This document shows positions 1 through 64,000 of a stretch of 64,000 nucleotides of DNA, in pieces (positions within the stretch are counted from its first letter, which is position 1; every line of letters begins with the position of its first letter). A program made the translations under genes and the position numbers. Origin of the DNA: Sphaerisporangium perillae (GTDB lineage: Bacteria > Actinomycetota > Actinomycetes > Streptosporangiales > Streptosporangiaceae). The DNA is taken from the NCBI RefSeq assembly GCF_023276435.1, contig NZ_JALLPO010000011.1:1-64000 (forward strand), in the 5' to 3' direction. Below the pieces are notes generated by a model. That model made no database searches. It was not told the origin of the DNA and saw only the letters and a list, made by a program, of their open reading frames with translations.

Positions 1-60
1 CTACCCCCCTACCCCCCTTCCCCACAGGTATCTGTAGGACTTCCCTGGGATGGTCCGGAG

Positions 61-98
61 CAAGAAGAAAGGGAGGTCGGCCACCGGCCGTCCCTCCC
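61..98 (-). terminator. Rho-independent terminator of the serine recombinase
   Basis: Read on the minus strand, a GC-rich hairpin (arms 71-82 and 86-98, one small internal bulge, ACC/GGT loop) is followed at once by a T-rich run (TTTCTTCTT, complement of 61-70). It lies about 45 nt past the recombinase stop codon. The stem plus U-tract is the classic intrinsic terminator layout. Confidence 0.7.
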
Positions 99-142
99 CG
101 TCCTCGTCACATGTGTATCGTGCGGACTTCTCGCGGATGGTC

Positions 143-1765
143 CTAACGCGCCTCGTCCCTCAGGGCCGCGTCGCTGTCCCTGCGCTGTGCCATGGCTTCG
201 GCCGCCCAAAGGTCGGCCGCGTCGATGAACCCCGGTTCCACCGCGTCCGACAGCGCGTCGATGATGCGCTGCTGTAGGTCTTCGGGGATGAACAGGTCGA
301 GGTCGGGAGCCTTGGGGTTGCCTGCCACGTACAGCCGGACTCCGGCCTTACGCAGAAGCTCGCAGCGGGTTTCCCAGGCGGGGTTGCGCTCCCAGAACTG
401 GCGGAACGTCTCGCCGGTGCCGGACTCCTCCCACCGCGACGGGACCATGGGCAGGGCCTCAAGCTCGGCCAGGGCCGCCTCGTGTTCCTCGATCCCCTTG
501 ATCACCGCGTTCGCTCCGGCGCTCCCAGGCTTCATATGGACGAGGTTGCCGGCCAGGTTGTCCAGGGCCTCCCGGAGTTCCTTGATGTCGGAGGAGCGGT
601 CGGAGCCTGGCACGTAGGTCTTGATCGTGATCTCAAGGTCGCCTGCGGCGGAGAGGAAGGCGTCCTCCAGATGGAGTTGCAGGACCTCCCTCTCCCAGGA
701 CTTCTGGTACTGACATTTGGTGCCGACCCGGATTGTCTTGCACAGGTAGTACGAGTAGTGCCTTGTCGAGCCATTGGCCAGTTTCCGGTCGGCCGAGTTG
801 GCATACATCATCTCGCCGCACGCGCAGTAGAGGATGCCGACCAGGGGTGTGGTTTCTCGGTCAACGTTTCGGTACGCGCTGCCGCGACGGTCCAGCACAT
901 CCTGGAGCTTGTCGAATTCCTCGCGGGTGAGGATCGGTTCGGCCCACTGCACGGGTAGGCCGTTCTTCTTCAGAACCTCGCCCCGGTGGATTGCGTAGCC
1001 CATGAGGGCGGGCTTGGACAGGACCGCCTTGAGCGAGGAGGTCGCCCACTTGGTCCCCTTCACCTTGCTCATGGTTCCCTCGCGGCCTTCGGTCGCGTTG
1101 GTGTGCCGCTGATAGTCCAGGGTGGTCAGGATGCCGCGAGCGTTCCAGTCCTTGGCGATGCCGCCCATCGACTGGCTCTTGTTGACCAGGCGGTCGTAGG
1201 CTTCCCGGACCAGTGGGCCGGTGACGGGGTCGACGTCGAGCCGCCAGCGCATCCCGCCCTTGTGTTCCACGCGGACCGCCCGGTATCCGAAGGGCCACGT
1301 GCCGCCCGCCCAGAGCTGTTCTTCCCGGTACCACTCAAGCTGGTTGAGCTTCTTCTCCTGGACGGACTTCCGGTAGTTGGCTGCCTGTGTCGCTTTGATG
1401 TTGGCGATCATTCGGCCGTTGGGGGTGGACAGGTCGAAGGCGGGGTCATCGAGGATGACGACCGTCTTGTTGTTCTCCAGCACCCAGCCGACGAAGGCGG
1501 CCCAGTGCAAGTCGTCGCGGGTGATCCGGTCTTGGCTGGTGACCATCATGGCGTCCCATTCGTGGATCAGCGGCTCGCGTAGCCACTTCCCGAGGGATGG
1601 TCGTTTGTCCAGGTTGACCGCGCCGGAAACGGTGGCGTCCTCCACCCAACCGGCCACTGCGTGCCGGCCCTTCCTGATCGCCTCTGCTAGCTGAACGTCC
1701 TGGCGCTCAAGCGCCGAAGACTGCTCTGTGTCCCTGCTGATCCGCTTGACTGCCAGCACACGCAA
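143..1765 (-). CDS. Large serine recombinase (integrase family)
   Basis: A 540-residue site-specific recombinase of the large serine integrase/transposase type. The N-terminal resolvase domain holds the predicted nucleophile Ser10 in KRISRDTEQ, then SALERQ, then the DRITR motif (Arg80, Arg83) that activates the scissile phosphate. The Recombinase domain follows, with a zinc ribbon (CACGEMMYA, then YLCKT and TKCQ) and a C-terminal helical region. Length fits phage or AICE integrases. No phage or conjugation genes lie to the right, so the gene is probably at one edge of an element extending left of the window. It has its own terminator at 61-98. No excisionase is visible. The attachment core was not located. 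Confidence 0.9.
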   Translation of the reverse strand: MRVLAVKRISRDTEQSSALERQDVQLAEAIRKGRHAVAGWVEDATVSGAVNLDKRPSLGKWLREPLIHEWDAMMVTSQDRITRDDLHWAAFVGWVLENNKTVVILDDPAFDLSTPNGRMIANIKATQAANYRKSVQEKKLNQLEWYREEQLWAGGTWPFGYRAVRVEHKGGMRWRLDVDPVTGPLVREAYDRLVNKSQSMGGIAKDWNARGILTTLDYQRHTNATEGREGTMSKVKGTKWATSSLKAVLSKPALMGYAIHRGEVLKKNGLPVQWAEPILTREEFDKLQDVLDRRGSAYRNVDRETTPLVGILYCACGEMMYANSADRKLANGSTRHYSYYLCKTIRVGTKCQYQKSWEREVLQLHLEDAFLSAAGDLEITIKTYVPGSDRSSDIKELREALDNLAGNLVHMKPGSAGANAVIKGIEEHEAALAELEALPMVPSRWEESGTGETFRQFWERNPAWETRCELLRKAGVRLYVAGNPKAPDLDLFIPEDLQQRIIDALSDAVEPGFIDAADLWAAEAMAQRRDSDAALRDEAR

Positions 1766-2040
1766 GGCATGTCTCCCTAGTGCTCGTGGGTAACACCAGG
1801 GTAAAGGGAAGTTTGGACTACTGCAAAACCGAACCGTCCGTCTTTATCAGGATCAGCTGGGGCGCCATCGGGAGATGCGCCGTGAGCCTTCCCGCGTAAT
1901 CCACGCTGCAACGCGCGATGACCAGCCGCATGACCGCCAACCCTACCGCCGCCCCGGCCCGGGCGGGCGCCGTTCGCGGGGCCGTTGGACGGCGGCGCCG
2001 GCCCCTCTGGGAGACTTGCCGGCAGGACAAGGAGGGCAGG
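1766..2040. other. Intergenic region: possible att junction and 3HCDH leader
   Basis: This 275-nt gap separates the recombinase start from the hydroxyacyl-CoA dehydrogenase. The first ~95 nt (1766-1860) are clearly less GC-rich than the surroundings, as expected for element-derived DNA or a promoter. The rest is high-GC chromosome-like sequence ending in the ribosome binding site of the next gene. The element/chromosome junction may lie here, but without the opposite end no direct repeat can be identified. Confidence 0.35.
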
Positions 2041-3513
2041 ATGGCACGCACGTTCCAGACCGTCGGCGTCGTCGGGCTCGGCACCATGGGCGCCGGCATC
2101 GCCGAGGTGTTCGCCCGCGCCGGGCTCCAGGTGATCGGGGTCGAGGTGAACGCCGAGGCGCTGGAGCGCGGGCGCGGCAACCTCGACCGGTCCCTGGACA
2201 GGGCCGTGAGCCGGGGCCGGCTGAGCGAGACCGAGCGCGACGGGATCTTCGGCAGGACGACGTTCACCGGCGCCCTCGACGACCTGCGCGACGCCGACCT
2301 GGTGATCGAGGCGATCCCCGAGATCATGGACTTCAAGCGCGCCCTGTTCACCGACCTCGACCGCGTCTGCGGGCCGGAGACCGTGCTCGCGACCAACACC
2401 TCCTCCCTGTCGGTCACCGCGATCGCGGCCACCACCTCCCGCCCGGGCCGAGTGATCGGCATGCACTTCTTCAACCCGGCCCCCGTCATGAAGCTCGTCG
2501 AGGTCGTGCACACGGTGGTCACCGAGGAAGGACTGGCCGGCGACGTCGCCACGCTCGCCCGGCGCCTCGGCAAGACCCCGGTCACCGTGGGCGACCGGGC
2601 CGGGTTCGTGGTCAACCGGCTGCTGCTCGGGTACCTCAACCACGCCGCGACGCTCCTTGAGCGCGGAGTGGCCGCCAAGGAGGACATCGACGCCGCCATG
2701 AAGCTCGGCGCCGGGCTGCCGATGGGCCCGTTCACGCTGCTCGACCTGATCGGCCTGGACGTCTCCCACGAGGTGTGCGAGGTGCTGTTCCAGGAGAGCC
2801 GCGACCGCGTGCACGCGCCCGCGCCCATCCTGCGGGAGCTGGTGACCGCCGGGCTGCTCGGGCGCAAGACCGGCCGGGGCTTCCACTCCTACGACGACGT
2901 GGCCAGGCCCGCCGCCGGGGCCGGGGGCAAGCTCGGCGTGGGGTCGGTCCACGTGCTGGGCGAGGGCGCGGACGAGCTGTCGGCCCGGCTGTCCGCCGCC
3001 GGCTTCAAGCAGGGAGAGGCGCACGAGGCCGACGTGGTCATCGCGCTGTCCAGCACGCCCGTCATCGAGCACGCCGTGCTGCTGCCGCATCCCGAGCGCC
3101 TGGTAGGGCTCCACCTGGTGGGCGAGGACATCGCCGAGGTCGTCTCGACGGTGCTCACCGTCCCCGAGGTGGCGCGGGCCGTCGGAGACCTGGTCAGAGT
3201 GCTCGGGCGCACCCCCGTTCCGTGCGCCGACCGCGCCGGGTTCGTGGTCGAGGCCCTGCTGTACCCCTACCTCAACGACGCCGTGCGGATGTACGACGCC
3301 GGATACGCCTCCATGGAGGACATCGACACCGCGATGCGGCTCGGGTGCGGGTACCCCGCGGGGCCGTTCGAGATGCTGGACGCCATCGGGCTCGAGGTCG
3401 TGCGCGACGGGCTGCGGGCGCTCTACGCCGAGTACCGCGAACCCTTCTTCGCCCCCACCCCGCTGCTCGATCGCCTGGTGACCGCCGGAGTGACCGGCAT
3501 CAGGGACCGGTGA
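2041..3513 (+). CDS. 3-hydroxyacyl-CoA dehydrogenase
   Basis: NAD-dependent L-3-hydroxyacyl-CoA (or 3-hydroxybutyryl-CoA) dehydrogenase, 490 aa, for fatty-acid beta-oxidation or related acyl-CoA metabolism. The N-terminal Rossmann motif is [11 protein letters not shown], followed by ATNTSSL and [13 protein letters not shown], which is typical of the family. Two C-terminal 3HCDH helical domains follow (about residues 180-280 and 385-480), each with the DRAGFVV and GPF signatures. This is the two-domain arrangement of the PaaH-like long form. The ATG at 2041 is chosen over an upstream in-frame ATG at 1918 because AAGGAGGG sits just before it and the Rossmann fold begins 7 residues later. It appears monocistronic. 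Confidence 0.93.
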
Positions 3514-3549
3514 CGGAAGAACACCTTCGGCATCGACGTTTGTGCTGTC

Positions 3550-3870
3550 ATGAGCCCCCGCCGCGCCCGCCGTCCGGCCCCCCGAGACAAGGGGCGCGGC
3601 CTCGACGCGCCGCGTCCGCTCGACGGGGTGCTGCGCGGCATGGAACGGGTGGAGGAGGGGCCCGACGGCGAGTGGAAGGTGCGGAGCGTCTCCGGCGCGG
3701 GCTCGGACAAGATCTACCGCTGCCCGGGCTGCGACCAGGAGATCCGCCCGGGGCTTCCGCACGTGGTGAGCTGGCCGAACTGGTCCGGCGGCGAGGGGGA
3801 GCGCCGCCACTGGCACACCGCCTGCTGGCGCAAGCGGATCGACCGCGGCCCCGGCCGTTCCCGTTATTGA
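3550..3870 (+). CDS. Conserved actinobacterial zinc-ribbon-like protein
   Basis: A 106-residue basic protein with a flexible Arg/Pro-rich N-terminus. A conserved core follows: YRCPGCDQEIRPGLPHVV, then RRHWHTACW. The CPGC pair with His/Cys in HWHTACW suggests one zinc site. Close relatives occur across actinomycetes and are often labelled 'ATP/GTP-binding protein' without basis. It starts 36 nt after the dehydrogenase and precedes the hydrolase on the same strand. No strong ribosome binding site is seen before the ATG. Function unknown. Confidence 0.8.
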   Translation: MSPRRARRPAPRDKGRGLDAPRPLDGVLRGMERVEEGPDGEWKVRSVSGAGSDKIYRCPGCDQEIRPGLPHVVSWPNWSGGEGERRHWHTACWRKRIDRGPGRSRY

Positions 3871-3950
3871 CCCGTCCCGCCTGCCCTCCCTCCGGTCTCG
3901 GCCCGTTGCGCCGAGCCGGTGCCGGAGAGGCGATACCTGAGGAGTCCGCG

Positions 3951-4655
3951 TTGGAGATTCGCTCGTCGACGGTGCTGCCCGCCGTGCGGGAGGACATCGA
4001 GCTGCACACGGCCGACGGCCTGACGCTGGTGGGGGAGCTGGCCCGGCCCACAGAGGGAACCCCGGCGGCCACGCTCATCTGCCTGCACCCGCTTCCCACG
4101 GCCGAGGGCATGATGGACAGCCACGTGCTGCGCAAGGCCGCCGCCCGGCTGCCGGCTCTGGCGGGTGTCGCGGTGCTGCGCTTCAACACCCGGGGGACCG
4201 CCTCCGCGCGGGGCAAGTCCGAGGGCGCCTTCGGCGACGGCGAGGAGGAGCGGTTCGACGTCGCCGCGGCGCTGGAGTACGCCGAGTTCCACGACCTGCC
4301 GAACCCGTGGCTGCTGGGCTGGTCGTTCGGCACCGAGCTGGCGCTCAAGTGGGGGCACGACCCGCTGGTCCGGGGCGCGATCCTGCTGTCGCCTCCCCTG
4401 AAGCGGGCCAAGGACGCCGACCTCGCGGCGTGGGCGGAGTTCGGGCGGCCGCTGGTCGCGCTGGTCCCGGAGTTCGACGACTATCTCAGGCCCGAGGAGG
4501 CGCGGCAGCGGTTCGCCGCCGTCCCGCAGGCCGAGGTGGTGGGCGTCGACGGCGCCAAGCACCTCTGGGTCGGCGAGCCCTACGTCCGGATCGTCCTCAA
4601 CGAGATCGTCAAGCGCGTCAACCCGGCGGCCTATCCTCTGCCCACGGAAGTCTGA
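3951..4655 (+). CDS. Alpha/beta hydrolase
   Basis: A 234-residue alpha/beta-hydrolase-fold protein resembling the small YfbR/CC_3042-type 'dienelactone hydrolase-like' enzymes. Visible elements are LICLHPLP (oxyanion region), FNTRGTASARGKS, the nucleophile elbow GWSFGTE (predicted Ser), and a C-terminal GAKHLW that supplies the predicted catalytic His. The TTG start at 3951 is chosen because GAGGA lies about 8 nt upstream and the protein then has family length. The much longer upstream open frame runs antiparallel to known coding and is rejected. The 3' end, including the stop codon, is duplicated just downstream (4641-4694). Substrate unknown. Confidence 0.82.
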   Translation: MEIRSSTVLPAVREDIELHTADGLTLVGELARPTEGTPAATLICLHPLPTAEGMMDSHVLRKAAARLPALAGVAVLRFNTRGTASARGKSEGAFGDGEEERFDVAAALEYAEFHDLPNPWLLGWSFGTELALKWGHDPLVRGAILLSPPLKRAKDADLAAWAEFGRPLVALVPEFDDYLRPEEARQRFAAVPQAEVVGVDGAKHLWVGEPYVRIVLNEIVKRVNPAAYPLPTEV

Positions 4656-4694
4656 GTCCCGTCCCCTGTGCCCCACGGAAGTCTGAGTCCCGTC
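4641..4694. repeat. Direct repeat spanning the hydrolase stop codon
   Basis: A perfect 23-bp sequence occurs at 4641-4663 and again at 4672-4694 (period 31). The first copy encodes the last hydrolase residues and its TGA; the second lies in the 3' UTR. This looks like a local tandem duplication. Confidence 0.9.
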
Positions 4695-4730
4695 GCCGGA
4701 TGTCCGGTGACGCCGGGCCCGCGCCCCCCA

Positions 4731-4750
4731 TAGAATCTTGTTCGGTTCTA
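4731..4750. promoter_or_regulatory. Candidate operator before the SDR gene
   Basis: TAGAA and TTCTA arms separated by 10 nt form an inverted repeat 14 nt upstream of the SDR start. It loosely resembles TetR-family lipid-gene operators with AGAAC/GTTCT half-sites (KstR-like), but the spacing differs. No regulator gene is adjacent. Confidence 0.35.
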
Positions 4751-4764
4751 TCGAGGAGGCTGCC

Positions 4765-5523
4765 GTGCAGGCGTTTGATCTATCCGGGCGGAACGCGTTC
4801 GTGACCGGCGCGTCGCGGGGCATCGGGCGGGCGATCGCACTGGCCTACGCCGAGGCGGGCGCCGACGTGGCGCTGGTCGCGCGGACGGCCGAGACCCTGG
4901 CCGGGGTCGCCAAGGAGATCGAGGCGTTCGGGCGCCGTGCGCACGTCATCCCGTGCGACCTGACCGACAGGGACGCGGCCGCCGCGGCCGTGACGCAGGC
5001 GATCGAGGCGCTCGGGCACCTGGACATCGTCGTGAACAACGCCGGCGGATCCAACTTCATCGTGCCCTTCAACGACCTGCGGCTGTCCGGGTGGGACAAG
5101 ATCATGAAGCTGAACCTGGACTCCGCGATGGCGGTGTGCCACGCGGTCGGGCCGCACCTGCTGGAACGCGGGACCGGTTCGGTGATCAACGTCGCCTCCG
5201 TCGCCGCCCTGGGCGCCCCCTTCATGGCCCCGTACGCCGCGGCCAAGGCCGCCGTGGTCGCCCTCACCAAGACCCTGGCGCTGGAGTGGGCCGGGAGCGG
5301 CGTGCGGGTGAACGCCCTGTGTCCCGGCTGGACCGCAACCGAACTCAACCGCAGCCTCTGGGAGGACGAGAACGCGAGCAAGACCCTGATGGCCGGCGTC
5401 CCCATGAGCCGCTGGGGCACCCCCGAGGAGATGGCCCACCCCGCGGTCTTCCTGGCCGGATCCGCCTCCGCGTACATGACCGGCCAGGTCCTGTTCATCG
5501 ACGGCGGCGCCGCCGCCACCTGA
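4765..5523 (+). CDS. SDR family NAD(P)-dependent oxidoreductase
   Basis: A 252-residue classical short-chain dehydrogenase/reductase of the FabG/glucose-1-dehydrogenase type. The cofactor loop is TGASRGIGRA, followed by NNAG, a catalytic Ser in INVASVAAL, and the YAAAK catalytic Tyr-Lys pair. CPGW and a C-terminal YMTGQVLFIDGG complete the fold. The residue after the cofactor strand is Arg (VARTAE), which favours NADPH. The GTG at 4765 is preferred because GAGGAGG lies 5 nt upstream. The substrate cannot be read from sequence; fatty-acid genes nearby suggest a hydroxyacyl or alcohol substrate. Confidence 0.9.
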   Translation: MQAFDLSGRNAFVTGASRGIGRAIALAYAEAGADVALVARTAETLAGVAKEIEAFGRRAHVIPCDLTDRDAAAAAVTQAIEALGHLDIVVNNAGGSNFIVPFNDLRLSGWDKIMKLNLDSAMAVCHAVGPHLLERGTGSVINVASVAALGAPFMAPYAAAKAAVVALTKTLALEWAGSGVRVNALCPGWTATELNRSLWEDENASKTLMAGVPMSRWGTPEEMAHPAVFLAGSASAYMTGQVLFIDGGAAAT

Positions 5524-5583
5524 CCCCCGCGACGGCCGGACGCGTCTCCGGAACCCCAGGAGTGACAGGACCATCCTCGGCGG

Positions 5584-7086
5584 CTAGAGCTGCGCCTGGC
5601 GGGGCAGGACGACTTCGCGGATGATGAGCGCCACCGCGGCGGCCACGGGGATGGCGAGCAGCGCGCCCACCGCGCCGAGGAGCGCGCCGCCGAACAGGGC
5701 GGCGATCACGGACACCGCCGGGGCCACGTCCACCGACCGGCTCATCACGCGGGGGTAGATGACGTAGTTCTCGACCTGCTGATAGATCACGAAGAAGATG
5801 ACGCAGGCGATGCCGAGCGGTGCCGACTGCAGGAAGCCGACCGCCGACACCAGCACCGCCCCGACCGTCGCGCCCACCAGCGGGATCAGGTCGGTCACGG
5901 CCACGACCAGCGCCAGGGCGAGGGCGTACTTGGCCCCGGCGATCGTCAGGAACAGCCAGGAGAGGCTGCCCGCGATCACCGAGATCAGCACGTTGCCCGC
6001 CACGTACCCGCCGATCCCGGCGAGGATCTCATCGCCGATGGCGCGCGTGCGGGGACGGCGGGTCGCCGGCACCAGCAGAAGCAGGTACTCCTTGATCGTG
6101 GGCAGCGACCCAAGGAAGTAGAGCGTCAGCACGAGCAGGGTGAAGCCGGAGAAGAACGCGTCGAGCACGACCGCCCCCGCGCCCAGGATCCCGCCGGCCA
6201 CGGTCGCGCCCAGGCCGCCGCTGGTGATGTACGACTGGAGGTTGGCGAGGATCTGGTAGTCGGTGTCGAGCTGTTTGATCGTCGGGTTCGACGTCAGGCT
6301 CTGCACGTAGCCGGGCACGGCGCCGACGAAGTCACTGGTCTCCTGGCTCACCGGCGGGACGATCGCCAGGCCGAACAGCGCGAAGAGCAGGGTCACGCCC
6401 AGGAACACCAGGGAGATCGCCCAGCGCCGGCTCATGCCGCGCCGCTGCAGGGCCTCGACGATCGGGTTCAGCCCCACGGCGAGGAAGGCGGCCACCACGA
6501 TCAGCACGATCACGCTGCGGGAGCTGACCAGCGCCTGGGCCAGACCCCAGGCGGTCAGCACGCCCAGCGCCGCCGTCAGCCCCCACAGGAACGGTCCTCT
6601 GGTGAGCGGCTTGCCGGGCAGGCCGTACGGCATCGCCGCGTCGTCTTCGGCCCCGTCTTCGGCGGGCCCGCCGGTCCGGCGGTCGCGAGAGCCCTGGCGT
6701 CCTGGCCCGGTCTCCGGGCGTGCGGAGTCGGTCGTCCGGGACCGCGAGGAGTCGCTCGCCCGGGGCCGCGTCGGGGCCGCCGTCGCGGATCGTGCGGGTT
6801 CGGCGGCGCTGGTGTGGGAGGACGTGGCACCGCGGCCCGCGCCGGGAACGGCGGCCGTCGCAGGCAGGATGGCGGTCACCTCGGCCGCGTCGGGGCGGGC
6901 GTCACGCGCGCCCGGGGCCGTTCCGGGACCAGGGGGGACGGGCACCGCATCGGGAGCGGGGTCGGGCACGGGGTCTGCTCCTCGGCGTCGGAGGTCGGGG
7001 GGGCGAGCGTTGACGGCCTGCCAGGGAGACGGCAGCCGGCGCCAGGGGCGGACCGCCGGCGTCGTACACAAGGGGGCGGACAACAC
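5584..7086 (-). CDS. AI-2E (PerM) family membrane permease
   Basis: A polytopic inner-membrane protein of the AI-2E/PerM/UPF0118 family. Members export small molecules or act as Na+/H+ antiporters. The C-terminal ~345 residues hold the family core, with about eight hydrophobic helices, the motif DLIPLVGA and a re-entrant QQVENYVIYPRVMSRSV block. The first ~150 residues are Pro/Arg/Ala-rich and predicted disordered. The frame opens at a GTG at 7086, but an ATG at 6633 (MPYGLPG...) would give a normal 350-residue protein. The true start is therefore uncertain. It is convergent with the SDR gene. Confidence 0.8.
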   Translation of the reverse strand: MLSAPLCTTPAVRPWRRLPSPWQAVNARPPDLRRRGADPVPDPAPDAVPVPPGPGTAPGARDARPDAAEVTAILPATAAVPGAGRGATSSHTSAAEPARSATAAPTRPRASDSSRSRTTDSARPETGPGRQGSRDRRTGGPAEDGAEDDAAMPYGLPGKPLTRGPFLWGLTAALGVLTAWGLAQALVSSRSVIVLIVVAAFLAVGLNPIVEALQRRGMSRRWAISLVFLGVTLLFALFGLAIVPPVSQETSDFVGAVPGYVQSLTSNPTIKQLDTDYQILANLQSYITSGGLGATVAGGILGAGAVVLDAFFSGFTLLVLTLYFLGSLPTIKEYLLLLVPATRRPRTRAIGDEILAGIGGYVAGNVLISVIAGSLSWLFLTIAGAKYALALALVVAVTDLIPLVGATVGAVLVSAVGFLQSAPLGIACVIFFVIYQQVENYVIYPRVMSRSVDVAPAVSVIAALFGGALLGAVGALLAIPVAAAVALIIREVVLPRQAQL

Positions 7087-7087
7087 A

Positions 7088-7123
7088 GGAGAGCCTAGCG
7101 ACCATGTGATCGCCAGGCTCTCC
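7088..7123 (-). terminator. Hairpin terminator after the coiled-coil gene
   Basis: A 14-bp stem (7088-7101 with 7110-7123) encloses an 8-nt loop. The single A/C mismatch on the plus strand becomes a G-U wobble in the minus-strand transcript. The hairpin is therefore best formed in RNA of the minus-strand coiled-coil gene that ends at 7168. No long U-tract follows. Confidence 0.65.
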
Positions 7124-7167
7124 CGGTAGCCGTCCCTAAAGCCCCCTGTGCGGTGAGGAGCCGGTGC

Positions 7168-8460
7168 CTACTCCTGCCACCACTCCGAGTCGTCCTCAGC
7201 CGGTGCGGCGGCCCGCTGCGGAGCCGGCGCGGGGCTGGGCTTGTCGTTCACGACGGGCGTCGCCGCGAGCGCCGGCTTCGGCGCCGGGGCGGCGACCGCC
7301 GGGGCCTCGTCCATGCCCGGCAGGGCCGCGCCGCCGAGCAGCTGGCGCAGCTGGGCGAGGTGGCTGGTGATGCTGTCGCGCTGGCGGGTCAGCTCGTCCA
7401 CCTGGCGCTGGGCGATCGTCCTGTTGCGCTCGGCCTCGGACTTGGCCTCGGACACGATGGACTCGGCGCTGGCCTTGGCCTCGGCGACGAACTGGTCGGC
7501 GTTCTTGCGGGCGTTGGCCAGCAGCTGCTTGGCGTGGGTGTCGGCCTCGCGGCGGGTCTGGTCGGCCTGCTGGGTGGCCTTGGTGGCCCGCTGCTCGGCG
7601 GTGGCGGCGCGCTGCTCGGCCTCGGCGACGAGCTTCTGCGTCGCGGCCTGGGCGGTGGCGTGGCGCTCGGACTCCTGGCGCTCGGCCTCCTCGCGGCGGG
7701 CGGCGAGCTGGATCTCGAACTCGGCCTCGTCCTGGGCGCGCTTGGCCTCGGACTCCTCCAGGACGCGCTGGGCCTGGGCCCGCATCTCGTCGGCCTGGCG
7801 CTTGGCCGTGGTGAGCACCTCGTCGCGCTCACGCTTGGTCGAGGCGCGGAGCTGGGCGACCTCGCGCTCGGTGGTGGTGCGCAGCTTGGCGATCTCGCGC
7901 TCGGCGTCGGCGCGCTTCTCGGCGACCTCGTGGTCGGCAGTGGCGCGGAGCTTGGAGACCTCGCGCTCGGTGGTGGAGGTCAGCTCGTCGGCCTCGCGCT
8001 TGGCGGTCGAGCGGATCTCCTCGGCCTCCCGCTCGGCCATGGTGCGCATCTCGTCGGTCTCGCGGGTGGCGAGCGCGCGCTTCTCAGCGGCCTCGTTCTC
8101 GGCGGCCGCCCGGACGTCCGCCGCGTCGACCTTCGCGGCGGCCTTGATCTCGTTCGCCTCGGACCTCGCGGCCTGGACGAGCTCGGTGGCCTGCTCCTCC
8201 GCGAGACGCAGCAGCTGCTCGATGCGGGCACCGAGACCGGAGTAGGTCGGGCGCTCCTGCTCCTGCAGCTGGCGCTGAGAGTCGGACAGCTCCCGCTGCA
8301 ACGCGGAGAGCTGCTCACGAGTCTGCCGCAGGTCGGTGTCGAGCTGCTTCAGGTGGTCGTGAACCTGGTGCCGGTCGTAGCCACGGAGAACCACGTCGAA
8401 TTCCCGCGTGGGGGCGTCTTCAAAGAAATTGTTCAGCTGGGCGTCGATGTCGGACTGCAT
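7168..8460 (-). CDS. DivIVA-like/FilP-type coiled-coil cytoskeletal protein
   Basis: A 430-residue, almost entirely coiled-coil protein. The N-terminus has a DivIVA-like module (FDVVLRGYDRHQVHDHL) as in actinobacterial polarity and filament proteins. About 300 residues of heptad-rich Ala/Glu/Arg sequence follow, with recurring units such as EREVAKLR and AKREADE. A Pro/Ala linker then leads to an acidic aromatic tail, SEWWQE. Streptomyces FilP and Scy have this layout and work in tip growth; such genes are often misnamed 'cellulose-binding protein'. The ATG at 8460 is chosen because the DivIVA module starts about 20 residues later, and AGGATCGAG precedes it. Role in polar growth is inferred. 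Confidence 0.8.
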   Translation of the reverse strand: MQSDIDAQLNNFFEDAPTREFDVVLRGYDRHQVHDHLKQLDTDLRQTREQLSALQRELSDSQRQLQEQERPTYSGLGARIEQLLRLAEEQATELVQAARSEANEIKAAAKVDAADVRAAAENEAAEKRALATRETDEMRTMAEREAEEIRSTAKREADELTSTTEREVSKLRATADHEVAEKRADAEREIAKLRTTTEREVAQLRASTKRERDEVLTTAKRQADEMRAQAQRVLEESEAKRAQDEAEFEIQLAARREEAERQESERHATAQAATQKLVAEAEQRAATAEQRATKATQQADQTRREADTHAKQLLANARKNADQFVAEAKASAESIVSEAKSEAERNRTIAQRQVDELTRQRDSITSHLAQLRQLLGGAALPGMDEAPAVAAPAPKPALAATPVVNDKPSPAPAPQRAAAPAEDDSEWWQE

Positions 8461-8520
8461 GAGGCTCGATCCTGGGTTGTCGAGACGGCTACACGGGCCG
8501 GACGGGGGGGCGGACATCCG

Positions 8521-8537
8521 AGGCGGGAAACCCGCCT
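8521..8537. other. Hairpin in the 5' region of the coiled-coil gene
   Basis: A perfect 7-bp inverted repeat (AGGCGGG, AAA loop, CCCGCCT) lies about 60 nt upstream of the coiled-coil gene start. It would be in that gene's 5' UTR on the minus strand. The remainder of the 276-nt gap 8461-8736 shows no gene. Function unknown. Confidence 0.4.
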
Positions 8538-8736
8538 ATGGTCGCGCTCGCTCGGGCACTCGCCTACGGGGGCCGGCTGTCGCTGGCCCCTGTCGTTCTC
8601 GTGCTCGGCTCGCCCGTCCATGGCGAGGATCCACGTCCGGATGGTAGGCCAGCGTACTCTGGTGTTGCCGAATTGGAGGTCCCGTCCGACTTTCTGCGCG
8701 ACTTGTTACGAATAAGCCATTGTTGAGTTTCGTCAG

Positions 8737-9165
8737 CTAGGAGGGGCGAGGAGGGGACTCGACCAGCTCTGTCAAGACTCCTCCCACATCTTTCGGATGA
8801 AGAAACGCGATCGAGGTGCCCATTGCGCCGTGCCGGGGGTGTGAGTCGATCAAACGAACACCCCTGCCCCCGATCTCTTCGATGGCTGCGGTGACATCCG
8901 TCACGCCGTAGGCGACGTGGTGGATGCCCTCACCTCGCTTGGCCAGGAACCTCCCGACGGGCGTGTCGGGGTGCAAGGGCTCCAGCAGCTGGATGTAGGA
9001 GCCTCCGCCTTCGCCGTCGGCCACGTGCAACATGGCCTCTTTCACCCCCTGCTCCTCGTTGAGCTCCTGGCTGACCACGGTCACGCCGAAGGTCGACTCG
9101 TAGAACGCGATCTTCTCTTCGAGATTCTCGCAGGCGATGCCCACGTGGTCGATTCTCAGCAGCAT
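8737..9165 (-). CDS. mce: Methylmalonyl-CoA epimerase
   Basis: A 142-residue vicinal-oxygen-chelate metalloenzyme. It interconverts (2S)- and (2R)-methylmalonyl-CoA between propionyl-CoA carboxylase and methylmalonyl-CoA mutase. The start [11 protein letters not shown] supplies the first metal His. [16 protein letters not shown] (second His) and the C-terminal LTELVE (Glu) complete the expected ligand set. Length is typical. AAGGA lies about 7 nt before the ATG. The gene is divergent from the thiolase, with about 160 nt between them for two promoters. Joint placement suggests short-chain acyl-CoA metabolism. Confidence 0.95.
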
Positions 9166-9323
9166 TGCGTGTCCTTCCGTCCGTGCCCGGCCGTAGCGGC
9201 CGGAATCCCCGGGAGAGCCGGTCCCGGGCCGGGTGGCCGTCCGGGGTGAGACCTCCTTGGGGGCATGTGGTGCCTCATGGGTATGGTGGCAAAGTCGCCG
9301 CAGACCCCATCATGGAGGCCCTG

Positions 9324-10538
9324 GTGTCCCGTCCTTCCACCCCGTCCGGCACTTCGCGGTCCGTCATCGTCGCCGGGGCGCGCACGCCCATCGGCCGGTT
9401 GCTCGGCTCGCTGTCCGGCCTGTCCGCCGTCGAGCTCGGCGGGCTGGCCATCAAGGCGGCCCTGGAGCGTTCCGGCGTGGCTCCCGAGCAGGTCGAGTAC
9501 GTCATCATGGGGCAGGTCCTGCAGGCGGGCGCCGGCCAGATCCCCTCGCGCCAGGCGGCCGTCAAGGCGGGCATCCCGATGAGCGTGCCGTCGGTGACGA
9601 TCAACAAGGTCTGCCTGTCGGGGCTCGACGCGATCGCCCTGGCCGACCAGCTGATCCGCGCCGGGGAGTTCGACATCGTGGTCGCGGGCGGCATGGAGTC
9701 GATGACCAACGCCCCCCACCTGCTTCCCGGGCTGCGCAAGGGTGTGAAGTACGGCGGGTCCGACATCCTCGACGCGATGGCGTTCGACGGGCTCACGGAC
9801 GTGTTCGACCAGGTGTCGATGGGCGAGTCCACCGAGCGGCACAACACCCGTCTCGGCCTCGGGCGCGAGGAGCAGGACGCCTTCTCCGCCCGCTCCCACC
9901 AGTTCGCCGCGGCCGCCATCAAGGACGGCAGGTTCGACGACGAGATCGTCCCGGTCTCCCTGCCGCAGCGCAAGGGCGACCCGCTGGTCTTCTCCACCGA
10001 CGAGGGCGTCCGCGGCGACACCACCGTGGAGACGCTCGGGCGGCTGCGGCCCGCGTTCGCCAAGGACGGCACGATCACGGCCGGCTCGGCGTCCCAGATC
10101 TCCGACGGCGCCTGCGCGGTCGTGGTGATGTCCCGGGCCAAGGCCGAGGAGCTCGGCCTGACCTGGCTCGCCGAGATCGGCGCCCACGGCAACGTCGCGG
10201 GCCCGGACAACTCGCTGCAGTCGCAGCCGGCCAACGCCATCCGCCACGCCCTCGGCAAGCAGGGGCTCGCCGTGGACGATCTCGACCTGATCGAGATCAA
10301 CGAGGCGTTCGCCGCGGTCGTGCTCCAGTCGGCCAAGGAGCTCGGCGTGCCGGAGGACAAGATCAACGTCAACGGCGGCGGCATCGCCCTCGGTCACCCC
10401 ATCGGCGCCTCGGGCGCGCGCATCGTCCTGACCCTCGCGCACGAGCTCCGCCGCCGTGGCGGCGGCACCGGCGCCGCGGGCCTGTGCGGTGGCGGCGGCC
10501 AGGGCGACGCCCTGATCATCACCGTTCCCGCTTCCTGA
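9324..10538 (+). CDS. Acetyl-CoA C-acetyltransferase (thiolase)
   Basis: A 404-residue biosynthetic-type thiolase that condenses two acetyl-CoA to acetoacetyl-CoA, or runs the reverse step. The nucleophile Cys is in [11 protein letters not shown], the GGMESM loop and NEAFAAV (active-site Asn-Glu-Ala-Phe) are present, and the C-terminal [16 protein letters not shown] (His) and CGGGGQG (Cys) are intact. The GTG at 9324 is preferred since GGAGG lies 5 nt upstream. An ATG at 9312 in the same frame would add four residues but has no ribosome binding site. The gene ends convergently, 22 nt from the flavoenzyme. Confidence 0.93.
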
Positions 10539-10560
10539 CCCGCGGCGCCCGGCCGATCGG

Positions 10561-11817
10561 TCAGCGGGTGGGGTCGAGGTCCCGCAGGGCCAGAGGCTGC
10601 TTGCCCGTGGTGATCTGCTCGGCGAGCATGCGGCCGGTGATCGGCCCGTGGGTGAACCCCCACATGCCGTGCCCTCCGGCGACGTACCTGCCCGGAGCGC
10701 GGGTGGCTCCGATGAGGGGCCGCCCGTCGGGCGTGACCGGGCGCGGCCCGACCCAGGTGTCGGTGCGCTCCTCCCAGGAGACGCCGGCGAGCAGCGGCCG
10801 GGCGGACTCGATGATCGCCTCGACGCGCTTCGGGTACAGGGGGGCGTCGGCGTCGCGGAACTCCATGGTCCCCGCGACGCGCAGCTTGCCCTGGTACGGC
10901 GTGCACGCCACGCGCACGGCCGGCAGGTAGATCGGGCCGGGCACGGGCTGGTCGGTCGGCACGGTGAAGGAGTAGCCACGCCCGGCCTGCACCGGTACGC
11001 GGACGCCCCAGTCCTTGCCGAGCCGGTTCAGCCAGGCGCCGGTGGCCAGGACGACGGCGTCGGCGCTCACGGAGTCGCCCGCGCCCGACCGCACCGTGAG
11101 CCTGCCGGAGGCCTCGTCCACGCCGGTGACGCGGAAGCCGGACCTGATCGTGCCGCCGCGGGCGACGACCGAGTCGGCCAGCGACCTGGTGAACGCGCCG
11201 GGGTCGACGTAACGCTGCCCGTCCAGCCGGACGCCGGCCTTGGCGTGGGCGGAGAGCTGCGGAGCCTGCCGGGCGAGGTCGTCACCTTCGAGCGCGGTGT
11301 ACTCGATGTGCAGCCCGGAGCCGTTGATGCGCTGGAGTTCGTGCAGGAGGCTCACGGCCTGCCGCGGCGTCTCGAACGCGGCCATGATCGGGGCCTCCAC
11401 GGTGGCCGCCTCGACGCCGTTGGAGGTGAGCACGTCGAACGCCTCCAGGCACTCCTCGTTGAAGGGGAGGTTGGCGCGCACCGCGCGGCCCCACGACTTC
11501 CAGCCGCAGTTCAGCGCGAACCTGGTGAGGAAGGACCACAGGCGCACGTCCGGAGTGACCGGCACGTGCAGCGGGGCGGCCGGGTCCATGAGGGAGCGCA
11601 GCCCGTAGCGCAGCACCCCCGGCTCGTTCAGCGGGATGGCGAGCCCGGGGGAGAGCCAGCCCGCGTTGCCCCACGAGGCGCCCGAGGCGACCCCGTCGCG
11701 GTCGACCACGGTGACCTCGACTCCGCGCTCCTGAAGGAACCAGGCGGTGGAGAGTCCCACCACGCCCGCGCCGATGACCACCGCCGTGCGCGGCCCGCCG
11801 TCGATACCCATGACCAC
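10561..11817 (-). CDS. DadA-like FAD-dependent D-amino-acid dehydrogenase
   Basis: A 418-residue DAO-family flavoenzyme. The dinucleotide-binding motif VVIGAGVVGLSTAW is at the N-terminus, followed by DRDGVASGASWGNAGWLSPG, which is typical of DadA-like D-amino-acid dehydrogenases. The C-terminal FAD-contact region reads GPRPVTPDGRPLIG and GHGMWGFTHGP. It probably oxidises D-amino acids or a related secondary amine to the keto acid. The GTG at 11817 sits 4 nt after GGAG; an ATG at 11811 is an alternative. Two TTGTC-GACAA sites just upstream and the adjacent PucR gene, transcribed in the same direction and ending 143 nt upstream, suggest specific induction. Confidence 0.88.
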   Translation of the reverse strand: MVMGIDGGPRTAVVIGAGVVGLSTAWFLQERGVEVTVVDRDGVASGASWGNAGWLSPGLAIPLNEPGVLRYGLRSLMDPAAPLHVPVTPDVRLWSFLTRFALNCGWKSWGRAVRANLPFNEECLEAFDVLTSNGVEAATVEAPIMAAFETPRQAVSLLHELQRINGSGLHIEYTALEGDDLARQAPQLSAHAKAGVRLDGQRYVDPGAFTRSLADSVVARGGTIRSGFRVTGVDEASGRLTVRSGAGDSVSADAVVLATGAWLNRLGKDWGVRVPVQAGRGYSFTVPTDQPVPGPIYLPAVRVACTPYQGKLRVAGTMEFRDADAPLYPKRVEAIIESARPLLAGVSWEERTDTWVGPRPVTPDGRPLIGATRAPGRYVAGGHGMWGFTHGPITGRMLAEQITTGKQPLALRDLDPTR

Positions 11818-11880
11818 ATATCTCCGCTCTGACGTCCTGATACCTGCCCTTCAGCATCACTGGTGCGGCGCCGGAACGGT

Positions 11881-11896
11881 TTGTCCGTTCCGACAA
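11881..11896. promoter_or_regulatory. Candidate PucR operator, copy 1
   Basis: TTGTC and GACAA half-sites are separated by 6 nt, 64 nt upstream of the DadA-like gene. It overlaps a longer perfect inverted repeat with 8-bp arms (CGGAACGG at 11872-11879, CCGTTCCG at 11885-11892). A second copy lies 31 bp away. Confidence 0.5.
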
Positions 11897-11911
11897 GGAC
11901 GAGGGCGGCCG

Positions 11912-11928
11912 TTGTCCGGCGCCGACAA
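11912..11928. promoter_or_regulatory. Candidate PucR operator, copy 2
   Basis: TTGTC and GACAA half-sites separated by 7 nt, sharing the TTGTCCG...CCGACAA pattern with copy 1. The 31-bp offset is about three helical turns, which would place both on one DNA face. Confidence 0.5.
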
Positions 11929-11959
11929 TGCCCGCGCCACGCCCCGGCCTCGCCGAGGA

Positions 11960-13504
11960 TCAGCGCCGCCCGGCCTGCGCGACGGCCAGGGCGATGATCA
12001 TGGCGAGGCGCTTCTCCGGCTCCTCCAGCCGCAGGTCGGTGATCTCGGCCATCTTGCGCAGCCGGTAGCGCACGGTGTTCGGATGGACGTCGAGGCGGCT
12101 CGCGGCCAGCGCCAGGTCGCCCTGGGCCTCCAGCCAGGCGCGCAACGTCGGGATGTAGCGGGTTCCCTGCTCGGCGTCCCGCCGGGTCAGCTCGGCCACC
12201 GGCCCGCGCGCGGGAATGCGTCCCGCCGAGGCCGCCGCCCTGAGGCGTTGCAGCAGGATCTCGTCCCACGACTCGTCGTAGACGACCGGCCGCGCGTCAC
12301 CGGGCGCCGCCGCCCGCAGGGCCAGGCTCTCGTCGGCCTCCTGCCTGCTCGCGGGCAGCTCGGCCGGCCCGGCCACGCCCCCGACGCCGGCGTACACCGT
12401 GACCCCGCGCGGCAGGGCGTTCCCGACCGCGGCGAGCCAGTCGCGGGCAGGCGCGGCGTCGTTGCCGCAGGGCAGGACCGTGTACAGGGTGTTGCCGAAA
12501 AGAGTGCTGCGTCCGGGCCGCGACCAGCCGAAGCCGGTGGTGGCGCGCTCGTAGGCCAGCAGGATCGCGGCGTGCCGCTCCTCGGCGACGTGCGCCTGCA
12601 GGGCGATCACCCGGTACGCGTCGTGGGGCAGCCCGAGCCTGCTGATCAGGGCGGGCGCGTCGGCCGTGCCTTCCAGCAGCCGGATGACCAGGTCGGACTC
12701 CACCTGACGCTCCAGGTCCGCGCCGACCCGGGAACGCAGCAGGTGCAGCGCGACCGCCCGCGCCCCGTCCGCCAGGGCGGTGCGGCGCTCGCCGGACAGC
12801 GGGCGCTCGCACTCCACCCAGATCGACCCGAGCAGTTCGCGTCCGGCGCGCACGGCGACGACCATGCGCCCGCGCAGGCCGTGCGCCGGCGAGGGCTCGA
12901 CGAACAGCGGCTCGTCGGAGGCCGCCAGGTGGGCGAAGACGCCTCGCTGCTGGAACAGCCGGCTCATGCCCTCGGGCACCCGCCGGCCGAGGATCGTCTC
13001 CAGGCGGGCCGGGTCGGCGGCGTGCTGGGAGCCGGAGTAGGCGAGGACGCGCGACATCTGGTCCTCGATCGTCACCGCGTAGCCGAGCGTCCCGGCGAGG
13101 GTGTCGGCGAAGGCGAGCAGGTCGGTCGGCCCTCGCCCCGCCTCGGTCTCGCGGCCTTCGAGCACCAGGCCGTACACCACGCCGAACAGCTGGCTCCAGG
13201 AGACCTCCGGTTCCACCAGCAGCACGGCGATGCCGGCGTCGCGGGCCTCGGCCAGCGCGTCCTCGTCGAGCGGCGGGTTCCCGCGCACCAGCACCGCGGC
13301 GGCGCGCGCCGACCGCGCCAGCCGTACCGCGCCGGCCGCCGAGTCGACTCCGACCGACAGGAAGACATCACCGGTGGCGGGGCGGGTGTCGGTCGGGTCG
13401 TGCACCACCACGCTGCGCAACTCGACCTCGCGCGACGCCGGGGCGCAGCACAGCCGGGCCCCGTAGCCCCCGAGGACGTTCACCAGCCGGTCGAGGTTCA
13501 GCAT
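11960..13504 (-). CDS. PucR/CdaR-type transcriptional regulator
   Basis: A 514-residue regulator with the PucR layout: an N-terminal purine-catabolism-type sensory domain (PATGDVFLSVG, about residues 30-140), a GAF-like/GGDEF-related middle region, and the C-terminal PucR helix-turn-helix (residues ~455-505). The HTH carries the hallmark LALAASRLDVHPNTVRYRLRK. Family members activate catabolic operons in response to amino acids, purines or similar metabolites. It is transcribed toward the DadA-like gene, whose upstream region holds twin inverted repeats, so that gene is its likely target. It is divergent from the IMPase-like gene. The ribosome binding site is weak. Confidence 0.9.
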   Translation of the reverse strand: MLNLDRLVNVLGGYGARLCCAPASREVELRSVVVHDPTDTRPATGDVFLSVGVDSAAGAVRLARSARAAAVLVRGNPPLDEDALAEARDAGIAVLLVEPEVSWSQLFGVVYGLVLEGRETEAGRGPTDLLAFADTLAGTLGYAVTIEDQMSRVLAYSGSQHAADPARLETILGRRVPEGMSRLFQQRGVFAHLAASDEPLFVEPSPAHGLRGRMVVAVRAGRELLGSIWVECERPLSGERRTALADGARAVALHLLRSRVGADLERQVESDLVIRLLEGTADAPALISRLGLPHDAYRVIALQAHVAEERHAAILLAYERATTGFGWSRPGRSTLFGNTLYTVLPCGNDAAPARDWLAAVGNALPRGVTVYAGVGGVAGPAELPASRQEADESLALRAAAPGDARPVVYDESWDEILLQRLRAAASAGRIPARGPVAELTRRDAEQGTRYIPTLRAWLEAQGDLALAASRLDVHPNTVRYRLRKMAEITDLRLEEPEKRLAMIIALAVAQAGRR

Positions 13505-13605
13505 CCGCCTACCGCTCGTCCGGATTCATCCGTGCCACACCGTTGATTCTCCCCTGATTCCGCCGAGCCCCCGTCGTCGGGCCGGCGCCTGAAAACGGCC
13601 GAGGC

Positions 13606-13611
13606 TATCCT
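13606..13611 (+). promoter_or_regulatory. Leaderless -10 box (TATCCT)
   Basis: TATCCT lies 6 nt before the GTG of the IMPase-like gene, which has no Shine-Dalgarno sequence. This matches the TANNNT-plus-6-8-nt spacing of actinobacterial leaderless starts. Confidence 0.5.
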
Positions 13612-13617
13612 GCTCGC

Positions 13618-14433
13618 GTGCCGATGGTGAATGCGGAAACTGATGCGGAGCTGGCCGTCACTGCGGCGCAGGCGGGAGCCGCCGTGGTGCGCGATATGCA
13701 CGGGGGGTCGCTGACGCGGTTTGAGAAGTCCGCCGGTGACTTCGCCACGGTCGCTGATCTCGAAGCGGAGAAGGTCATCCTCGACGTCATTCGAACCGCT
13801 CGACCAGATGATGCCATGACGGGCGAGGAGAGCGGACGCACGGGTGCGGACCGCACGGAGCGTATGTGGCTGGTCGATCCCTTGTGCGGCACCCTGAACT
13901 ACGCCGTACGGAACATGCTGGTCGCGGTGAACGTCGCCCTGCTGGTGGGGACCGACATCACCGCGGCGGCATCGGCCGATCCGTTCGCCGAAGAGGTGTT
14001 CTGGACGGACGGCGAACGCGCCTATGTCCGTAGGGACGGCGTGGACGAGGAACTCAGGCCGTCGCCCGAGTCACGGTTGGTGGATGTCAACCTCGATCCC
14101 CCGTTCCCGAACGAGCCGGGCTTCCGGGCGGTCCGCCTTCTCGCCGGCACAGAGTTCGCCGAGCGGTTCCGGCCGCGCGTCGTATCCACCACCCTCGCGG
14201 TGGCCTGGGTCGCCGCCGGCCGGCGAGCCGCCTACGTCACCGACGGCCATCTGCGCGACAACGTGCACTTCGCCAGCGGGATCGCATTGTGCCAAGCGGC
14301 CGGATGCGTGGTGACCGGCATCCACGGTCAACCGCTGCACACCGGTGCGGGCGGGCTCGTCGTGGCGGCCGACCAAGAGACGCACGCCGCATTGCTGCGG
14401 ATGATCGGCGATCAGGTCCCATCCGACCAGTAG
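13618..14433 (+). CDS. Inositol monophosphatase-family protein with altered metal site
   Basis: A 271-residue member of the Mg2+-dependent IMPase/FBPase/CysQ superfamily. Seen in order: a SAGDFATVADLEAE segment (normally the K..D.VT.AD motif), TGEES (Glu70/Glu71), WLVDPLCGTLNYA (Asp87), and a C-terminal RDNVHFASG. In the usual DPLDGT motif the second Asp binds metal; here it is Cys90. Activity may therefore be changed or lost, although I recall Cys-variant relatives in actinomycetes. It begins leaderlessly and stands alone, convergent with the ABC ATPase at the left edge of the muropeptide locus. Substrate unknown. Confidence 0.8.
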   Translation: MPMVNAETDAELAVTAAQAGAAVVRDMHGGSLTRFEKSAGDFATVADLEAEKVILDVIRTARPDDAMTGEESGRTGADRTERMWLVDPLCGTLNYAVRNMLVAVNVALLVGTDITAAASADPFAEEVFWTDGERAYVRRDGVDEELRPSPESRLVDVNLDPPFPNEPGFRAVRLLAGTEFAERFRPRVVSTTLAVAWVAAGRRAAYVTDGHLRDNVHFASGIALCQAAGCVVTGIHGQPLHTGAGGLVVAADQETHAALLRMIGDQVPSDQ

Positions 14434-14531
14434 CCGACCTGCCTGTTCCAGACTCAGAACGCCGAAGTGGCCGGGCGCGCGCAATAGTGATCACACCAAC
14501 CTCGTCCACAACTTGGTCGCGCCAGGGCGCG

Positions 14532-16190
14532 TCAGGCCGCTCGGCGGGTGCCGGGGATCGCGGCCAGGAGTTCGCGGGTGTACTCGGCTCCGGGATGCTC
14601 GAAGATCTCGCGCGGCGTGCCGGTCTCCACGATCCGCCCACCCTGCATCACGTGCACGGAGTGCGAGATCATCCGGACGACGGCGAGGTCGTGGCTGATG
14701 AACAGATAGCTGAGACCGAGCTCCCGCTGGAGCTCGGCGAGCAGCTCGAGGATCTGTGCCTGCACGAGCACGTCGAGCGCCGACACGGCCTCGTCGAGCA
14801 CGACGAGCTCGGGTGAGAGCGCGAGTGCTCTCGCGATCGCGACGCGCTGGCGCTGCCCGCCGGACAGCTCGTGCGGCAGCCGTCCGGCCATCGACGAGGG
14901 GAGGTTGACCTGGTCGAGGAGGCGGGCCACGGCCTGCTTGCGGCTCGCCGCCGTGCCGACGCGATGCACGCGCAGCGGTTCGCTGATCGACTTCTCCACC
15001 GTGTAGCGAGGGTCGAGGGACGCGTAGGGGTTCTGGAAGACGGGCTGGACCCGGCGGCGGAACGCGAACAGCTCGCGTCGCCGGAGCGAGGTGAGGTCGG
15101 TGCCGTCGAACAGGATCCGTCCCGAGGTGATGTCGTCGAGGCCGAGCAGCAGGTTCGCGGTCGTCGACTTGCCCGAGCCGGACTCGCCGACGATGGAGAC
15201 GGTCTCGCCGCGCGGAATGCCGAAACTGACCCCGTCGACCGCCGCGAACCGGGTGGGCGCGCCGGTGCCCGCGGCGCGGATCGTGAAGACCTTGCGCAGG
15301 TCCTCGATCCGGACGAGGTCGCCCGCCGGGGCGGGGGGCGGCGTCTCGGTCCGTTCCCGTGCGGTCGTGGCTGGCGCGGTGACCATGCTGGTGGAGGACA
15401 GGCTCGGAACCGCCCTGAGCAGGCGCTGGGTGTACTCGTGCCGTGGACGGGCGAGGATCTCGGCGGCGGCGCCCGCCTCGACGATCTCCCCGTGGTACAT
15501 GACCACGACGGTGTCGGCGCGTTCGGCGGCGAGGGCGAGGTCGTGCGTGATGAGGAACACCGCCGTGCCCATGTCCGTGGTGAGGCTCTCGAGCTGGTCG
15601 AGGATGCGCCGCTGCACGGTGACGTCGAGTGCGGAGGTGGGCTCGTCGGCGATGAGGAGCTTCGGCCGGCAGGCCAGGCCCATGGCGATGAGCGCTCGCT
15701 GGCGCATGCCACCGGAGAACTCGTGCGGGTACTGGTAGGCCCGTCGTGCCGGGTCGGGGATGCCGACCATCTCCAGCAGTTCGACCACCCGTTCGCGGGC
15801 CGCCTTGCCGGTCGCACGGCCGTGGACTTCGAGGGCTTCGGCGATCTGGTCGCTGATGCGCATCAGCGGGTTGAGGTTGGACATCGGATCCTGCGGCACG
15901 AGCCCGATCCCCGCTCCGCGGATCGCGGTCATCTCCCGCTCGCTCGCACGGGCCAGGTCGCGTCCCTCGAAGAGCACCTCGCCGCCCGTGATGCGGCCGG
16001 TCTCGGGCAGGAGCCGGTTGACCGCCGCGGCCGTGGTCGACTTCCCGGAGCCCGACTCGCCGACGACCGCGACGGTCTGGCCGGGCACGATCTCCATCGA
16101 GACGTTCTTCACGACCGTGACGTCCTGGCCGCCCGTGCGGAACGCGACCGACAGGTCACGGAGTTCCAGGAGTGGGGTGGGGGTCGTCAT
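14532..16190 (-). CDS. Fused double ABC ATPase for oligopeptide/muropeptide uptake
   Basis: A 552-residue protein with two complete ABC nucleotide-binding domains in one chain, equal to DppD plus DppF. Each half shows Walker A (GESGSGKSTT), a Q-loop (LVPQDPMSNLNP; PVFQNPYASLDP), a signature (FSGGMRQR; LSGGQRQR) and Walker B (LLIADEPTSALD; LVVLDEAVSALD). It powers import with the two permeases and lipoprotein encoded upstream in the same operon. The ATG at 16190 is used because GAGG precedes it and the domain starts at once. It is last in the operon, separated from the serine hydrolase by 2 nt. Linkage to murQ/anmK points to muropeptides or amino sugars as cargo. Confidence 0.93.
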   Translation of the reverse strand: MTTPTPLLELRDLSVAFRTGGQDVTVVKNVSMEIVPGQTVAVVGESGSGKSTTAAAVNRLLPETGRITGGEVLFEGRDLARASEREMTAIRGAGIGLVPQDPMSNLNPLMRISDQIAEALEVHGRATGKAARERVVELLEMVGIPDPARRAYQYPHEFSGGMRQRALIAMGLACRPKLLIADEPTSALDVTVQRRILDQLESLTTDMGTAVFLITHDLALAAERADTVVVMYHGEIVEAGAAAEILARPRHEYTQRLLRAVPSLSSTSMVTAPATTARERTETPPPAPAGDLVRIEDLRKVFTIRAAGTGAPTRFAAVDGVSFGIPRGETVSIVGESGSGKSTTANLLLGLDDITSGRILFDGTDLTSLRRRELFAFRRRVQPVFQNPYASLDPRYTVEKSISEPLRVHRVGTAASRKQAVARLLDQVNLPSSMAGRLPHELSGGQRQRVAIARALALSPELVVLDEAVSALDVLVQAQILELLAELQRELGLSYLFISHDLAVVRMISHSVHVMQGGRIVETGTPREIFEHPGAEYTRELLAAIPGTRRAA

Positions 16191-16192
16191 GG

Positions 16193-17368
16193 TCACCTCG
16201 GTCGTTGCGTGAAGGGGACGGGTGGGGCGGGGACGGCCGTCAGCAGCTCGTGCCAGAGCGCCTCCCCGGGTACGGGGGTGCCTTCGACCAGCAGGCGGTT
16301 GCTGGCGAGGGCGAGGGCGACATCCCGGTCCGGCACGAAGCCGACGGCGCATCCGACATGACCGGGGTGACCGAGCACGGTGAGGGTCTCGCCGGGAAGT
16401 TCCAGCCGGTACCTGCGGAAACCGAGCGCCTGCCCCTCGTCGGGGCCCGGCGCGAAGAACTCCCGCGCGACCTGCGGCCGGATGAGGGTGTCGTGCTCCC
16501 GGTAGCGGGAGAGCGCGGTCGCGAAGCGCAGCAGGTCGGGGACCGTCGAGAAGAGCCCGGCGTGGCCGGAGATCCCGCCGAAGGCGTGGTAGGCGTTGCC
16601 GTCGGCGACCTGCCCGTGCACGGGCTCGCGGCGCCAGCCTGCGAAGTCGCCGCTGCGGTAGGGCACGGGGTACGGCTGGCCCGAGTCGAGCATGGCGATC
16701 TCGATCCGGTCGTCACGCGCCCCCGTCGCCACGGGGTCCCCCGCCGGTGCCGCGTACCGGGTCGCGCCGAGGCCGAGCGGCTCGGTCACGAGATCGGACA
16801 CCGCCTGTTCGAGGCTGAGGCCGGTGACGGAGGCGATGACCCGCCCGAGCAAGATGAAACCGAGGTCGGAGTAGTGACGCTCCTCGCGCGGCCGGTATCG
16901 CAGGGGCAGCTCTTCGACGAAACGGTGCGCCTCCTCCGGGCTGCCGGCCGGGATGTAGAGCGGATGCCACTCCCACAGCCCGCCGCGGTGCAGGAGCAGG
17001 TCGCGTACGGTGACGCCGTCCCGCCCGCCGCCGCGGAAGCCGGGAAGGTGGCGGCGCACCTCCGTGTCGAGGTCGACGAGCCGGTCGGAGACGAGGCGCA
17101 TGAGCGCGGTCGTGGTGCCGAGGACCTTGGTGACGGAGGCGAGGTCGTGGTACGTGCCGATCGTCATGGGCTCTTCGCCCACGCGCACGCCGTCCTCCCA
17201 GCGGACGGTGCGGTGGCCGGCGCACGCGGCCACGTCGAACCACGGGGTCCGGGCGGCCAGGGCGACGCCGGGCGGCGGCCGCATGCCGTCCGTGGAGCCC
17301 GGCGGGGTGCCGGGCCCGTGGGGGACGGCCGAGACGAGGCGTTCCGCGGTCGCGGCGAGGGCGTTCAT
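16193..17368 (-). CDS. Serine hydrolase, beta-lactamase/DD-peptidase fold
   Basis: A 391-residue class C beta-lactamase-like (serine beta-lactamase/penicillin-binding) hydrolase. The SxxK motif is SVTK (Ser78, Lys81). YSDLG stands where the Tyr-x-Asn motif is expected, and a late HPGHVG replaces the KTG-type motif. No signal peptide is seen, so the enzyme is probably cytoplasmic. Relatives cleave D-amino-acid peptides or esters. Its position between anmK (13 nt gap) and the transporter ATPase (2 nt) suggests it trims peptide or lactyl-linked groups from imported muropeptides. That role is inferred. GGAG lies 9 nt before the ATG. Confidence 0.85.
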   Translation of the reverse strand: MNALAATAERLVSAVPHGPGTPPGSTDGMRPPPGVALAARTPWFDVAACAGHRTVRWEDGVRVGEEPMTIGTYHDLASVTKVLGTTTALMRLVSDRLVDLDTEVRRHLPGFRGGGRDGVTVRDLLLHRGGLWEWHPLYIPAGSPEEAHRFVEELPLRYRPREERHYSDLGFILLGRVIASVTGLSLEQAVSDLVTEPLGLGATRYAAPAGDPVATGARDDRIEIAMLDSGQPYPVPYRSGDFAGWRREPVHGQVADGNAYHAFGGISGHAGLFSTVPDLLRFATALSRYREHDTLIRPQVAREFFAPGPDEGQALGFRRYRLELPGETLTVLGHPGHVGCAVGFVPDRDVALALASNRLLVEGTPVPGEALWHELLTAVPAPPVPFTQRPR

Positions 17369-17381
17369 CGGTGACGCTCCT

Positions 17382-18572
17382 TCACGTCCGCGCCGGATGC
17401 GAATCCCGCCCGGTGAGGGTGAGCGCGCGGGGAGCCTCGGTGGCAGGGGAGGGCAGGACGAGCGGTCCCGCTCCGGGCGTGAGGGTGCCGAGGACGCGGG
17501 CGGCCCGGGCCCCCGTGCCCGCCGGCACGGTTCCCGGCAGGCCGTGCGCGGTGTACCAGCCGATGAGGGCGAAGGCGATCGCCTCCTTGTCGTCGGCGGG
17601 AGCGCCGTAGGCGTCGGAGAGCGCGATGGTCACGCCGGGAAGGGCGCGGCGCAGCCCGTCCATCAGTACGGGGTTGCGGCACCCGCCACCGGAGGCGACC
17701 AGGAGGTCCACGCCGCTCGCCGTCACATCCCTCGCGACCGTGCGCACGGTGAGCTCGGTGAGCGTCGCCACGAGGTCGGCCGCGGCGGGCCGGCTGCCGG
17801 CCTTGGCCATCGCGTCCTCGACGTAGGCCAGGTGGAAGAGCTCCTTGCCCGTGCTCTTCGGGGCGGGCCACCGGTAGTAGGGGTCGTCGAGCAGAACCTC
17901 CAGAAGGCGCTCGTCGACCGTTCCGGAGGCGGCGATCCGCCCGTCCTCGTCGAATCCGCGCTCGCTGAGCCCGTCGCGCACCACGACGGCGTCGATGAGC
18001 GCGTTCGCCGGCCCGATGTCGTAGGCGACCAGGTCGTCCACGCCCCGCACCAGGGTCATGTTGGCGATGCCGCCCAGGTTGAGCGCGGCGGCGGTGCCCT
18101 CGTGGCCGGCGAGGAGGAGGGCGTCGAGCAGGGAGACCAGGGGAGCGCCCTGGCCACCGGCCGTGATGTCGCGGATGCGCACGTCGGACAGCACGGGCGC
18201 GCCTGTGCGCTCGGCGATCCAGGCGGGCTGGCCGATCTGCAAGGTGCCGCGGGCGTGCCCGCCGTCGACCCAGTGGAACACGGTCTGACCGTGCGAGACG
18301 ATGAGGTCGACCGCACCGGCTTCCGCGATCGCCGCGGCGGCGGCCTCGGCGAAGCCCTGGCCGATGAGGGTGTCGAGCTCGCACACCTCGGCGAGGGTCG
18401 TCGCCGCCGGCGGGAGCGCTTCGATGAGGCGGGCGCGGAGCTCGGCCGGGTAGGGCGTGCTCGCCGTGTACTCGACCACCCCGCTGAGCGTGCCGTCGGC
18501 GCCGTGGAAGTCGACCAGGGCCGCGTCGATTCCATCGTGCGAGGTGCCGGAGATCATTCCGAGGATTCTCAT
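17382..18572 (-). CDS. anmK: Anhydro-N-acetylmuramic acid kinase
   Basis: A 396-residue ASKHA-fold kinase. AnmK opens the 1,6-anhydro ring of anhMurNAc and phosphorylates it to MurNAc-6-phosphate, the MurQ substrate. Family motifs are clear: [16 protein letters not shown] near the N-terminus (GTSMDG in most relatives), [19 protein letters not shown], a [10 protein letters not shown] segment and a glycine-rich CRNPVL region. Its start overlaps the murQ stop by 4 nt (ATGA), so the two are translationally coupled. Their products catalyse consecutive steps. Members normally act on cell-wall turnover products made by lytic transglycosylases. Confidence 0.95.
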
Positions 18573-19492
18573 GATTGTTCTCCGAGTGCGACCCGGAGCC
18601 GGCCGCTGCTCTCGACGAGGCGTGCCACGGCCTCCTGCGGGGTCAGGCCGAGCCGGAAGGCCACGATCGCCTGTTTCACGTTGTAGTCATTTCTGTCGAG
18701 GGCCGTGATCGCCTCGTCCCGTCGGGCGCCGGTGATCGTGCGCATGATGCGGATCGCCCGCTCGCGCAGCTTGTCGTTGGTGGCCTTGACGTCGACCATC
18801 AGGCTGCCGTACGTCTTGCCGAGCTGCACCATGACGATCGTCGAGAACATGTTGAGGACGAGCTTCTGCGCGGTGCCGGCCTTGAGCCGGGTGGAGCCGC
18901 TCACGACCTCCGGTCCCACGATCACCTCGATCGCGTGCTCGGCCACCTCGCTCAGCGGGCTGCCGGTGTTGCACGAGAGTCCCACGGTGAACGCCCCGCG
19001 CTCCCGCGCCCGCCGGATCGCCGAGAGGACGAACGGGGTCCGTCCGCTGGAGGTGATGCCGACCACGGTGTCGAGCGATCCGATGGCGGCGGCTTCGATC
19101 GCCGCGACCGCGGCGTCGGTGTCGTCTTCGGCCCCCTCGCACGGGGAGACGATCGCGCTCCGGCCTCCCGCGATGATCCCGAAGACCAGCTCCGGCGGGG
19201 TGCCGTAGGTGGGAGGGCACTCCGAGGCGTCGAGCACTCCGAGGCGTCCGGGGGTTCCCGCGCCGACGTAGACGAGGCGTCCGCCGGCCTTCATGTGTTC
19301 CGCCGCCGTCTCGATCGCGCTCGTGATCTGGGGGAGCGCCCGGGCGACCGCGCCGGGCACCGTGGTGTCGGCCTCGTTCATGGCCGCCGCGAGCTCGGCC
19401 ACCGTCATTTTGTCGATTTCCGCGTACCGGGGGTCGGTGGCCTCTGTCGTGAGATCGCCGAGCCGGGCGGATTCGGAGGAGTTGACGCTCAA
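18569..19492 (-). CDS. murQ: N-acetylmuramic acid 6-phosphate etherase
   Basis: A 307-residue SIS-domain etherase that splits MurNAc-6-phosphate into GlcNAc-6-phosphate and D-lactate. Signatures are [15 protein letters not shown] at the N-terminus, [22 protein letters not shown] (residues 76-97), CEGAEDD with conserved acids, and SSGRTPFVL. The usual GAGTSGRLG is GAGTPGRLG here, with Pro81 in place of Ser. The TTG start at 19492 overlaps the dppC-like stop (TTGA) and is preceded by GAGGAAAG. The D-lactate product is the likely substrate of the FeS dehydrogenase encoded at 24177-26975. Confidence 0.96.
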
Positions 19493-20376
19493 CGCTTTCC
19501 TCGGTTTCTCGGATCGAGAGTGTCACGCAGGCCGTCGCCGAGGAGGTTGAGCCCGGCCACGAGCAGCACGACGACGACTCCGGGCGCGATCATCGTCCAC
19601 GGAGCGATGGAGACCAGGGTGCGCGCCTCGAAGATCATCGACCCGAGCGAGGGCGAGGGCGGAGGTGTGCCCAGACCGAGGAAGCTCAGTGATGCCTCTG
19701 TGAGGACCGCCCAGGACAGGGACAAGGCCACCTGGATGATGATGATCGAGGTGATGTTCGGCAGCACGTGCCGCATCATGATCATCCATTGGCTCTGACC
19801 GGTGCTCGTGGCCGCCTTCACATACTCGATCTCCCGCAGCGAGAGAACGGGGCCGCGGGTGACGCGGATGAAGATGGGCACGTAGACGATCGCGATCGCG
19901 ACGGCGACCGTGAACCAGTTCCGGTCGAACACCGACGCGAGCGATAGGGCCAGCAGCAGAGGGGGGAAGGCGAACAGCACGTTCGTCACTCCGCCGATGA
20001 CGCCGTCGGCGAAGCCGCGGTAGAAGCCGGCGACGAGCCCGCCCATGGTGCCGATGACCGCGGAGAAGGCCACGGCGACGACCGAGATGAGCGCCGAGCC
20101 GGCGACGCCGGCCGCGACGCGGGAGAAGATGTCACGGCCGAACTGGTCGGTGCCGAGCAGATGCCCGGCCGAGGGAGGCAGGAGCCGCGCGGGCGGATTC
20201 TGGGCGATCGGGTCGTACGGGAGCACATGGAAGAAGGACGAGAGCGAGACGATCGCCAGCACCACGATGATGATGAGGCCGGTGAGGCCGCTCGGGCTCC
20301 TCAGCAGGCTCCGGAGACGGTGGCCGCCCTTGCGGGTGCCCGGCGGCAGCTGAGCGGTCCGCGCGATATCGGTCAT
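19489..20376 (-). CDS. ABC transporter permease, DppC type
   Basis: A 295-residue inner-membrane permease of the oligopeptide (DppC/OppC) class. A first hydrophobic helix lies at residues ~35-57, followed by the periplasmic LLGTDQFGRDIFSRVAAG motif of DppC proteins. A five-helix BPD_transp_1 domain comes next, with an EAA-like loop at YVKAATSTGQSQWMIMMRHVLPN. The ATG at 20376 overlaps the upstream permease stop by 4 nt, and its own stop overlaps the murQ start. The operon therefore couples import to etherase synthesis. Confidence 0.94.
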   Translation of the reverse strand: MTDIARTAQLPPGTRKGGHRLRSLLRSPSGLTGLIIIVVLAIVSLSSFFHVLPYDPIAQNPPARLLPPSAGHLLGTDQFGRDIFSRVAAGVAGSALISVVAVAFSAVIGTMGGLVAGFYRGFADGVIGGVTNVLFAFPPLLLALSLASVFDRNWFTVAVAIAIVYVPIFIRVTRGPVLSLREIEYVKAATSTGQSQWMIMMRHVLPNITSIIIIQVALSLSWAVLTEASLSFLGLGTPPPSPSLGSMIFEARTLVSIAPWTMIAPGVVVVLLVAGLNLLGDGLRDTLDPRNRGKR

Positions 20377-21344
20377 GAGGCCCGCACCCGGGGGTCGATG
20401 ACGCGGTAGAGAAGGTCGGTCAGGAGATTGACGATGACGAACGTCAGCGCGATGACCAGAACCGTGCTCTGAACGACCGCGTACTCCTTCTGCTGGATCC
20501 CGAGCAGTACCTGCCGCCCGATGCCGGGGACCGAGAAGATCTGCTCGACGACGACGGCGCCGCCCAGGAGGTAGCCGAACTGCAGGCCGGTCATCGTGAC
20601 GATCGGCACGAGCGCGTTGCCGAGAACGTGCTTGGTCTGAAGGCGGCGCGCCGGGACGCCCTTGGCGCGTGCGGTGCGGACGAAGTCGTCCGAGCGGATC
20701 TCCAGAACGGCGGTCCGCGTGGTGCGCAGGATGGGCGCCGCGATGCCGAATCCGAGCACGATCGCGGGCATGAGCATCTGCCGCAGGTTGAGCAGGGGAT
20801 CCCCGGCGAGGGTGGCGTAGCCCTGGCCGTTCGGGTTGAAGCCGAACGATGACGCGAAGACCGAGAGCAGGGTCGTCGCGAGAAGGAAGGCCGGGACCGA
20901 GAGGCCGGCGAGGCTGACGAACTGGCCGAAGGCGTCCCTGCCGGAGTCGGGCTTCGAGGCCGCGAGCATGCCGAGCGGGATGCCGATCAGCAGGGCGAGG
21001 ATGATCGAGAGCACGGCCAGCTCGAAGGTGACCGGCAACGACCGCAGGGTGAGGTCGAGCACGCTCTGCTGGGCACGCGCGGAGTAGCCGAGGTTGCCGG
21101 TGAAGAGGTTGCCCAGCCAGGAGAAGAACTGCGTGAACAGCGGCTGGTCGAGACCGTAGTAGCGCTGCAGGGCCTCCTGCTGGGCGGGGGAGAGCGCCGC
21201 GGCCTCCGTGCCGAGTCCCGCCGTGATCTGGTCGCCGGGAATCGCCCGGAGCATGATGAACACGAAGACGGCCACGCCGAGGAGTGTGCCGATCATGCTC
21301 GCCACGCGCCGCACGATGCGGTTGTGGATGAGTTTTCGCAGCAT
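20373..21344 (-). CDS. ABC transporter permease, DppB type
   Basis: A 323-residue permease partner of the DppC-like protein. It has six predicted helices, an N-terminal signal-anchor helix, the DppB-type RYYGLDQPLFTQFFSWL segment, and an EAA loop (VRTARAKGVPARRLQTKHVLGNALVP). The ATG at 21344 is chosen over an in-frame codon 33 nt upstream because GAGGA precedes it and the protein then begins MLRKLIHNRIVRR, like relatives. It lies 60 nt after the solute-binding-protein gene. Confidence 0.94.
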   Translation of the reverse strand: MLRKLIHNRIVRRVASMIGTLLGVAVFVFIMLRAIPGDQITAGLGTEAAALSPAQQEALQRYYGLDQPLFTQFFSWLGNLFTGNLGYSARAQQSVLDLTLRSLPVTFELAVLSIILALLIGIPLGMLAASKPDSGRDAFGQFVSLAGLSVPAFLLATTLLSVFASSFGFNPNGQGYATLAGDPLLNLRQMLMPAIVLGFGIAAPILRTTRTAVLEIRSDDFVRTARAKGVPARRLQTKHVLGNALVPIVTMTGLQFGYLLGGAVVVEQIFSVPGIGRQVLLGIQQKEYAVVQSTVLVIALTFVIVNLLTDLLYRVIDPRVRAS

Positions 21345-21404
21345 ATGCCTGGGTCCTCGCCCCTGGTGGGGTGCCATGGAGGCGGCACCCCACGAGGAAG
21401 GCGG

Positions 21405-22964
21405 CTAGTTGACGGCCGTGGTGCGCAGGTACTGGAGCGAGGCGTTCGCCATCGGGATGAAGCCCTGTACCTGGGATGTGGTCGCGGTGTAGGCGTAGCT
21501 CGTGAACAGCCAGATCCATGGCGCGTTGTTCTCGAGCTCCACGGACACCTTGTCGTAGATCGCCTTGCGCTCGTGCTGGTCGGTCGACGCCTTGCCGGCG
21601 GCGAAGAGCTTGTCGAGCTCGGGCGAGCTGTAGCCGGTGACCTTGTTGAGGTTGCCGGTGCTGGTGAAGTAGCGGTTGTACATGCCGTCGGGGTCGGGGC
21701 GTCCGCCGTTCAGGGCGACGGCCGCGTCGAAGTCGCCGGCGACCCAGCGGTCGACGTACGCGCCGGACTCCAGCACCTCGAGATCGAGGTTGATCTTGGC
21801 TTCGGCCAGTTGCGCCTTGAGGCTCTGGGCCTCGTTGACCGATGTCGAGTACTCGCCCTGGGAGACGATCGTCTTGATCTTCACTCCGGCGCTCTTCCCG
21901 GCCTTGCCGAGGTACTCGGCGGCCTTGGCGAGATCGCGCGCCGGGCACGGACGCTGGTCGGGGTTGGACTTGAAGGCCGGCGCCGTGATCGGACCGGTCA
22001 CCGTGCCCTCGCCCAGGGCGGCGGTGTCGAGCACCTGCTTGCGGTCGATCGCGCACTGGACGGCGAGGCGCACGTTGAGGTCGGTGAGATCGCCGCGACG
22101 CCCGTTGAGCTGGAGGACGTGATAGCTCAGCTGCGGGGTCTTGGCGACGTTGAGCTGCGCCGCCGCCGCGGTCTTGGCCACGAGCGGGTCGTCGAAGACC
22201 GCGAGCTGCACGTTGCCGGACTGCATCGCGGAGACGATGGAGGACTCGTCCGGGATCACCCGGAACTCGATGCTGCCGAGCTTCGGCTTGTCGCCCCAGT
22301 ATTTGTCGTTCTTGACGAGGGTGAGCGACTGGCTGGCGACCCGGTTCTTCAGGACGAACGGCCCGGTGCCGTCGGGGGTCGTGTTGAGCGACGCCTCGGT
22401 GTCGTCCGAGGAGAGCATGGCCATGTTGACCACGGCGAGGTTGGAGGGCAGGGCGGCATCCGGCGCGCTGAGGTGCAGCACCACGGTCTGCGGGTCAGGC
22501 GCGTCGACGGAGGTCACCGAGGCGAGCGAGGCGGCGGCCACGGCCGCCGTGGCCTCGTCCTTGATCTTGTCCAGAGAGTACTTGACGTCCTTGGAGTCGA
22601 AGGCGCTGCCGTCACTGAAGGTGACGCCGTCACGAAGAGTGAAGTTCAGCGTGCGGCCGTCCTTCGACGTCTCCCATGACTTGGCGAGCCCCGGCACGGT
22701 GTTCAGGTCCTTGTCGAACTCGGTGAGGGTGCCATAGATGTTCTGCAGCACGTTCACCGCCTGGAACTGCGTGGCCTTCCAGGGGAAGAGCGTGTCAGGG
22801 TCGGACGTGACGCCCACGACGAGCGCGCCGCCGGTTCCACCCGAGGCGCCGGGCTTGGGCGCCTGCGTGGCGGGTGACGAGCAGCCGGTCAGCACGGAGG
22901 ACGCGGCTGTGGCGACCCCGATCGCCAAGAGCGCGCCACGGGTCAATCGTGATCTCTGCCACAT
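21405..22964 (-). CDS. Solute-binding lipoprotein of the peptide/muropeptide ABC importer
   Basis: A 519-residue extracytoplasmic binding protein of SBP family 5 (DppA/OppA/NikA type). The signal peptide ends in a lipobox, VLTGC, with Cys28 the lipidated residue. A Ser/Gly/Pro linker follows. Family landmarks are PGLAKSWETSKDGRTLNFTLRDGVTFSDG and a late WIWLFTSYAYT. It is the first gene of the minus-strand operon and has AGGAG 6 nt before the ATG. Ligand is not readable from sequence; the murQ/anmK linkage suggests muropeptide or MurNAc-containing fragments. Expression is probably controlled at the inverted repeat 23054-23090. Confidence 0.93.
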   Translation of the reverse strand: MWQRSRLTRGALLAIGVATAASSVLTGCSSPATQAPKPGASGGTGGALVVGVTSDPDTLFPWKATQFQAVNVLQNIYGTLTEFDKDLNTVPGLAKSWETSKDGRTLNFTLRDGVTFSDGSAFDSKDVKYSLDKIKDEATAAVAAASLASVTSVDAPDPQTVVLHLSAPDAALPSNLAVVNMAMLSSDDTEASLNTTPDGTGPFVLKNRVASQSLTLVKNDKYWGDKPKLGSIEFRVIPDESSIVSAMQSGNVQLAVFDDPLVAKTAAAAQLNVAKTPQLSYHVLQLNGRRGDLTDLNVRLAVQCAIDRKQVLDTAALGEGTVTGPITAPAFKSNPDQRPCPARDLAKAAEYLGKAGKSAGVKIKTIVSQGEYSTSVNEAQSLKAQLAEAKINLDLEVLESGAYVDRWVAGDFDAAVALNGGRPDPDGMYNRYFTSTGNLNKVTGYSSPELDKLFAAGKASTDQHERKAIYDKVSVELENNAPWIWLFTSYAYTATTSQVQGFIPMANASLQYLRTTAVN

Positions 22965-23053
22965 ACGGTCTCCTCAGTGACATTCGATGCTGCGCTGCCG
23001 GCGCGCTGACCCGCGCGGTCACCCAGGGAAGCATCCGTAGTCCAAGTTGGGCA

Positions 23054-23090
23054 TAAAAGTACACGTGTTGGCCTGTTTTGTGTAATTTTA
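23054..23090. promoter_or_regulatory. Candidate RpiR/MurR operator in the divergent promoter
   Basis: Arms TAAAAGTACAC (23054-23064) and GTGTAATTTTA (23080-23090) match as an inverted repeat at 10 of 11 positions across a 15-nt spacer. A perfect ACACGTGT palindrome overlaps the left arm (23061-23068). The site is unusually A/T-rich for this genome and sits between the divergent operon start and the rpiR-like gene, where a MurR-type repressor would bind. Confidence 0.65.
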
Positions 23091-23131
23091 TTTCCGGGAG
23101 GACCGGAGAACACTCGATCGAGGGAGTGGAG

Positions 23132-24037
23132 ATGAGTGCAGGCGGGGCCGGTCTCACGGAGGCCGGAGCGGTACTGGTACGGATCCGGGCGGCCTTACCC
23201 GGTCTACGCCCATCAGAGAAGCGCCTCGCGCAGGTCTTCCTCGACGATCCGGCGGCGGCGGCCAACCTGTCGATCGCGGAGCTCGCCTCCCAGTGCGGCA
23301 CCTCGACCACCTCGGTGGTGCGCTTCTACCAGCGCATGGGCTACGCCCACTACAAGGACTTCCGGATCGACCTGACCCGGGAGGTGACGCGGGAAGAGCT
23401 CACGACGGCGAACATCTCCGAGATGTCCGGCGACATCGACCGCGACGACACGCTCGACGAGATCGTGGCCAAGGTCGCGATGAACGAGACGCTGTCCATC
23501 GCCGACACCGCCCGCACACTCGACACCGGAGCGCTCAGCCGCGCCGTCGCGCTCGTGCTCTCCGCCCGCCGCCTCGACAGCTTCGGCGTCGGCGCGAGCT
23601 CCTTCGTCGGGCTCGACCTCCAGCAGAAGCTCACGCGCATCGGCCGTACCGCCATCAACTGGCGTGACTCGCACTCGGCCTGGACCTCCGCGGCCACCCT
23701 GGACGACCAGTGCGTCGCCATGGCCATCTCGCACACCGGCGCCACGGTCGACACCGTCGAGTTCCTCGCGATCGCCCGCAGAGCCGGCGCCGCGACGATC
23801 GCCATCACCAACTTCCGCGAGTCGCCGCTCGCGGCCACGGCCGACGTCGTGCTGACCACCGCCGCCCGGGAGACCCGATTCCGCTCCGGGGCCCTGGGAA
23901 GCCGCATCGCCCAGCTCATGGTCGTGGACTGCCTGTTCACGGGGGTCGCTCAGGCCTCCTACGATGAATCGATGGAGGCGCTGCGCAGCACCTACACCAT
24001 CGTGCACGATCGCGACGCCCAAAGGCGCGCCCGATGA
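23132..24037 (+). CDS. RpiR/MurR-family transcriptional regulator
   Basis: A 301-residue regulator with an N-terminal HTH_6 domain (LSIAELASQCGTSTTSVVRF, about residues 50-70) and a C-terminal SIS sugar-phosphate-binding domain (FGVGASSFVGLDLQQKL; AISHTGATVDTVEFLA). E. coli MurR, of this family, represses murQP and is released by MurNAc-6-phosphate. Divergence from the murQ operon with a strong palindrome between them makes the same role likely here. The ATG at 23132 follows AGGGAGTGGAG. An upstream in-frame start at 23078 lies inside the operator and is rejected. Its stop region is copied several times downstream. Confidence 0.92.
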   Translation: MSAGGAGLTEAGAVLVRIRAALPGLRPSEKRLAQVFLDDPAAAANLSIAELASQCGTSTTSVVRFYQRMGYAHYKDFRIDLTREVTREELTTANISEMSGDIDRDDTLDEIVAKVAMNETLSIADTARTLDTGALSRAVALVLSARRLDSFGVGASSFVGLDLQQKLTRIGRTAINWRDSHSAWTSAATLDDQCVAMAISHTGATVDTVEFLAIARRAGAATIAITNFRESPLAATADVVLTTAARETRFRSGALGSRIAQLMVVDCLFTGVAQASYDESMEALRSTYTIVHDRDAQRRAR

Positions 24038-24120
24038 GTGCCAGGGCCCGAGGGGCGCGCAGAGCCCGATGGGTGCAAGTGAGGGCAAGAGCCCGATGAG
24101 TGCGAGAGCCCGATGAGTCG
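24029..24120. repeat. Degenerate repeats derived from the rpiR stop region
   Basis: The 13-mer GCCCGATGAGTGC, which includes the rpiR-like stop codon (from 24029), recurs nearly intact within units beginning at 24061, 24088 and 24105 (AGAGCCCGATGRGTGC). Further decayed forms continue to about 24176. The 139-nt gap before the dehydrogenase gene is made largely of these copies. Confidence 0.7.
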
Positions 24121-24176
24121 AGAGCTTGGCGTGTCCGATGGCCCGCTGAGCCCATGAGCCGAATGAGCCGAGCCAG

Positions 24177-26973
24177 ATGAGACAGACGCGGCGGGACGAT
24201 GCCGTGCCCACCAGTTCCCGGTCGATGGACCGGCTGGCGATGGCCCATGACGCCTCGCACTATCTCCTCGTGCCGGAGTCCGTCGCCACGCCCCGGCGGG
24301 CCGAGGACCTCGCGCGCCTCTTCCGTGACAGCAGGACGCGGGGCGTGCCACTGACCTTCCGCTCCGGCGGCACGAGTCTCAGCGGCCAGGGTGTCACGAG
24401 CGGCGTCCTGGCCGACACGCGCCGGAACTTCCAGCGGATCGACGTGCTCGACGACGGCGCGCGAGTACGGGTGGAACCCGGCGTGACGATGCGCCAGGTC
24501 AACACCCGTCTCACCCGGTACGGACGCAAGCTGGGCCCGGACCCGGCCAGCGAGGTCGCCTGCACCGTCGGCGGTGTCGTCGCCAACAACTCGAGCGGCA
24601 TGGCCTGCGGCACGGAGCACAACACCTATCGCACGCTCGACTCGCTGGTGATCGTGCTGCCGAGCGGGACGATCGTCGACACCGCCGCGCCCGATGCCGA
24701 TGATCGGCTGCGGCACGTCGAACCGGAGCTCTGGCACGGGCTCACCCGCCTGCGCGACCGCGTACGCGGCAATCCGGAGTCGGTCCGTACGATCCGCCGG
24801 CAGTTCGCCATGAAGAACACCATGGGGTACGGCGTCAACTCCTTCCTCGACTTCGACCGGCCGGTGGACATCCTCGCCCACCTGATCGTGGGGAGCGAGG
24901 GCACGCTCGCCTTCATCGCCGAGGCCACCTTCCGCACCGTTCCGGCCCTTCCCGCGGCGGCGACAGGTCTGGCGATCTTCCCGAGCCTGAGCGCCGCGAC
25001 CGCGGCGCTCCCCGAGATGGTGGGCGCGGGCCTCGCGACGATCGAGCTGATGGACGCGACCTCGCTCACCGTCGCGCAGGGCTCCGAGCGGAGCACGCCG
25101 GAGCTGTCGGCGCTCCAGGTCGACGGTCACGCCGCCTTCCTCATCGAGTACCTCGGGGAGACGGCCGAGGACGTCGCGAGGCTGCGCGCGGCCGGCGCGG
25201 AACTGCTCGGCTCGCTCGAGGTCGTCTCGCCGGTGTCGCTCACCCAGGACGCCCGTGAGCGGGCGGCCCTGTGGAGCATCCGCAAGGGCCTCTACACCTC
25301 CGTCGCCGGCGCCCGCCCCTCGGGAACGACGGCGTTGCTCGAGGACGTCGTGGTGCCGGTGCCCCTGCTGCTCGGCACCTGCGAAAGCCTCCTTGAGCTG
25401 TTCGAACGGCACCGCTACGAGCAGAGCGTGATCTTCGGGCACGCGAAGGACGGCAACGTCCACTTCCTGCTGAACGAGCGCTTCGAGGATCCTGCCGGCC
25501 TCGACCGCTATCAGCGCTTCACCGAGGACATGGTCGACGTCGTGCTCGGCAACGGCGGGTCGCTCAAGGCCGAGCACGGCACCGGGCGGATCATGGCGCC
25601 GTTCGTGCGCCGCCAGTACGGGGACGAGCTCTACGAGGTCATGCGCGAGATCAAGCGGCTCTGCGACCCCGACGGCATCCTCAACCCGGGCGCGGTGCTC
25701 TCCGACGATCCCGCCTCCTACGTACGTGATCTCAAAAGCGTGCCCACGGTCGAGCCCGAGGTGGACCGATGTGTCGAGTGCGGCTACTGCGAGCCGTCGT
25801 GCCCCTCGAAGAACGTGACCTTGACGCCGCGGCAGCGCATCGTGCTCAGGCGGGAGATGCGGAGCGCGGAAGCGACGGGCGATGAGGCGCTGCTCGCCGA
25901 GCTGCGGGCCGACTACGCCTACGAGGGCGTCGACACCTGCGCCGCCGACGGCATGTGCCAGGTCGCGTGCCCGGTCCAGATCAACACCGGCGACCTGGTA
26001 CGGCGGCTGCGTGCCGAGAACGCGGGCGCCGTCGAGCAGTCGATGGGGAACGTCGCCGCGAAACACTGGGGTGCCGTCGCCCGGGCCGCGGGCGTCGCGC
26101 TGTCGGCCGCCGACGTCCTTCCCTCCCCGGCCGTCACGGCGGTGACGCGTCTCGGGCGGGCGGCGCTCGGCGCCGACACCGTGCCGCTCTACGACGAAAG
26201 GCTCCCCCGGGGCGGCGCGCGACGTCGTCCGCTCGTCGCGGAGGAGCCCGAAGCCGTCTACTTCCCGGCGTGCATCGGCACGATATTCGGAGCGGCCGGG
26301 GGCGGAGCGGGCGTCTCCTCCGCCTTCCTCGCGCTGTGCGAGCGCGCCGGCGTCGCGGTGACCGTTCCCGACGGCATCGCGTCGTTCTGCTGCGGGACTC
26401 CGTGGAAGTCCAAGGGGCTCACCCGGGGCTACGACCGGATGACGCGGATCGTGCTCCCGGCGCTGTGGGAGGCCTCGCGCGGTGGTGCGCTGCCGATCGT
26501 GTGCGACGCGGCCTCCTGCACCGAGGGGCTCGACACGATGCGGCAGGCCGCAGGCCGTGCGGGCGGTGACCACGCCTCGCTTCGCTTCGTCGACGCGATC
26601 GAGTTCGTGCACGGCCGCGTGCTCCCCGGGCTGACGGTGACGGCTCCGCTGTCGTCGATCGCCGTGCACCACACCTGCTCTTCCACCCAGCTCGGTACCA
26701 ACGCCATGATGACCGCGATCGCCGAACACATCGCGGGGGAGGTGCTGGTTCCCCTCGACTGGGGGTGCTGTGGCTTCGCCGGTGACCGGGGACTGCTCCA
26801 TCCCGAGCTCACCGCCTCGGCGACCGAGCGGGAGGCGGCGGAGGTGAAGGCCGGGGAGTTCCAGGCGTACGCCTCGGCGAACCGGACCTGCGAGCTCGGC
26901 ATGAGCATGGCGACGGGCCGCGACTACCAGCACCTGCTGGAACTCCTCGAACGCGCCACCCGCCCGGTCGTCT

Positions 26974-26975
<2 letters not shown>
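24177..26975 (+). CDS. FAD/4Fe-4S D-lactate dehydrogenase (Dld-like, fused)
   Basis: A 932-residue fusion of an FAD-linked oxidase (FAD_binding_4 with FRSGGTSLSGQGVT; FAD-oxidase_C with IFGHAKDGNVHF and EHGTGR) to a ferredoxin-like region (Cys532-x2-Cys-x2-Cys-x3-CysPro, then CAADGMCQVACPVQINTG near residue 587). Two CCG domains follow (FCCGTPWKSKG near 738, WGCCGFAGDRG near 864). This is the layout of bacterial quinone- or cytochrome-linked D-lactate and D-2-hydroxyacid dehydrogenases. It likely oxidises the D-lactate released by MurQ to pyruvate. The gene lies downstream of the rpiR-like regulator on the same strand. The ribosome binding site is poor, and its stop codon abuts a marR remnant. 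Confidence 0.88.
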
Positions 26976-28016
<1,041 letters not shown>

Positions 28017-28289
28017 CCGGCCCCACCCGCGCGGCCGGCCGCCGACTCCGACAACTCCCCCCATGCGCCTGGGGTGCCTGACCGGGCGTCGTATAGTGCG
28101 CGGTCGATCTTGTGGCCATCATTTGCGGGGGTTTGTCGGCTATGGGGGAGCCGGGCAAATCACGACAATCCCATCGGTGTCGGGCTGCCGGGTCGTCGTC
28201 GGCCGGCTCGTGGTGCCCCGGCGACGCCTGCCGGAGCGGCGCTCTCTCGGGCGGTTACCACTGGGTGCGGGCGGGTTACGGATAGCTCC

Positions 28290-28295
28290 TAGCAT
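28290..28295 (+). promoter_or_regulatory. Leaderless -10 box (TAGCAT)
   Basis: TAGCAT lies 6 nt before the capA-like ATG. No ribosome binding site is present. The 285-nt gap 28017-28301 otherwise shows only a weak TATAGT (28092-28097) and no convincing gene. Confidence 0.5.
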
Positions 28296-28301
28296 GGAAC
28301 C

Positions 28302-29408
28302 ATGGGACGTCGATCTTTGACGTTGTCCCTCTGTGGTGACGTCATGCTCGGCCGCGGCGTCGACCAGATCCTTCCGCACCCCGGTGACCCGGTGCTTCGG
28401 GAGCCGTGCGTCACCGACGCTCGCGACTACGTACGGCTGGCGGAGGCGGCGAACGGGCCGATCCCCCGTCCGGTCGGCTTCTCCTGGCCCTGGGGAGACG
28501 CGCTGGAGGTGCTGGAGGAGGCCGCTCCTGACCTACGGGTGGTGAACCTGGAGACGAGCGTCACACGAAGCGACGACTTCGCCCTCGGCAAGGCCGTGCA
28601 CTACCGGATGAACCCCGCCAACCTGCCCGCCCTGGCCGCCGCCCGTCCGGACGCCTGCGTTCTGGCGAACAACCATGTCCTGGACTTCGGCCGCCGGGGA
28701 CTCGCGGAGACGCTCGACGCACTGGCCGCCGCGGGCCTGCGCGCGCCCGGGGCCGGGCGGGACGAGGAGGAGGCGTGGCGGCCCGAGGCCCTCGACGTGG
28801 CGGGTGGCGGGCGGGTCCTGGTCTTCTCGTGCGGGACCGCCTCCAGCGGCATCCCGGCGAGCTGGGCGGCGACCCGCGACCGGGCCGGCGTCGCCTTCGT
28901 GGCGGAGCGGCCGGAGGAAGGGGTCGCCGAGATCATCGGCCGGGTGCGCCAGGTGAAGCGTCCCGGCGACGTCGCGATCGTCTCCCTGCACTGGGGTTCC
29001 AACTGGGGCTACGACGTTCCCCTCGCTCGCCGGCGCTTCGCGCAGATGCTGGTCGACGGCGGCGCCGACGTCGTGCACGGGCACTCCTCGCATCATCCCC
29101 GGCCCTTCGAGGTGTACCGGGGCAGGCTGATCCTCTACGGCTGCGGCGACCTCATCGACGACTACGAGGGCATCACCGGCTACGAGGAGTACCGGGACGA
29201 TCTGCGGCTGCTGTACCTGGTGTCGCTGGACGCGCGGTCCGGCGAGCTGGACGGGATGCGGATGGTCCCCCTGAGGGCGCGCCGGATGCGGCTGCACCGC
29301 GCCGACAGCGAGGACGCCGAGTGGCTGCGCGGAGCGCTCGGCCGGGCCTGCCGTGATTTCGGATCAGAGGTCGGCCTCGAGCCGGACGGATCGCTCGCCC
29401 TGCGATGA
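28302..29408 (+). CDS. CapA-family metallophosphoesterase-like protein
   Basis: A 368-residue protein of the CapA/PgsA (poly-gamma-glutamate biosynthesis) family, which has a calcineurin-like fold. The N-terminus LSLCGDVMLGRGVD carries the Asp of metal site 1. VVNLETSVT, LANNHVLDFGRRG, VSLHWGSNWGY and DVVHGHSSHHPRPFEVYRG supply the remaining Asn/His metal ligands. There is no signal peptide or membrane anchor, unlike true PgsA, so polyglutamate synthesis is not implied. No capB/capC genes are near. Family members in actinomycetes mostly have unknown substrates. Confidence 0.85.
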   Translation: MGRRSLTLSLCGDVMLGRGVDQILPHPGDPVLREPCVTDARDYVRLAEAANGPIPRPVGFSWPWGDALEVLEEAAPDLRVVNLETSVTRSDDFALGKAVHYRMNPANLPALAAARPDACVLANNHVLDFGRRGLAETLDALAAAGLRAPGAGRDEEEAWRPEALDVAGGGRVLVFSCGTASSGIPASWAATRDRAGVAFVAERPEEGVAEIIGRVRQVKRPGDVAIVSLHWGSNWGYDVPLARRRFAQMLVDGGADVVHGHSSHHPRPFEVYRGRLILYGCGDLIDDYEGITGYEEYRDDLRLLYLVSLDARSGELDGMRMVPLRARRMRLHRADSEDAEWLRGALGRACRDFGSEVGLEPDGSLALR

Positions 29409-29431
29409 ACCCGGTCCCCTCACCCCCGCAA

Positions 29432-29575
29432 GTCCCGCCTCAATCCGGCTCGTCCGGCAAATCCCGGCTCAGTTCGACAGTCCCCGGCTCGGTCCGCCAC
29501 TTCCCGGCTCCATCCTGCTCACTCCGGCAGTCCGCGGCTCGGTCCGCCGGTCCCCGGCTCAATCCGGCAGGCCAC
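29432..29575. repeat. 20-bp tandem repeats over the stop of the 76-aa gene
   Basis: Minus-strand units resembling CTGCCGGATTGAGCCGGGGA recur at near 20-bp steps (CCGGCTC-type cores on the plus strand end at 29470, 29490, 29510, 29540 and 29560). The first minus-strand unit contains the TGA of the small membrane-protein gene; the others continue downstream. Confidence 0.75.
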
Positions 29576-29789
29576 GGCCCGAGGCGAGGACCATCACGAC
29601 GCCCAGAGCGGCCAGGACGAGGTTCGCGTACAGCTCGTAGCCGGTCAGCAGGTCCACTCGCGGGATGATCACGCGGTTGAAGAAGTTGAGCAACGCGCCG
29701 AAGAATGGCTGCACGGCCACGCGGTCGATCGCGCCGCTGATCCCTTGGAGGGCGAATACCAGGCCGACGAACTGGACGATTTTGCTCAT
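29559..29789 (-). CDS. Small two-helix membrane protein
   Basis: A 76-residue protein of unknown function with two hydrophobic stretches (IVQFVGLVFALQGISGAI near the N-terminus, LYANLVLAALGVVMVLAS near the C-terminus) and a short positively charged tail. It starts leaderlessly (TAGCGT 6 nt upstream) and is divergent from the histidine-kinase gene. Its stop codon lies inside a tandem-repeat array. Similar small actinobacterial membrane proteins are annotated only as hypothetical. Confidence 0.65.
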   Translation of the reverse strand: MSKIVQFVGLVFALQGISGAIDRVAVQPFFGALLNFFNRVIIPRVDLLTGYELYANLVLAALGVVMVLASGRGLPD

Positions 29790-29795
29790 GGCCGA

Positions 29796-29801
29796 ACGCT
29801 A
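29796..29801 (-). promoter_or_regulatory. Leaderless -10 box (TAGCGT, minus strand)
   Basis: On the minus strand TAGCGT precedes the ATG at 29789 by 6 nt, with no Shine-Dalgarno sequence between them. Confidence 0.5.
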
Positions 29802-29969
29802 GAGAGCCGCCGTACCCGGCGGGAACCGGTCATCGGGATGCGTCGTCCCGACCGGCGTCGCCGTTCCGCGGGCCCGGCGCCGCCGAAAGTACCCCTCCTT
29901 GCAACTTCCGTATCGCCTGCCGCTCACGGCGGGCCGGGCATCCCGCCACGCCGTAGGCTCGCGGACAGG

Positions 29970-31367
29970 ATGAACGGATCTGCGACCGCGCCCGCCCCCC
30001 GGCGCCCCCTCCGTGACCTGCTCGTCGACACTGGCATGTTCCTGCTCGCGGCGGCCTTCGGGATCTTCACGGCCGTCGAGCGCCTCAACGCGACCATGCC
30101 CGTGCCCGCGTGGCTCTTCGATCTCGACCAGGTCATCGGCGCGCTGGGGTGCGCCGCCCTGTGGTTGCGCCGCCGCCGGCCGGTAGAGCTCGCCGTGGTG
30201 CTGATCGCCCTGTCGGCGTTCTCGGAGATGGTCGCCGGCGCGATGCTGGCGGCGCTGTTCACTGTCGCGGTGCACCGGCCCCCGCGGATCTCGCTGGCCG
30301 TCTTCGGGCTGAGCCTGGTGACCGCACTCCTGTACGTCCGGCTGCGGCCGGAGCCCGACATGCCCGGCCTGCTGCTTTTCCTGCTGGGGGTGACGATCCA
30401 GGGCGCCGTGGTCGGCTGGGGCCTGTTCGTCCACCACCGGCGCCGGCTCGTGCTGTCGCTGCGCGACCGGGCGGCCCGCGCCGAGACCGAGGCCCATCTA
30501 CGCGCCCTCCAGGCACGGCACCTCGCCCGCGAGGAGATCGCCCGGGAGATCCACGACGTGCTCGGGCACCGGCTCTCGCTGCTCAGCGTGCACGCCGGCG
30601 CCCTGGAGTACCACCCCGGCGCGTCACCCGAGGACATCGCGCGCGCCGCCAAGGTGATCCGCGAGAGCGCCCACCAGGCGCTGCAGGACCTGCGCGACGT
30701 CATCGGCGTCCTGCGCGCGCCGGTCGGCGAGCTGCCCCAGCCGACCCTCGCCGACGTGCGTCACCTGGTCGCCGAGTCGCGCCTGGCAGGGATGCGGGTG
30801 GAGTTGCGCGAGGAGCTGGCGGGGCCCGTACCGGACGCCGCGGGCCACACGGCGTACCGCATCGTGCAGGAGGGGCTGACCAACGCCCGCAAGCACGCCC
30901 CCGGAGCCGAGGTCCGCGTACGCGTCGCGGGAGCGCCGGGCCAGGGCCTGCACATCGACCTGACCAACACCGCTCCCGCCACGGCCCCGGGCACCGAGCC
31001 CGCGCCCCCCGGTACCGAGCCCGCGCCCCTCGGCACCGAGCCCGCGCCCCTCGGTACCGAGCCCGCGCCCTTCGGCACCGAGCCCGCCCCAGCGCCCACC
31101 CCTCTGCCCGGCCCCGCCTCTACTCCTGCCCCCGCCTCTACATCTGCGCCCGCCTCTACACCTGCCCCTGCCTCTACATCTGCGCCCGCCTCTACACCTG
31201 CCCCTGCCTCCGCGCCCGCTCTCGCCTCCGCGTCCCGTGCCCGGCCGGGGCAGGGCCTGATCGGGCTGGCCGAGCGTGTCGCGCTGGCCGGCGGGCGTCT
31301 GGAGCACGGGCCGGCCGCGCCCCAGGGTGACTGGCGGCTGTCGGCCTGGCTACCGTGGCCGGCATGA
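29970..31367 (+). CDS. NarL-type sensor histidine kinase with repeat-expanded ATPase domain
   Basis: A 465-residue membrane histidine kinase. It has four to six N-terminal hydrophobic helices (residues ~15-160), a HisKA_3 dimerisation domain with the phospho-acceptor His195 in REIHDVLGHRLSLLS, and a HATPase_c domain with N-box QEGLTNARKHAPGA and G-box GQGLIGLAERVALAGG. Between them is an ~85-residue low-complexity insert: five GTEPAPx heptads, then six PASTPA-like hexads, where relatives have a short loop. The ATG at 29970 gives a normal N-terminus. The last 4 nt overlap the response-regulator gene. The input signal is unknown. Confidence 0.9.
   Translation: MNGSATAPAPRRPLRDLLVDTGMFLLAAAFGIFTAVERLNATMPVPAWLFDLDQVIGALGCAALWLRRRRPVELAVVLIALSAFSEMVAGAMLAALFTVAVHRPPRISLAVFGLSLVTALLYVRLRPEPDMPGLLLFLLGVTIQGAVVGWGLFVHHRRRLVLSLRDRAARAETEAHLRALQARHLAREEIAREIHDVLGHRLSLLSVHAGALEYHPGASPEDIARAAKVIRESAHQALQDLRDVIGVLRAPVGELPQPTLADVRHLVAESRLAGMRVELREELAGPVPDAAGHTAYRIVQEGLTNARKHAPGAEVRVRVAGAPGQGLHIDLTNTAPATAPGTEPAPPGTEPAPLGTEPAPLGTEPAPFGTEPAPAPTPLPGPASTPAPASTSAPASTPAPASTSAPASTPAPASAPALASASRARPGQGLIGLAERVALAGGRLEHGPAAPQGDWRLSAWLPWPA
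30990..31220. repeat. In-frame tandem repeats in the kinase ATP-lid region
   Basis: Five 21-bp units (30990-31094) encode GTEPAP plus one variable residue. After a short spacer, six 18-bp units (31113-31220) encode PAST/S-P/S-A hexads. Unit lengths are multiples of three, so the frame is preserved. Confidence 0.95.
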
Positions 31368-32047
31368 CCTCGACCGAGCCCAGGACGGTTCGCGTGCTCA
31401 TCGTCGACGACGACCCGCTGGTGCGCGCCGGGCTGGTGATGATGCTGGGCGGAGCCGCCGACATCAGCGTGGTCGGCGAGGCCGGCGACGGCAGCCAGGT
31501 GCTGCCCTTGGTGGACCGGCACGCCCCCGAGGTGGTCCTGATGGACATCCGCATGCCGGTGATGGACGGGCTGGCGGCCACCGAAGCCGTGCGCGCCCGC
31601 CCCGGCGCGCCGGAGGTCATCGTGCTGACCACCTTCGACGCCGATGACCAGGTCCTTGGCGCCCTGCGCGCCGGAGCCGCCGGTTTCCTGCTGAAGGACA
31701 CCCCGCCCGGCGAGATCGTGGCCGCCGTGCGCAAGGTGGCGCAGGGGCATCCGGTGCTGTCCCCGGCGGTGACCCGGCGCCTCATCGCCCGCGTCGCCGA
31801 TTCCGAGCACGACCGGCGCCGCGCGCAGGCCAGGGAACGGCTGGCGGCGCTGAACGACCGCGAGCGCAAGGTCGCCGTCGCGGTCGGCCAGGGCAGGTCC
31901 AATGCCGAGATCGGCGCCGTGCTCTTCCTCGGCGTTCCGACGGTCAAGACCCACGTCTCCAGCATCCTCACCAAGCTCGCCCTCAACAACCGCGTCCAGA
32001 TAGCCCTGCTGGTCCATGACGCCGGCCTGCTGGACGACCGGGAGTGA
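31364..32047 (+). CDS. NarL/LuxR-family response regulator
   Basis: A 227-residue response regulator paired with the kinase before it (ATGA overlap). The receiver domain shows the acidic pocket IVDDDP, the phospho-acceptor Asp61 in VVLMDIRMPVMDG, a Thr in VLTTFD and Lys in LLKDTPP. The C-terminal LuxR HTH reads LNDRERKVAVAVGQGRSNAEIG and VKTHVSSILTKL. The ATG at 31364 is preferred to an upstream GTG at 31355 because of the coupled overlap. Targets cannot be read from this window. Confidence 0.94.
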   Translation: MTSTEPRTVRVLIVDDDPLVRAGLVMMLGGAADISVVGEAGDGSQVLPLVDRHAPEVVLMDIRMPVMDGLAATEAVRARPGAPEVIVLTTFDADDQVLGALRAGAAGFLLKDTPPGEIVAAVRKVAQGHPVLSPAVTRRLIARVADSEHDRRRAQARERLAALNDRERKVAVAVGQGRSNAEIGAVLFLGVPTVKTHVSSILTKLALNNRVQIALLVHDAGLLDDRE

Positions 32048-32083
32048 CGGCCCGGTGCGAGTCCGCCGTGACAAGCTTGAAGC

Positions 32084-32728
32084 GTGACCGGAGAAGGCTC
32101 TCCTGAAGATCTTGTCAGGGCCGTCCGGGCGGCGGGGGTCCGTGACGAACGCCTGCTCGAGGTCGTGCGCACGACGCCGCGCGCGGGGTTCGTGCCCGCG
32201 CGGAGTGCCGCCGACGCCTACTATGACCAGCCCATCCCGATCGAGCACGGGCTCGTCACCACGCAGCCTTCGCTGTCGGCGAGGATCATCGAGGGCCTGT
32301 GCCTCGCCGGGGACGAGCACGTGCTCGAGGTCGGCACGGGCCTCGGCTTCCAGACGGCGCTGCTCGCCCGCCTGGCCGCCGATGTCGTGAGCATCGACCT
32401 GTGGCCCGATCTGGTGGAGCAGTCGCGCCGGAACCTCGCTCGGCAGGGTGTCGGCAATGTCGTGCTGCTCGCCGGGGACGGCACCTGCGGCGTTCCGGAC
32501 CATGCTCCTTATGACGCCATCGTCGTGTCGGCGGCGTTCCCCGTAGTCCCTCCGCCACTGGTCGAACAGCTCCGGCCCGGCGGCCGCCTCGTACAGCCCA
32601 TCGGGCCGGGCGGAGGGGAAGAGGTGGTCCTGTTCCAGCGCACCGCGACCGGGCTGGAGCGCCGGCGGGTCCTCACGCCTGCCAGTTTCGTCCGCCTCCA
32701 TGGACGGTACGGCTTCCCCAACTCGTGA
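32084..32728 (+). CDS. pcm: Protein-L-isoaspartate O-methyltransferase
   Basis: A 214-residue SAM-dependent methyltransferase of the PCMT family, which repairs isoaspartyl residues in aged proteins. The AdoMet motif I is VLEVGTGLGFQTALLARL. The family segments YYDQPIPIEHGLVTTQPS (substrate loop) and YDAIVVSAAFPVVPPPLVEQL are clear. Length is normal. The GTG at 32084 is the first start consistent with the domain. It follows the response-regulator gene by 36 nt and may be co-transcribed with it. Confidence 0.92.
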   Translation: MTGEGSPEDLVRAVRAAGVRDERLLEVVRTTPRAGFVPARSAADAYYDQPIPIEHGLVTTQPSLSARIIEGLCLAGDEHVLEVGTGLGFQTALLARLAADVVSIDLWPDLVEQSRRNLARQGVGNVVLLAGDGTCGVPDHAPYDAIVVSAAFPVVPPPLVEQLRPGGRLVQPIGPGGGEEVVLFQRTATGLERRRVLTPASFVRLHGRYGFPNS

Positions 32729-32814
32729 TGGCCTCCGGCGTTCCCCTGCCGCGTCAGCGCCCCTCACCGGGATCGTCACCAGTGGTCATCAAATGATCCG
32801 CAAGTCGGCGTCGC

Positions 32815-32820
32815 TAGCCT
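32815..32820 (+). promoter_or_regulatory. Leaderless -10 box (TAGCCT)
   Basis: TAGCCT sits 7 nt before the ATG of the secreted hypothetical protein, which lacks a ribosome binding site. Confidence 0.5.
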
Positions 32821-32827
32821 CGCCGCC

Positions 32828-33418
32828 ATGATGAGAAGATCGATCTTGTTGATCGCGGTGGCCGGGGCCGCCGTGCTGATGGCCCAGTCGCCCGTGTCCG
32901 CCGAGGCCACTTCCTCCTCCACCGCGCTGCTGCGCCTGCGGGGTGGCCTGACGCTGGAGATCCCCGGCTCGTGGCGGGTGTACGGGAACGCGGACCAGGT
33001 CCGGGTGGTGACCGGTTCCTGCGCCCGGCCGAAGGGTTCCTACTTCGAGCCCAAGTGCGACAGCTTCTGGGTGATGGGGCCGGAGGCCCTGAAGACCGGG
33101 GGCGAGGGCTTCCGCCGCTACGACCCCGATCAGGGCCCGTTCTATCCGGCGTCCGACGTGCCCCCCTGTCCAAAGAACCCCAAGTACGGTCAGGTCATCG
33201 GAAAGGCGATCGCGGTGGGGTACCGCGACATCGGCGCGGCGCACAAGGCGAGCTACCGGGTGTGGCCGGGCCGGTGCGTCGGGTACGTCGACGGGAAACA
33301 GCGGTCGACGTTCAGCCAGCGTGAGTGGTACCTGCCCAAGACCAAGATCCTGGTCGTCGACCAGTGGAACACCCCTGGCCTGGCCGGGATCCTGAAGAAC
33401 GCCGTCTGGGCACGCTGA
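32828..33418 (+). CDS. Secreted hypothetical protein
   Basis: A 196-residue protein with a Sec signal peptide (MMRRSILLIAVAGAAVLMAQ, likely cleaved after SPVSA). The mature part has four Cys that could form two disulfides (TGSCARPKG, EPKCDSFW, DVPPCPKNP, PGRCVGYVDG). No known domain is recognised. It ends where a BKACE pseudogene on the other strand begins. Function unknown. Confidence 0.75.
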   Translation: MMRRSILLIAVAGAAVLMAQSPVSAEATSSSTALLRLRGGLTLEIPGSWRVYGNADQVRVVTGSCARPKGSYFEPKCDSFWVMGPEALKTGGEGFRRYDPDQGPFYPASDVPPCPKNPKYGQVIGKAIAVGYRDIGAAHKASYRVWPGRCVGYVDGKQRSTFSQREWYLPKTKILVVDQWNTPGLAGILKNAVWAR

Positions 33419-33420
33419 AT

Positions 33421-33628
33421 CCATCTCGCGGCGGCGAGGCCTGAGCCGGCGAAGACCTCGACGTCGCGCGTGGGCCACGCGCCCGCCTCGACGCCGATCC
33501 CGGCGTCCAGCAGCGTGACGGGCCAGATCGCGGAAACCCGGCTCGGAAAGGTTGCAGGAGGCGAAATCGGGCCGGGCCTCCCGCGGACCCGCCGCGCGAC
33601 TCCCGTTGAGACATGCCTTCAGCCACAC
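33421..33628 (-). pseudogene. BKACE (beta-keto acid cleavage enzyme) remnant
   Basis: On the minus strand a start region MWLKACLNGSR, then PDFASCNLSEPGFRDLA, then (after a frameshift) VTLLDAGIGVEAGAW and EVFAGSGLAA can be read. These are three separated landmarks of the 3-keto-5-aminohexanoate cleavage/BKACE family: the LKACLNG start, PDFASxN..EPG, and GxGVEAGxW. About 100 residues between the first two are missing, the frame is broken before the third, and the C-terminus is gone. This is a deletion-scarred remnant of a gene of about 750 bp. Confidence 0.7.
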
Positions 33629-33822
33629 GCCCCCAAGGTACCCGTCCGATCATCGGGCGACGGGGCGGGCCGGGGGGAACGCGGGCGGTCAGGTTCCGCT
33701 GTACCCGAGAACCTGCTCATCGCGCTTCTGGGGCCGACATCATAGGGAGCACCGGTGCGTGGCACCGCGCCCGCCGGCCCGCCGGCCGGTCGGGCCGCCG
33801 AGCGACAAGGGGGCCTCCGCTC

Positions 33823-34614
33823 ATGACCAAGCCTTGGATCGCCGACGGCGACTACGGCGTTCCCGGCTCGCTGGCCCGGGTGCTGTCCGACGTCGCCGTC
33901 GAGCGGGTCGCGCAGGACGCGAAGTGGGGGCTGGCGGAGCATGCCGACGGCACGGGCCCCGAGCGCACGGCGGCCGCCGACCGGGCCAAGCGCGCGGTGG
34001 AGGAGGCCAAGGCCGGGCAGGGGGTGACCTGGCGGCACATTTTGCACGAGGAGGTGCTGGAGGCGTTCGCCGAGGACGACCCGGACGCCCTGCGCGCCGA
34101 GCTGGTCCAGGTGGCGGCGGTCGCGGTCAAGTGGATCCAGGCCCTCGACCAGCGCGGACGCACGGATTCCGTCGCGCAGGAACCTCCTGCCGAGCGGCGC
34201 TTCCGGGCGATCATCGACGTCCACGTGCTCCTCCTGCGCGACGGCGAGCTGCTGCTCGCCCGCCGGGCGGGCACCGGGTACGGCGACGGCCGGTGGCATC
34301 TGCCCAGCGGGCATCTGGAGGACGGGGAGAGCGTGACGGCGGCGGCGATCCGCGAGGCCCGCGAGGAGATCGGGGTGACGATCGACCCGGCGCATCTCGT
34401 CTTCGCCCACGTCATGCACCGCGCGCCGGAACGGGTCGGGCTGTTCTTCACCGTCGAACGCTGGGACGGCGAGCCGTACAACGCCGAGCCGGACAAGTGC
34501 TCCGAGATCGCCTGGTGGCCGCTGGACGACCTCCCGCACGACACGATCGACTATCCGGCGGCCGCCATCCAGGCCATCGCCGCCGGACGGCCCTTCGCGC
34601 TGCACGGCTGGTGA
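33823..34614 (+). CDS. MazG-like/Nudix fusion hydrolase
   Basis: A 263-residue two-domain protein. Residues ~10-115 form an all-helical domain resembling MazG-like NTP-pyrophosphohydrolase proteins (RVAQDAKWG, then WRHILHEEVLEAFAEDDPDALRAELVQVAAVAVKW). Residues ~125-255 are a Nudix hydrolase with a complete box, GHLEDGESVTAAAIREAREEIG. Both halves belong to families that clean up non-canonical nucleotides or cleave diphosphates. The ATG at 33823 follows AAGGGGG; longer in-frame extensions read through non-conserved sequence. Substrate unknown. Confidence 0.85.
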   Translation: MTKPWIADGDYGVPGSLARVLSDVAVERVAQDAKWGLAEHADGTGPERTAAADRAKRAVEEAKAGQGVTWRHILHEEVLEAFAEDDPDALRAELVQVAAVAVKWIQALDQRGRTDSVAQEPPAERRFRAIIDVHVLLLRDGELLLARRAGTGYGDGRWHLPSGHLEDGESVTAAAIREAREEIGVTIDPAHLVFAHVMHRAPERVGLFFTVERWDGEPYNAEPDKCSEIAWWPLDDLPHDTIDYPAAAIQAIAAGRPFALHGW

Positions 34615-34690
34615 CCGCGACCGCCGGCGACCGACGGCGGCCGACCGCGACCGTCGGTGACCGTGCCACCGGCGACCGCGGTGCCGGGCC
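34610..34690. repeat. Low-complexity GACCG repeats after the Nudix stop
   Basis: Short units of the form GGYGACCGNG recur from the Nudix stop codon (GGTGACCG at 34610) through about 34690. The spacing is irregular. No gene is seen in this stretch. Confidence 0.5.
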
Positions 34691-34704
34691 CCGCGGCGCC
34701 GGGC

Positions 34705-35394
34705 TCAGGGCTCGTCGCTGAACTTCACCGTGACCTTGGTGAAGCCGAGTGACTTCAGCATGCCCTCCAGCATGAGCTTGGTGTTCTGGTCGGCGCGGTT
34801 GCGCAGGTCGCTGGCCTGGGCGGCCTCGGCGATCTTCTTCTCGGCCAGGACGTAGAGCTCCTGCTGGTTCTGCGGGGAGTTGGACAGCATCTCCTGGACG
34901 CGGTCGAGGATGCCCCGCTGCTGGGCGTAGACGTAGGACCTCTTGTTGTCGAGGTTGGGCTTCTCGAGCTGGGCGCGCGGCAGCCGTACGGTGACCTCGG
35001 TGCGGTCGGGGGAGACGGTGATGGCGTTCTTGGGCAGGCCGGAGAAGTCGATGTAGGCGTCCACGGCGCCGGCCCCGACGAACAGGGTGCGCGAACCCTT
35101 GACCGCGTCCGGCAGGAAGGGGGCGTCCTTCTCCAGGTCGACGATCACCTGGAAGTTGCCGCTGGCGGCCTGGAACCGGCTCATGTTCTGGATCGACTGC
35201 AGGAGCACCGGCTGGCTGCGGTCGATGGTCGTCTCACCGAAGGGGTTGAGGTAGGACCAGGTCAGCTTGACGCCCACGACGAGCAGCACCAACACGGTGA
35301 GGGTGCCCGCGAGGTATCGCCAGCCGCGGCGGGACCGGCGTCGCGCCGGTTCCGCGGCCGCTGCCGCTTGGGGGGTCGACGTCTGGCGGTTCAC
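34705..35394 (-). CDS. DUF4230 family membrane-anchored protein
   Basis: A 229-residue protein. After a basic N-terminus (ARRRSRRGWRYLAG) comes one transmembrane helix (TLTVLVLLVVGVKLTW), then an extracytoplasmic DUF4230 domain (LLQSIQNMSRFQAASGNFQVIVDLEKD; LPRAQLEKPNLD). Its function is unknown. It is convergent with the Nudix fusion. The polytopic membrane-protein gene lies just upstream on the same strand with a 45-nt gap, so the two may be co-transcribed. Confidence 0.85.
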   Translation of the reverse strand: MNRQTSTPQAAAAAEPARRRSRRGWRYLAGTLTVLVLLVVGVKLTWSYLNPFGETTIDRSQPVLLQSIQNMSRFQAASGNFQVIVDLEKDAPFLPDAVKGSRTLFVGAGAVDAYIDFSGLPKNAITVSPDRTEVTVRLPRAQLEKPNLDNKRSYVYAQQRGILDRVQEMLSNSPQNQQELYVLAEKKIAEAAQASDLRNRADQNTKLMLEGMLKSLGFTKVTVKFSDEP

Positions 35395-35439
35395 GGCCGT
35401 TCTCCTTCCCGGGATGAGGGGTTTCTCACCTTTGCCAGG

Positions 35440-36921
35440 TCAGCGGCCCGTGCTGGGCGGGGGCGGTCCGGGCATGGTCGGGTACGGCGATCCGGGGACG
35501 GGGGACTGGGCCGGATAGCGGGTGGCGCTCATGCCCGAGGGCGTGGGAGCGGCCACGCCGTTCTCGCCACGCTGCAGGGGGCGAGCGGCGGGGCCCGGCG
35601 TCGCGCCGCCGGGGCCGAACACCCCACTGCCGGGAGCGGTGAGCCCGCCGCCGAAGTGCGAGCCCTTCAGGTGGCAGGTGGCGAAGTCGGTGTAGAACAT
35701 GCGCAGCCAGTCGCGGCGCTGGCTCTCGGTCAGGGCCGAGAACCACGAGGCGGCGGCCTGGTGGCCCGGCAGCGGGCCGCTGGGCAGCGGCTCGCCGCGC
35801 AGCCAGGCCGTCACGATGGCGCGGTAGCCGCCGGCGCGGGCATCCCCGCAGGGCGTGGCCAGATGCTCGACGAACTCCGCCGCGGCCCGGGTGGCGTACC
35901 CGGGCGCGAGGTCGTCGACGTGGATCGCCACCGCGCCTGAGGCCGACGCGCGGTCGTCGTCGCGAGGGCGCTGCTCCACTCGCGAGAACGCGGCCGGCGT
36001 GCCGGTCAGGCGGGCGGCGATCGTGGTGAACGTGGCCCCGAGCTCGGTCAGCCCGCTGCTAATGCCGGGATGGACGCACACCGTGATCGGCCACTCCTGG
36101 CAGCTGTAGATCATGGGCTCGGTGGCCGCGACGGCCCGCGGCTCGCTCAGCACCCGGGCCATGCCCGTGCCCGCCGCGAGCACCGCGAGCAGCGCCGTGG
36201 CGAGCGCGAGCGCGCGCCGGGTGACGACGGCCGCCCAGGTGAGGAGCAGGGCGGCGGTGACACCGAGCAGCCAGAGCGTCTGGTTGGCGAACGCCGCCCG
36301 GCTGAGCCCCTCGAACGGGTCGTACGGCTCGGACGTGGCGGGCGCGAGCTTGCCGGCCCAGCCGGACCTTCCGGCCAGCGAGGTGAACAGCCCGTAACTG
36401 CCGACGCCGGCCACGAACGGGGTGACCGTCCACGGCAGGGCCCAGCCCGCGATCCAGCCGATCACCGCGTAGAGCGCGAGCCCCGCGGCGCCCACGGCCA
36501 GGCCGGTGGGCGCCAGATGGCCCGCCTGCTCGGTCAGGACGGCCTTCATCGCGAGCATGGTGACGGTGGCGCCGAACGCGCCCACGACGACCACGAGGAT
36601 CGCCAGCGGCGCTCTCAGCACCTGCCAGGTGCCCGGCAGCGGCGCAGGCGCCGCACGGCGCTTGCGCACGGCCACCCAGGCGGCGAACGCCGCGGCGACC
36701 GGCCCGGTCAACCGGAGCGAGCCGATGACCGCGACGACGATGTTCTCCCATGCGGAAATGCCCGGTACTAGGACGCTCCACGCGGCGAGCAGGCCAAGCG
36801 CCAGCAGTATCCCTACCGCCACAAGCGCGCTGTGCTTCAGCTCCTCGCGTGAAACGCCCCTCTGCTCAAGCACGGCCCCGCGTGGACCGGAGGTCCGGCC
36901 ACGTCGCCCGTGCTGTCGCAC
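35440..36921 (-). CDS. Polytopic membrane protein with C-terminal soluble domain
   Basis: An unrecognised actinobacterial protein of up to 493 aa. Roughly seven hydrophobic helices (residues ~30-265) are followed by a ~160-residue extracytoplasmic domain with paired Cys (YSCQEWPITVCVHPGISSGL) and a Pro/Gly-rich tail. The IYSCQEWPITVCVHP block resembles C-terminal domains of actinobacterial membrane proteins encoded near ABC-2 exporters, but no ATPase is adjacent. The frame opens at GTG 36921; a GTG at 36873 (MLEQRGVSREELK) is an equally plausible start. Confidence 0.7.
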   Translation of the reverse strand: MRQHGRRGRTSGPRGAVLEQRGVSREELKHSALVAVGILLALGLLAAWSVLVPGISAWENIVVAVIGSLRLTGPVAAAFAAWVAVRKRRAAPAPLPGTWQVLRAPLAILVVVVGAFGATVTMLAMKAVLTEQAGHLAPTGLAVGAAGLALYAVIGWIAGWALPWTVTPFVAGVGSYGLFTSLAGRSGWAGKLAPATSEPYDPFEGLSRAAFANQTLWLLGVTAALLLTWAAVVTRRALALATALLAVLAAGTGMARVLSEPRAVAATEPMIYSCQEWPITVCVHPGISSGLTELGATFTTIAARLTGTPAAFSRVEQRPRDDDRASASGAVAIHVDDLAPGYATRAAAEFVEHLATPCGDARAGGYRAIVTAWLRGEPLPSGPLPGHQAAASWFSALTESQRRDWLRMFYTDFATCHLKGSHFGGGLTAPGSGVFGPGGATPGPAARPLQRGENGVAAPTPSGMSATRYPAQSPVPGSPYPTMPGPPPPSTGR

Positions 36922-36970
36922 ACATGCTCTTCATTTAGAACCCCCGTGCCCTGGATGAGCGGCGCGTCTC

Positions 36971-37003
36971 GGCACCGGTGCCGGCCCCTTGGCACCCGGT
37001 GCC
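36971..37003. promoter_or_regulatory. Twin GGCACC-GGTGCC palindromes
   Basis: A perfect 12-bp palindrome and a 13-bp version with one central base lie two helical turns apart in the divergent promoter region. This arrangement is typical of cooperative dimer binding; the regulator is unknown. Confidence 0.45.
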
Positions 37004-37178
37004 CGATCCAGACTCGCCACGCCGTACGCCCGCCGAGTCGCATAGCCGCGTCTCGCCTCGTACGGCGCGGCTTTCCCCATGCTTTGGATCGGGCTTTGCC
37101 GCGCCTCACCTCTTGACATGCACACCATAACGGAGCGTGATGTTTGGCGTCCCGGTTCTTGGGGTAACCCTTAGAACT

Positions 37179-37189
37179 CAGTGACACTG
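37179..37189. promoter_or_regulatory. Candidate MarR autoregulatory site
   Basis: CAGTG-A-CACTG, a perfect inverted repeat with a 1-nt centre, lies 23 nt upstream of the marR -10 box, where an autoregulatory MarR operator would be expected. Confidence 0.4.
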
Positions 37190-37211
37190 CGTCAGTACGG
37201 TCGGCAGGCGC

Positions 37212-37217
37212 TAGCGT
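37212..37217 (+). promoter_or_regulatory. Leaderless -10 box (TAGCGT)
   Basis: TAGCGT lies 6 nt before the marR GTG start codon at 37224. No ribosome binding site intervenes. Confidence 0.55.
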
Positions 37218-37223
37218 AGCGTT

Positions 37224-37841
37224 GTGTCCATCGGTGTACCGAAGCCGCTTAACCTGCCCTTCGACCCCATCGAACGCGCCGCCGAGACGTGGCGCGTCCG
37301 CTTCGGGCCGTCATCCGCCATGGCAGCCGTCACATCGATCATGAGAGCGCACCAGATCCTCCTCGGGCAACTGGACACGCTGCTCAGGCCGCATGACTTG
37401 ACTTTCGCGCGCTACGAGGCGCTCGTCCTGCTGACCTTCAGCCGGACCGGCGCGCTGCCGCTCTCACGCATCGGCGATCGGCTCATGGTGCACCCGACGA
37501 GCGTGACCAACACCGTCGACCGGCTGGAGCGCGCCGGGCTGGTCCGGCGCATGCGCAACCCCAAGGACGGGCGCGGGGTGCTCGCCGAGATCACCGACAA
37601 GGGGCGCGAGGTGGTCGAGCGGGCGACCGCCGATCTCATGGCCGCCGACTTCTGCATGACGATGTACCCCGAGAACGACCTGGCCGAGATGTTCGGCCTG
37701 CTGCGCACCATGAGGGTGGCCGCCGGCGACTTCGAGACCTACGAGGACGGCGAACCGCTCGCGCCGGGCAACGGGACGGCCGGCCGGGCGGGAAAAGGGA
37801 AGGGGCCCCTCCCGAAGGAAGGGCCCCCTGAGGCGTCATAG
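37224..37841 (+). CDS. MarR-family transcriptional regulator
   Basis: A 205-residue winged-helix regulator. The MarR core runs from about residue 35 to 155: LLRPHDLTFARYEALVLL, the recognition helix region HPTSVTNTVDRLERAGLVRR and the wing RNPKDGRGVLAEITDKG. An N-terminal ~30-residue extension precedes it. The last ~20 residues (GKGKGPLPKEGPPEAS) are encoded by a GC-rich hairpin that is probably the transcription terminator, so they are unlikely to be conserved. The GTG start is leaderless. Ligand and targets unknown. Confidence 0.88.
   Translation: MSIGVPKPLNLPFDPIERAAETWRVRFGPSSAMAAVTSIMRAHQILLGQLDTLLRPHDLTFARYEALVLLTFSRTGALPLSRIGDRLMVHPTSVTNTVDRLERAGLVRRMRNPKDGRGVLAEITDKGREVVERATADLMAADFCMTMYPENDLAEMFGLLRTMRVAAGDFETYEDGEPLAPGNGTAGRAGKGKGPLPKEGPPEAS
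37801..37829 (+). terminator. Terminator-like hairpin overlapping the marR 3' end
   Basis: GGGGCCC (37802-37808) pairs with GGGCCCC (37821-37827) across a 12-nt loop, inside the last marR codons. No T-tract follows, so its efficiency is uncertain. Confidence 0.4.
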
Positions 37842-37948
37842 GGGACGTCGACGGTGAAGTTGCGGCTGAGCGACTTGTCGAGGTTCGCCGCGATGTCGGG
37901 GTGAGAGCCGTCGACCCCGGTGTCGATCGTTCGGGATATCCACCCCAC
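37842..37948 (-). pseudogene. Subtilisin-like (S8) protease remnant
   Basis: The minus strand reads VGWISRTIDTGVDGSHPDIA and then ANLDKSLSRNFTVDVP. This matches the catalytic-Asp region of secreted actinomycete subtilases (DTGVDGxHPD, SRNFT). Nothing of the His or Ser regions is present: the frame runs into the marR 3' end on one side and non-homologous sequence on the other. About 35 residues remain of a protein normally 400 or more long. Confidence 0.65.
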
Positions 37949-38045
37949 ATGACAGTTCCGTGAAAATTTCGGATGAAGGCGTGACATAACGGAGCCGCCC
38001 CCCGCTCTGGTACGCCCGGCGACCATGAGCACACGCCGGATGCGG

Positions 38046-38051
38046 CAGGAT
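38046..38051 (+). promoter_or_regulatory. Possible leaderless -10 box (CAGGAT)
   Basis: CAGGAT lies 6 nt before the ATG at 38058 of the thioredoxin-domain gene. It could alternatively serve as a weak AGGA ribosome binding site. Confidence 0.35.
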
Positions 38052-38057
38052 TGGACT

Positions 38058-39017
38058 ATGAGCCCAGCGGACTTCACTCGACCGGCATCGTTGCAGGGGG
38101 CCGTGGACCTCGGTGCGCGCAAGCAGGCACTCGAAGCCCAGGCCCGTCGCGAGGCGGCGGCGGCACAGGGCGCCGCGGGAGGCGCTCCGGCGACTCCCGC
38201 GGGTGCCGTGGTGATCGACGTCACCGATGAGACCTTCGCCACGGAGGTGATCGAGCGCTCCATGCGCACGCCCGTGGTCCTCGACCTGTGGGCCACCTGG
38301 TGCGAGCCGTGCAAGCAGCTCAGCCCGATCCTGGAGAAACTCGCCGCCGAGGCGGCCGGCCGGTGGGTGCTCGCCAAGGTCGACGTGGACGCGAGCCCCC
38401 AGATCAGCGGCGCCCTGCAGGTGCAGAGCATTCCGACCGTGCTGGCGGTCTTCCAGGGCCAGGCGGTGACCGGCTTCCAAGGCGCGCTACCCGAGGCGCA
38501 GGTGCGGCAGTGGCTCGACCAGCTGATGCAGGCCCTCGCCCAGTACCTCCCGCCCGAGTCCGAGGCCCCGCAGGGCGAGGAGGGCGAGCCGGCCCAGCCG
38601 CAGGCCGACCCCGACCTGCTCGCGGCCGAGAAGGCCATCGACGAGGGCGACCTCGACGCCGCGGCGGCCGCCTACGAGCGGCTGCTCGCCCGTTCCCCCG
38701 CCGACCCGGACGCCAAGATCGGCCTGGCCGGGGTGGGGCTCGTCCGCCGCACCCAGGATTTGGACGCCGACGCCGTGCTGCGCCAGGCCGCGGAGAACCC
38801 GGCCGACGTCGAGGTCCAGACGCGGGCCGCCGACATCGAGATGCTGAGCGGCAGGGTGGAGGAGGCGTTCGACCGGCTCATCCAGCTCGTCCGCCGCACC
38901 TCCGGCGACGAGCGCGACCGTGCGCGCCGCCACCTGCTCGGCCTCTTCGACGCGCTGCCCGCCGGTGATCCGGCCGTCGCCCAGGCCCGCCGGGCGCTCG
39001 CCAGCGCCCTGTTCTGA
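38058..39017 (+). CDS. Thioredoxin-TPR protein (CnoX/YbbN-like)
   Basis: A 319-residue cytoplasmic protein with an N-terminal thioredoxin domain (LDLWATWCEPCKQLSPIL, both CxxC cysteines present; cis-Pro in QSIPTVLAVF). A C-terminal tetratricopeptide-like region follows (LLAAEKAIDEGDLDAAAAAYERLL onward). The E. coli relative CnoX/YbbN is a redox-dependent chaperone working with GroEL/DnaK. Here the active-site WCEPC suggests real disulfide exchange. The ATG at 38058 is favoured by spacing and conservation (MSPADFTRPASLQGAVDLG); an ATG at 38025 is an alternative. Confidence 0.9.
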   Translation: MSPADFTRPASLQGAVDLGARKQALEAQARREAAAAQGAAGGAPATPAGAVVIDVTDETFATEVIERSMRTPVVLDLWATWCEPCKQLSPILEKLAAEAAGRWVLAKVDVDASPQISGALQVQSIPTVLAVFQGQAVTGFQGALPEAQVRQWLDQLMQALAQYLPPESEAPQGEEGEPAQPQADPDLLAAEKAIDEGDLDAAAAAYERLLARSPADPDAKIGLAGVGLVRRTQDLDADAVLRQAAENPADVEVQTRAADIEMLSGRVEEAFDRLIQLVRRTSGDERDRARRHLLGLFDALPAGDPAVAQARRALASALF

Positions 39018-39248
39018 GCCGCGGCCGGCCGCCCGTCCGGCTCCGGCCGCCCGGACGGCGGGCTCCGGCGCGCCTACTTCCACCGTGCGCCATTGGTGTC
39101 TGAAGTGTCACGTTTGTCCGCCTGACGGCGGAAGTGCTCGGCCAGGTCTGGCACGATGGATATCCCGTAAGGGAGCAGGCGGGTCCGATGCGCGGCAAGG
39201 AGCACCAGGGCCTGCCCGACCATCACCCCCGCAAAGGAGCGGATCGAC

Positions 39249-40658
39249 GTGGCCACCGTGCCCAGTGTGTCGTACTCGATCACCGTCCGTCTGGAGGTGC
39301 CGGCGGGCGGCAAGGCCGTCAGCCAGCTCACCCACGCGGTAGAGAACGCCGGCGGTGTGGTGACCGCCCTCGACGTGACCAACGCCGGTCACGAGAAGCT
39401 GCGCATCGACGTCACCTGCGCGGCCAAGGACACCGACCACGCGCAGGCCATCGTCGACAGCCTCGACGCCGTCGAGGGCGTCGTCCTGCACAAGGTCAGC
39501 GACCGCACCTTCCTCATGCACCTCGGCGGCAAGATCGAGATGCAGTCGAAGGTGCCGCTGCGCAACCGTGACGAGCTGTCGATGGCCTATACGCCCGGTG
39601 TCGCGCGGGTGTCGCTGGCCATCGCCCGCAACCCCGAGGACGCCCGCCGCCTGACCATCAAGCGCAACACCGTCGCGGTGGTCACCGACGGGTCCGCCGT
39701 GCTCGGCCTCGGCAACATCGGGCCCGCGGCGGCGCTGCCCGTCATGGAGGGCAAGGCCGCCCTGTTCAAGCGGTTCGCCGGCATCGACGCCTGGCCGATC
39801 TGCCTGGACACCCAGGACGTCGACACGATCGTCGAGGTCGTCCGGGCCATCGCGCCCGGGTTCGGCGGCATCAACCTGGAGGACATCTCGGCGCCGCGCT
39901 GCTTCGAGATCGAGCGGCGGCTGCGCGAGCTGCTGGACATCCCGGTCTTCCACGACGACCAGCACGGCACCGCCATCTGCGTGCTGGCCGCGCTCACCAA
40001 CGCCCTGCGCGTGGTCGGCAAGTCCCTGCCCGACGTGAAGATCGCGATGGCGGGGGCCGGCGCGGCCGGCACCGCCGTGCTGCGCCTGCTGCTCGCGGCC
40101 GGAGCGCGCAACGTCGTCGTCTGCGACTACCTCGGCGCCGTGCACAAGGGCCGCGACGATCTGGACGCGTCGCTGCTCTGGATCGCCGAGAACACCAACG
40201 CCGAGGGCTACAGCGGCGACCTGCGGGGCGCGGTCAAGGGCGCCGACGTGTTCATCGGCGTCTCGGCCCCCGGCATCCTCACCGGCGACGACATCGCGGC
40301 CATGGCCGACAAGGCCGTGGTCTTCGCCCTGGCCAACCCCGAGCCCGAGGTGTCACCCGACGACGCCAGGGACCACGCGGCGGTCGTGGCCACCGGCCGT
40401 TCCGACTATCCGAACCAGATCAACAACGTGCTGGCCTTCCCCGGCGTCTTCCGCGGCCTGCTCGACGCCCAGTCGCGCATGGTGACCGAGTCCATGCTGC
40501 TGGCCGCGGCCAAGGCCCTCGCGAGCGTCGTGTCGGTGGAGGAGCTCGGCCCGAACTACATCGTCCCGAGCGTCTTCCACCCCGACGTCGCGACCGCGGT
40601 CGCGGCGGCCGTGCGCGAGTCGGCCGGCGGCAAGGTGCGCGGCCTCACGGAGGCGTAG
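39249..40658 (+). CDS. NAD-dependent malic enzyme with N-terminal ACT domain
   Basis: A 469-residue malic enzyme that decarboxylates malate to pyruvate. An ACT-like domain (residues ~5-85) precedes the catalytic part. Family marks are SMAYTPGVARVSLAIARNPE, GLGNIGPAAALPVMEGKA, FGGINLEDISAPRCFEIE (metal-binding acids), HDDQHGTA and the Rossmann motif AGAGAAGTAV. NPEPEVSPDDA and YPNQINNVLAFPG close the active site. Start GTG 39249 with AAAGGAG 10 nt upstream. The ACT domain suggests allosteric control by an amino acid. Its stop region is duplicated downstream. Confidence 0.94.
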   Translation: MATVPSVSYSITVRLEVPAGGKAVSQLTHAVENAGGVVTALDVTNAGHEKLRIDVTCAAKDTDHAQAIVDSLDAVEGVVLHKVSDRTFLMHLGGKIEMQSKVPLRNRDELSMAYTPGVARVSLAIARNPEDARRLTIKRNTVAVVTDGSAVLGLGNIGPAAALPVMEGKAALFKRFAGIDAWPICLDTQDVDTIVEVVRAIAPGFGGINLEDISAPRCFEIERRLRELLDIPVFHDDQHGTAICVLAALTNALRVVGKSLPDVKIAMAGAGAAGTAVLRLLLAAGARNVVVCDYLGAVHKGRDDLDASLLWIAENTNAEGYSGDLRGAVKGADVFIGVSAPGILTGDDIAAMADKAVVFALANPEPEVSPDDARDHAAVVATGRSDYPNQINNVLAFPGVFRGLLDAQSRMVTESMLLAAAKALASVVSVEELGPNYIVPSVFHPDVATAVAAAVRESAGGKVRGLTEA

Positions 40659-40712
40659 CCCGGGTTCAAGGTCGGCCGGACGGAGGCTTGGCCTCGGTTC
40701 ACAGCCGGCCGG
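40647..40712. repeat. 33-bp tandem duplication across the malic-enzyme stop
   Basis: Units 40647-40679 and 40680-40712 are contiguous and differ at about 7 of 33 positions. The first contains the TAG stop of the malic-enzyme gene; in the second this codon is TGG-like. The second unit reaches into the 3' end of the convergent surface-protein gene. Confidence 0.85.
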
Positions 40713-41415
40713 GGCGGCGGCGGGCGCCGTACGCCTCGCGGGGGCGCAGCAGCGGCTCGGCGGGTGTGCGGCGCGGCCAGATCATGCCGATCCACCAGAG
40801 CATGCCGCCGAAGACGACCATCCCCACGGCCGTGGCGATCTTGCCGTACAGGTCGGCGGGCGGTCCGGTGTAGGGCAGGCGGTCCAGCGGCTGCCTGCGC
40901 AGCAGGGGGTTGTACCGGTGGCTGCGGACCCCCTCGGCGCGGTGCCCGCCGCTCCGCCGGTCGCTGCTGCCGGTGCTGCTCTCGCTCTCGCTGTAGACGC
41001 TCTCGCGGTACTCGCCGTAGGACTCCTCACCGCTCTCGCCGCTCTCGCAGTGTGACCAGACCTGGTACCTCGTGGTGCCCTGCCCGTCCAGGACGACGGT
41101 GACGCGCTCGCTCTTGCGCGGCTCGATGTAGACCGGGATGGTGCGCTCGACGCCCGGCCAGAGGATGCCGTTGCGCACCAGGGTGCTGCCGCGGTAGACG
41201 GAGTATTCGACGGTGTCCCGGTTGCGGGGCGCGGTCATGACGACGTTCGCCTTGCTGGCGGGGCACTCCACCTTGGAGACGGAGACCTGGACGCGCCCCG
41301 GGTCGCTCGTGGCACGCACGTCCGCGCCGGTGTCGGCGGCCTGCGAGGCGCGCGCCGCGGGGACCCCGGCGGCCACGCCCACCGCCATGAGCGCCACCAG
41401 GATGAGACGGTTCAT
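40699..41415 (-). CDS. Secreted surface protein with LPYTG-like sorting signal
   Basis: A 238-residue protein with a signal peptide (MNRLILVALMAVGVAAGVPA) and an Ig/C2-like mature domain (residues ~40-125) with two Cys. A Ser/Glu/Tyr/Arg-rich linker follows, then LPYTG (residues 180-184), a hydrophobic helix (~193-213) and a basic tail. That order is the sortase-anchoring layout, although the cytoplasmic tail (~25 residues) is longer than usual. No sortase gene is in the window. GGGAGGGG precedes the ATG by 4-5 nt. Role at the cell surface unknown. Confidence 0.75.
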   Translation of the reverse strand: MNRLILVALMAVGVAAGVPAARASQAADTGADVRATSDPGRVQVSVSKVECPASKANVVMTAPRNRDTVEYSVYRGSTLVRNGILWPGVERTIPVYIEPRKSERVTVVLDGQGTTRYQVWSHCESGESGEESYGEYRESVYSESESSTGSSDRRSGGHRAEGVRSHRYNPLLRRQPLDRLPYTGPPADLYGKIATAVGMVVFGGMLWWIGMIWPRRTPAEPLLRPREAYGARRRPGRL

Positions 41416-41587
41416 CGGACCCCTCCCTTTCCTCCATGGCGTGGTGTCCGCAAACTGATCCTCCATCGATGATCTATGCATACGGAGCGTGCCCACTCGA
41501 GTGCGAGAAGTAACATAAGGCGAGGTGACAGCCCTCTGTGGCCGGGGGCAGGCGCGCGGCCGGGCCATCACGCGTCATGATGGATGC

Positions 41588-42166
41588 ATGGCGGAGGCGA
41601 TCTACGTCGGCGGGCTGCTGGTGGCGACGCCACTGCTGGACGACCCGAACTTCCGGCGCGGCGTCGTGTTGATCCTGGAGCACGATGAGGACGGCGGCAC
41701 TCTCGGTGTCATGCTCAACCGGCCGAGCGAGGTCACGGTGACACAGGTGCTCCCCTCCTGGGACGCGCTCGTGTCCGGGCCTCCCGTGCTCTTCGAAGGG
41801 GGGCCGGTCCAGACCGACAGCGCGCTGGCCCTGGCGTCGGTGCCGAGCGGCCAGGAGCCTTTGGGCTGGCGCAGGCTGCACGCGGGCGCCTCGGCGGTCT
41901 CCAAGCTCGGCACGGTGGATCTGGACGCGCCTCCGGAGATCCTGGCGGGCGAGATAACGCAGATGCGCATCTTCGCCGGGTACGCCGGCTGGACGGCGGG
42001 CCAGCTGGAGAGCGAGATACGCGAGGGCTCGTGGTACGTCGTGGAGGCCGAGCCCGGCGACACGTTCGACTCGCGGCCGGCGAACCTGTGGCGGTCGGTG
42101 CTGCGGCGTCAGCCGGGCGAGCTGGCCTTCGTGGCGACCTGCCCGGACGATCCCAAGCTCAACTGA
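41588..42166 (+). CDS. YqgE/AlgH family protein
   Basis: A 192-residue UPF0301 (YqgE/AlgH) protein. The fold is recognised from YVGGLLVATPLLDDPNFRRGVVLILEHDEDGGTLGVMLNRP near the N-terminus, GGPVQTD, and the C-terminal GYAGWTAGQLESEI and WYVVEAEP. The family is widespread; its biochemical role is unsettled. The ATG at 41588 is chosen since homology begins at once. Its last 58 nt overlap the 3' end of the convergent tetR gene. Confidence 0.92.
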   Translation: MAEAIYVGGLLVATPLLDDPNFRRGVVLILEHDEDGGTLGVMLNRPSEVTVTQVLPSWDALVSGPPVLFEGGPVQTDSALALASVPSGQEPLGWRRLHAGASAVSKLGTVDLDAPPEILAGEITQMRIFAGYAGWTAGQLESEIREGSWYVVEAEPGDTFDSRPANLWRSVLRRQPGELAFVATCPDDPKLN

Positions 42167-42771
42167 TCCCATCCGGGCCCCAGGGCCGCCTCGACGAGGT
42201 CCAGGGTGCGCTCCACGTTGGCGACGAGGCTGTCGAGGTAGTGATCGCCGTCCACTGAGCACTCGAAGCCGACGCGGACCGCGGCGGCGATGAGGGCCAC
42301 CAGCAGCCGCGGGCGTGGGTCGGTGCCGGGGTCGATGCCCTGGCGCCTGGCGATCTCGGTCGTGAGCTTCTTCTCCACGTCGGCCATGCGCGCGAAGCTC
42401 GTGCACAGGAGGACGGGGTTGGCGTCGATCACGCGCCGGTGCCGCAGGAACCGCTCGGTGTCCTCGGAGGCGTTGGTCTCCATCCCGTGGATGAACTCGC
42501 GGAAGGCGCGGGCGAGGGCGGTGATGGGCGGCTCGTCATCGGGGCGTGCGGCCAGGGCGCAGCCGATGAGCTCCTCGTACTCGACGGTGAAGTCGAGGGC
42601 GAGCTCCTCCTTGCTGCCGAAGTACCGGAAGAAGGTGCGGGGTGAGACGTCTACCGCGGCGGCGATCTGATCGACCGTGGTGGCCTCGTACCCCTGGGCG
42701 AGGAACAGTTCGAAGCCCGCGTCGATCAGGGCCAGCCGGGTCTGGTGCTTCTTGCGCTCCCGAAGACCCAT
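42109..42771 (-). CDS. TetR-family regulator of the adjacent MFS pump
   Basis: A 220-residue TetR regulator. The N-terminal HTH reads ALIDAGFELFLAQGYEATTVDQIAAAVDVSPRTFFRYFGSKEEL; the C-terminal ligand domain is acyl-CoA/drug-type (TetR_C). The ATG at 42771 is preceded by GGAGG at good spacing; an ATG five codons earlier lacks one. It is divergent from the DHA2 efflux gene with TGTCA operators between, the usual repressor-pump pair. Its 3' end overlaps yqgE by 58 nt on the opposite strand. Confidence 0.92.
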   Translation of the reverse strand: MGLRERKKHQTRLALIDAGFELFLAQGYEATTVDQIAAAVDVSPRTFFRYFGSKEELALDFTVEYEELIGCALAARPDDEPPITALARAFREFIHGMETNASEDTERFLRHRRVIDANPVLLCTSFARMADVEKKLTTEIARRQGIDPGTDPRPRLLVALIAAAVRVGFECSVDGDHYLDSLVANVERTLDLVEAALGPGWDQLSLGSSGQVATKASSPG

Positions 42772-42847
42772 ACCGGACACCTCCATGCAATATTCACTTC
42801 ACATTCTGCCACATGTCACGATCTGTCGGATAAAAGAGTTTGTCATC

Positions 42848-42862
42848 TGTCATGGACTGACA
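42848..42862. promoter_or_regulatory. TetR operator between tetR and MFS genes
   Basis: TGTCA-TGGAC-TGACA is a perfect inverted repeat. A further TGTCA at 42841 and TGTC half-sites near 42815-42830 share the same promoter region. They sit in the 136-nt divergent gap. Confidence 0.6.
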
Positions 42863-42907
42863 TAAATTGCCGTGCGTTGAACCATCATCGAAACAGGGGG
42901 ACCTTCC

Positions 42908-44479
42908 ATGGCACAAGCGCTGGCCGCGCCCGTAGACGCGCCTGCCCGACGTGGCCACGGGCATCCGTGGCTCACGCTGCTCGCGGTCGCACTTGGCGTG
43001 ATCATGGTAATGCTCGACGGCACCGTCGTCGCCATCGCCAACCCGGTGATCGGCAAGGAGCTGGGGGCGTCGCTCTCGGACCTTCAGTGGATCACCAGTG
43101 GCTACCTGCTCGCTCTCGCAGTCTTCCTCATCACCGCCGGCAAGCTCGGTGACCTGTTCGGGCACAAGAGGGTCTTCCTGATCGGCATCGCGGGCTTCGC
43201 CCTCACCTCGCTCGCCATCGGCCTGACCTCCTCCATCGGCATGCTGATCACCTTCCGGGTCCTGCAGGGCCTGTTCGGCGCGCTGCTCCAGCCCGCCGCC
43301 CTCGCGCTGCTGCGCGCCGCCTTCCCCGCCGAGCGGCTCAACATGGCGATCGGCATCTGGGGCGCGGCCATCGGCGTCTCGAGCGCCGCAGGCCCCATCA
43401 TCGGCGGCCTGCTGGTGGAGAACGTCAGCTGGCAGTCGGTCTTCTTCATCAACGTGCCGGTCGGCGTGATCGCGCTGATCGTCGGGCTGTGGGTCATCAA
43501 GGAGAGCAGGTCCGAGTCCCTGTCCAGGGTCGACATCCCGGGCGTGCTGCTCCTGTCCGGCGCGATGTTCTGCCTGGTGTGGGCGATCATCAAGGCCCCC
43601 GGCTACGGCTGGGGCGACGCCAAGACCATCGGGTTCTTCGCCGGCGCCGTCGTGCTGGGCGCGGCCTTCCTGGTCTGGCAGGCCCGGGCCGCCGAACCGC
43701 TGCTGCCGCTCACCCTGTTCCGCAACGCGTCGGTCTCCATCGGCACGGCGCTGATGGTGCTGATGGCCTTCTCGATGTTCGGCGCCATGTTCTTCCTCAC
43801 GTTCTACTTCCAGGGCGTGCACGGGCTGTCCCCGCTGGAGTCGGGCATGCGCATGCTCCCGATGAGCGCCGGCATGATCGTCGCCTCACCGCTGGCGGGT
43901 CTCGCGCTGAGCAGGTTCGGACCCAGGGTTCCGATCGCCGTCGGCATGCTCATCACCGCGACCTCGATGTTCCTGCTCTCCCGTCTCGGGCTCGAGGCCG
44001 GTTACCTCGACACCGCGATCCCGTTCGCGCTGCTCGCCTTCGGCCTCTCGCCCGTCATGGTCGGCGCGACCGAGGTCATCGTCGGCAACTCCCCCGAGGA
44101 GCACAGTGGCGTCGCCGGAGGCATGCAGCAGTCCGCCATGCAGGTCGGCGGCTCGCTCGGCACGGCCGTGCTCGGCGCCCTGATCACGGCCAAGGTGGCG
44201 GACGTCCTGCCCGGCCACCTCGCCGCCGTGCAGATCCCCGCCACGGCCGCGCAGGTCGAAGCCATGAAGAACGTCGTCGCGCTCGGCGTCGCCCCCGTGC
44301 CGCCGGGCGCGCCCAAGGCCGTCGCCGAGGCGCTGACCCAGGCCGCGCACTCCTCCTTCCTGGAGGGCATGCACTTCGGCTTCGGCGTGAGCGTCGCGGT
44401 GGCCGTACTGGCCGCGATCCTGGCCCTGTTCGTCAAGGCCGGCCGCAAGACCGCGGACGTCCCGGTCCACGTGGGCTGA
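42908..44479 (+). CDS. DHA2-family (14-TM) MFS drug efflux transporter
   Basis: A 523-residue proton-driven multidrug exporter of the EmrB/QacA class with 14 predicted transmembrane helices. Motif A is GKLGDLFGHKRVFL. Motif C-like glycine-rich segments occur (IGVSSAAGPIIGG), and the DHA2-typical MLDGTVVAIANP lies in helix 1. It is divergently controlled by the neighbouring TetR. AGGGGG lies about 8 nt before the ATG. Substrates unknown. A terminator hairpin follows at 44494-44540. Confidence 0.94.
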   Translation: MAQALAAPVDAPARRGHGHPWLTLLAVALGVIMVMLDGTVVAIANPVIGKELGASLSDLQWITSGYLLALAVFLITAGKLGDLFGHKRVFLIGIAGFALTSLAIGLTSSIGMLITFRVLQGLFGALLQPAALALLRAAFPAERLNMAIGIWGAAIGVSSAAGPIIGGLLVENVSWQSVFFINVPVGVIALIVGLWVIKESRSESLSRVDIPGVLLLSGAMFCLVWAIIKAPGYGWGDAKTIGFFAGAVVLGAAFLVWQARAAEPLLPLTLFRNASVSIGTALMVLMAFSMFGAMFFLTFYFQGVHGLSPLESGMRMLPMSAGMIVASPLAGLALSRFGPRVPIAVGMLITATSMFLLSRLGLEAGYLDTAIPFALLAFGLSPVMVGATEVIVGNSPEEHSGVAGGMQQSAMQVGGSLGTAVLGALITAKVADVLPGHLAAVQIPATAAQVEAMKNVVALGVAPVPPGAPKAVAEALTQAAHSSFLEGMHFGFGVSVAVAVLAAILALFVKAGRKTADVPVHVG

Positions 44480-44493
44480 CCCTCACGCCCGGC

Positions 44494-44540
44494 TCCGCCC
44501 GGTACGGCTCGCGCGCCCGCGCCGGCCCGTACCGGGCGGA
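44494..44540 (+). terminator. Hairpin terminator after the MFS gene
   Basis: A perfect 14-bp stem (44494-44507 with 44527-44540) flanks a 19-nt loop 15 nt after the MFS stop. No T-tract follows, as is common in actinomycetes. Confidence 0.6.
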
Positions 44541-44617
44541 TGTGAGGTTCCCCGGGCCGCAGAGGGCGTGCGGCCCCGCGGGACGCATTCACCCGCCCGA
44601 GCGCGCCCGGGCGCACG

Positions 44618-44623
44618 TAGACT
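44618..44623 (+). promoter_or_regulatory. Leaderless -10 box (TAGACT)
   Basis: TAGACT precedes the DUF3039 GTG start by 8 nt, with no ribosome binding site. Confidence 0.5.
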
Positions 44624-44631
44624 CGGATGTC

Positions 44632-44883
44632 GTGAGCACGAAGATCCTTCCCGAGAGCGAAGTACGCCCGAACCTCTCGCACGGCGACGAGGGGGACCAC
44701 GAGCGGTTCTCGCACTACGCGGACAAGAACAAGATCACCGAGAGCATGGTGACCGGCACCCCCATCCGCGCCCTCTGCGGCAAGGTCTGGGTCCCGAGCC
44801 GCGACCCCAAGAAGTACCCCGTGTGCCCCGAATGCAAGGAGATCTACGAGGGGCTGCCGCAGGGTGGCGACCCGGGCAAGTAA
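44632..44883 (+). CDS. DUF3039 zinc-binding small protein
   Basis: An 83-residue conserved actinobacterial protein. The core reads SHGDEGDHERFSHYADKNKI, then GTPIRALCGKVWVPSRDPKKYPVCPECKEIY. Three Cys (ALCGK, CPEC) and nearby His residues suggest a zinc-ribbon-like site. The GTG start is leaderless. Function unknown; the family is almost universal in actinomycetes. The helicase gene ~2.3 kb downstream is often a neighbour in relatives. Confidence 0.9.
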   Translation: MSTKILPESEVRPNLSHGDEGDHERFSHYADKNKITESMVTGTPIRALCGKVWVPSRDPKKYPVCPECKEIYEGLPQGGDPGK

Positions 44884-44989
44884 CGCCTGCTCAGGGTGAA
44901 CCCGCGGGCGGCAACCGAGTGTTGCTCCCGGCCGATCGGCGTCCCGGAAGCTAGCGTCAGCACTCCGACCTGACTTGACGGGGGAGTGC

Positions 44990-46063
44990 ATGGTGCGGCG
45001 CACGGTGGCCGTGTCTTTGGCGTGCCTGTTCACGATCGCGGGCGTGCCCGGTCACGCCCGCGCGGCGTCCACGCGCTCATGCGGGCCCGCCGGGCCGCCA
45101 CGGACGGAGACACGGAGCCCGGAGACGCAGGGCCCGAAAACGCGGGACCGCGAGACGCGGGACCTGGAGACGCGCGGCGCTGAGACGCTGAACCTGAGAA
45201 CGCGCGACGCCGATGCGCGCGACCTTGGGACGCGGGACCTGGAGACGCGCGGCGCCGATGCGCGCGCCCCTGAGAGACGGGGCCCGGAGACGCGCGGCGT
45301 CGAGCCGTACGCGCCCGACGCCCGCGAGGCCGCCCGGCTGCTCTCCGACATGCGCAGGCGGCTGGACGCGCTCCATCCGCGTCCCCGGGTGGCCACGGTC
45401 ACGGTGCCCCTCTGGGTCCACGTGATCACCGACGGGCAGGCGGGCGCCCCGGAGGCCGCGGTCACCGCCCAGGTCGAGACCCTCAACGCCGCATACGGTG
45501 GGCGGCAGGGCGGCGCCGACACCGGCATCCGGTTCGCCCTGCGGGGCGTCACGCGCACCGACAACGCCGCCTGGTTCCGCCAGCCGCTCCCCAACGAGGC
45601 GGCGATGAAGCAGCGGCTGCGCAAGGGCGGCGCCGATGCCCTCAACCTCTACATCGCGCAGTTCAGCGAGCTGGTGCTGGGCTATGCCACCTATCCGCAC
45701 TGGTACCAGACCAACCCCGCCCTGGACGGCGTCGTCGTCGACTGGCGCAGCCTGCCCGGCGGCGCCCTGCGCGACTTCGGCAAGGGCTACACCGCGGTGC
45801 ACGAGATCGGCCACTGGCTCGGGCTGCTGCACACCTTCGAGAACGGCTGCGCCTCGCCGGGCGACTCCGTCGACGACACCCCGCCCGAGGCGTTCCCCAC
45901 CCAAGGCTGCCCGCCCCGCAAGGATTCCTGCCCCGACAACGGCGACGATCCCGTCCACAACTTCATGGACTACGCCCACGACCGCTGCATGTCGGAGTTC
46001 ACCGCCGGCCAGGCCGCCCGCATGCGCGACATGTGGACCGCCTACCGCACCCCCGCCGTCTGA
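44990..46063 (+). CDS. Secreted M43-type (pappalysin-like) zinc metalloprotease
   Basis: A 357-residue exported protease. The signal peptide ends near HARA. Residues ~35-105 are a low-complexity ETRDLETRG-type repeat. The catalytic domain follows: zinc motif HEIGHWLGLLH, a Cys-bounded loop (ENGCASPGDSVDDTP), and the Met-turn HNFMDYAHDRCM, all typical of M43 metzincins. The ATG at 44990 is preceded by GGGGGAG; a TTG five codons earlier is less likely. A TAGCGT -10 lies at 44952-44957. The repeat region is probably an unstructured propeptide. A three-copy repeat begins at its stop codon. Confidence 0.92.
   Translation: MVRRTVAVSLACLFTIAGVPGHARAASTRSCGPAGPPRTETRSPETQGPKTRDRETRDLETRGAETLNLRTRDADARDLGTRDLETRGADARAPERRGPETRGVEPYAPDAREAARLLSDMRRRLDALHPRPRVATVTVPLWVHVITDGQAGAPEAAVTAQVETLNAAYGGRQGGADTGIRFALRGVTRTDNAAWFRQPLPNEAAMKQRLRKGGADALNLYIAQFSELVLGYATYPHWYQTNPALDGVVVDWRSLPGGALRDFGKGYTAVHEIGHWLGLLHTFENGCASPGDSVDDTPPEAFPTQGCPPRKDSCPDNGDDPVHNFMDYAHDRCMSEFTAGQAARMRDMWTAYRTPAV
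45100..45305. repeat. Degenerate ETRD/ETRG-encoding repeats in the protease propeptide
   Basis: Units similar to GACCTGGAGACGCGCGGCGC recur in frame, giving strings such as DLETRG, DLGTRD and DLETRGADAR. The relation between copies is clear at both DNA and protein level, though unit length varies. Confidence 0.75.
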
Positions 46064-46106
46064 CCCGCCGCGATCTGGCCCGCCCGCGATCTGGCCCTGA
46101 GCCGCC
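46061..46106. repeat. 15-16 bp repeats beginning at the protease stop codon
   Basis: Three units begin at 46061, 46076 and 46092 (TGACCCGCCGCGATC, TGGCCCGCCCGCGATC, TGGCCCTGAGCCGCC). The first starts with the TGA stop of the metalloprotease. Confidence 0.7.
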
Positions 46107-46195
46107 CCCAGGCGGTGATTCGGATGTCCTATTCAGATGTTCGTTGACGGATGGACGCCTTCGGTGCGGATACTCGGAGCACGGGAGGAGGCGCC

Positions 46196-46879
46196 GTGGA
46201 CGAGCACCGCACCGGGCGGCGACGGCCGTACGGCGGGCCCGTGTGGCCTCCGCCGGAGGAGGAGGGGCTGCCGCCGTCGGCGAGGCTGTACGGCGCGCCG
46301 GCCGCTCCCTCGCGAGTCAGGGTGCCCTACCGGGTCAGGAGGGTGGCGTTCTACGTCGCCGTCGTGGCCGCGGGGACGGCGCTGGTGGCCGGGACGGTGG
46401 CCTTCTTCGTGAGCCGCCCCCGCGCGGAGCCGGAACCGTCCGTGGTCGTGGACGGGGTCGCCGGAGTCGGTTTTCCGCTGCCGCCGGGCTGGCGGCGCGG
46501 CACGATCCCGCCGGTCACCGGGTTCACCTCGGTCGCGACCATGGACGGCTCCGCGCTCGTCATGACCCGGCCCGGGGAGTCGGTCGCGGTGTCGGGGCCG
46601 AGGGCCGCCACGCTGGAGCTCGCCGACCTGTACGGGCGCTTGCTGCTGCACGGCGACACCGTCGACGTGGTGGACGACCGGTCGATCACGGTGGGCGGCT
46701 ACACCGGTCACTCGCGCGCCCTCCGAGCCACCTACACCGATGTGGTCAACCAGCCGTCGTACCTGAGGGTGACACTTCTCACCAAGGGAGACGGGAGCGT
46801 CGTGGTGCTGGGGCTCGCCCAGCCCGACGATCCCCGGCGACGGGCCGAGATCGACGCCGTCATCCGCGGCCTGAAGTAG
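46196..46879 (+). CDS. Single-pass membrane protein, unknown function
   Basis: A 227-residue protein. A Pro/Arg-rich cytoplasmic N-terminus (~65 residues) is followed by one transmembrane helix (VAFYVAVVAAGTALVAGTVAFF). A ~140-residue extracytoplasmic domain (GVGFPLPPGWRRGTIPPVTGF onward) resembles actinobacterial lipoprotein-like alpha/beta domains. GTG 46196 is used because AGGAGG lies 5 nt upstream; an ATG at 46151 is less likely. No function can be assigned. Confidence 0.75.
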   Translation: MDEHRTGRRRPYGGPVWPPPEEEGLPPSARLYGAPAAPSRVRVPYRVRRVAFYVAVVAAGTALVAGTVAFFVSRPRAEPEPSVVVDGVAGVGFPLPPGWRRGTIPPVTGFTSVATMDGSALVMTRPGESVAVSGPRAATLELADLYGRLLLHGDTVDVVDDRSITVGGYTGHSRALRATYTDVVNQPSYLRVTLLTKGDGSVVVLGLAQPDDPRRRAEIDAVIRGLK

Positions 46880-47109
46880 CCCGTCAAGGGCGCAGAACGC
46901 GCCGCCGGACGCACGATGACCCCGGCGGAGGGGAGTGGCGGGGGCCACGTGGCGGAGGTGGGCGGTCGCCGCAATAGCACGCGGAGACGCGCATGGCGAG
47001 CATCCCCGGGGTCGGCACGTCTTGTCGGTGTCCCCCGCTATCGTGGCTTCACTGTGAGGGAGCGAAACGAGCGCGACGACAAGATCATCAGTGGGGGCGT
47101 AGGCCCAGA

Positions 47110-47157
47110 GGTCCGGAAAGGCCATCTGACGAGGGTCCGGCGAGGCCAACTGACAAG
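47110..47157. repeat. 24-bp direct repeat upstream of the helicase
   Basis: Units 47110-47133 and 47134-47157 share 20 of 24 positions (GGTCCGG..AGGCCA.CTGAC.AG). The second copy overlaps the helicase ribosome binding site. The rest of the 287-nt gap 46880-47166 shows no gene. Confidence 0.7.
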
Positions 47158-47166
47158 GAGGTCGGC

Positions 47167-48924
47167 GTGAGCTCGTTTGCCGCGTCCCATCTGTCACCCT
47201 CCTATCCCGACCGCGCCGCGTGGGGCACCGCGCCCAAGCTCCGCGCGTGGCAGCAGGAGGCGTTCGATCTCTACTTCCGCCGCGAGCCGCGCGACTTCCT
47301 GACGGTCGCGACCCCCGGCGCCGGCAAGACGACGTACGCGCTGCGCATCGCCAGCGAGCTGCTGAGCCGGGGCGTCATACAGCGGATCACGGTCGTCACG
47401 CCGACCGAGCACCTCAAGCGCCAGTGGGCCGACGCGGCGAGCAAGGTCGGCATCGCCGTCGACCCCGAGTTCAAGAACAGCCAGGGCGCCACCTCCCGCG
47501 ACTATGTCGGCGTGGCGGTGACCTACGCGCAGGTGGCCATGCATCCCGCGCTCCACCGTTCCCGCACGGAGAACCGCCGGACCCTCGTCATCTTCGACGA
47601 GATCCACCACGCGGGCGACGCCAAGTCGTGGGGCGACGGGGTGCGCGAGGCGTTCGAGCCGGCCACCCGGCGGCTCGCCCTCACCGGCACGCCGTTCCGC
47701 TCCGACACCAACCCGATCCCGTTCGTGACCTACGCCGAGGACGGCGAGGGCGTCCGGCGCAGTCTCTCCGACTACTCCTACGGCTACGGCCCCGCGCTCG
47801 CCGACGGGGTGGTCCGTCCCGTGATCTTCCTGGCGTACGCCGGGGAGATGCGCTGGCGCACCCGCGCGGGCGACGAGATCACCGCCACGCTGGGCACGCC
47901 GCTCACCAAAGACCAGCTCGGCCAGGCCTGGCGGGCCGCCCTCGACCCGAAGGGCGACTGGATCCGCCAGGTCCTGCAGGCCGCCGACAAGCGGCTCACC
48001 GAGGTGCGCCGGGGCGTGCCCGACGCGGGCGCCATGGTGATCGCCACCGACCACGAGACGGCGCGCGCCTACGCCAGGCACCTCCGGGCGATCACCGGCG
48101 AGGGCGCCACGGTCGTGCTGTCCGACGACCCGGGCGCTTCCGACAAGATCAAGCACTTCAGCGCCTCCGAGGAGCGCTGGCTGGTCGCGGTCCGCATGGT
48201 CTCCGAAGGCGTGGACATCCCGCGCCTCGCCGTGGGCGTCTACGCCACCAGCGTCTCGACCCCGCTGTTCTTCGCCCAGGCGGTGGGGCGTTTCGTGCGC
48301 GCGCGGAAGCGGGGCGAGACGGCCTCGGTGTTCCTGCCCTCGGTCCCGACGCTCATGGGCCTCGCGGGCGAGATGGAGGCCGAGCGCGACCACGTTCTCG
48401 ACCGCAAGCTCCCCGAGGAGGGCCTTGACGACTTCCTGGTCGATGAGGCCCGCCAGAAGAAGGACAGCCCCGACGTCCTCGGCGACGAGCTGCCGTTCGA
48501 GACCGTCGAGGCTTCGGCGACCTTCGACCGCGTGCTCTTCGACGGCGGCGAGTTCGGCACGGCGGCCGAGCCCGGCTCCCCCGAGGAGGAGGACTTCCTC
48601 GGCCTTCCCGGGCTGCTCGAGCCCGACCAGGTGGCCGTGCTGCTGCGCAAGCACCAGGCCGATCAGCAGGCCGCCAGGAAGCGCAAGGCGGCCGACGCCC
48701 CCGCGCGCCCGGCCCTGGCCCCGCACGAGGAGATCGCGGCCCTCCGCAAGGAGCTGAACGGCCTCGTGGGCGCCTGGAACCACCGCACCGGCCAGCCGCA
48801 CGGCGTCATCCACGCCGAGCTGCGCAGGGCCTGCGGCGGCCCCGCCATCGCCCAGGCATCCGCCGACCAAATCCGCCAACGCATCGAAACCATCCGCAAA
48901 TGGGCCACCCAACGCTCCCGCTGA
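47167..48924 (+). CDS. SF2 DEAD/DEAH-type helicase
   Basis: A 585-residue superfamily 2 helicase related to the ResIII/UvrB-like group. Motif I is TPGAGKTTYAL, motif II DEIHH, motif III LTGTPFR and motif VI QAVGRFVRARK. The C-terminal third is acidic to helical and probably binds a partner or nucleic acid. The GTG at 47167 is preferred: AAGGAGG lies just upstream and the conserved start SSFAASHLSPSYPDRAAWGT follows. Such helicases are widely conserved in actinomycetes, with a suspected role in DNA repair or RNA metabolism. Confidence 0.92.
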   Translation: MSSFAASHLSPSYPDRAAWGTAPKLRAWQQEAFDLYFRREPRDFLTVATPGAGKTTYALRIASELLSRGVIQRITVVTPTEHLKRQWADAASKVGIAVDPEFKNSQGATSRDYVGVAVTYAQVAMHPALHRSRTENRRTLVIFDEIHHAGDAKSWGDGVREAFEPATRRLALTGTPFRSDTNPIPFVTYAEDGEGVRRSLSDYSYGYGPALADGVVRPVIFLAYAGEMRWRTRAGDEITATLGTPLTKDQLGQAWRAALDPKGDWIRQVLQAADKRLTEVRRGVPDAGAMVIATDHETARAYARHLRAITGEGATVVLSDDPGASDKIKHFSASEERWLVAVRMVSEGVDIPRLAVGVYATSVSTPLFFAQAVGRFVRARKRGETASVFLPSVPTLMGLAGEMEAERDHVLDRKLPEEGLDDFLVDEARQKKDSPDVLGDELPFETVEASATFDRVLFDGGEFGTAAEPGSPEEEDFLGLPGLLEPDQVAVLLRKHQADQQAARKRKAADAPARPALAPHEEIAALRKELNGLVGAWNHRTGQPHGVIHAELRRACGGPAIAQASADQIRQRIETIRKWATQRSR

Positions 48925-49012
48925 CCCCAGCGCCACGCACGTACGGCAAGAGCACTCTTGGGCGGCGCGGGCGATCGGGCCGGTGATCGTGCCTGTGTCG
49001 TCTGGGGGCCTG

Positions 49013-49588
49013 TCAGGCGGGTTTCAGGACGGGGGTGCCGCTGATCTGGACCCCGGCGGAGCGGAGTTCGCTGAGGGCTGCTTCGGTGGTCGCCGGGGCC
49101 ACGCCGGCTGTCAGGTCGAGCAGGACGCGCACGGCGAAGCCGTTCTTGGCGGCGTCGAGGGCGGTCGCCCGTACGCAGTGGTCGGTGGCGATGCCGACCA
49201 CGTCCACCTGCTCCACGCCGCGTGACGTCAGCCACTCGGCCAGGCCGGTGCCTTCGGCGCTCGCGCCTTCGAAGCCGCTGTAGGCCGCGCTGTGCCGGCC
49301 CTTGCTGAACACCTCCTCGACGGCGGAGGTGTCGAGCGCCGGGTGGAAGTCGGCGCCGGTCGTCCCCACGACGCAGTGGGCGGGCCAGGTGCGCACGTAG
49401 TCGGGACGGTCGGCGAAGTGGTCGCCGGGATCGACGTGGTAGTCACGGGTCGCCACGACATGGTCGTAGCCCTCGGCGGCGGCGTACGGTCCGATGGCCG
49501 CGGCGATCTCGGCGCCCCCGCCCACCGCGAGGCTGCCGCCCTCGCAGAAGTCGTTCTGCACATCGACGATGACAAGAGTGGTCTTCAT
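49013..49588 (-). CDS. pncA: Nicotinamidase
   Basis: A 191-residue isochorismatase-fold nicotinamidase/pyrazinamidase, converting nicotinamide to nicotinate. The catalytic triad is visible as Asp9 (VDVQNDF), Lys96 (FSKGRHS) and Cys138 (GIATDHCVR). The metal ligands are Asp49, His51 and His57 (RDYHVDPGDHF). It lies 56 nt after pncB on the same strand, so the two probably form an NAD-salvage operon in which PncA feeds PncB. It is convergent with the helicase. In the M. tuberculosis-like block only pncB1 is at this place. Confidence 0.95.
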   Translation of the reverse strand: MKTTLVIVDVQNDFCEGGSLAVGGGAEIAAAIGPYAAAEGYDHVVATRDYHVDPGDHFADRPDYVRTWPAHCVVGTTGADFHPALDTSAVEEVFSKGRHSAAYSGFEGASAEGTGLAEWLTSRGVEQVDVVGIATDHCVRATALDAAKNGFAVRVLLDLTAGVAPATTEAALSELRSAGVQISGTPVLKPA

Positions 49589-49644
49589 CAGGCCCGCTTC
49601 CCTTGCTGCTGCGGAGGTGTGGTGGTGGGTGAAGGTGAGGGGTG

Positions 49645-51003
49645 TCAGGAGAAGAGGGTGGGGATGATGGGGTCGCCTTGGGAGAGTTGGTGGGCTAGGG
49701 GGGGCAGCTCGGCCACGGAGGCGTGGTGGCGTTCTCTCGCGGCCGCCAGTGGTTCCCGGCCGACGATCTGGCCGCCGCGCACCAGCTCGTGAAGGAGCGG
49801 CCGGGCGCCGGAAGCCACCCCGCCGGCCATGGGCTCACCGGAAGCAGGGCCGCCGGGCGCAAGGGTGTCAGAAGCGAAGCCGGCAGGGGCCGGGGTGGCC
49901 GGGGTGGTGGTGATCAGTTCGGCGGTGGCCGTGCCGTTCTGCAGGGCGCGGAAGGCGTTCTTCCTGCCGCCCTTGCTGGGCTTGCCGACCGACTTCTTCG
50001 CCACCGGCTGGAGTTTGCCCTCGCTGTCCTCGCGGGCGACGAGCTTGTAGACCATGGCCGCCGTGGGCGCGCCCGAGCCGGTGACGACGGAGGTGCCGAC
50101 GCCGTACCCGTCGACGGGGGCGGCGGCGAGGGCCGCGATGGCGTACTCGTCGAGGTCGCTGGTGACGACGATGCGCGTCTTGGTGGCGCCGAGCGCGTCG
50201 AGCATCTGCCGTACCTCGCAGGCGGCGACGGCGAGGTCGCCGGAGTCGATGCGCACCGCGCCCAACTCGGGCCCGGCCAGTTCCACGGCCGTGCGCACCG
50301 CCTTGCCGACGTCGTAGGTGTCGACGAGCAGGGTGGTACCGGGACCGAGCGAGTCGATCTGGGCCTGGAAGGCCTCGTACTCGCTGCTGTGCAGCAGGGT
50401 GAAGGCGTGCGCGCTGGTGCCCGCGGTAGGCACGCCGTACACGCTGCCGGCCATGAGGTTGGAAGTGGAGGAGAAGCCCGCGATGTAGGCGGCCCGCGCC
50501 GCTGCCACCGCCGCCAGCTCGTGCGTGCGGCGGGAGCCCATCTCGATGATCGGCCGCGAGCCGGCGGCGTGGACCATGCGGGACGCGGCCGAGGCCACCG
50601 CGGAGTCGTGGTTCAGGATGGAGAGGATCACCGTCTCCAGCAGGACGGCCTCGGCGAACGTGCCGTCCACGACCATGATCGGCGAGCCGGGGAAGTAGCA
50701 CTCGCCTTCCAGGTAGCCGTACACGTCGCCGGAGAAGCGGTAGGACGCGAGGAAGTCCAGCGTCTGGTCGTTGACGACGTTGTGCTCGCGGAGGAAGGCG
50801 AGCTCGGCGTCGCCGAAGCGGAAGTCCGCGAGCGCGTCCAGCACCCGTCCCGTGCCCGCGACCACGCCGTACCGGCGTCCATGGGGCAGGTGGCGGGCGA
50901 AGACCTCGAACACGGCTCGGTGGTGTGCGGCGCCGCTGCCCAATGCCGCCTGCAGCATTGTCAGCTCATAGTGATCGGTGAGCAACGCGCTGCTCATGGC
51001 CAT
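49645..51003 (-). CDS. pncB: Nicotinate phosphoribosyltransferase
   Basis: A 452-residue NAPRTase that makes nicotinate mononucleotide from nicotinate and PRPP in NAD salvage. It begins [21 protein letters not shown], a hallmark start. Further blocks are [38 protein letters not shown] and [10 protein letters not shown]. The C-terminal ~60 residues contain a Pro/Ala/Gly-rich insert before the conserved tail. The ATG at 51003 (or 50997) is used; a long upstream extension reads into clpS antisense. It is divergent from clpS with only 45 nt between, as in M. tuberculosis pncB1/clpS. Confidence 0.95.
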
Positions 51004-51048
51004 CTTCACAAGTCGAAGACTACGACCGGGGTAGGGCAGGATGGGAAT

Positions 51049-51339
51049 GTGGGTAGTACCGCTCCAGCCGAGGTCGAGCGTCCGTCGACGGACGTCCGTC
51101 CCGATCTCCCGTGGCTGACGATCGTGTGGAACGACCCGGTCAACCTCATGTCTTATGTGACTTATGTCCTGCAGACGGTCTTCGGCTACCCAAAGGCCAA
51201 GGCCGAGAAACTGATGCTCGACGTGCACCACAAGGGCAAGGCCGTCGTCGCCAGTGGCACTCGTGAGGAGATGGAACGCGACGTGCAGACCCTGCACTCC
51301 TACGGTCTGTGGGCCACCGTCCAGAGGGATTCGGCGTGA
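51049..51339 (+). CDS. clpS: ClpS protease adaptor
   Basis: A 96-residue ClpS protein, which hands N-degron substrates to ClpCP/ClpAP. The core reads [26 protein letters not shown], then [20 protein letters not shown] and [19 protein letters not shown]. The Asn-Asp pair and hydrophobic pocket residues of the family are present. The GTG at 51049 gives a normal-length protein with a short disordered N-terminus. It overlaps the DUF2017 gene by 4 nt (GTGA), giving translational coupling. Confidence 0.94.
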
Positions 51340-51863
51340 GCACCGGTTTCAGCTCCGCGCACAGCGGCGGGGTCACGATTTTGCTGGACGCCGGGGAGGC
51401 CTCGATCCTGCGCTCGCTGGTGGCGCAGGTCCTCGGTCTCGTCGAGCCGGGCGCCACCGGGGAGGATCCGCTCGAGCGGGCCCTTGGCATCGGCTCGGCG
51501 AAGGTGCCGTCCGATCCGGTGCTGGCCCGGCTGTTCCCCTCGGCGTACGCCGACGACGACGAGGCGTCGGCCGAGTTCCGGCGCTACACCGAGGCGACCC
51601 TGCGCGAGGGCAAGCGCGCCGACGCCGAGACGCTGCTGGAGACCGCCGAGCAGGGCAAGGTCGAGCTCACCCCCGAGCAGGCGCAGGCGTGGCTGCGCGC
51701 GCTCAATGACGTGCGGCTGGCCCTCGGCGTGCGCCTGGAGGTCACCGAGGAGGTCCACGAGGAGCTGGCCGAGATGACCGAGGACGACCCGCGCTACCCG
51801 GCGTACGTCACCTACGACTGGCTGACCTACCTCCAGGACACGCTGGTCCGCGCCCTTTGGTAG
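51336..51863 (+). CDS. DUF2017 family protein
   Basis: A 175-residue actinobacterial DUF2017 protein (M. tuberculosis Rv1332-like). Mostly helical and acidic; blocks include [40 protein letters not shown] and the C-terminal [22 protein letters not shown]. Function unknown; its fixed place after clpS suggests a link with ClpCP proteolysis. GTG start coupled to clpS; mec follows after 9 nt. Confidence 0.93.
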
Positions 51864-51872
51864 CTTCCAGGC

Positions 51873-52283
51873 ATGCTGAGCATCTCGCAGGAATTGGTCG
51901 ACAAGATCATCGCCCATGCCTGGGCCGATCATCCGGACGAGGCCTGCGGGGTGATCGCGGGTTCGGTGGGCTCCGACCGCCCCGAGCGCTTCATCCCCAT
52001 GGAGAACGCCGAGCGGTCTCCCACGTTCTACCGGTTCGACTCGATGGAGCAGTTCCGGGTGTGGCGTGAGATGGACGACCGGGACGAGGAGCCGGTGGTC
52101 GTCTACCATTCCCACACCTCGACCGAGGCCTACCCGTCGCGAACGGACATCAGCTACGCCTCCGAGCCGAACGCCCACTACGTGCTGGTGTCCACGGCCG
52201 ATCCGGACAACGTGCAGTTCCGCTCGTTTCGCGTGCTGGACGGCGTCGTGACCGAGGAGAAGGTCGAGATCGTCCAGGCATGA
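51873..52283 (+). CDS. mec: Mec, JAMM-type CysO-cysteine hydrolase
   Basis: A 136-residue JAMM/MPN+ metalloprotease. The zinc site is complete: Glu23 (PDEACG), His79 and His81 (VVYHSHTSTEAYPSRTD), Asp92. In M. tuberculosis Mec releases cysteine from the CysO-cysteine adduct made by CysM. Here mec, cysO and cysM lie together in the same order. Mec might also trim the two residues after the CysO di-glycine (see CysO), which is inference. Start ATG 51873. Confidence 0.93.
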   Translation: MLSISQELVDKIIAHAWADHPDEACGVIAGSVGSDRPERFIPMENAERSPTFYRFDSMEQFRVWREMDDRDEEPVVVYHSHTSTEAYPSRTDISYASEPNAHYVLVSTADPDNVQFRSFRVLDGVVTEEKVEIVQA

Positions 52284-52349
52284 ACCGCTCGCGCAGCCGC
52301 ACGTGCGGGACCGGGAATCTCGGTCATCGGGCTGCACCTCGGAAAGCTG

Positions 52350-52355
52350 TAGAGT
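52350..52355 (+). promoter_or_regulatory. Internal leaderless promoter (TAGAGT) before the small ORF
   Basis: TAGAGT lies 7 nt before the ATG at 52363 with no ribosome binding site. It provides a separate start for the small ORF and cysO-cysM downstream of mec. Confidence 0.55.
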
Positions 52356-52362
52356 TGGGAAC

Positions 52363-52479
52363 ATGCTGACGATTGACCCGGATTCGCGGAGCGCTGGAGT
52401 GCGCCCTGGGCATTCGTCACCCGTGCAGAACCACCTTTTCGCGCACACTCCCTTCTCCGTCGTCTACGACTGTTCCTGA
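52363..52479 (+). CDS. Candidate leaderless leader peptide upstream of cysO
   Basis: A 38-codon open frame, MLTIDPDSRSAG...VVYDCS, in the 279-nt gap between mec and cysO. It starts 7 nt after a -10-like TAGAGT, so it is probably translated from the first nucleotide. Its penultimate codon is Cys (TGT). Leaderless small ORFs with Cys codons act as cysteine-responsive attenuators in mycobacteria, and the genes downstream make cysteine. Only one Cys codon is present, unlike the poly-Cys examples, so an attenuator role is uncertain. Confidence 0.5.
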   Translation: MLTIDPDSRSAGVRPGHSSPVQNHLFAHTPFSVVYDCS

Positions 52480-52562
52480 TCGCAGGAATCCCCGCCCAGC
52501 CGCGTGTGTTCGCACTCGTTGGGCGCCCCGTGACGACCACTGACCAAGGAGATCAACCCGCG

Positions 52563-53791
<1,229 letters not shown>

Positions 53792-53816
53792 TCGGGCCAT
53801 CCGGTTCGTGACGCGG

Positions 53817-53848
53817 ACGGGCCGCCTCTCCTTGGAGAGGCGGCCCGT
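53817..53848 (+). terminator. Terminator of the cysO-cysM transcript
   Basis: A perfect 15-bp stem (53817-53831 with 53834-53848) with a minimal 2-nt centre lies 26 nt past cysM. Confidence 0.75.
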
Positions 53849-53901
53849 CGGTGTCTTCCCGTCCCGCCGGCCGAGAGAGCCTTCGGCCGGGGAGCCCCGG
53901 G

Positions 53902-53947
53902 GAAGCTCACCCCGGCCGGGGGGAGACGCCCGGCCGGGGTGAGCTTC
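53902..53947 (-). terminator. Terminator of the DUF3352 gene
   Basis: A perfect 19-bp stem (53902-53920 with 53929-53947) and 8-nt loop lie 13 nt past the stop of the minus-strand DUF3352 gene. It is back-to-back with the cysM terminator. Confidence 0.75.
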
Positions 53948-53959
53948 GGTCCCGAAGCG

Positions 53960-55585
53960 TCAGTTGAACAGCACGCGCAGGCTGAAGGACGTGGTGTCGT
54001 CGGCCTGCCTGGCGCTCAGGCCTATCGCCCGCAGCGCCTGGGCGTTGGCCCGGTCCTCGCCCTGCAGGTCTTTCAGGTAGTACTTCTCGATCTTGTCCAG
54101 GTCGATGTAGAGCGCGGCCGACGCGGAGTCCGCGTCCGGGATCGCGGTCGTGAAGGTCTCGCTCTCCCCGAGCGTGCCGTCCTTGGCCAGCAGGTCCGCG
54201 TACTCCTGGGAGTTCGCGAGGACCAGCCGCCCATCGGCCGCCACCTTGACGAGCTGCGGGGCCGCGGTCCCGGAGTCGGCGGCGAACTTCTCGAGCTTGG
54301 AGACGATCTCCTGGGCCTTGGCCGGGTCGGTGGTGAGGACGGCGCCGGCGTTCGGCAGGTCGCCGTCGAGCCCCCGCTCGTCCAGCGCCACGGTGACGTT
54401 CTTGCCCAGCAGGGTGACCAGGTCGTCGGGGAGCGCGAGGCCGTAGGACTGCCGTGCCTGGGCGACGAAGTCGGAGAACGACCCCGACGTGCCATCGGCC
54501 GCCTTGGTGAGCTGTGCCCACTGCTTGGACAGCAGTTCCCCGAGGCCCGACACCGACAGCGCGCCCACGGTCGAGGCGGGCAGCCGCGACAGGCGCGAGC
54601 CTTCGGCGTTCGCGGCGGCGCGCATGGTCCCGCCGCGGGTGATGCCGGTCAGCTCGGCGTACCCGCCGTCGAAGCGCAGCGCCCCGGCGAAGCGCACGTT
54701 CTTCACCATGTCCAGCGCCGCGGCGCCGGAGGACGGCGACACACCGACGGCCTCCGCGGCCTTGGTGAGCCTGCCCGCGTCGCCCCAGAACGACAGCACG
54801 CCCGGATCCCCGAGGGCCTTGAGGTCGGCGGCGAAGCCGGCTTCGCCCGACAGCGGCGCGGCCTTGGCGTAGCGGTCGGCCTCCGCCTGGGTCTCGGCGA
54901 GGATCGCGTAGTCCTCCCGGAACGCGAGGCCCTTCATCTCGCCGCCGGTCAGCTTGGGCAGCCCGGTGCGGGCCTGGGTCTGGTCGGTGACCTGCACCGC
55001 CACGGCCACCCCGGGGGTGGCGGACCCGGCGCGCGGCGCCAGGACGCCGATCCCGACGCGGTCGCCGAGCCACGGTTCGACGTCACGCGCGTAGTCGACG
55101 CCGGCCAGGTCCTTGCTGTCCTTGCGCAGCAGCTCGAACAGCGCCTTGCGGGGGTCGTCGCCGGTGAAGGCGCTCCGGGTGGCGGAGAACTTCTTCGCGA
55201 GCTGGAACAGCGCCACCTTCTGGCCGGCGCTCGGGTCGAGGTCGATCCGCACGTACGCCATGGTCCCGGAGGGCAGGACGTCCTCCGGCTGGGTGCCGCC
55301 GCCGCTGAGCAGGTTCATGGCGTACACGCCGCCACCGCCGATCAGGGCGACGACGACGGCCGCGACGATCGCCAGCACCCATCCCCGTCCTCTCTTCCTG
55401 GTCGGGGGCTGGGGCGGGCCGAGCTCGGCGTGCTGCCAGGGAGGCGGACCGCCGGGGGGCTGCGCGGAGTGCGCATAGGGCTGCGTGTACGGGCCAGGGG
55501 TGGGGCCGGACGCGGGGTGCCGGTAGGACACGGTCCGGTCGGGGTCCTGGTTGAAGGGGTACGGGGGGTGGGGTTGGCCTGCCAT
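53960..55585 (-). CDS. DUF3352 membrane-anchored protein
   Basis: A 541-residue protein. A Pro/Gly/Tyr-rich cytoplasmic N-terminus (~62 residues) and basic TRKRGRGW precede one transmembrane helix (VLAIVAAVVVALIGGGGVYA). The rest is a large extracytoplasmic DUF3352 region (DVLPSGTMAYVRIDLDPSAGQKVAL; LKALGDPGVLSFWGD; SALYIDLDKIEKYYLKDL). Function unknown; the family is common in actinomycetes. Convergent with cysM, each with its own terminator. Confidence 0.88.
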   Translation of the reverse strand: MAGQPHPPYPFNQDPDRTVSYRHPASGPTPGPYTQPYAHSAQPPGGPPPWQHAELGPPQPPTRKRGRGWVLAIVAAVVVALIGGGGVYAMNLLSGGGTQPEDVLPSGTMAYVRIDLDPSAGQKVALFQLAKKFSATRSAFTGDDPRKALFELLRKDSKDLAGVDYARDVEPWLGDRVGIGVLAPRAGSATPGVAVAVQVTDQTQARTGLPKLTGGEMKGLAFREDYAILAETQAEADRYAKAAPLSGEAGFAADLKALGDPGVLSFWGDAGRLTKAAEAVGVSPSSGAAALDMVKNVRFAGALRFDGGYAELTGITRGGTMRAAANAEGSRLSRLPASTVGALSVSGLGELLSKQWAQLTKAADGTSGSFSDFVAQARQSYGLALPDDLVTLLGKNVTVALDERGLDGDLPNAGAVLTTDPAKAQEIVSKLEKFAADSGTAAPQLVKVAADGRLVLANSQEYADLLAKDGTLGESETFTTAIPDADSASAALYIDLDKIEKYYLKDLQGEDRANAQALRAIGLSARQADDTTSFSLRVLFN

Positions 55586-55797
55586 GGCTCGCTCTCGATG
55601 GCTAGGAGGGGATTCACGGTGAGGCTAGATCATGGCGGTAGCGAAACACTTGCAGGGTGCTTTCGGGCGCCAGGGCGTCTCGATCGTGACCGGTTCCGTT
55701 CACCGTCCCGCCTGGGCGTGACGGCGCGGGCATCGGTAAGGTGGGGGAGCTAGAACAACATTCGGGTGCGGTGCGCGGAGCGAGGCAAAGAGTACAG

Positions 55798-56589
55798 ATG
55801 ACGAAGTTCGACGAGGCGACGCAGGCGATCCGGGTCGACGAGACCACCTACGACGTCTGCCTCGATCCTGGCTACGCGATCGGAGGGCCGCTCAACGGCG
55901 GCTATCTCATGGCCGTGATACTGCGGGCCGTCGTCGACGCCTCGCCGTACGAGCACCCGGTCACCACCGCCGCGCAGTTCCTGCGGTCGCCGGGCCCCGG
56001 ACCCGCCCGCGTCCGGCTGGAGCAGCTCAAGACCGGCAAGACCGCCGCGATGACCCGGGCGACCCTGATCCAGGACGACACCGCCTACATCGAGACCCTG
56101 GTGACCACCGCCACGCTCGGCGGCGGCGCCAGCGAGTGGACCGGCGAGCCCGCGGTGGTCATGCCCCCCGTCGAGGAGTGCCTCGGGCTGCCTGACCCGA
56201 AGCCCGAGTCGAACATGACGCTCAACGCCCAGATGGAGGTGCGCTTCGACCCGCCGAGCATCGGCTGGTTCACCGGCGCCCCCACAGGGCGCCCAGAGTC
56301 CCGGGCGTACTTCCGCATGTCCGAGCCGCAGGACCCCGACCCCTTCGTCCTGGCGCTCGCCGTGGACGCGCTGCCGCCCGTCGCCTTCTCGGCCGGAGCC
56401 CGCGGCTGGGCGCCGACCGTGGAGCTGACCTGGCACCTGAGGGCGCTGCCCGCCCCCGGCTGGCTGAAGATCGTCGGCCATGGACGCCTGATCAGGGACG
56501 GCTGGTTCGACGAGGACGTCGAGGTCTGGGACGCCGGGGGCAACCTGGTCGCGCAGTCGCGCCAGCTCGCCAGGCTCGGGCGGGGCTGA
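55798..56589 (+). CDS. Acyl-CoA thioesterase-like (double hotdog) protein
   Basis: A 263-residue TesB-like thioesterase-family protein. Two hotdog repeats are suggested by GGPLNGGYLMAVILRAVVDAS in the first half and ELTWHLRALPAPGWLKIVGHGR, then DVEVWDAGGNLVAQSRQLARLG, in the second. Actinobacterial relatives are annotated as thioesterase family (4HBT_3). It probably hydrolyses acyl-CoA; chain length is unknown. The ATG at 55798 is used rather than a GTG 57 nt upstream, because conservation starts at TKFDEATQAI. Confidence 0.85.
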   Translation: MTKFDEATQAIRVDETTYDVCLDPGYAIGGPLNGGYLMAVILRAVVDASPYEHPVTTAAQFLRSPGPGPARVRLEQLKTGKTAAMTRATLIQDDTAYIETLVTTATLGGGASEWTGEPAVVMPPVEECLGLPDPKPESNMTLNAQMEVRFDPPSIGWFTGAPTGRPESRAYFRMSEPQDPDPFVLALAVDALPPVAFSAGARGWAPTVELTWHLRALPAPGWLKIVGHGRLIRDGWFDEDVEVWDAGGNLVAQSRQLARLGRG

Positions 56590-56670
56590 CCGGACGCGCG
56601 GGGGACGGTACCCCCGCAGGGATTACTCGAATGTGAGCATTCTTACCGAGAGCGATTGTTCACAGTCCCC

Positions 56671-56676
56671 TAGTGT
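56671..56676 (+). promoter_or_regulatory. Leaderless -10 box (TAGTGT)
   Basis: TAGTGT precedes the murI ATG at 56685 by 8 nt, without a Shine-Dalgarno sequence. Confidence 0.5.
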
Positions 56677-56684
56677 TGGGAATC

Positions 56685-57587
56685 ATGTCGGATATCGGGA
56701 GCGTCGCCCACGCGCCGTGGGTCAGCCTCATTGAGGCCCAGGACGAGCAGCTTGACCAGGACGGTCCCTCGATCGGGATCTTCGACAGCGGCGTGGGAGG
56801 TCTGACGGTCGCCCGGGCGATCATCGACCAGCTCCCGAGCGAGTCGATCCTGTACGTGGCGGACACCGCGCGCCAGCCGTACGGGCCGAAGCGCATCGCC
56901 GAGGTGCGTGCCTACGCCCTGCAGGTGATGGACCACCTCGTCGAGCACGACGTGAAGATGCTCGTGATCGCCTGCAACAGCGCCAGCGCCGCCGTCCTGC
57001 GCGACGCCAGGGAGCGGTACGACGTGCCGGTGGTGGAGGTCATCCAGCCCGCGGCGCGCAGGGCCGTCCGCGCCACCAGGAACGGCCGGGTCGGCGTGAT
57101 CGCGACCCGCGCGACGATCGAGTCCATGGCCTATCACGACGCCTTCGCGGCGGCCCCCGACGTGCGGCTCACCGGCGTGGCCGCCCCCCGGTTCGTGGAG
57201 TTCGTCGAGCGGGGCGAGACCATGAGCGCCGAGCTCATCGAGGTCGCCCGCGAGTACCTCCAGCCGGTGATCGACGAGGGCTGCGACACGCTGATCCTCG
57301 GCTGCACGCACTACCCGCTGCTGACCGGCGCGATCTCCTACGTGGTGGGCAACGGCGTCACGCTCGTGTCCAGCGCCGAGGAGACCGCCAAGGACGTCTT
57401 CCGCGTTCTGCACGACAGGGGGCTCGCCGTGCAGAACACGACGCCCCGCCACCGGTTCCGCGCGACAGGTGACGGCGCCCTCTTCGCGCACCTCGGGCGG
57501 CGGTTCCTCGGCCCGGAGATCGGTGCCGTCGAACGCGCGCTGGTGGGGGACGTTTCGGGCGAAGAGGCGCTGACCGCGCCGAGTTAG
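56685..57587 (+). CDS. murI: Glutamate racemase
   Basis: A 300-residue cofactor-independent racemase that supplies D-glutamate for peptidoglycan. [23 protein letters not shown] (Cys97) and LGCTHYPLL (second catalytic Cys) are complete. A 28-residue N-terminal extension precedes the core. It is 10 nt upstream of the MBL gene. In M. tuberculosis the order cysM, rhomboid, murI, Rv1339, rphA is similar; the rhomboid gene is absent here. Confidence 0.95.
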
Positions 57588-57596
57588 GAGGCCGCC

Positions 57597-58349
57597 GTGA
57601 AGTTGACGATCGTAGGCTGCTCCGGAAGCTTTCCGGGCCCCGACAGCCCCGCGTCGTGTTACCTGCTGGAGGCCGAGGGCTTCCGCCTGCTCCTGGACTT
57701 CGGCAACGGCTCCCTGGGAGCTCTGCAACGGCACATCGGCCTGTACGACGTGGACGCCATCTGCCTGTCGCACCTGCACGCCGACCACTGCCTGGACCTG
57801 TGCTCCTACCACGTCGTGCGCACCTACGCGCCGTGTGCGCCGCTGCCGCGCGTGCCCGTGTACGCGCCGGACGACGCGCCGCGCCGCCTCGCCGCCGCGT
57901 ACGGAATGGACGACGAGCCGGGCCTTGAGACCGCGTTCGACTTCACGGCGCTCGCGCCGGGCGTCTTCTCCGTGGGCCCGTTCGAGGTGACGGCCGCACT
58001 GATGAACCATCCCATCGAGACCTACGGGTTCCGGGTCTCGCACGGCGGGCGCTCGGTGGCCTACTCCGGCGACACGGGTGAGTGCCCCGAGTTGGTGAAG
58101 CTCGCGGCGGGCGCCGACATCCTGCTGTGCGAGGCGTCTCTGCTCGACCGGCCCGGCATCCCCGCCGGTCTCCACATGACCGGCCGCCAGGCCGCCGAGC
58201 ACGCCGCCCGCGCCGGCGCCGGCACGCTCGTGCTCACCCATCTGGTCCCGTGGAACGACAAGGGCGAGGTCCTGGACGACGCCTCCCGAGGGGGGTACGA
58301 AGGCCGCGTGGAACTCGCTCGGAGCGGGGCCGTGTATGACCTAAGGTGA
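57597..58349 (+). CDS. MBL-fold hydrolase, Rv1339-like phosphodiesterase
   Basis: A 250-residue metallo-beta-lactamase-fold protein. The zinc motif is [10 protein letters not shown], with NHP (His), YSGDTGEC (Asp) and LTHLVPW (His). It is the positional and sequence counterpart of mycobacterial Rv1339, described as an atypical class II cyclic-AMP phosphodiesterase, and also resembles RNase Z-type proteins. GTG start with AGGAGG upstream. The start codon of rph lies 5 nt past its stop, suggesting co-expression. Confidence 0.9.
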
Positions 58350-58354
58350 GGCTC

Positions 58355-59071
58355 ATGGCACGTGAAGATGGACGCAGTCCCGACCAGCTCCGGCCGGTCA
58401 CGATCAGCCGCGGCTGGCTCGCCCACGCCGAGGGTTCGGTCCTGGTGGAGTTCGGCAACACCAGGGTGTTGTGCGCCGCCTCGGTGCAAGACAGCGTGCC
58501 GCGGTGGCGCAGGGGGAGCGGGCTCGGCTGGATCACCGCCGAGTACGCCATGCTGCCCCGCTCCACCAACACCCGCAGCGACCGCGAGTCGGTGCGCGGC
58601 AAGATCGGCGGGCGCACCCACGAGATCTCGCGCCTGATCGGGCGGTCTCTGCGCGCCTGCGTCGACTACAAGGCCCTAGGCGAGAACTCCATCGTCCTCG
58701 ACTGCGACGTCCTCCAGGCCGACGGTGGCACCCGCACGGCGGCCATCACCGGCGCGTACGTCGCCCTGGCCGACGCCATCGGCTGGATGCGCAAGCGCAA
58801 GATGTGCCCGGGTGACCCGCTGGTCGACTCCGTGGCCGCCGTCTCGGTCGGCATCGTCGGCTCGACGCCCCTGCTCGACCTCTGCTACACCGAGGACGTC
58901 GCCGCCGAGACCGACATGAACGTCGTCATGACCGGCTCGGGGGAGTTCGTCGAGGTCCAGGGCACCGCCGAGGGCCGCCCGTTCGACCGCTCGACCCTCG
59001 ACTCCCTGCTCGACCTCGCCGCCGCGGGGTGCGCCGACCTGACCGTGCGCCAGCGCGAGGCCCTCGCGTGA
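58355..59071 (+). CDS. rph: Ribonuclease PH
   Basis: A 238-residue phosphorolytic 3'-5' exoribonuclease that trims tRNA 3' ends. Start [19 protein letters not shown], then [34 protein letters not shown] and RIGRSL-like phosphate-binding segments are typical; [18 protein letters not shown] completes the active site. ATG 58355 is used with AAGGTGAGG upstream; GTG 58346 is possible. rdgB follows after 40 nt, the usual rph-rdgB pair. Confidence 0.95.
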
Positions 59072-59111
59072 GCGCGTTCCTCCTGATCCGCGACAAGGGG
59101 AGGGTTCTGTC

Positions 59112-59726
59112 ATGAGCGCGATGCCGAGGGTGGTCCTCGCGACACGCAACGAGGGCAAGATCGTCGAACTGCGGCGCATCCTGACCGAAGCCGACCAGAA
59201 GATCGAGCTCGTCGGCCTGGAGGAGTTCCCCGAGATCGGTGAGGTCGCGGAGACCGGCCTGACCTTCGCCGAGAACGCCCTGCTCAAGGCGCACGCCGTC
59301 TCCTCCGCGAGCGGCCTGCCGGCGGTCGCCGACGACTCCGGCCTGTGCGTCGACGCGCTGAACGGCATGCCCGGCGTCTTCTCGGCCCGCTGGTCGGGGT
59401 CCCACGGCGACGACGCGGCCAACCTCGCGCTCCTGCTCGCCCAGGTCTCCGACGTTCCCGACGGCCGTAGGGGCGCCCACTTCGCCTGCGCCGCGGCGCT
59501 CGCGCTGCCCTCCGGCGAGGAGCGCGTCGTCGAGGGCACGCTCACCGGGTCGCTGATCCGCGGCCCGCGCGGCACCAACGGGTTCGGGTACGACCCGATC
59601 TTCGTGCCCGAGGGCGAGAGCCGCACGACCGCGGAGCTGTCCCCCGCGCAGAAGGACGCCGTCAGCCACCGGGGCCGCGCCTTCCGGGCCCTGGTCCCCG
59701 TGCTGCGCCAGGTGCTCGGCGCCTGA
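59112..59726 (+). CDS. rdgB: RdgB/HAM1 non-canonical purine NTP pyrophosphatase
   Basis: A 204-residue inosine/xanthosine triphosphate pyrophosphatase. The start LATRNEGKIVELRRIL, the metal-site LTFAENALLKAHA, ADDSGLCVDAL and GTNGFGYDPIFVPEG, and the closing SHRGRAF are diagnostic. It removes ITP/XTP/dITP from the nucleotide pool. Co-directional with rph. Confidence 0.96.
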   Translation: MSAMPRVVLATRNEGKIVELRRILTEADQKIELVGLEEFPEIGEVAETGLTFAENALLKAHAVSSASGLPAVADDSGLCVDALNGMPGVFSARWSGSHGDDAANLALLLAQVSDVPDGRRGAHFACAAALALPSGEERVVEGTLTGSLIRGPRGTNGFGYDPIFVPEGESRTTAELSPAQKDAVSHRGRAFRALVPVLRQVLGA

Positions 59727-59806
59727 GAGGGCGGCCGCGGCGGCGGAGCGAGGTACGGAGAATGCTCCGTAACCAGGGCGTAAGATCCCGGCCGCGGGTA
59801 CAGGCG

Positions 59807-59812
59807 TAGCGT
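59807..59812 (+). promoter_or_regulatory. Leaderless -10 box (TAGCGT)
   Basis: TAGCGT ends 7 nt before the GTG of the molybdopterin oxidoreductase. No ribosome binding site is present. Confidence 0.55.
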
Positions 59813-59819
59813 TCCACCT

Positions 59820-61529
59820 GTGAACGACAACAAGACGCGCCCGCGCGGCCAGGCATGGGCAGCGGCGCTCATCGGCGTGGTGGCGGGAGCGGTCGCCCTG
59901 GGCATCGGCCAGCTCGTCGCGGGGCTGATCGACCCGAAGGCATCTCCGGTGATCGCGGTCGGCGACGCGGCCGTCGACCGCACGCCGGCCGCGCTGAAGG
60001 AATGGGCCATCAGCACTTTCGGCGCCAACGACAAACTCGTGCTGATCTCGGGCATCGTCGTGGTGCTCGCCCTCATCGCCGCCGGCATCGGGCTGCTGGC
60101 CCGCGACCGGATGGGCTTCGCCATGGCCGGCCTGGCCGTGCTCGGGCTGGTCGGCGTGCTGGCCGCCATGACGCGGCCCGACTCCGGCCCCCTGTCGGTC
60201 CTGCCGTCCGCGCTCGGCGTCGCGGCCGGGGCCTGGGCGCTGCGCATCCTGGCCCGCCGCGCGTGGCCGGCCGTGGAGCGCGGCTACGAAGACCTGCGCG
60301 CGCACCTCGAAGCCGAGGACGAGGCCCGCCCGCCCGCCGGTGACGATTCCGTCCCGGCCGCGGCTGACGGGGCCGCCTCGGCCGCGGAGGCTGCTCCGGC
60401 CGGGGGCGGCGGGGCGGTGGACCGCCCGGTGGTCATGCGGGCGGGCGCCGAACTGTACGCGTTCGACCGGCGCGGCCTGCTGACCGGGGTCGTCGCGGGC
60501 GTCGCCATCGCCGGGGCCGGCGGGCTGGCCGGCCGCGGGCTGGCCGGGCGGCTGGACGTCGACACCGAGCGCGCCCAGGTCCTGCTGCCCAGACCGGCGA
60601 AGCCCGCCACGCCGCTCCCCGCCGGGGTCGACCTCCGCCTGAAGGACCTGAGCCCGTTCACCACCCCCAACCGGGACTTCTACCGCGTGGACACGGCGCT
60701 GGTCGTCCCGCAGGTGGACCCGAAGACCTGGACGCTCAAGATCCACGGCATGGTGGACAAGCCTGTCGAGCTCACCTTCGCCGACCTGCTGAAGCGGCCC
60801 CTCATGGAGGCCGACGTGACGCTGACCTGCGTGTCCAACGACGTCGGAGGTCCCTACATCGGCAACGCGCGCTGGCTCGGCGCCCGCCTGGCCGACGTGC
60901 TGCGCGAGGCCGGCATCCAGGCGGGGGCCGACATGCTGCTGTCCACCTCCTCCGACGGCTGGACCTGCGGCACGCCGGTGGACATCGTGATGGACGGCCG
61001 CGACGCGCTGCTCGCCATCGCGATGAACGGCGAGGTGCTTCCCGTCTCGCACGGCTTCCCGGTGCGGCAGGTCGTCCCGGGACTGTACGGCTACGTGTCG
61101 GCCACCAAGTGGGTGACAGACATCAAGGTGACCCGCTACGACCAGGACGAGGCCTACTGGACGCCGCGCGGCTGGGCCGCCAAGGGGCCGATCAAGACCG
61201 AGTCCCGCATCGACCTGCCGCGGGGCGGTTCCACGATCCCGGCCGGGCGCACCGCCATCGCCGGCGTGGCCTGGGCCCAGCACCGGGGCATCGACGCGGT
61301 CGAGGTGCGGATCGACAAGGGTGCCTGGCAGCGGGCACGGCTGGCCGAGGTCCCGGGACCGGACACCTGGCGCCAGTGGGTCCTCGACGGCTGGCAGGCC
61401 ACCCCGGGACGGCACACCATCGAGGTGCGGGCCACCGACGCGACGGGACAGACCCAGACCGCCGACTACGCCCCCCCGGCCCCGGACGGCGCCACCGGCT
61501 GGCACTCCGTCCTCGTCGTCGTGAAGTGA
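59820..61529 (+). CDS. Membrane-bound molybdopterin-dependent oxidoreductase
   Basis: A 569-residue sulfite-oxidase-family enzyme fused to membrane helices. Four hydrophobic segments occupy residues ~10-145; a linker and a fifth helix follow (~225). The catalytic Moco domain then shows FYRVDTALVVPQVDP, the Moco Cys in VTLTCVSNDVGG, and VSHGFPVRQVVPGLYGYVSATKWV. A C-terminal dimerisation (Mo-co_dimer) domain ends GWHSVLVVVK. The layout matches actinobacterial YedY-like membrane sulfite-oxidase paralogues, active side probably extracytoplasmic. The substrate is unknown. Leaderless GTG start. Confidence 0.9.
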   Translation: MNDNKTRPRGQAWAAALIGVVAGAVALGIGQLVAGLIDPKASPVIAVGDAAVDRTPAALKEWAISTFGANDKLVLISGIVVVLALIAAGIGLLARDRMGFAMAGLAVLGLVGVLAAMTRPDSGPLSVLPSALGVAAGAWALRILARRAWPAVERGYEDLRAHLEAEDEARPPAGDDSVPAAADGAASAAEAAPAGGGGAVDRPVVMRAGAELYAFDRRGLLTGVVAGVAIAGAGGLAGRGLAGRLDVDTERAQVLLPRPAKPATPLPAGVDLRLKDLSPFTTPNRDFYRVDTALVVPQVDPKTWTLKIHGMVDKPVELTFADLLKRPLMEADVTLTCVSNDVGGPYIGNARWLGARLADVLREAGIQAGADMLLSTSSDGWTCGTPVDIVMDGRDALLAIAMNGEVLPVSHGFPVRQVVPGLYGYVSATKWVTDIKVTRYDQDEAYWTPRGWAAKGPIKTESRIDLPRGGSTIPAGRTAIAGVAWAQHRGIDAVEVRIDKGAWQRARLAEVPGPDTWRQWVLDGWQATPGRHTIEVRATDATGQTQTADYAPPAPDGATGWHSVLVVVK

Positions 61530-61724
61530 CCTCCGGACGCCGGCTCCGGCCGCCGCCGGCCTGAGCCGGTCCGGGCCGTGGCCGCCGTCACGATGGAGCG
61601 ACCGCGGCCGTGCTCCCGCCCGCGCATGTGGTCCCAGGTGAATGCCGGAATCGGCCGCCGGGTCCCGGCGGCACCCCTACGATCGGCCTTCGACCGGGTC
61701 AGTGCGGAAGTAGGGGGAAGCACA

Positions 61725-63026
61725 TTGTCCGGAGCAAGTCACGGGGGTCCGTCGGGCGCGGGGGCGTCGCGGCGGCCGCCCACGGAGGCGGGGTACAACC
61801 CCGTCGTCACGACCGATGGTGTCCGATGGCGTGATTACGAGCTCGCGGCGGAGGTCCCCGCCGACGAATGGCGGCCGCTGTTGCGGCCGCTCACGATCAA
61901 CCAGGGGCTGCTGTCCCAGCGGCACGACGGCCCGGCACCACACCAGGAGCCACCTGCGCACCAGCGGCAGGACGAGCCGGCGCTTCAGCGGCAGAGCGGG
62001 TCCTCCGCCCATGGCCAGGCTCAGGCGGTGAACGGGTCCCGTCCGCGATCGCAGGGCGGCACCTCGCTCCCGGAGGCGAACGGCGCCCTGGCCCTCGGAG
62101 CGAACGCGGCGTGGTCCGCCGGCCAGAACGGATGTTCCGGGCAGGAGGGGGCGTCGGTCCCATGGCAGGACGGGTTCGCCTTCCAGCCGCGGAACGGGAA
62201 CGGTGTCGCGTCCCGGGGGTTCGAGGGCGTGCCGGTGGTGCGAGAGGCGCCTTCGCCGCCGGCGCAGGACGGGTCCTCGCGTTCGTCCCCAGGGCAGGAG
62301 CCGCGTTCGTCCCCAGGGCCGGACGGGCCCTCGCGTTCGTTCCCCGGACCGGAGGAGGTCTCGTCCCGGCAGAACGACGAGCCGCCGCGCTGGCCGGGGC
62401 CGATGGGCGACTGGTTCGACGCGCAGGACAGGCCGCCCCGGCTCGACGTCTCCCGGCCGTACGGCACGCCCGGCGGGCTGGCCTGGCCCGACCCGCAGGT
62501 CCAGCGCGATCTGTGCCAGGCGGTGCCCGACGGCGCCCGGTTCCCCGATCCGCGGGGCACCTGGATCCGCCTGATCAACGGGGAGGGCCCGTCGGAGGAT
62601 CCCTTCCGGGCGACCAACTCACTCGACTGCGCGCTCGCGGTGCTCTCGACGTGGCACGGCGAGCCGGTGGTGGCCGCGCCGCGCCGGCCGGAGTACGACC
62701 GTCTGGGGCGGCCGTCGCTCGACGGCGAACCCGGCGGCGTCGCCCGCGCCGAACGCTGGCTCGGGCACCGCTTCGAGTACGTCGGGCAGGGCCGCCGCGC
62801 GTACACCGCGGTGGCGCAGCGGCTGGAGTCCGGCGGCCACGGCGCGGCGGCCGTGCTCGTCACCCGCTGGCCGTCCGGCGGCAACCACGCGTGGAACGCC
62901 GTCAACGCCGCCGGGGAGGTCGTCTGGATCGACGCCCAGCGCGGGCACACCTCGGTGGATCCGCCCGCCGGGCCGGTGACCGGGGTCTTCTGCGTCGCCG
63001 TCGACCGGCGCGGGAGGCGGCTGTGA
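61725..63026 (+). CDS. Papain-like/glutamine-deamidase-type toxin (Tox-PL)
   Basis: A 433-residue protein. The N-terminal ~60 residues are unassigned, and a long Pro/Ser/Gln/Gly-rich linker (~65-255) contains RSSPGQEP/RSFPGPEE-like repeats. The C-terminal ~170 residues look like a Tox-PL/toxin-glutamine-deamidase domain: NSLDCALAVLSTWHG (Cys302), GGNHAWNAVN (His388) and WIDAQRGHTS (Asp403) give a Cys-His-Asp triad. No Sec signal is seen, so export would need a specialised route. TTG at 61725 follows AGGGGGAAG. A small YrhB/Imm35-like gene follows immediately. The toxin role is inferred from domain and context. Confidence 0.7.
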   Translation: MSGASHGGPSGAGASRRPPTEAGYNPVVTTDGVRWRDYELAAEVPADEWRPLLRPLTINQGLLSQRHDGPAPHQEPPAHQRQDEPALQRQSGSSAHGQAQAVNGSRPRSQGGTSLPEANGALALGANAAWSAGQNGCSGQEGASVPWQDGFAFQPRNGNGVASRGFEGVPVVREAPSPPAQDGSSRSSPGQEPRSSPGPDGPSRSFPGPEEVSSRQNDEPPRWPGPMGDWFDAQDRPPRLDVSRPYGTPGGLAWPDPQVQRDLCQAVPDGARFPDPRGTWIRLINGEGPSEDPFRATNSLDCALAVLSTWHGEPVVAAPRRPEYDRLGRPSLDGEPGGVARAERWLGHRFEYVGQGRRAYTAVAQRLESGGHGAAAVLVTRWPSGGNHAWNAVNAAGEVVWIDAQRGHTSVDPPAGPVTGVFCVAVDRRGRRL

Positions 63027-63075
63027 GCGGAGTCCTGTGCGCGGTGATCGACTGGCGGGGGAGGCGGCCGTGAAC
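62982..63075. repeat. 47-bp tandem duplication across the toxin stop codon
   Basis: Units 62982-63028 and 63029-63075 are contiguous and match at about 35 of 47 positions. The first encodes the toxin's last residues (GVFCVAVDRRGRRL, stop). The second could encode GVLCAVIDWRGRRP, and its equivalent of the stop region forms the GTG start of the next gene. Confidence 0.85.
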
Positions 63076-63354
63076 GGGCGAGCGGTGTCCCCCGAGCAGG
63101 CGAGGGTGCTGGCCGAGGAGTACTTCAACGGCCCGCTCCCCGCCGAGGAGGCCACGGAGGTCGGGCTGTACGCCTTCGACGACGGCTACGTCGCCTGGGC
63201 GAAGCCGCCCGAACCCGAAGATCCCAGCACGCTGCCCGCCACCGTGGGCGGCGGGTGCGTCGTCATCGACCGGATCACCGGCGAGATCTCCATCCGTCCT
63301 CTGCTGACCCCGGAGACCGTGGCCGACCAGTGGGCGGGGCGCCGCCCCCGCTAG
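63070..63354 (+). CDS. YrhB/Imm35-like candidate immunity protein
   Basis: A 94-residue acidic protein with the features of the YrhB/Imm35 immunity fold: a helical start (SPEQARVLAEEYFNG), GLYAFDDGYVAWAK, then VGGGCVVIDRITGEISI and TPETVADQW. Such proteins pair with papain-like/deamidase toxins in polymorphic toxin loci. The GTG at 63070 has GGGGGAGG 5 nt upstream, and that sequence itself comes from a duplication of the toxin 3' end. Only 43 nt separate the two genes, so they are probably co-expressed. Confidence 0.7.
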   Translation: MNGRAVSPEQARVLAEEYFNGPLPAEEATEVGLYAFDDGYVAWAKPPEPEDPSTLPATVGGGCVVIDRITGEISIRPLLTPETVADQWAGRRPR

Positions 63355-63366
63355 GCCGGTGCCCTG

Positions 63367-63714
63367 TCACGGGTGGCTGAGGACGTTCACCACGCGGCCG
63401 TTGGGATCGAGGACGAAGAAACGGCGTACTCCCCACGGCTCGTCCTGGAGCGGATGCACGATCTCCGCGCCGCTCGCGACCACGGCCGCGTGCACCGCGT
63501 CCACGTCGTCCACCTCGATGCTCATTTCGGGCTGGACGGCGGCGGACGCGTCCCCGGTCACGAACGTGATCTGCGCGGTGGGGTTGGACGGGGAGGCGAG
63601 CGTCATCACCCAGCCCTGGTTCATGACCTCCTCGAAGCCGAGCAGGCCGTAGAATTCCCGGCTCTGCCGCAGGTCTCCGGTACGGATGTCGGGCACGACA
63701 CGGCGGATGGTCAC
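63367..63714 (-). CDS. VOC-family (glyoxalase/bleomycin-resistance-like) protein
   Basis: A 115-residue single-repeat vicinal-oxygen-chelate protein. Blocks: IRTGDLRQSREFYGLLGFEEV, MSIEVDDVDAVHAAVVASGAEIVHPL and RRFFVLDPNGRVVNVLSH. A Glu near the C-terminus that usually binds metal appears replaced (VVNV), so it may bind a ligand without catalysis. GTG 63714 is preceded by AAGGAG. Convergent with the immunity candidate. Upstream gap 63715-63961 (about 247 nt) holds promoter-like A/T-rich sequence but no gene. Confidence 0.85.
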   Translation of the reverse strand: MTIRRVVPDIRTGDLRQSREFYGLLGFEEVMNQGWVMTLASPSNPTAQITFVTGDASAAVQPEMSIEVDDVDAVHAAVVASGAEIVHPLQDEPWGVRRFFVLDPNGRVVNVLSHP

Positions 63715-63961
63715 AGGGTGGCTCCTTCTGGTCGGCGGACGCCGGCAACGGCGGCCGACCTCGATTGTGCGGCAGGAAGCCGCCGGCACGGTGGTCGGTA
63801 TCGAACAGTTTGGCGAATAGAGGCGTCGGCGGCCCTCGCGCCTCGTACCCTTTACACCGAATGGAGGAGATGATCGATTCGGGTCACGGCCTCTTCCGTC
63901 TCGCTGACCGTCCACGAAGGTGCCGCACCGCGCCAGTAGCAGCAGCAAAGGAGAGCCCCGC

Positions 63962-64000
63962 GTGGCCACCGCCCCCTCCCGTCACGAGCCGCCCGTCGCC
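63962..64000 (+). CDS. Partial CDS at window end
   Basis: GTG with AAAGGAG about 8 nt upstream begins an open frame (MATAPSRHEPPVA) that runs off the window after 13 codons. Nothing can be said of its product. Confidence 0.5.
   Translation, partial: MATAPSRHEPPVA

Follow-up and report, generated by a model that had tools for sequence, protein, structure and literature searches.

Where the D-lactate freed by MurQ goes is a matter usually left to general metabolism, and a locus of Sphaerisporangium perillae, at 14532..26975 of the window (the whole stretch of 64,000 nucleotides analysed here), raises the question whether some bacteria encode a dedicated enzyme for it next to murQ. We surmise from the sequence, with a probability of roughly 0.8, that this locus is an accessory cluster for peptidoglycan-fragment catabolism whose core comprises import, AnmK, MurQ and D-lactate oxidation. 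In the pathway that we infer, a lipoprotein-dependent Dpp-type ABC importer would bring in (anhydro)MurNAc-peptides, whose peptide a cytosolic beta-lactamase-fold serine hydrolase would probably strip from the sugar, and a FAD/FeS dehydrogenase would convert D-lactate to pyruvate, with the respiratory chain as the probable recipient of the electrons. At a single dyad in the divergent promoter shared by the two units, an RpiR protein would act as a repressor, and the units may thereby be co-regulated.

The ORF list and profile searches placed all genes on the strands and at the positions originally predicted, namely an operon on the minus strand (14532-22964) and, divergent from it on the plus strand, an RpiR regulator and a 932-aa FAD/4Fe-4S/CCG dehydrogenase. 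The operon encodes a family-5 solute-binding lipoprotein (21405..22964) with a lipobox-like LTGC read in its translation, the DppB/OppB-like permease PermB (20373..21344, with an ATG inferred at 21344), the DppC/OppC-like permease PermC (19489..20373), MurQ (MurNAc-6-phosphate etherase, 18569..19492), AnmK (anhydro-N-acetylmuramic acid kinase, 17382..18572), the serine hydrolase (16193..17368), and a DppD/DppF-like ATPase with two fused nucleotide-binding domains (14532..16190). The latter most likely starts at ATG 16190, as deduced from its reading frame and lying 2 nt after the hydrolase gene, rather than at the ORF start 16352. Two of the 4-nt overlaps described earlier were found in the ORF coordinates, between MurQ and AnmK (18569-18572) and between PermC and MurQ (19489-19492), while PermB and PermC overlap by 1 nt and a gap of 13 nt separates AnmK from the hydrolase. 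For the regulator gene (23132..24037, plus strand), ATG 23132 is the most likely start: the TTG listed at 23078 falls within the operator-like dyad, and a GGAG stands ahead of this ATG. The dehydrogenase gene (24177..26975, plus strand) follows after 139 bp; in S. rufum and Psychromicrobium, the listed ORFs of the two genes share 4 nt. To call the pathway complete and self-contained was, however, an overstatement, as no NagA, NagB or NagZ is encoded within the locus and import itself is a prediction.

Etherase activity with release of D-lactate is described for E. coli MurQ and Gram-positive orthologues in the available part of PMC5061867, and the accessible text of PMC6165865 gives 3.1 mM lactate in the medium of an engineered C. 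glutamicum on MurNAc between two growth phases. In S. perillae, both AnmK (NF007146, 559.9 bits, cut-off 440) and MurQ (TIGR00274, 364.7 bits, cut-off 302; 49% identity to E. coli MurQ) exceed the cut-offs of their NCBIfam equivalog models, and their chemistry, as families, is established. AnmK requires the anhydro form of its substrate, and its presence in an operon with neither a PTS gene nor a MurNAc kinase points to anhydro-MurNAc compounds as the putative cargo. This argument for an anhydro-muropeptide cargo stands, whereas the one drawn from an ABC importer in place of a PTS has to be dropped: the transporter type does not decide the cargo, because the annotation of E. coli MurP already names it an anhydro-MurNAc transporter, and at locus L199 a murQ-dehydrogenase pair comes with a MurP-like PTS.

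The importer consists of parts of general Dpp/Nik/Gsi type, and no model names their cargo. The lipoprotein belongs to family 5 (SBP_bac_5, PF00496, 285 bits, gathering score 32.4), BPD_transp_1 (PF00528) occurs in both permeases, with BPD_transp_1_N in PermB, and the ATPase carries ABC_tran (PF00005) in two stretches of one chain together with oligo_HPY and exceeds broad dipeptide and nickel models. Such parts would equally suit an operon that imports free peptides or another compound, with MurQ and AnmK confined to recycling endogenous wall material and the dehydrogenase serving external lactate; a second murQ elsewhere in the genome, next to another ABC set and with no anmK or dehydrogenase nearby, is in line with this explanation. 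We nevertheless consider it unlikely, as murQ overlaps a permease gene as well as anmK, and 26 of the 80 best AnmK loci also encode homologues of SBP, PermB and MurQ, a conservation that argues against a chance grouping. In addition, homologues of an epimerase-like gene in 11 of these 80 loci (family tested on the L200 copy) fit a muropeptide cargo, the nearest models being N-acetyl-D-Glu racemase and L-Ala-D/L-Glu epimerase, with scores below both cut-offs.

The serine hydrolase has a beta-lactamase fold (PF00144, 171.7 bits), within which many activities occur. Its nearest NCBIfam model is PBP4B, although it reaches only 96 of the 385 bits of that equivalog cut-off (NF002968), and in an alignment of 326 columns it matches E. 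coli PBP4B at 29% identity. That it acts as a DD-carboxypeptidase or esterase, or is exported, and in each case is no amidase, would be compatible with these features and with the L108 orthologue, one of 15, whose N-terminal hydropathy is 1.9 from the most upstream candidate start; we regard this as a real but lesser chance. By the hydropathy measure alone, the N-terminus of the window protein (0.99) lies near those of the soluble MurQ and AnmK (0.6), against 1.81 in E. coli PBP4B and 2.06 in the binding lipoprotein, and the other 14 orthologues stay at or below 1.56, their start sites being uncertain. AmiE is a beta-lactamase-fold protein too. This amidase is encoded within the B. subtilis murQ locus, according to the available part of PMC5061867, and on balance we lean towards a cytosolic amidase that would take the peptide off the sugar in S. 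perillae.

For the 932-aa protein, the predicted D-lactate dehydrogenase architecture was borne out. FAD_binding_4, FAD-oxidase_C, Fer4_8/4Fe-4S and CCG (25.1 bits, gathering score 20.6) occur in one chain, which is the domain set of Dld-II, and alignments match its R369, H422, H429, E466 and H467 to Arg347, His398, His405, Glu442 and His443 of mouse LDHD (numbering from the accessible text of PMC10589216; we take the solved chain to be murine, given that its residue numbers match). The LDHD-type arginine, the three metal ligands and the catalytic histidine vary in none of the 51 rows, the window included. Across the same rows, the place of D2HGDH Thr390 is always Tyr, that of Asn443 is Met (41), Leu (9) or Thr (1), the four places compared near Lys401 never hold Lys, and the place of the GlcD Tyr (LDHD Ala363) is always Ala. 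None of the NCBIfam equivalog models names the protein, the scores being 162.5 of 1350 bits for the D-2-hydroxyglutarate dehydrogenase YdiJ (NF049975) and 182.1 of 567.9 bits for the glycolate oxidase GlcD (TIGR00387). Glycolate and D-2-hydroxyglutarate were thus rejected as substrates, both cut-offs being missed and the pocket residues differing at the places compared. D-lactate oxidation is the likely role of the S. perillae protein; a point against it is that a Dld-II relative in Campylobacter is an L-lactate enzyme, as stated in the available part of PMC4117512.

A general D-2-hydroxyacid enzyme (for D-2-hydroxyglutarate or glycolate) might also have come to lie beside a muropeptide operon by happenstance. 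In the family of S. perillae, 28 of 30 dehydrogenase matches have no murQ in the fetched stretch (four of the 28 stretches being shorter than 17 kb), and seven of the 28 loci contain an FAA-hydrolase-family gene (family tested on one), a neighbour that speaks for a wider 2-hydroxyacid role; IlvD-, SMP-30- and IclR-like genes, labelled by eye, occur in some. We find such happenstance quite improbable, given the YdiJ and GlcD scores, the absence of D2HGDH- and GlcD-type pocket residues at the places compared, and the recurrence of the gene beside murQ across several lineages and in five importer settings. The neighbourhood search suggested by the original prediction indeed recovered the pairing well above a uniform-placement estimate that ignores kinship: murQ and dehydrogenase lie within 10 kb, by distances read from listings, in 4 of 23 non-index Micrococcaceae genomes with both genes (expected 0.13) and in 5 of 45 such genomes of the class (expected 0.18), the near pair in G436 involving a split dehydrogenase copy. 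Loci L193 and L194 combine AnmK, MurQ, dehydrogenase and NagB, while the L195 pairing, 7.5 kb from murQ, may be due to chance. L193 also holds a sodium symporter, a GntR regulator and a NagA-like gene. The occurrence of the same pairing beside quite different importers suggests a working pathway part and not a chance neighbour.

Within the S. perillae type of ABC locus, the dehydrogenase is an optional extra. Two of 26 other such loci contain a close homologue and 24 lack one in the fetched stretch, two of the 26 stretches ending before the place where it would be expected; among murQ-bearing AnmK loci, 4 of 41 have it, and G010, from a relative within the genus, shares the operon and has the homologue on a different contig. 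In a quick tree with three long end branches (L098, L199 and L200), from which L192 (dehydrogenase split in two frames) and L100 (partial, 538 aa) were excluded, the 13 murQ-linked dehydrogenases require six label changes, at least four of them forced. A single clade of murQ-linked enzymes was rejected (AU p 1.6e-34). By path length, the sequences closest to the S. perillae enzyme are murQ-linked dehydrogenases from S. rufum, Psychromicrobium and Arthrobacter; the forks that group it more widely with Micrococcaceae rows are weak.

The regulator contains HTH_6 and SIS domains and is thus an RpiR-family protein as predicted, but to call it MurR-type was too strong, since it reaches 123.4 of the 408 bits of the MurR equivalog (NF012026), with 31% identity to E. 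coli MurR. Regarding the claim that one regulator governs both units, a single operator-like dyad, AAAGTACAC-N15-GTGTAATTT (23056..23088, no strand), does lie in the shared divergent promoter, while co-regulation is what this arrangement would predict. The 9.3-Mb genome has no second copy of this pattern, and the two genus relatives in which the locus was found both retain it. Scored post hoc, after it had been noticed in an alignment, the dyad shows 0 to 4 mismatches in 12 of 19 divergent regions (0 in the window and L052, 2 in L120, 3 in L102 and L111, 4 in seven others). Among 50 shuffled versions of each region, the lowest mismatch count was 5 or 6; L056, scored apart, has 0. The dyad is not shown in the remaining seven of the 19, with scores of 5 for L134 and L200 and 7 to 9 for L110, L115, L116, L126 and L127. 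An earlier dyad search with spacers of up to 12 yielded a Microbacterium-type repeat, and a search for 9-base dyads found none in L143 and an unrelated one in L136. At L199, a near-palindrome, AATTTACGC-N13-GCGTAATTT, lies upstream of the dehydrogenase gene.

New in this analysis are the LDHD catalytic residues in the dehydrogenase, the recurrent murQ-dehydrogenase pairing and the dyad in the shared divergent promoter. No D-lactate dehydrogenase joined to a murQ operon appeared in the titles and abstracts searched, a coverage that mostly leaves out subscription journals. If our reading is true, a dedicated and apparently co-regulated D-lactate dehydrogenase would mean that, in these actinobacteria, carbon and electrons of the lactyl group are recovered along with the cell-wall sugar, and a widespread FAD/FeS dehydrogenase group that equivalog models leave unnamed would gain a testable substrate, with murQ linkage as its marker. 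Further leads are a serine amidase that may stand in for AmpD and several candidate importers of anhydroMurNAc. More broadly, we give even odds to the view that lactyl oxidation in Actinobacteria is a re-assembled module of MurNAc catabolism, in which Dld-II-like enzymes joined murQ several times, with importers of five or more kinds; in its ABC version, intact anhydro-muropeptides would enter and a cytosolic beta-lactamase-fold serine amidase, not AmpD, would free the sugar.

Several known systems share parts of this arrangement. The E. coli murQ-murP-yfeW locus with its divergent murR likewise unites MurQ, an RpiR-family regulator and a PBP4B-like hydrolase (49%, 31% and 29% identity), but it uses a PTS where S. 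perillae has an ABC importer, its PBP4B has a signal-like N-terminus, and neither anmK nor a D-lactate dehydrogenase is annotated in its 15-kb stretch. In B. subtilis, murQ-murR-murP-amiE-nagZ-ybbC similarly combines MurQ, a MurR-like regulator and a muropeptide-cleaving amidase, with a PTS and extracellular muropeptide degradation, and its gene list in the available part of PMC5061867 includes no AnmK or lactate dehydrogenase. The same text describes S. coelicolor SCO4305-4308 as an actinobacterial cluster with MurQ and a MurR-like regulator, in which a MurP ortholog is missing and SCO4305 and SCO4306 are of unknown function; AnmK and a lactate dehydrogenase are not part of that description. 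For Dld-II of Shewanella and H. pylori (HP1222), the accessible part of PMC4117512 describes no murQ link; an HP1222 mutant fails on D-lactate, and HP1222 expression is apparently constitutive. By that description, these enzymes carry a C-terminal 4Fe-4S part absent from classic Dld, as does the S. perillae protein. M. bovis BCG and M. tuberculosis, which are without a MurQ ortholog, apparently use the lactyl part of MurNAc as a carbon source, according to the available part of PMC6572805.

Everything the original prediction had named at this locus was recovered. The minus-strand operon (14532-22964) encodes, in this order, a family-5 binding lipoprotein (SBP), two permeases (PermB and PermC), MurQ, AnmK, a beta-lactamase-fold serine hydrolase and a fused ABC ATPase, while the plus strand carries an RpiR-family regulator (23132-24037) followed by a FAD/4Fe-4S/CCG dehydrogenase (24177-26975). 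Both MurQ and AnmK exceed their curated cut-offs, and the predicted 4-nt gene-end overlaps lie at PermC/MurQ and MurQ/AnmK. Near the operon we also observed a DAO-family FAD oxidoreductase (10561-11817) and a PucR-type regulator (11960-13504), which could have a role with the D-amino acids of the wall, and at the window edge a large serine recombinase (143-1765) that may mark an integrated element.

The best solved relatives of the dehydrogenase by sequence are D-lactate dehydrogenase chains (113 bits), followed by glycolate oxidase (95) and LctD (81), and the protein scores below the equivalog cut-offs of both YdiJ and GlcD. For the pocket comparison, residue numbers were taken from PMC10589216 and PMC7801405. 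In mouse D-lactate dehydrogenase (LDHD), the equivalents of R369, H422, H429, E466 and H467 are an Arg that binds the carboxylate, three metal ligands and the catalytic His; all five residues are unchanged in the 51 rows of our dehydrogenase alignment, as are fifteen cysteines of the FeS/CCG part. In subsite B, Tyr373 takes the place of Trp351 (Thr390 in D-2-hydroxyglutarate dehydrogenase, D2HGDH), Ala386 that of Ala363 (Tyr in GlcD), Leu388 that of Ser365 and Leu431 that of Ile407 (Asn443 in D2HGDH), the last position being Met in 41, Leu in 9 and Thr in 1 of the 51. No Lys was found at places 385-388, which would lie near Lys401. These residues fit a small hydrophobic side group, e.g. the methyl of D-lactate. 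Residue 591 (encoded within 24177-26975) is an Asp replacing the second Cys of the second FeS cluster motif (CxxDxxCxxxC), likewise in 51/51 rows.

A neighbourhood search for murQ beside such FAD/FeS dehydrogenases, proposed as a check, bore out their pairing. In the Paenarthrobacter family (197 genomes; E <= 1e-100 for the dehydrogenase, E <= 1e-40 for murQ), 88 genomes carry the dehydrogenase, 41 murQ and 25 both, and in six of the 25 the genes are <10 kb apart, namely the index loci G223 and G225 together with G436 (a split copy), G350, G421 and G279. For the 296 genomes of the window's class, the corresponding counts are 61, 106 and 46, with six of the 46 linked (window, G489, G683, G647, G509 and G616). 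Without the index loci, 4/23 and 5/45 are linked versus 0.13 and 0.18 expected if the genes were placed uniformly (Poisson p 1e-5 and 1e-6, genome kinship ignored), counts that would miss gene pairs split over separate short contigs. In the window's own family the dehydrogenase occurs in 30/200 genomes and adjoins this operon only in the window and G003; G010 carries it on a different contig from the operon. In a tree of 51 dehydrogenases, 13 of them murQ-linked, six label changes are needed, at least four of them forced by starred branches, against an average of 11.7 for shuffled labels; a single clade of linked enzymes was rejected. The joining of murQ and dehydrogenase was therefore gained, or lost, more than once. 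The window and Sphaerisporangium rufum enzymes group with support 99, followed by path, with weaker forks, by linked Psychromicrobium and Arthrobacter and then unlinked Microbacterium; most dehydrogenases of the window's and S. rufum's own family are placed elsewhere. Dehydrogenase homologues also occur with FAA-hydrolase-family genes at L073, L078, L079, L086, L091, L097 and L100 (family tested on L073), perhaps in a sugar-acid pathway giving a 2-hydroxyacid and pyruvate.

The murQ-dehydrogenase pair was found in five importer settings. The Dpp-type ABC setting comprises the window, S. rufum (L056), Psychromicrobium xiongbiense (L120) and G683 (L200). An MFS metabolite/H+ symporter accompanies MurQ, dehydrogenase, NagB and AnmK in Paenarthrobacter nitroguajacolicus (L143), with RpiR divergent, and in Arthrobacter sp. 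B2a2-09 (L136), with no RpiR match; G436 (L192) has MFS, AnmK, RpiR, MurQ and dehydrogenase, the last split over two reading frames (10042-12917), and a full-length homologue lies ~31 kb off in the same genome. The sodium symporter setting is represented by L193 (AnmK, SSS, MurQ, dehydrogenase and NagB, plus GntR and a NagA-like gene; SSS tested on this locus), L201 (AnmK, an SSS-like gene, MurQ, dehydrogenase) and L194, where AnmK, MurQ, dehydrogenase and NagB were seen. G489 (L199) combines RpiR, dehydrogenase and MurQ with a MurP-like PTS EIIBC (342.5 bits versus the MurP cut-off of 516). In the sugar ABC setting, L203 has a carbohydrate binding protein, under equivalog cut-offs when tested, and a permease-like gene between MurQ and dehydrogenase; L202, a possible further case, shows the same MurQ-dehydrogenase spacing, and L195 is arranged more loosely. 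At L150, a more distant FAD-type protein (28%, clipped by the contig end) follows MurQ.

We searched GTDB species genomes with an AnmK alignment and scanned the 80 best of 574 confirmed stretches with the window's proteins. MurQ is present in 41 of these best 80 loci, and SBP, PermB and MurQ together in 26, including Microbacterium, Nonomuraea, Jiangella, Cellulomonas and Psychromicrobium; within the 26, an RpiR homologue occurs in 20 and the serine hydrolase in 23. By position, a homologue of the L143-type MFS symporter lies directly upstream of AnmK in 22 of the best 80 (L136, L139, L141, L143 and L181 among them) and is a candidate (anhydro)MurNAc permease; a sodium:solute symporter homologue in the same place in four Nocardia loci of this set (L155, L164, L169, L174) is a candidate for another importer. 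The window's genome (9.3 Mb in 120 contigs) has a second murQ (contig 26, 16119-16985) adjoining another Opp-type ABC set, and the surrounding 19.9 kb that was read showed neither AnmK nor dehydrogenase. Since this Opp-type set recurs in the same genus (L054, L055, L057-L063) and a window-type locus is found in just G003 and G010 among ten same-genus relatives, the locus in the window appears to be accessory.

Upstream of the RpiR gene, an operator-like dyad, AAAGTACAC-N15-GTGTAATTT (23056-23088), forms a putative site between operon and regulator. It has no mismatches in S. rufum and G010 (right arm in either form) and two in Psychromicrobium; across 19 divergent regions scored, 12 showed 0 to 4 mismatches and in 7 the dyad was not evident. 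The pattern AAAGTACAC N13-16 GTGTA has one match in the genome and zero in a backward control. In S. rufum and Psychromicrobium there is a 4-nt overlap between the ORFs listed for RpiR and the dehydrogenase, an arrangement in which the two genes could share one promoter. In the window the gap is 139 bp, and a degenerate 17-18-bp tandem repeat (GCCCGATGAGTGCGAGA, 24029-24171), running from the RpiR end towards the dehydrogenase, fills part of it.

The serine hydrolase shares 29% identity with E. coli PBP4B, whose gene likewise sits in a murQ operon. Its N-terminal hydropathy is 0.99, compared with 1.81 in PBP4B, 2.06 in the lipoprotein and ~0.6 in MurQ and AnmK, and 14 of 15 orthologues reach at most 1.56 (L108 gives 1.9 from its most upstream start); the simplest reading is a putative cytosolic amidase working after import. 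An enolase-superfamily gene of L200, with homologues in 11 of the best 80 of 574 AnmK loci, is closest to N-acetyl-D-Glu racemase and L-Ala-D/L-Glu epimerase but stays under the cut-offs of both. If it is an L-Ala-D-Glu epimerase, it would fit a peptide-bearing cargo. A GNAT gene of L120 has homologues in 18 of the same best 80. Each enzyme family is already known, and among the titles and abstracts listed we found none in which a murQ operon includes a lactate dehydrogenase. BCG seemingly draws on the lactyl moiety of MurNAc despite having no MurQ, the authors favouring L-lactate (PMC6572805), and engineered C. glutamicum growing on MurNAc is reported to have lactate in its medium (PMC6165865).
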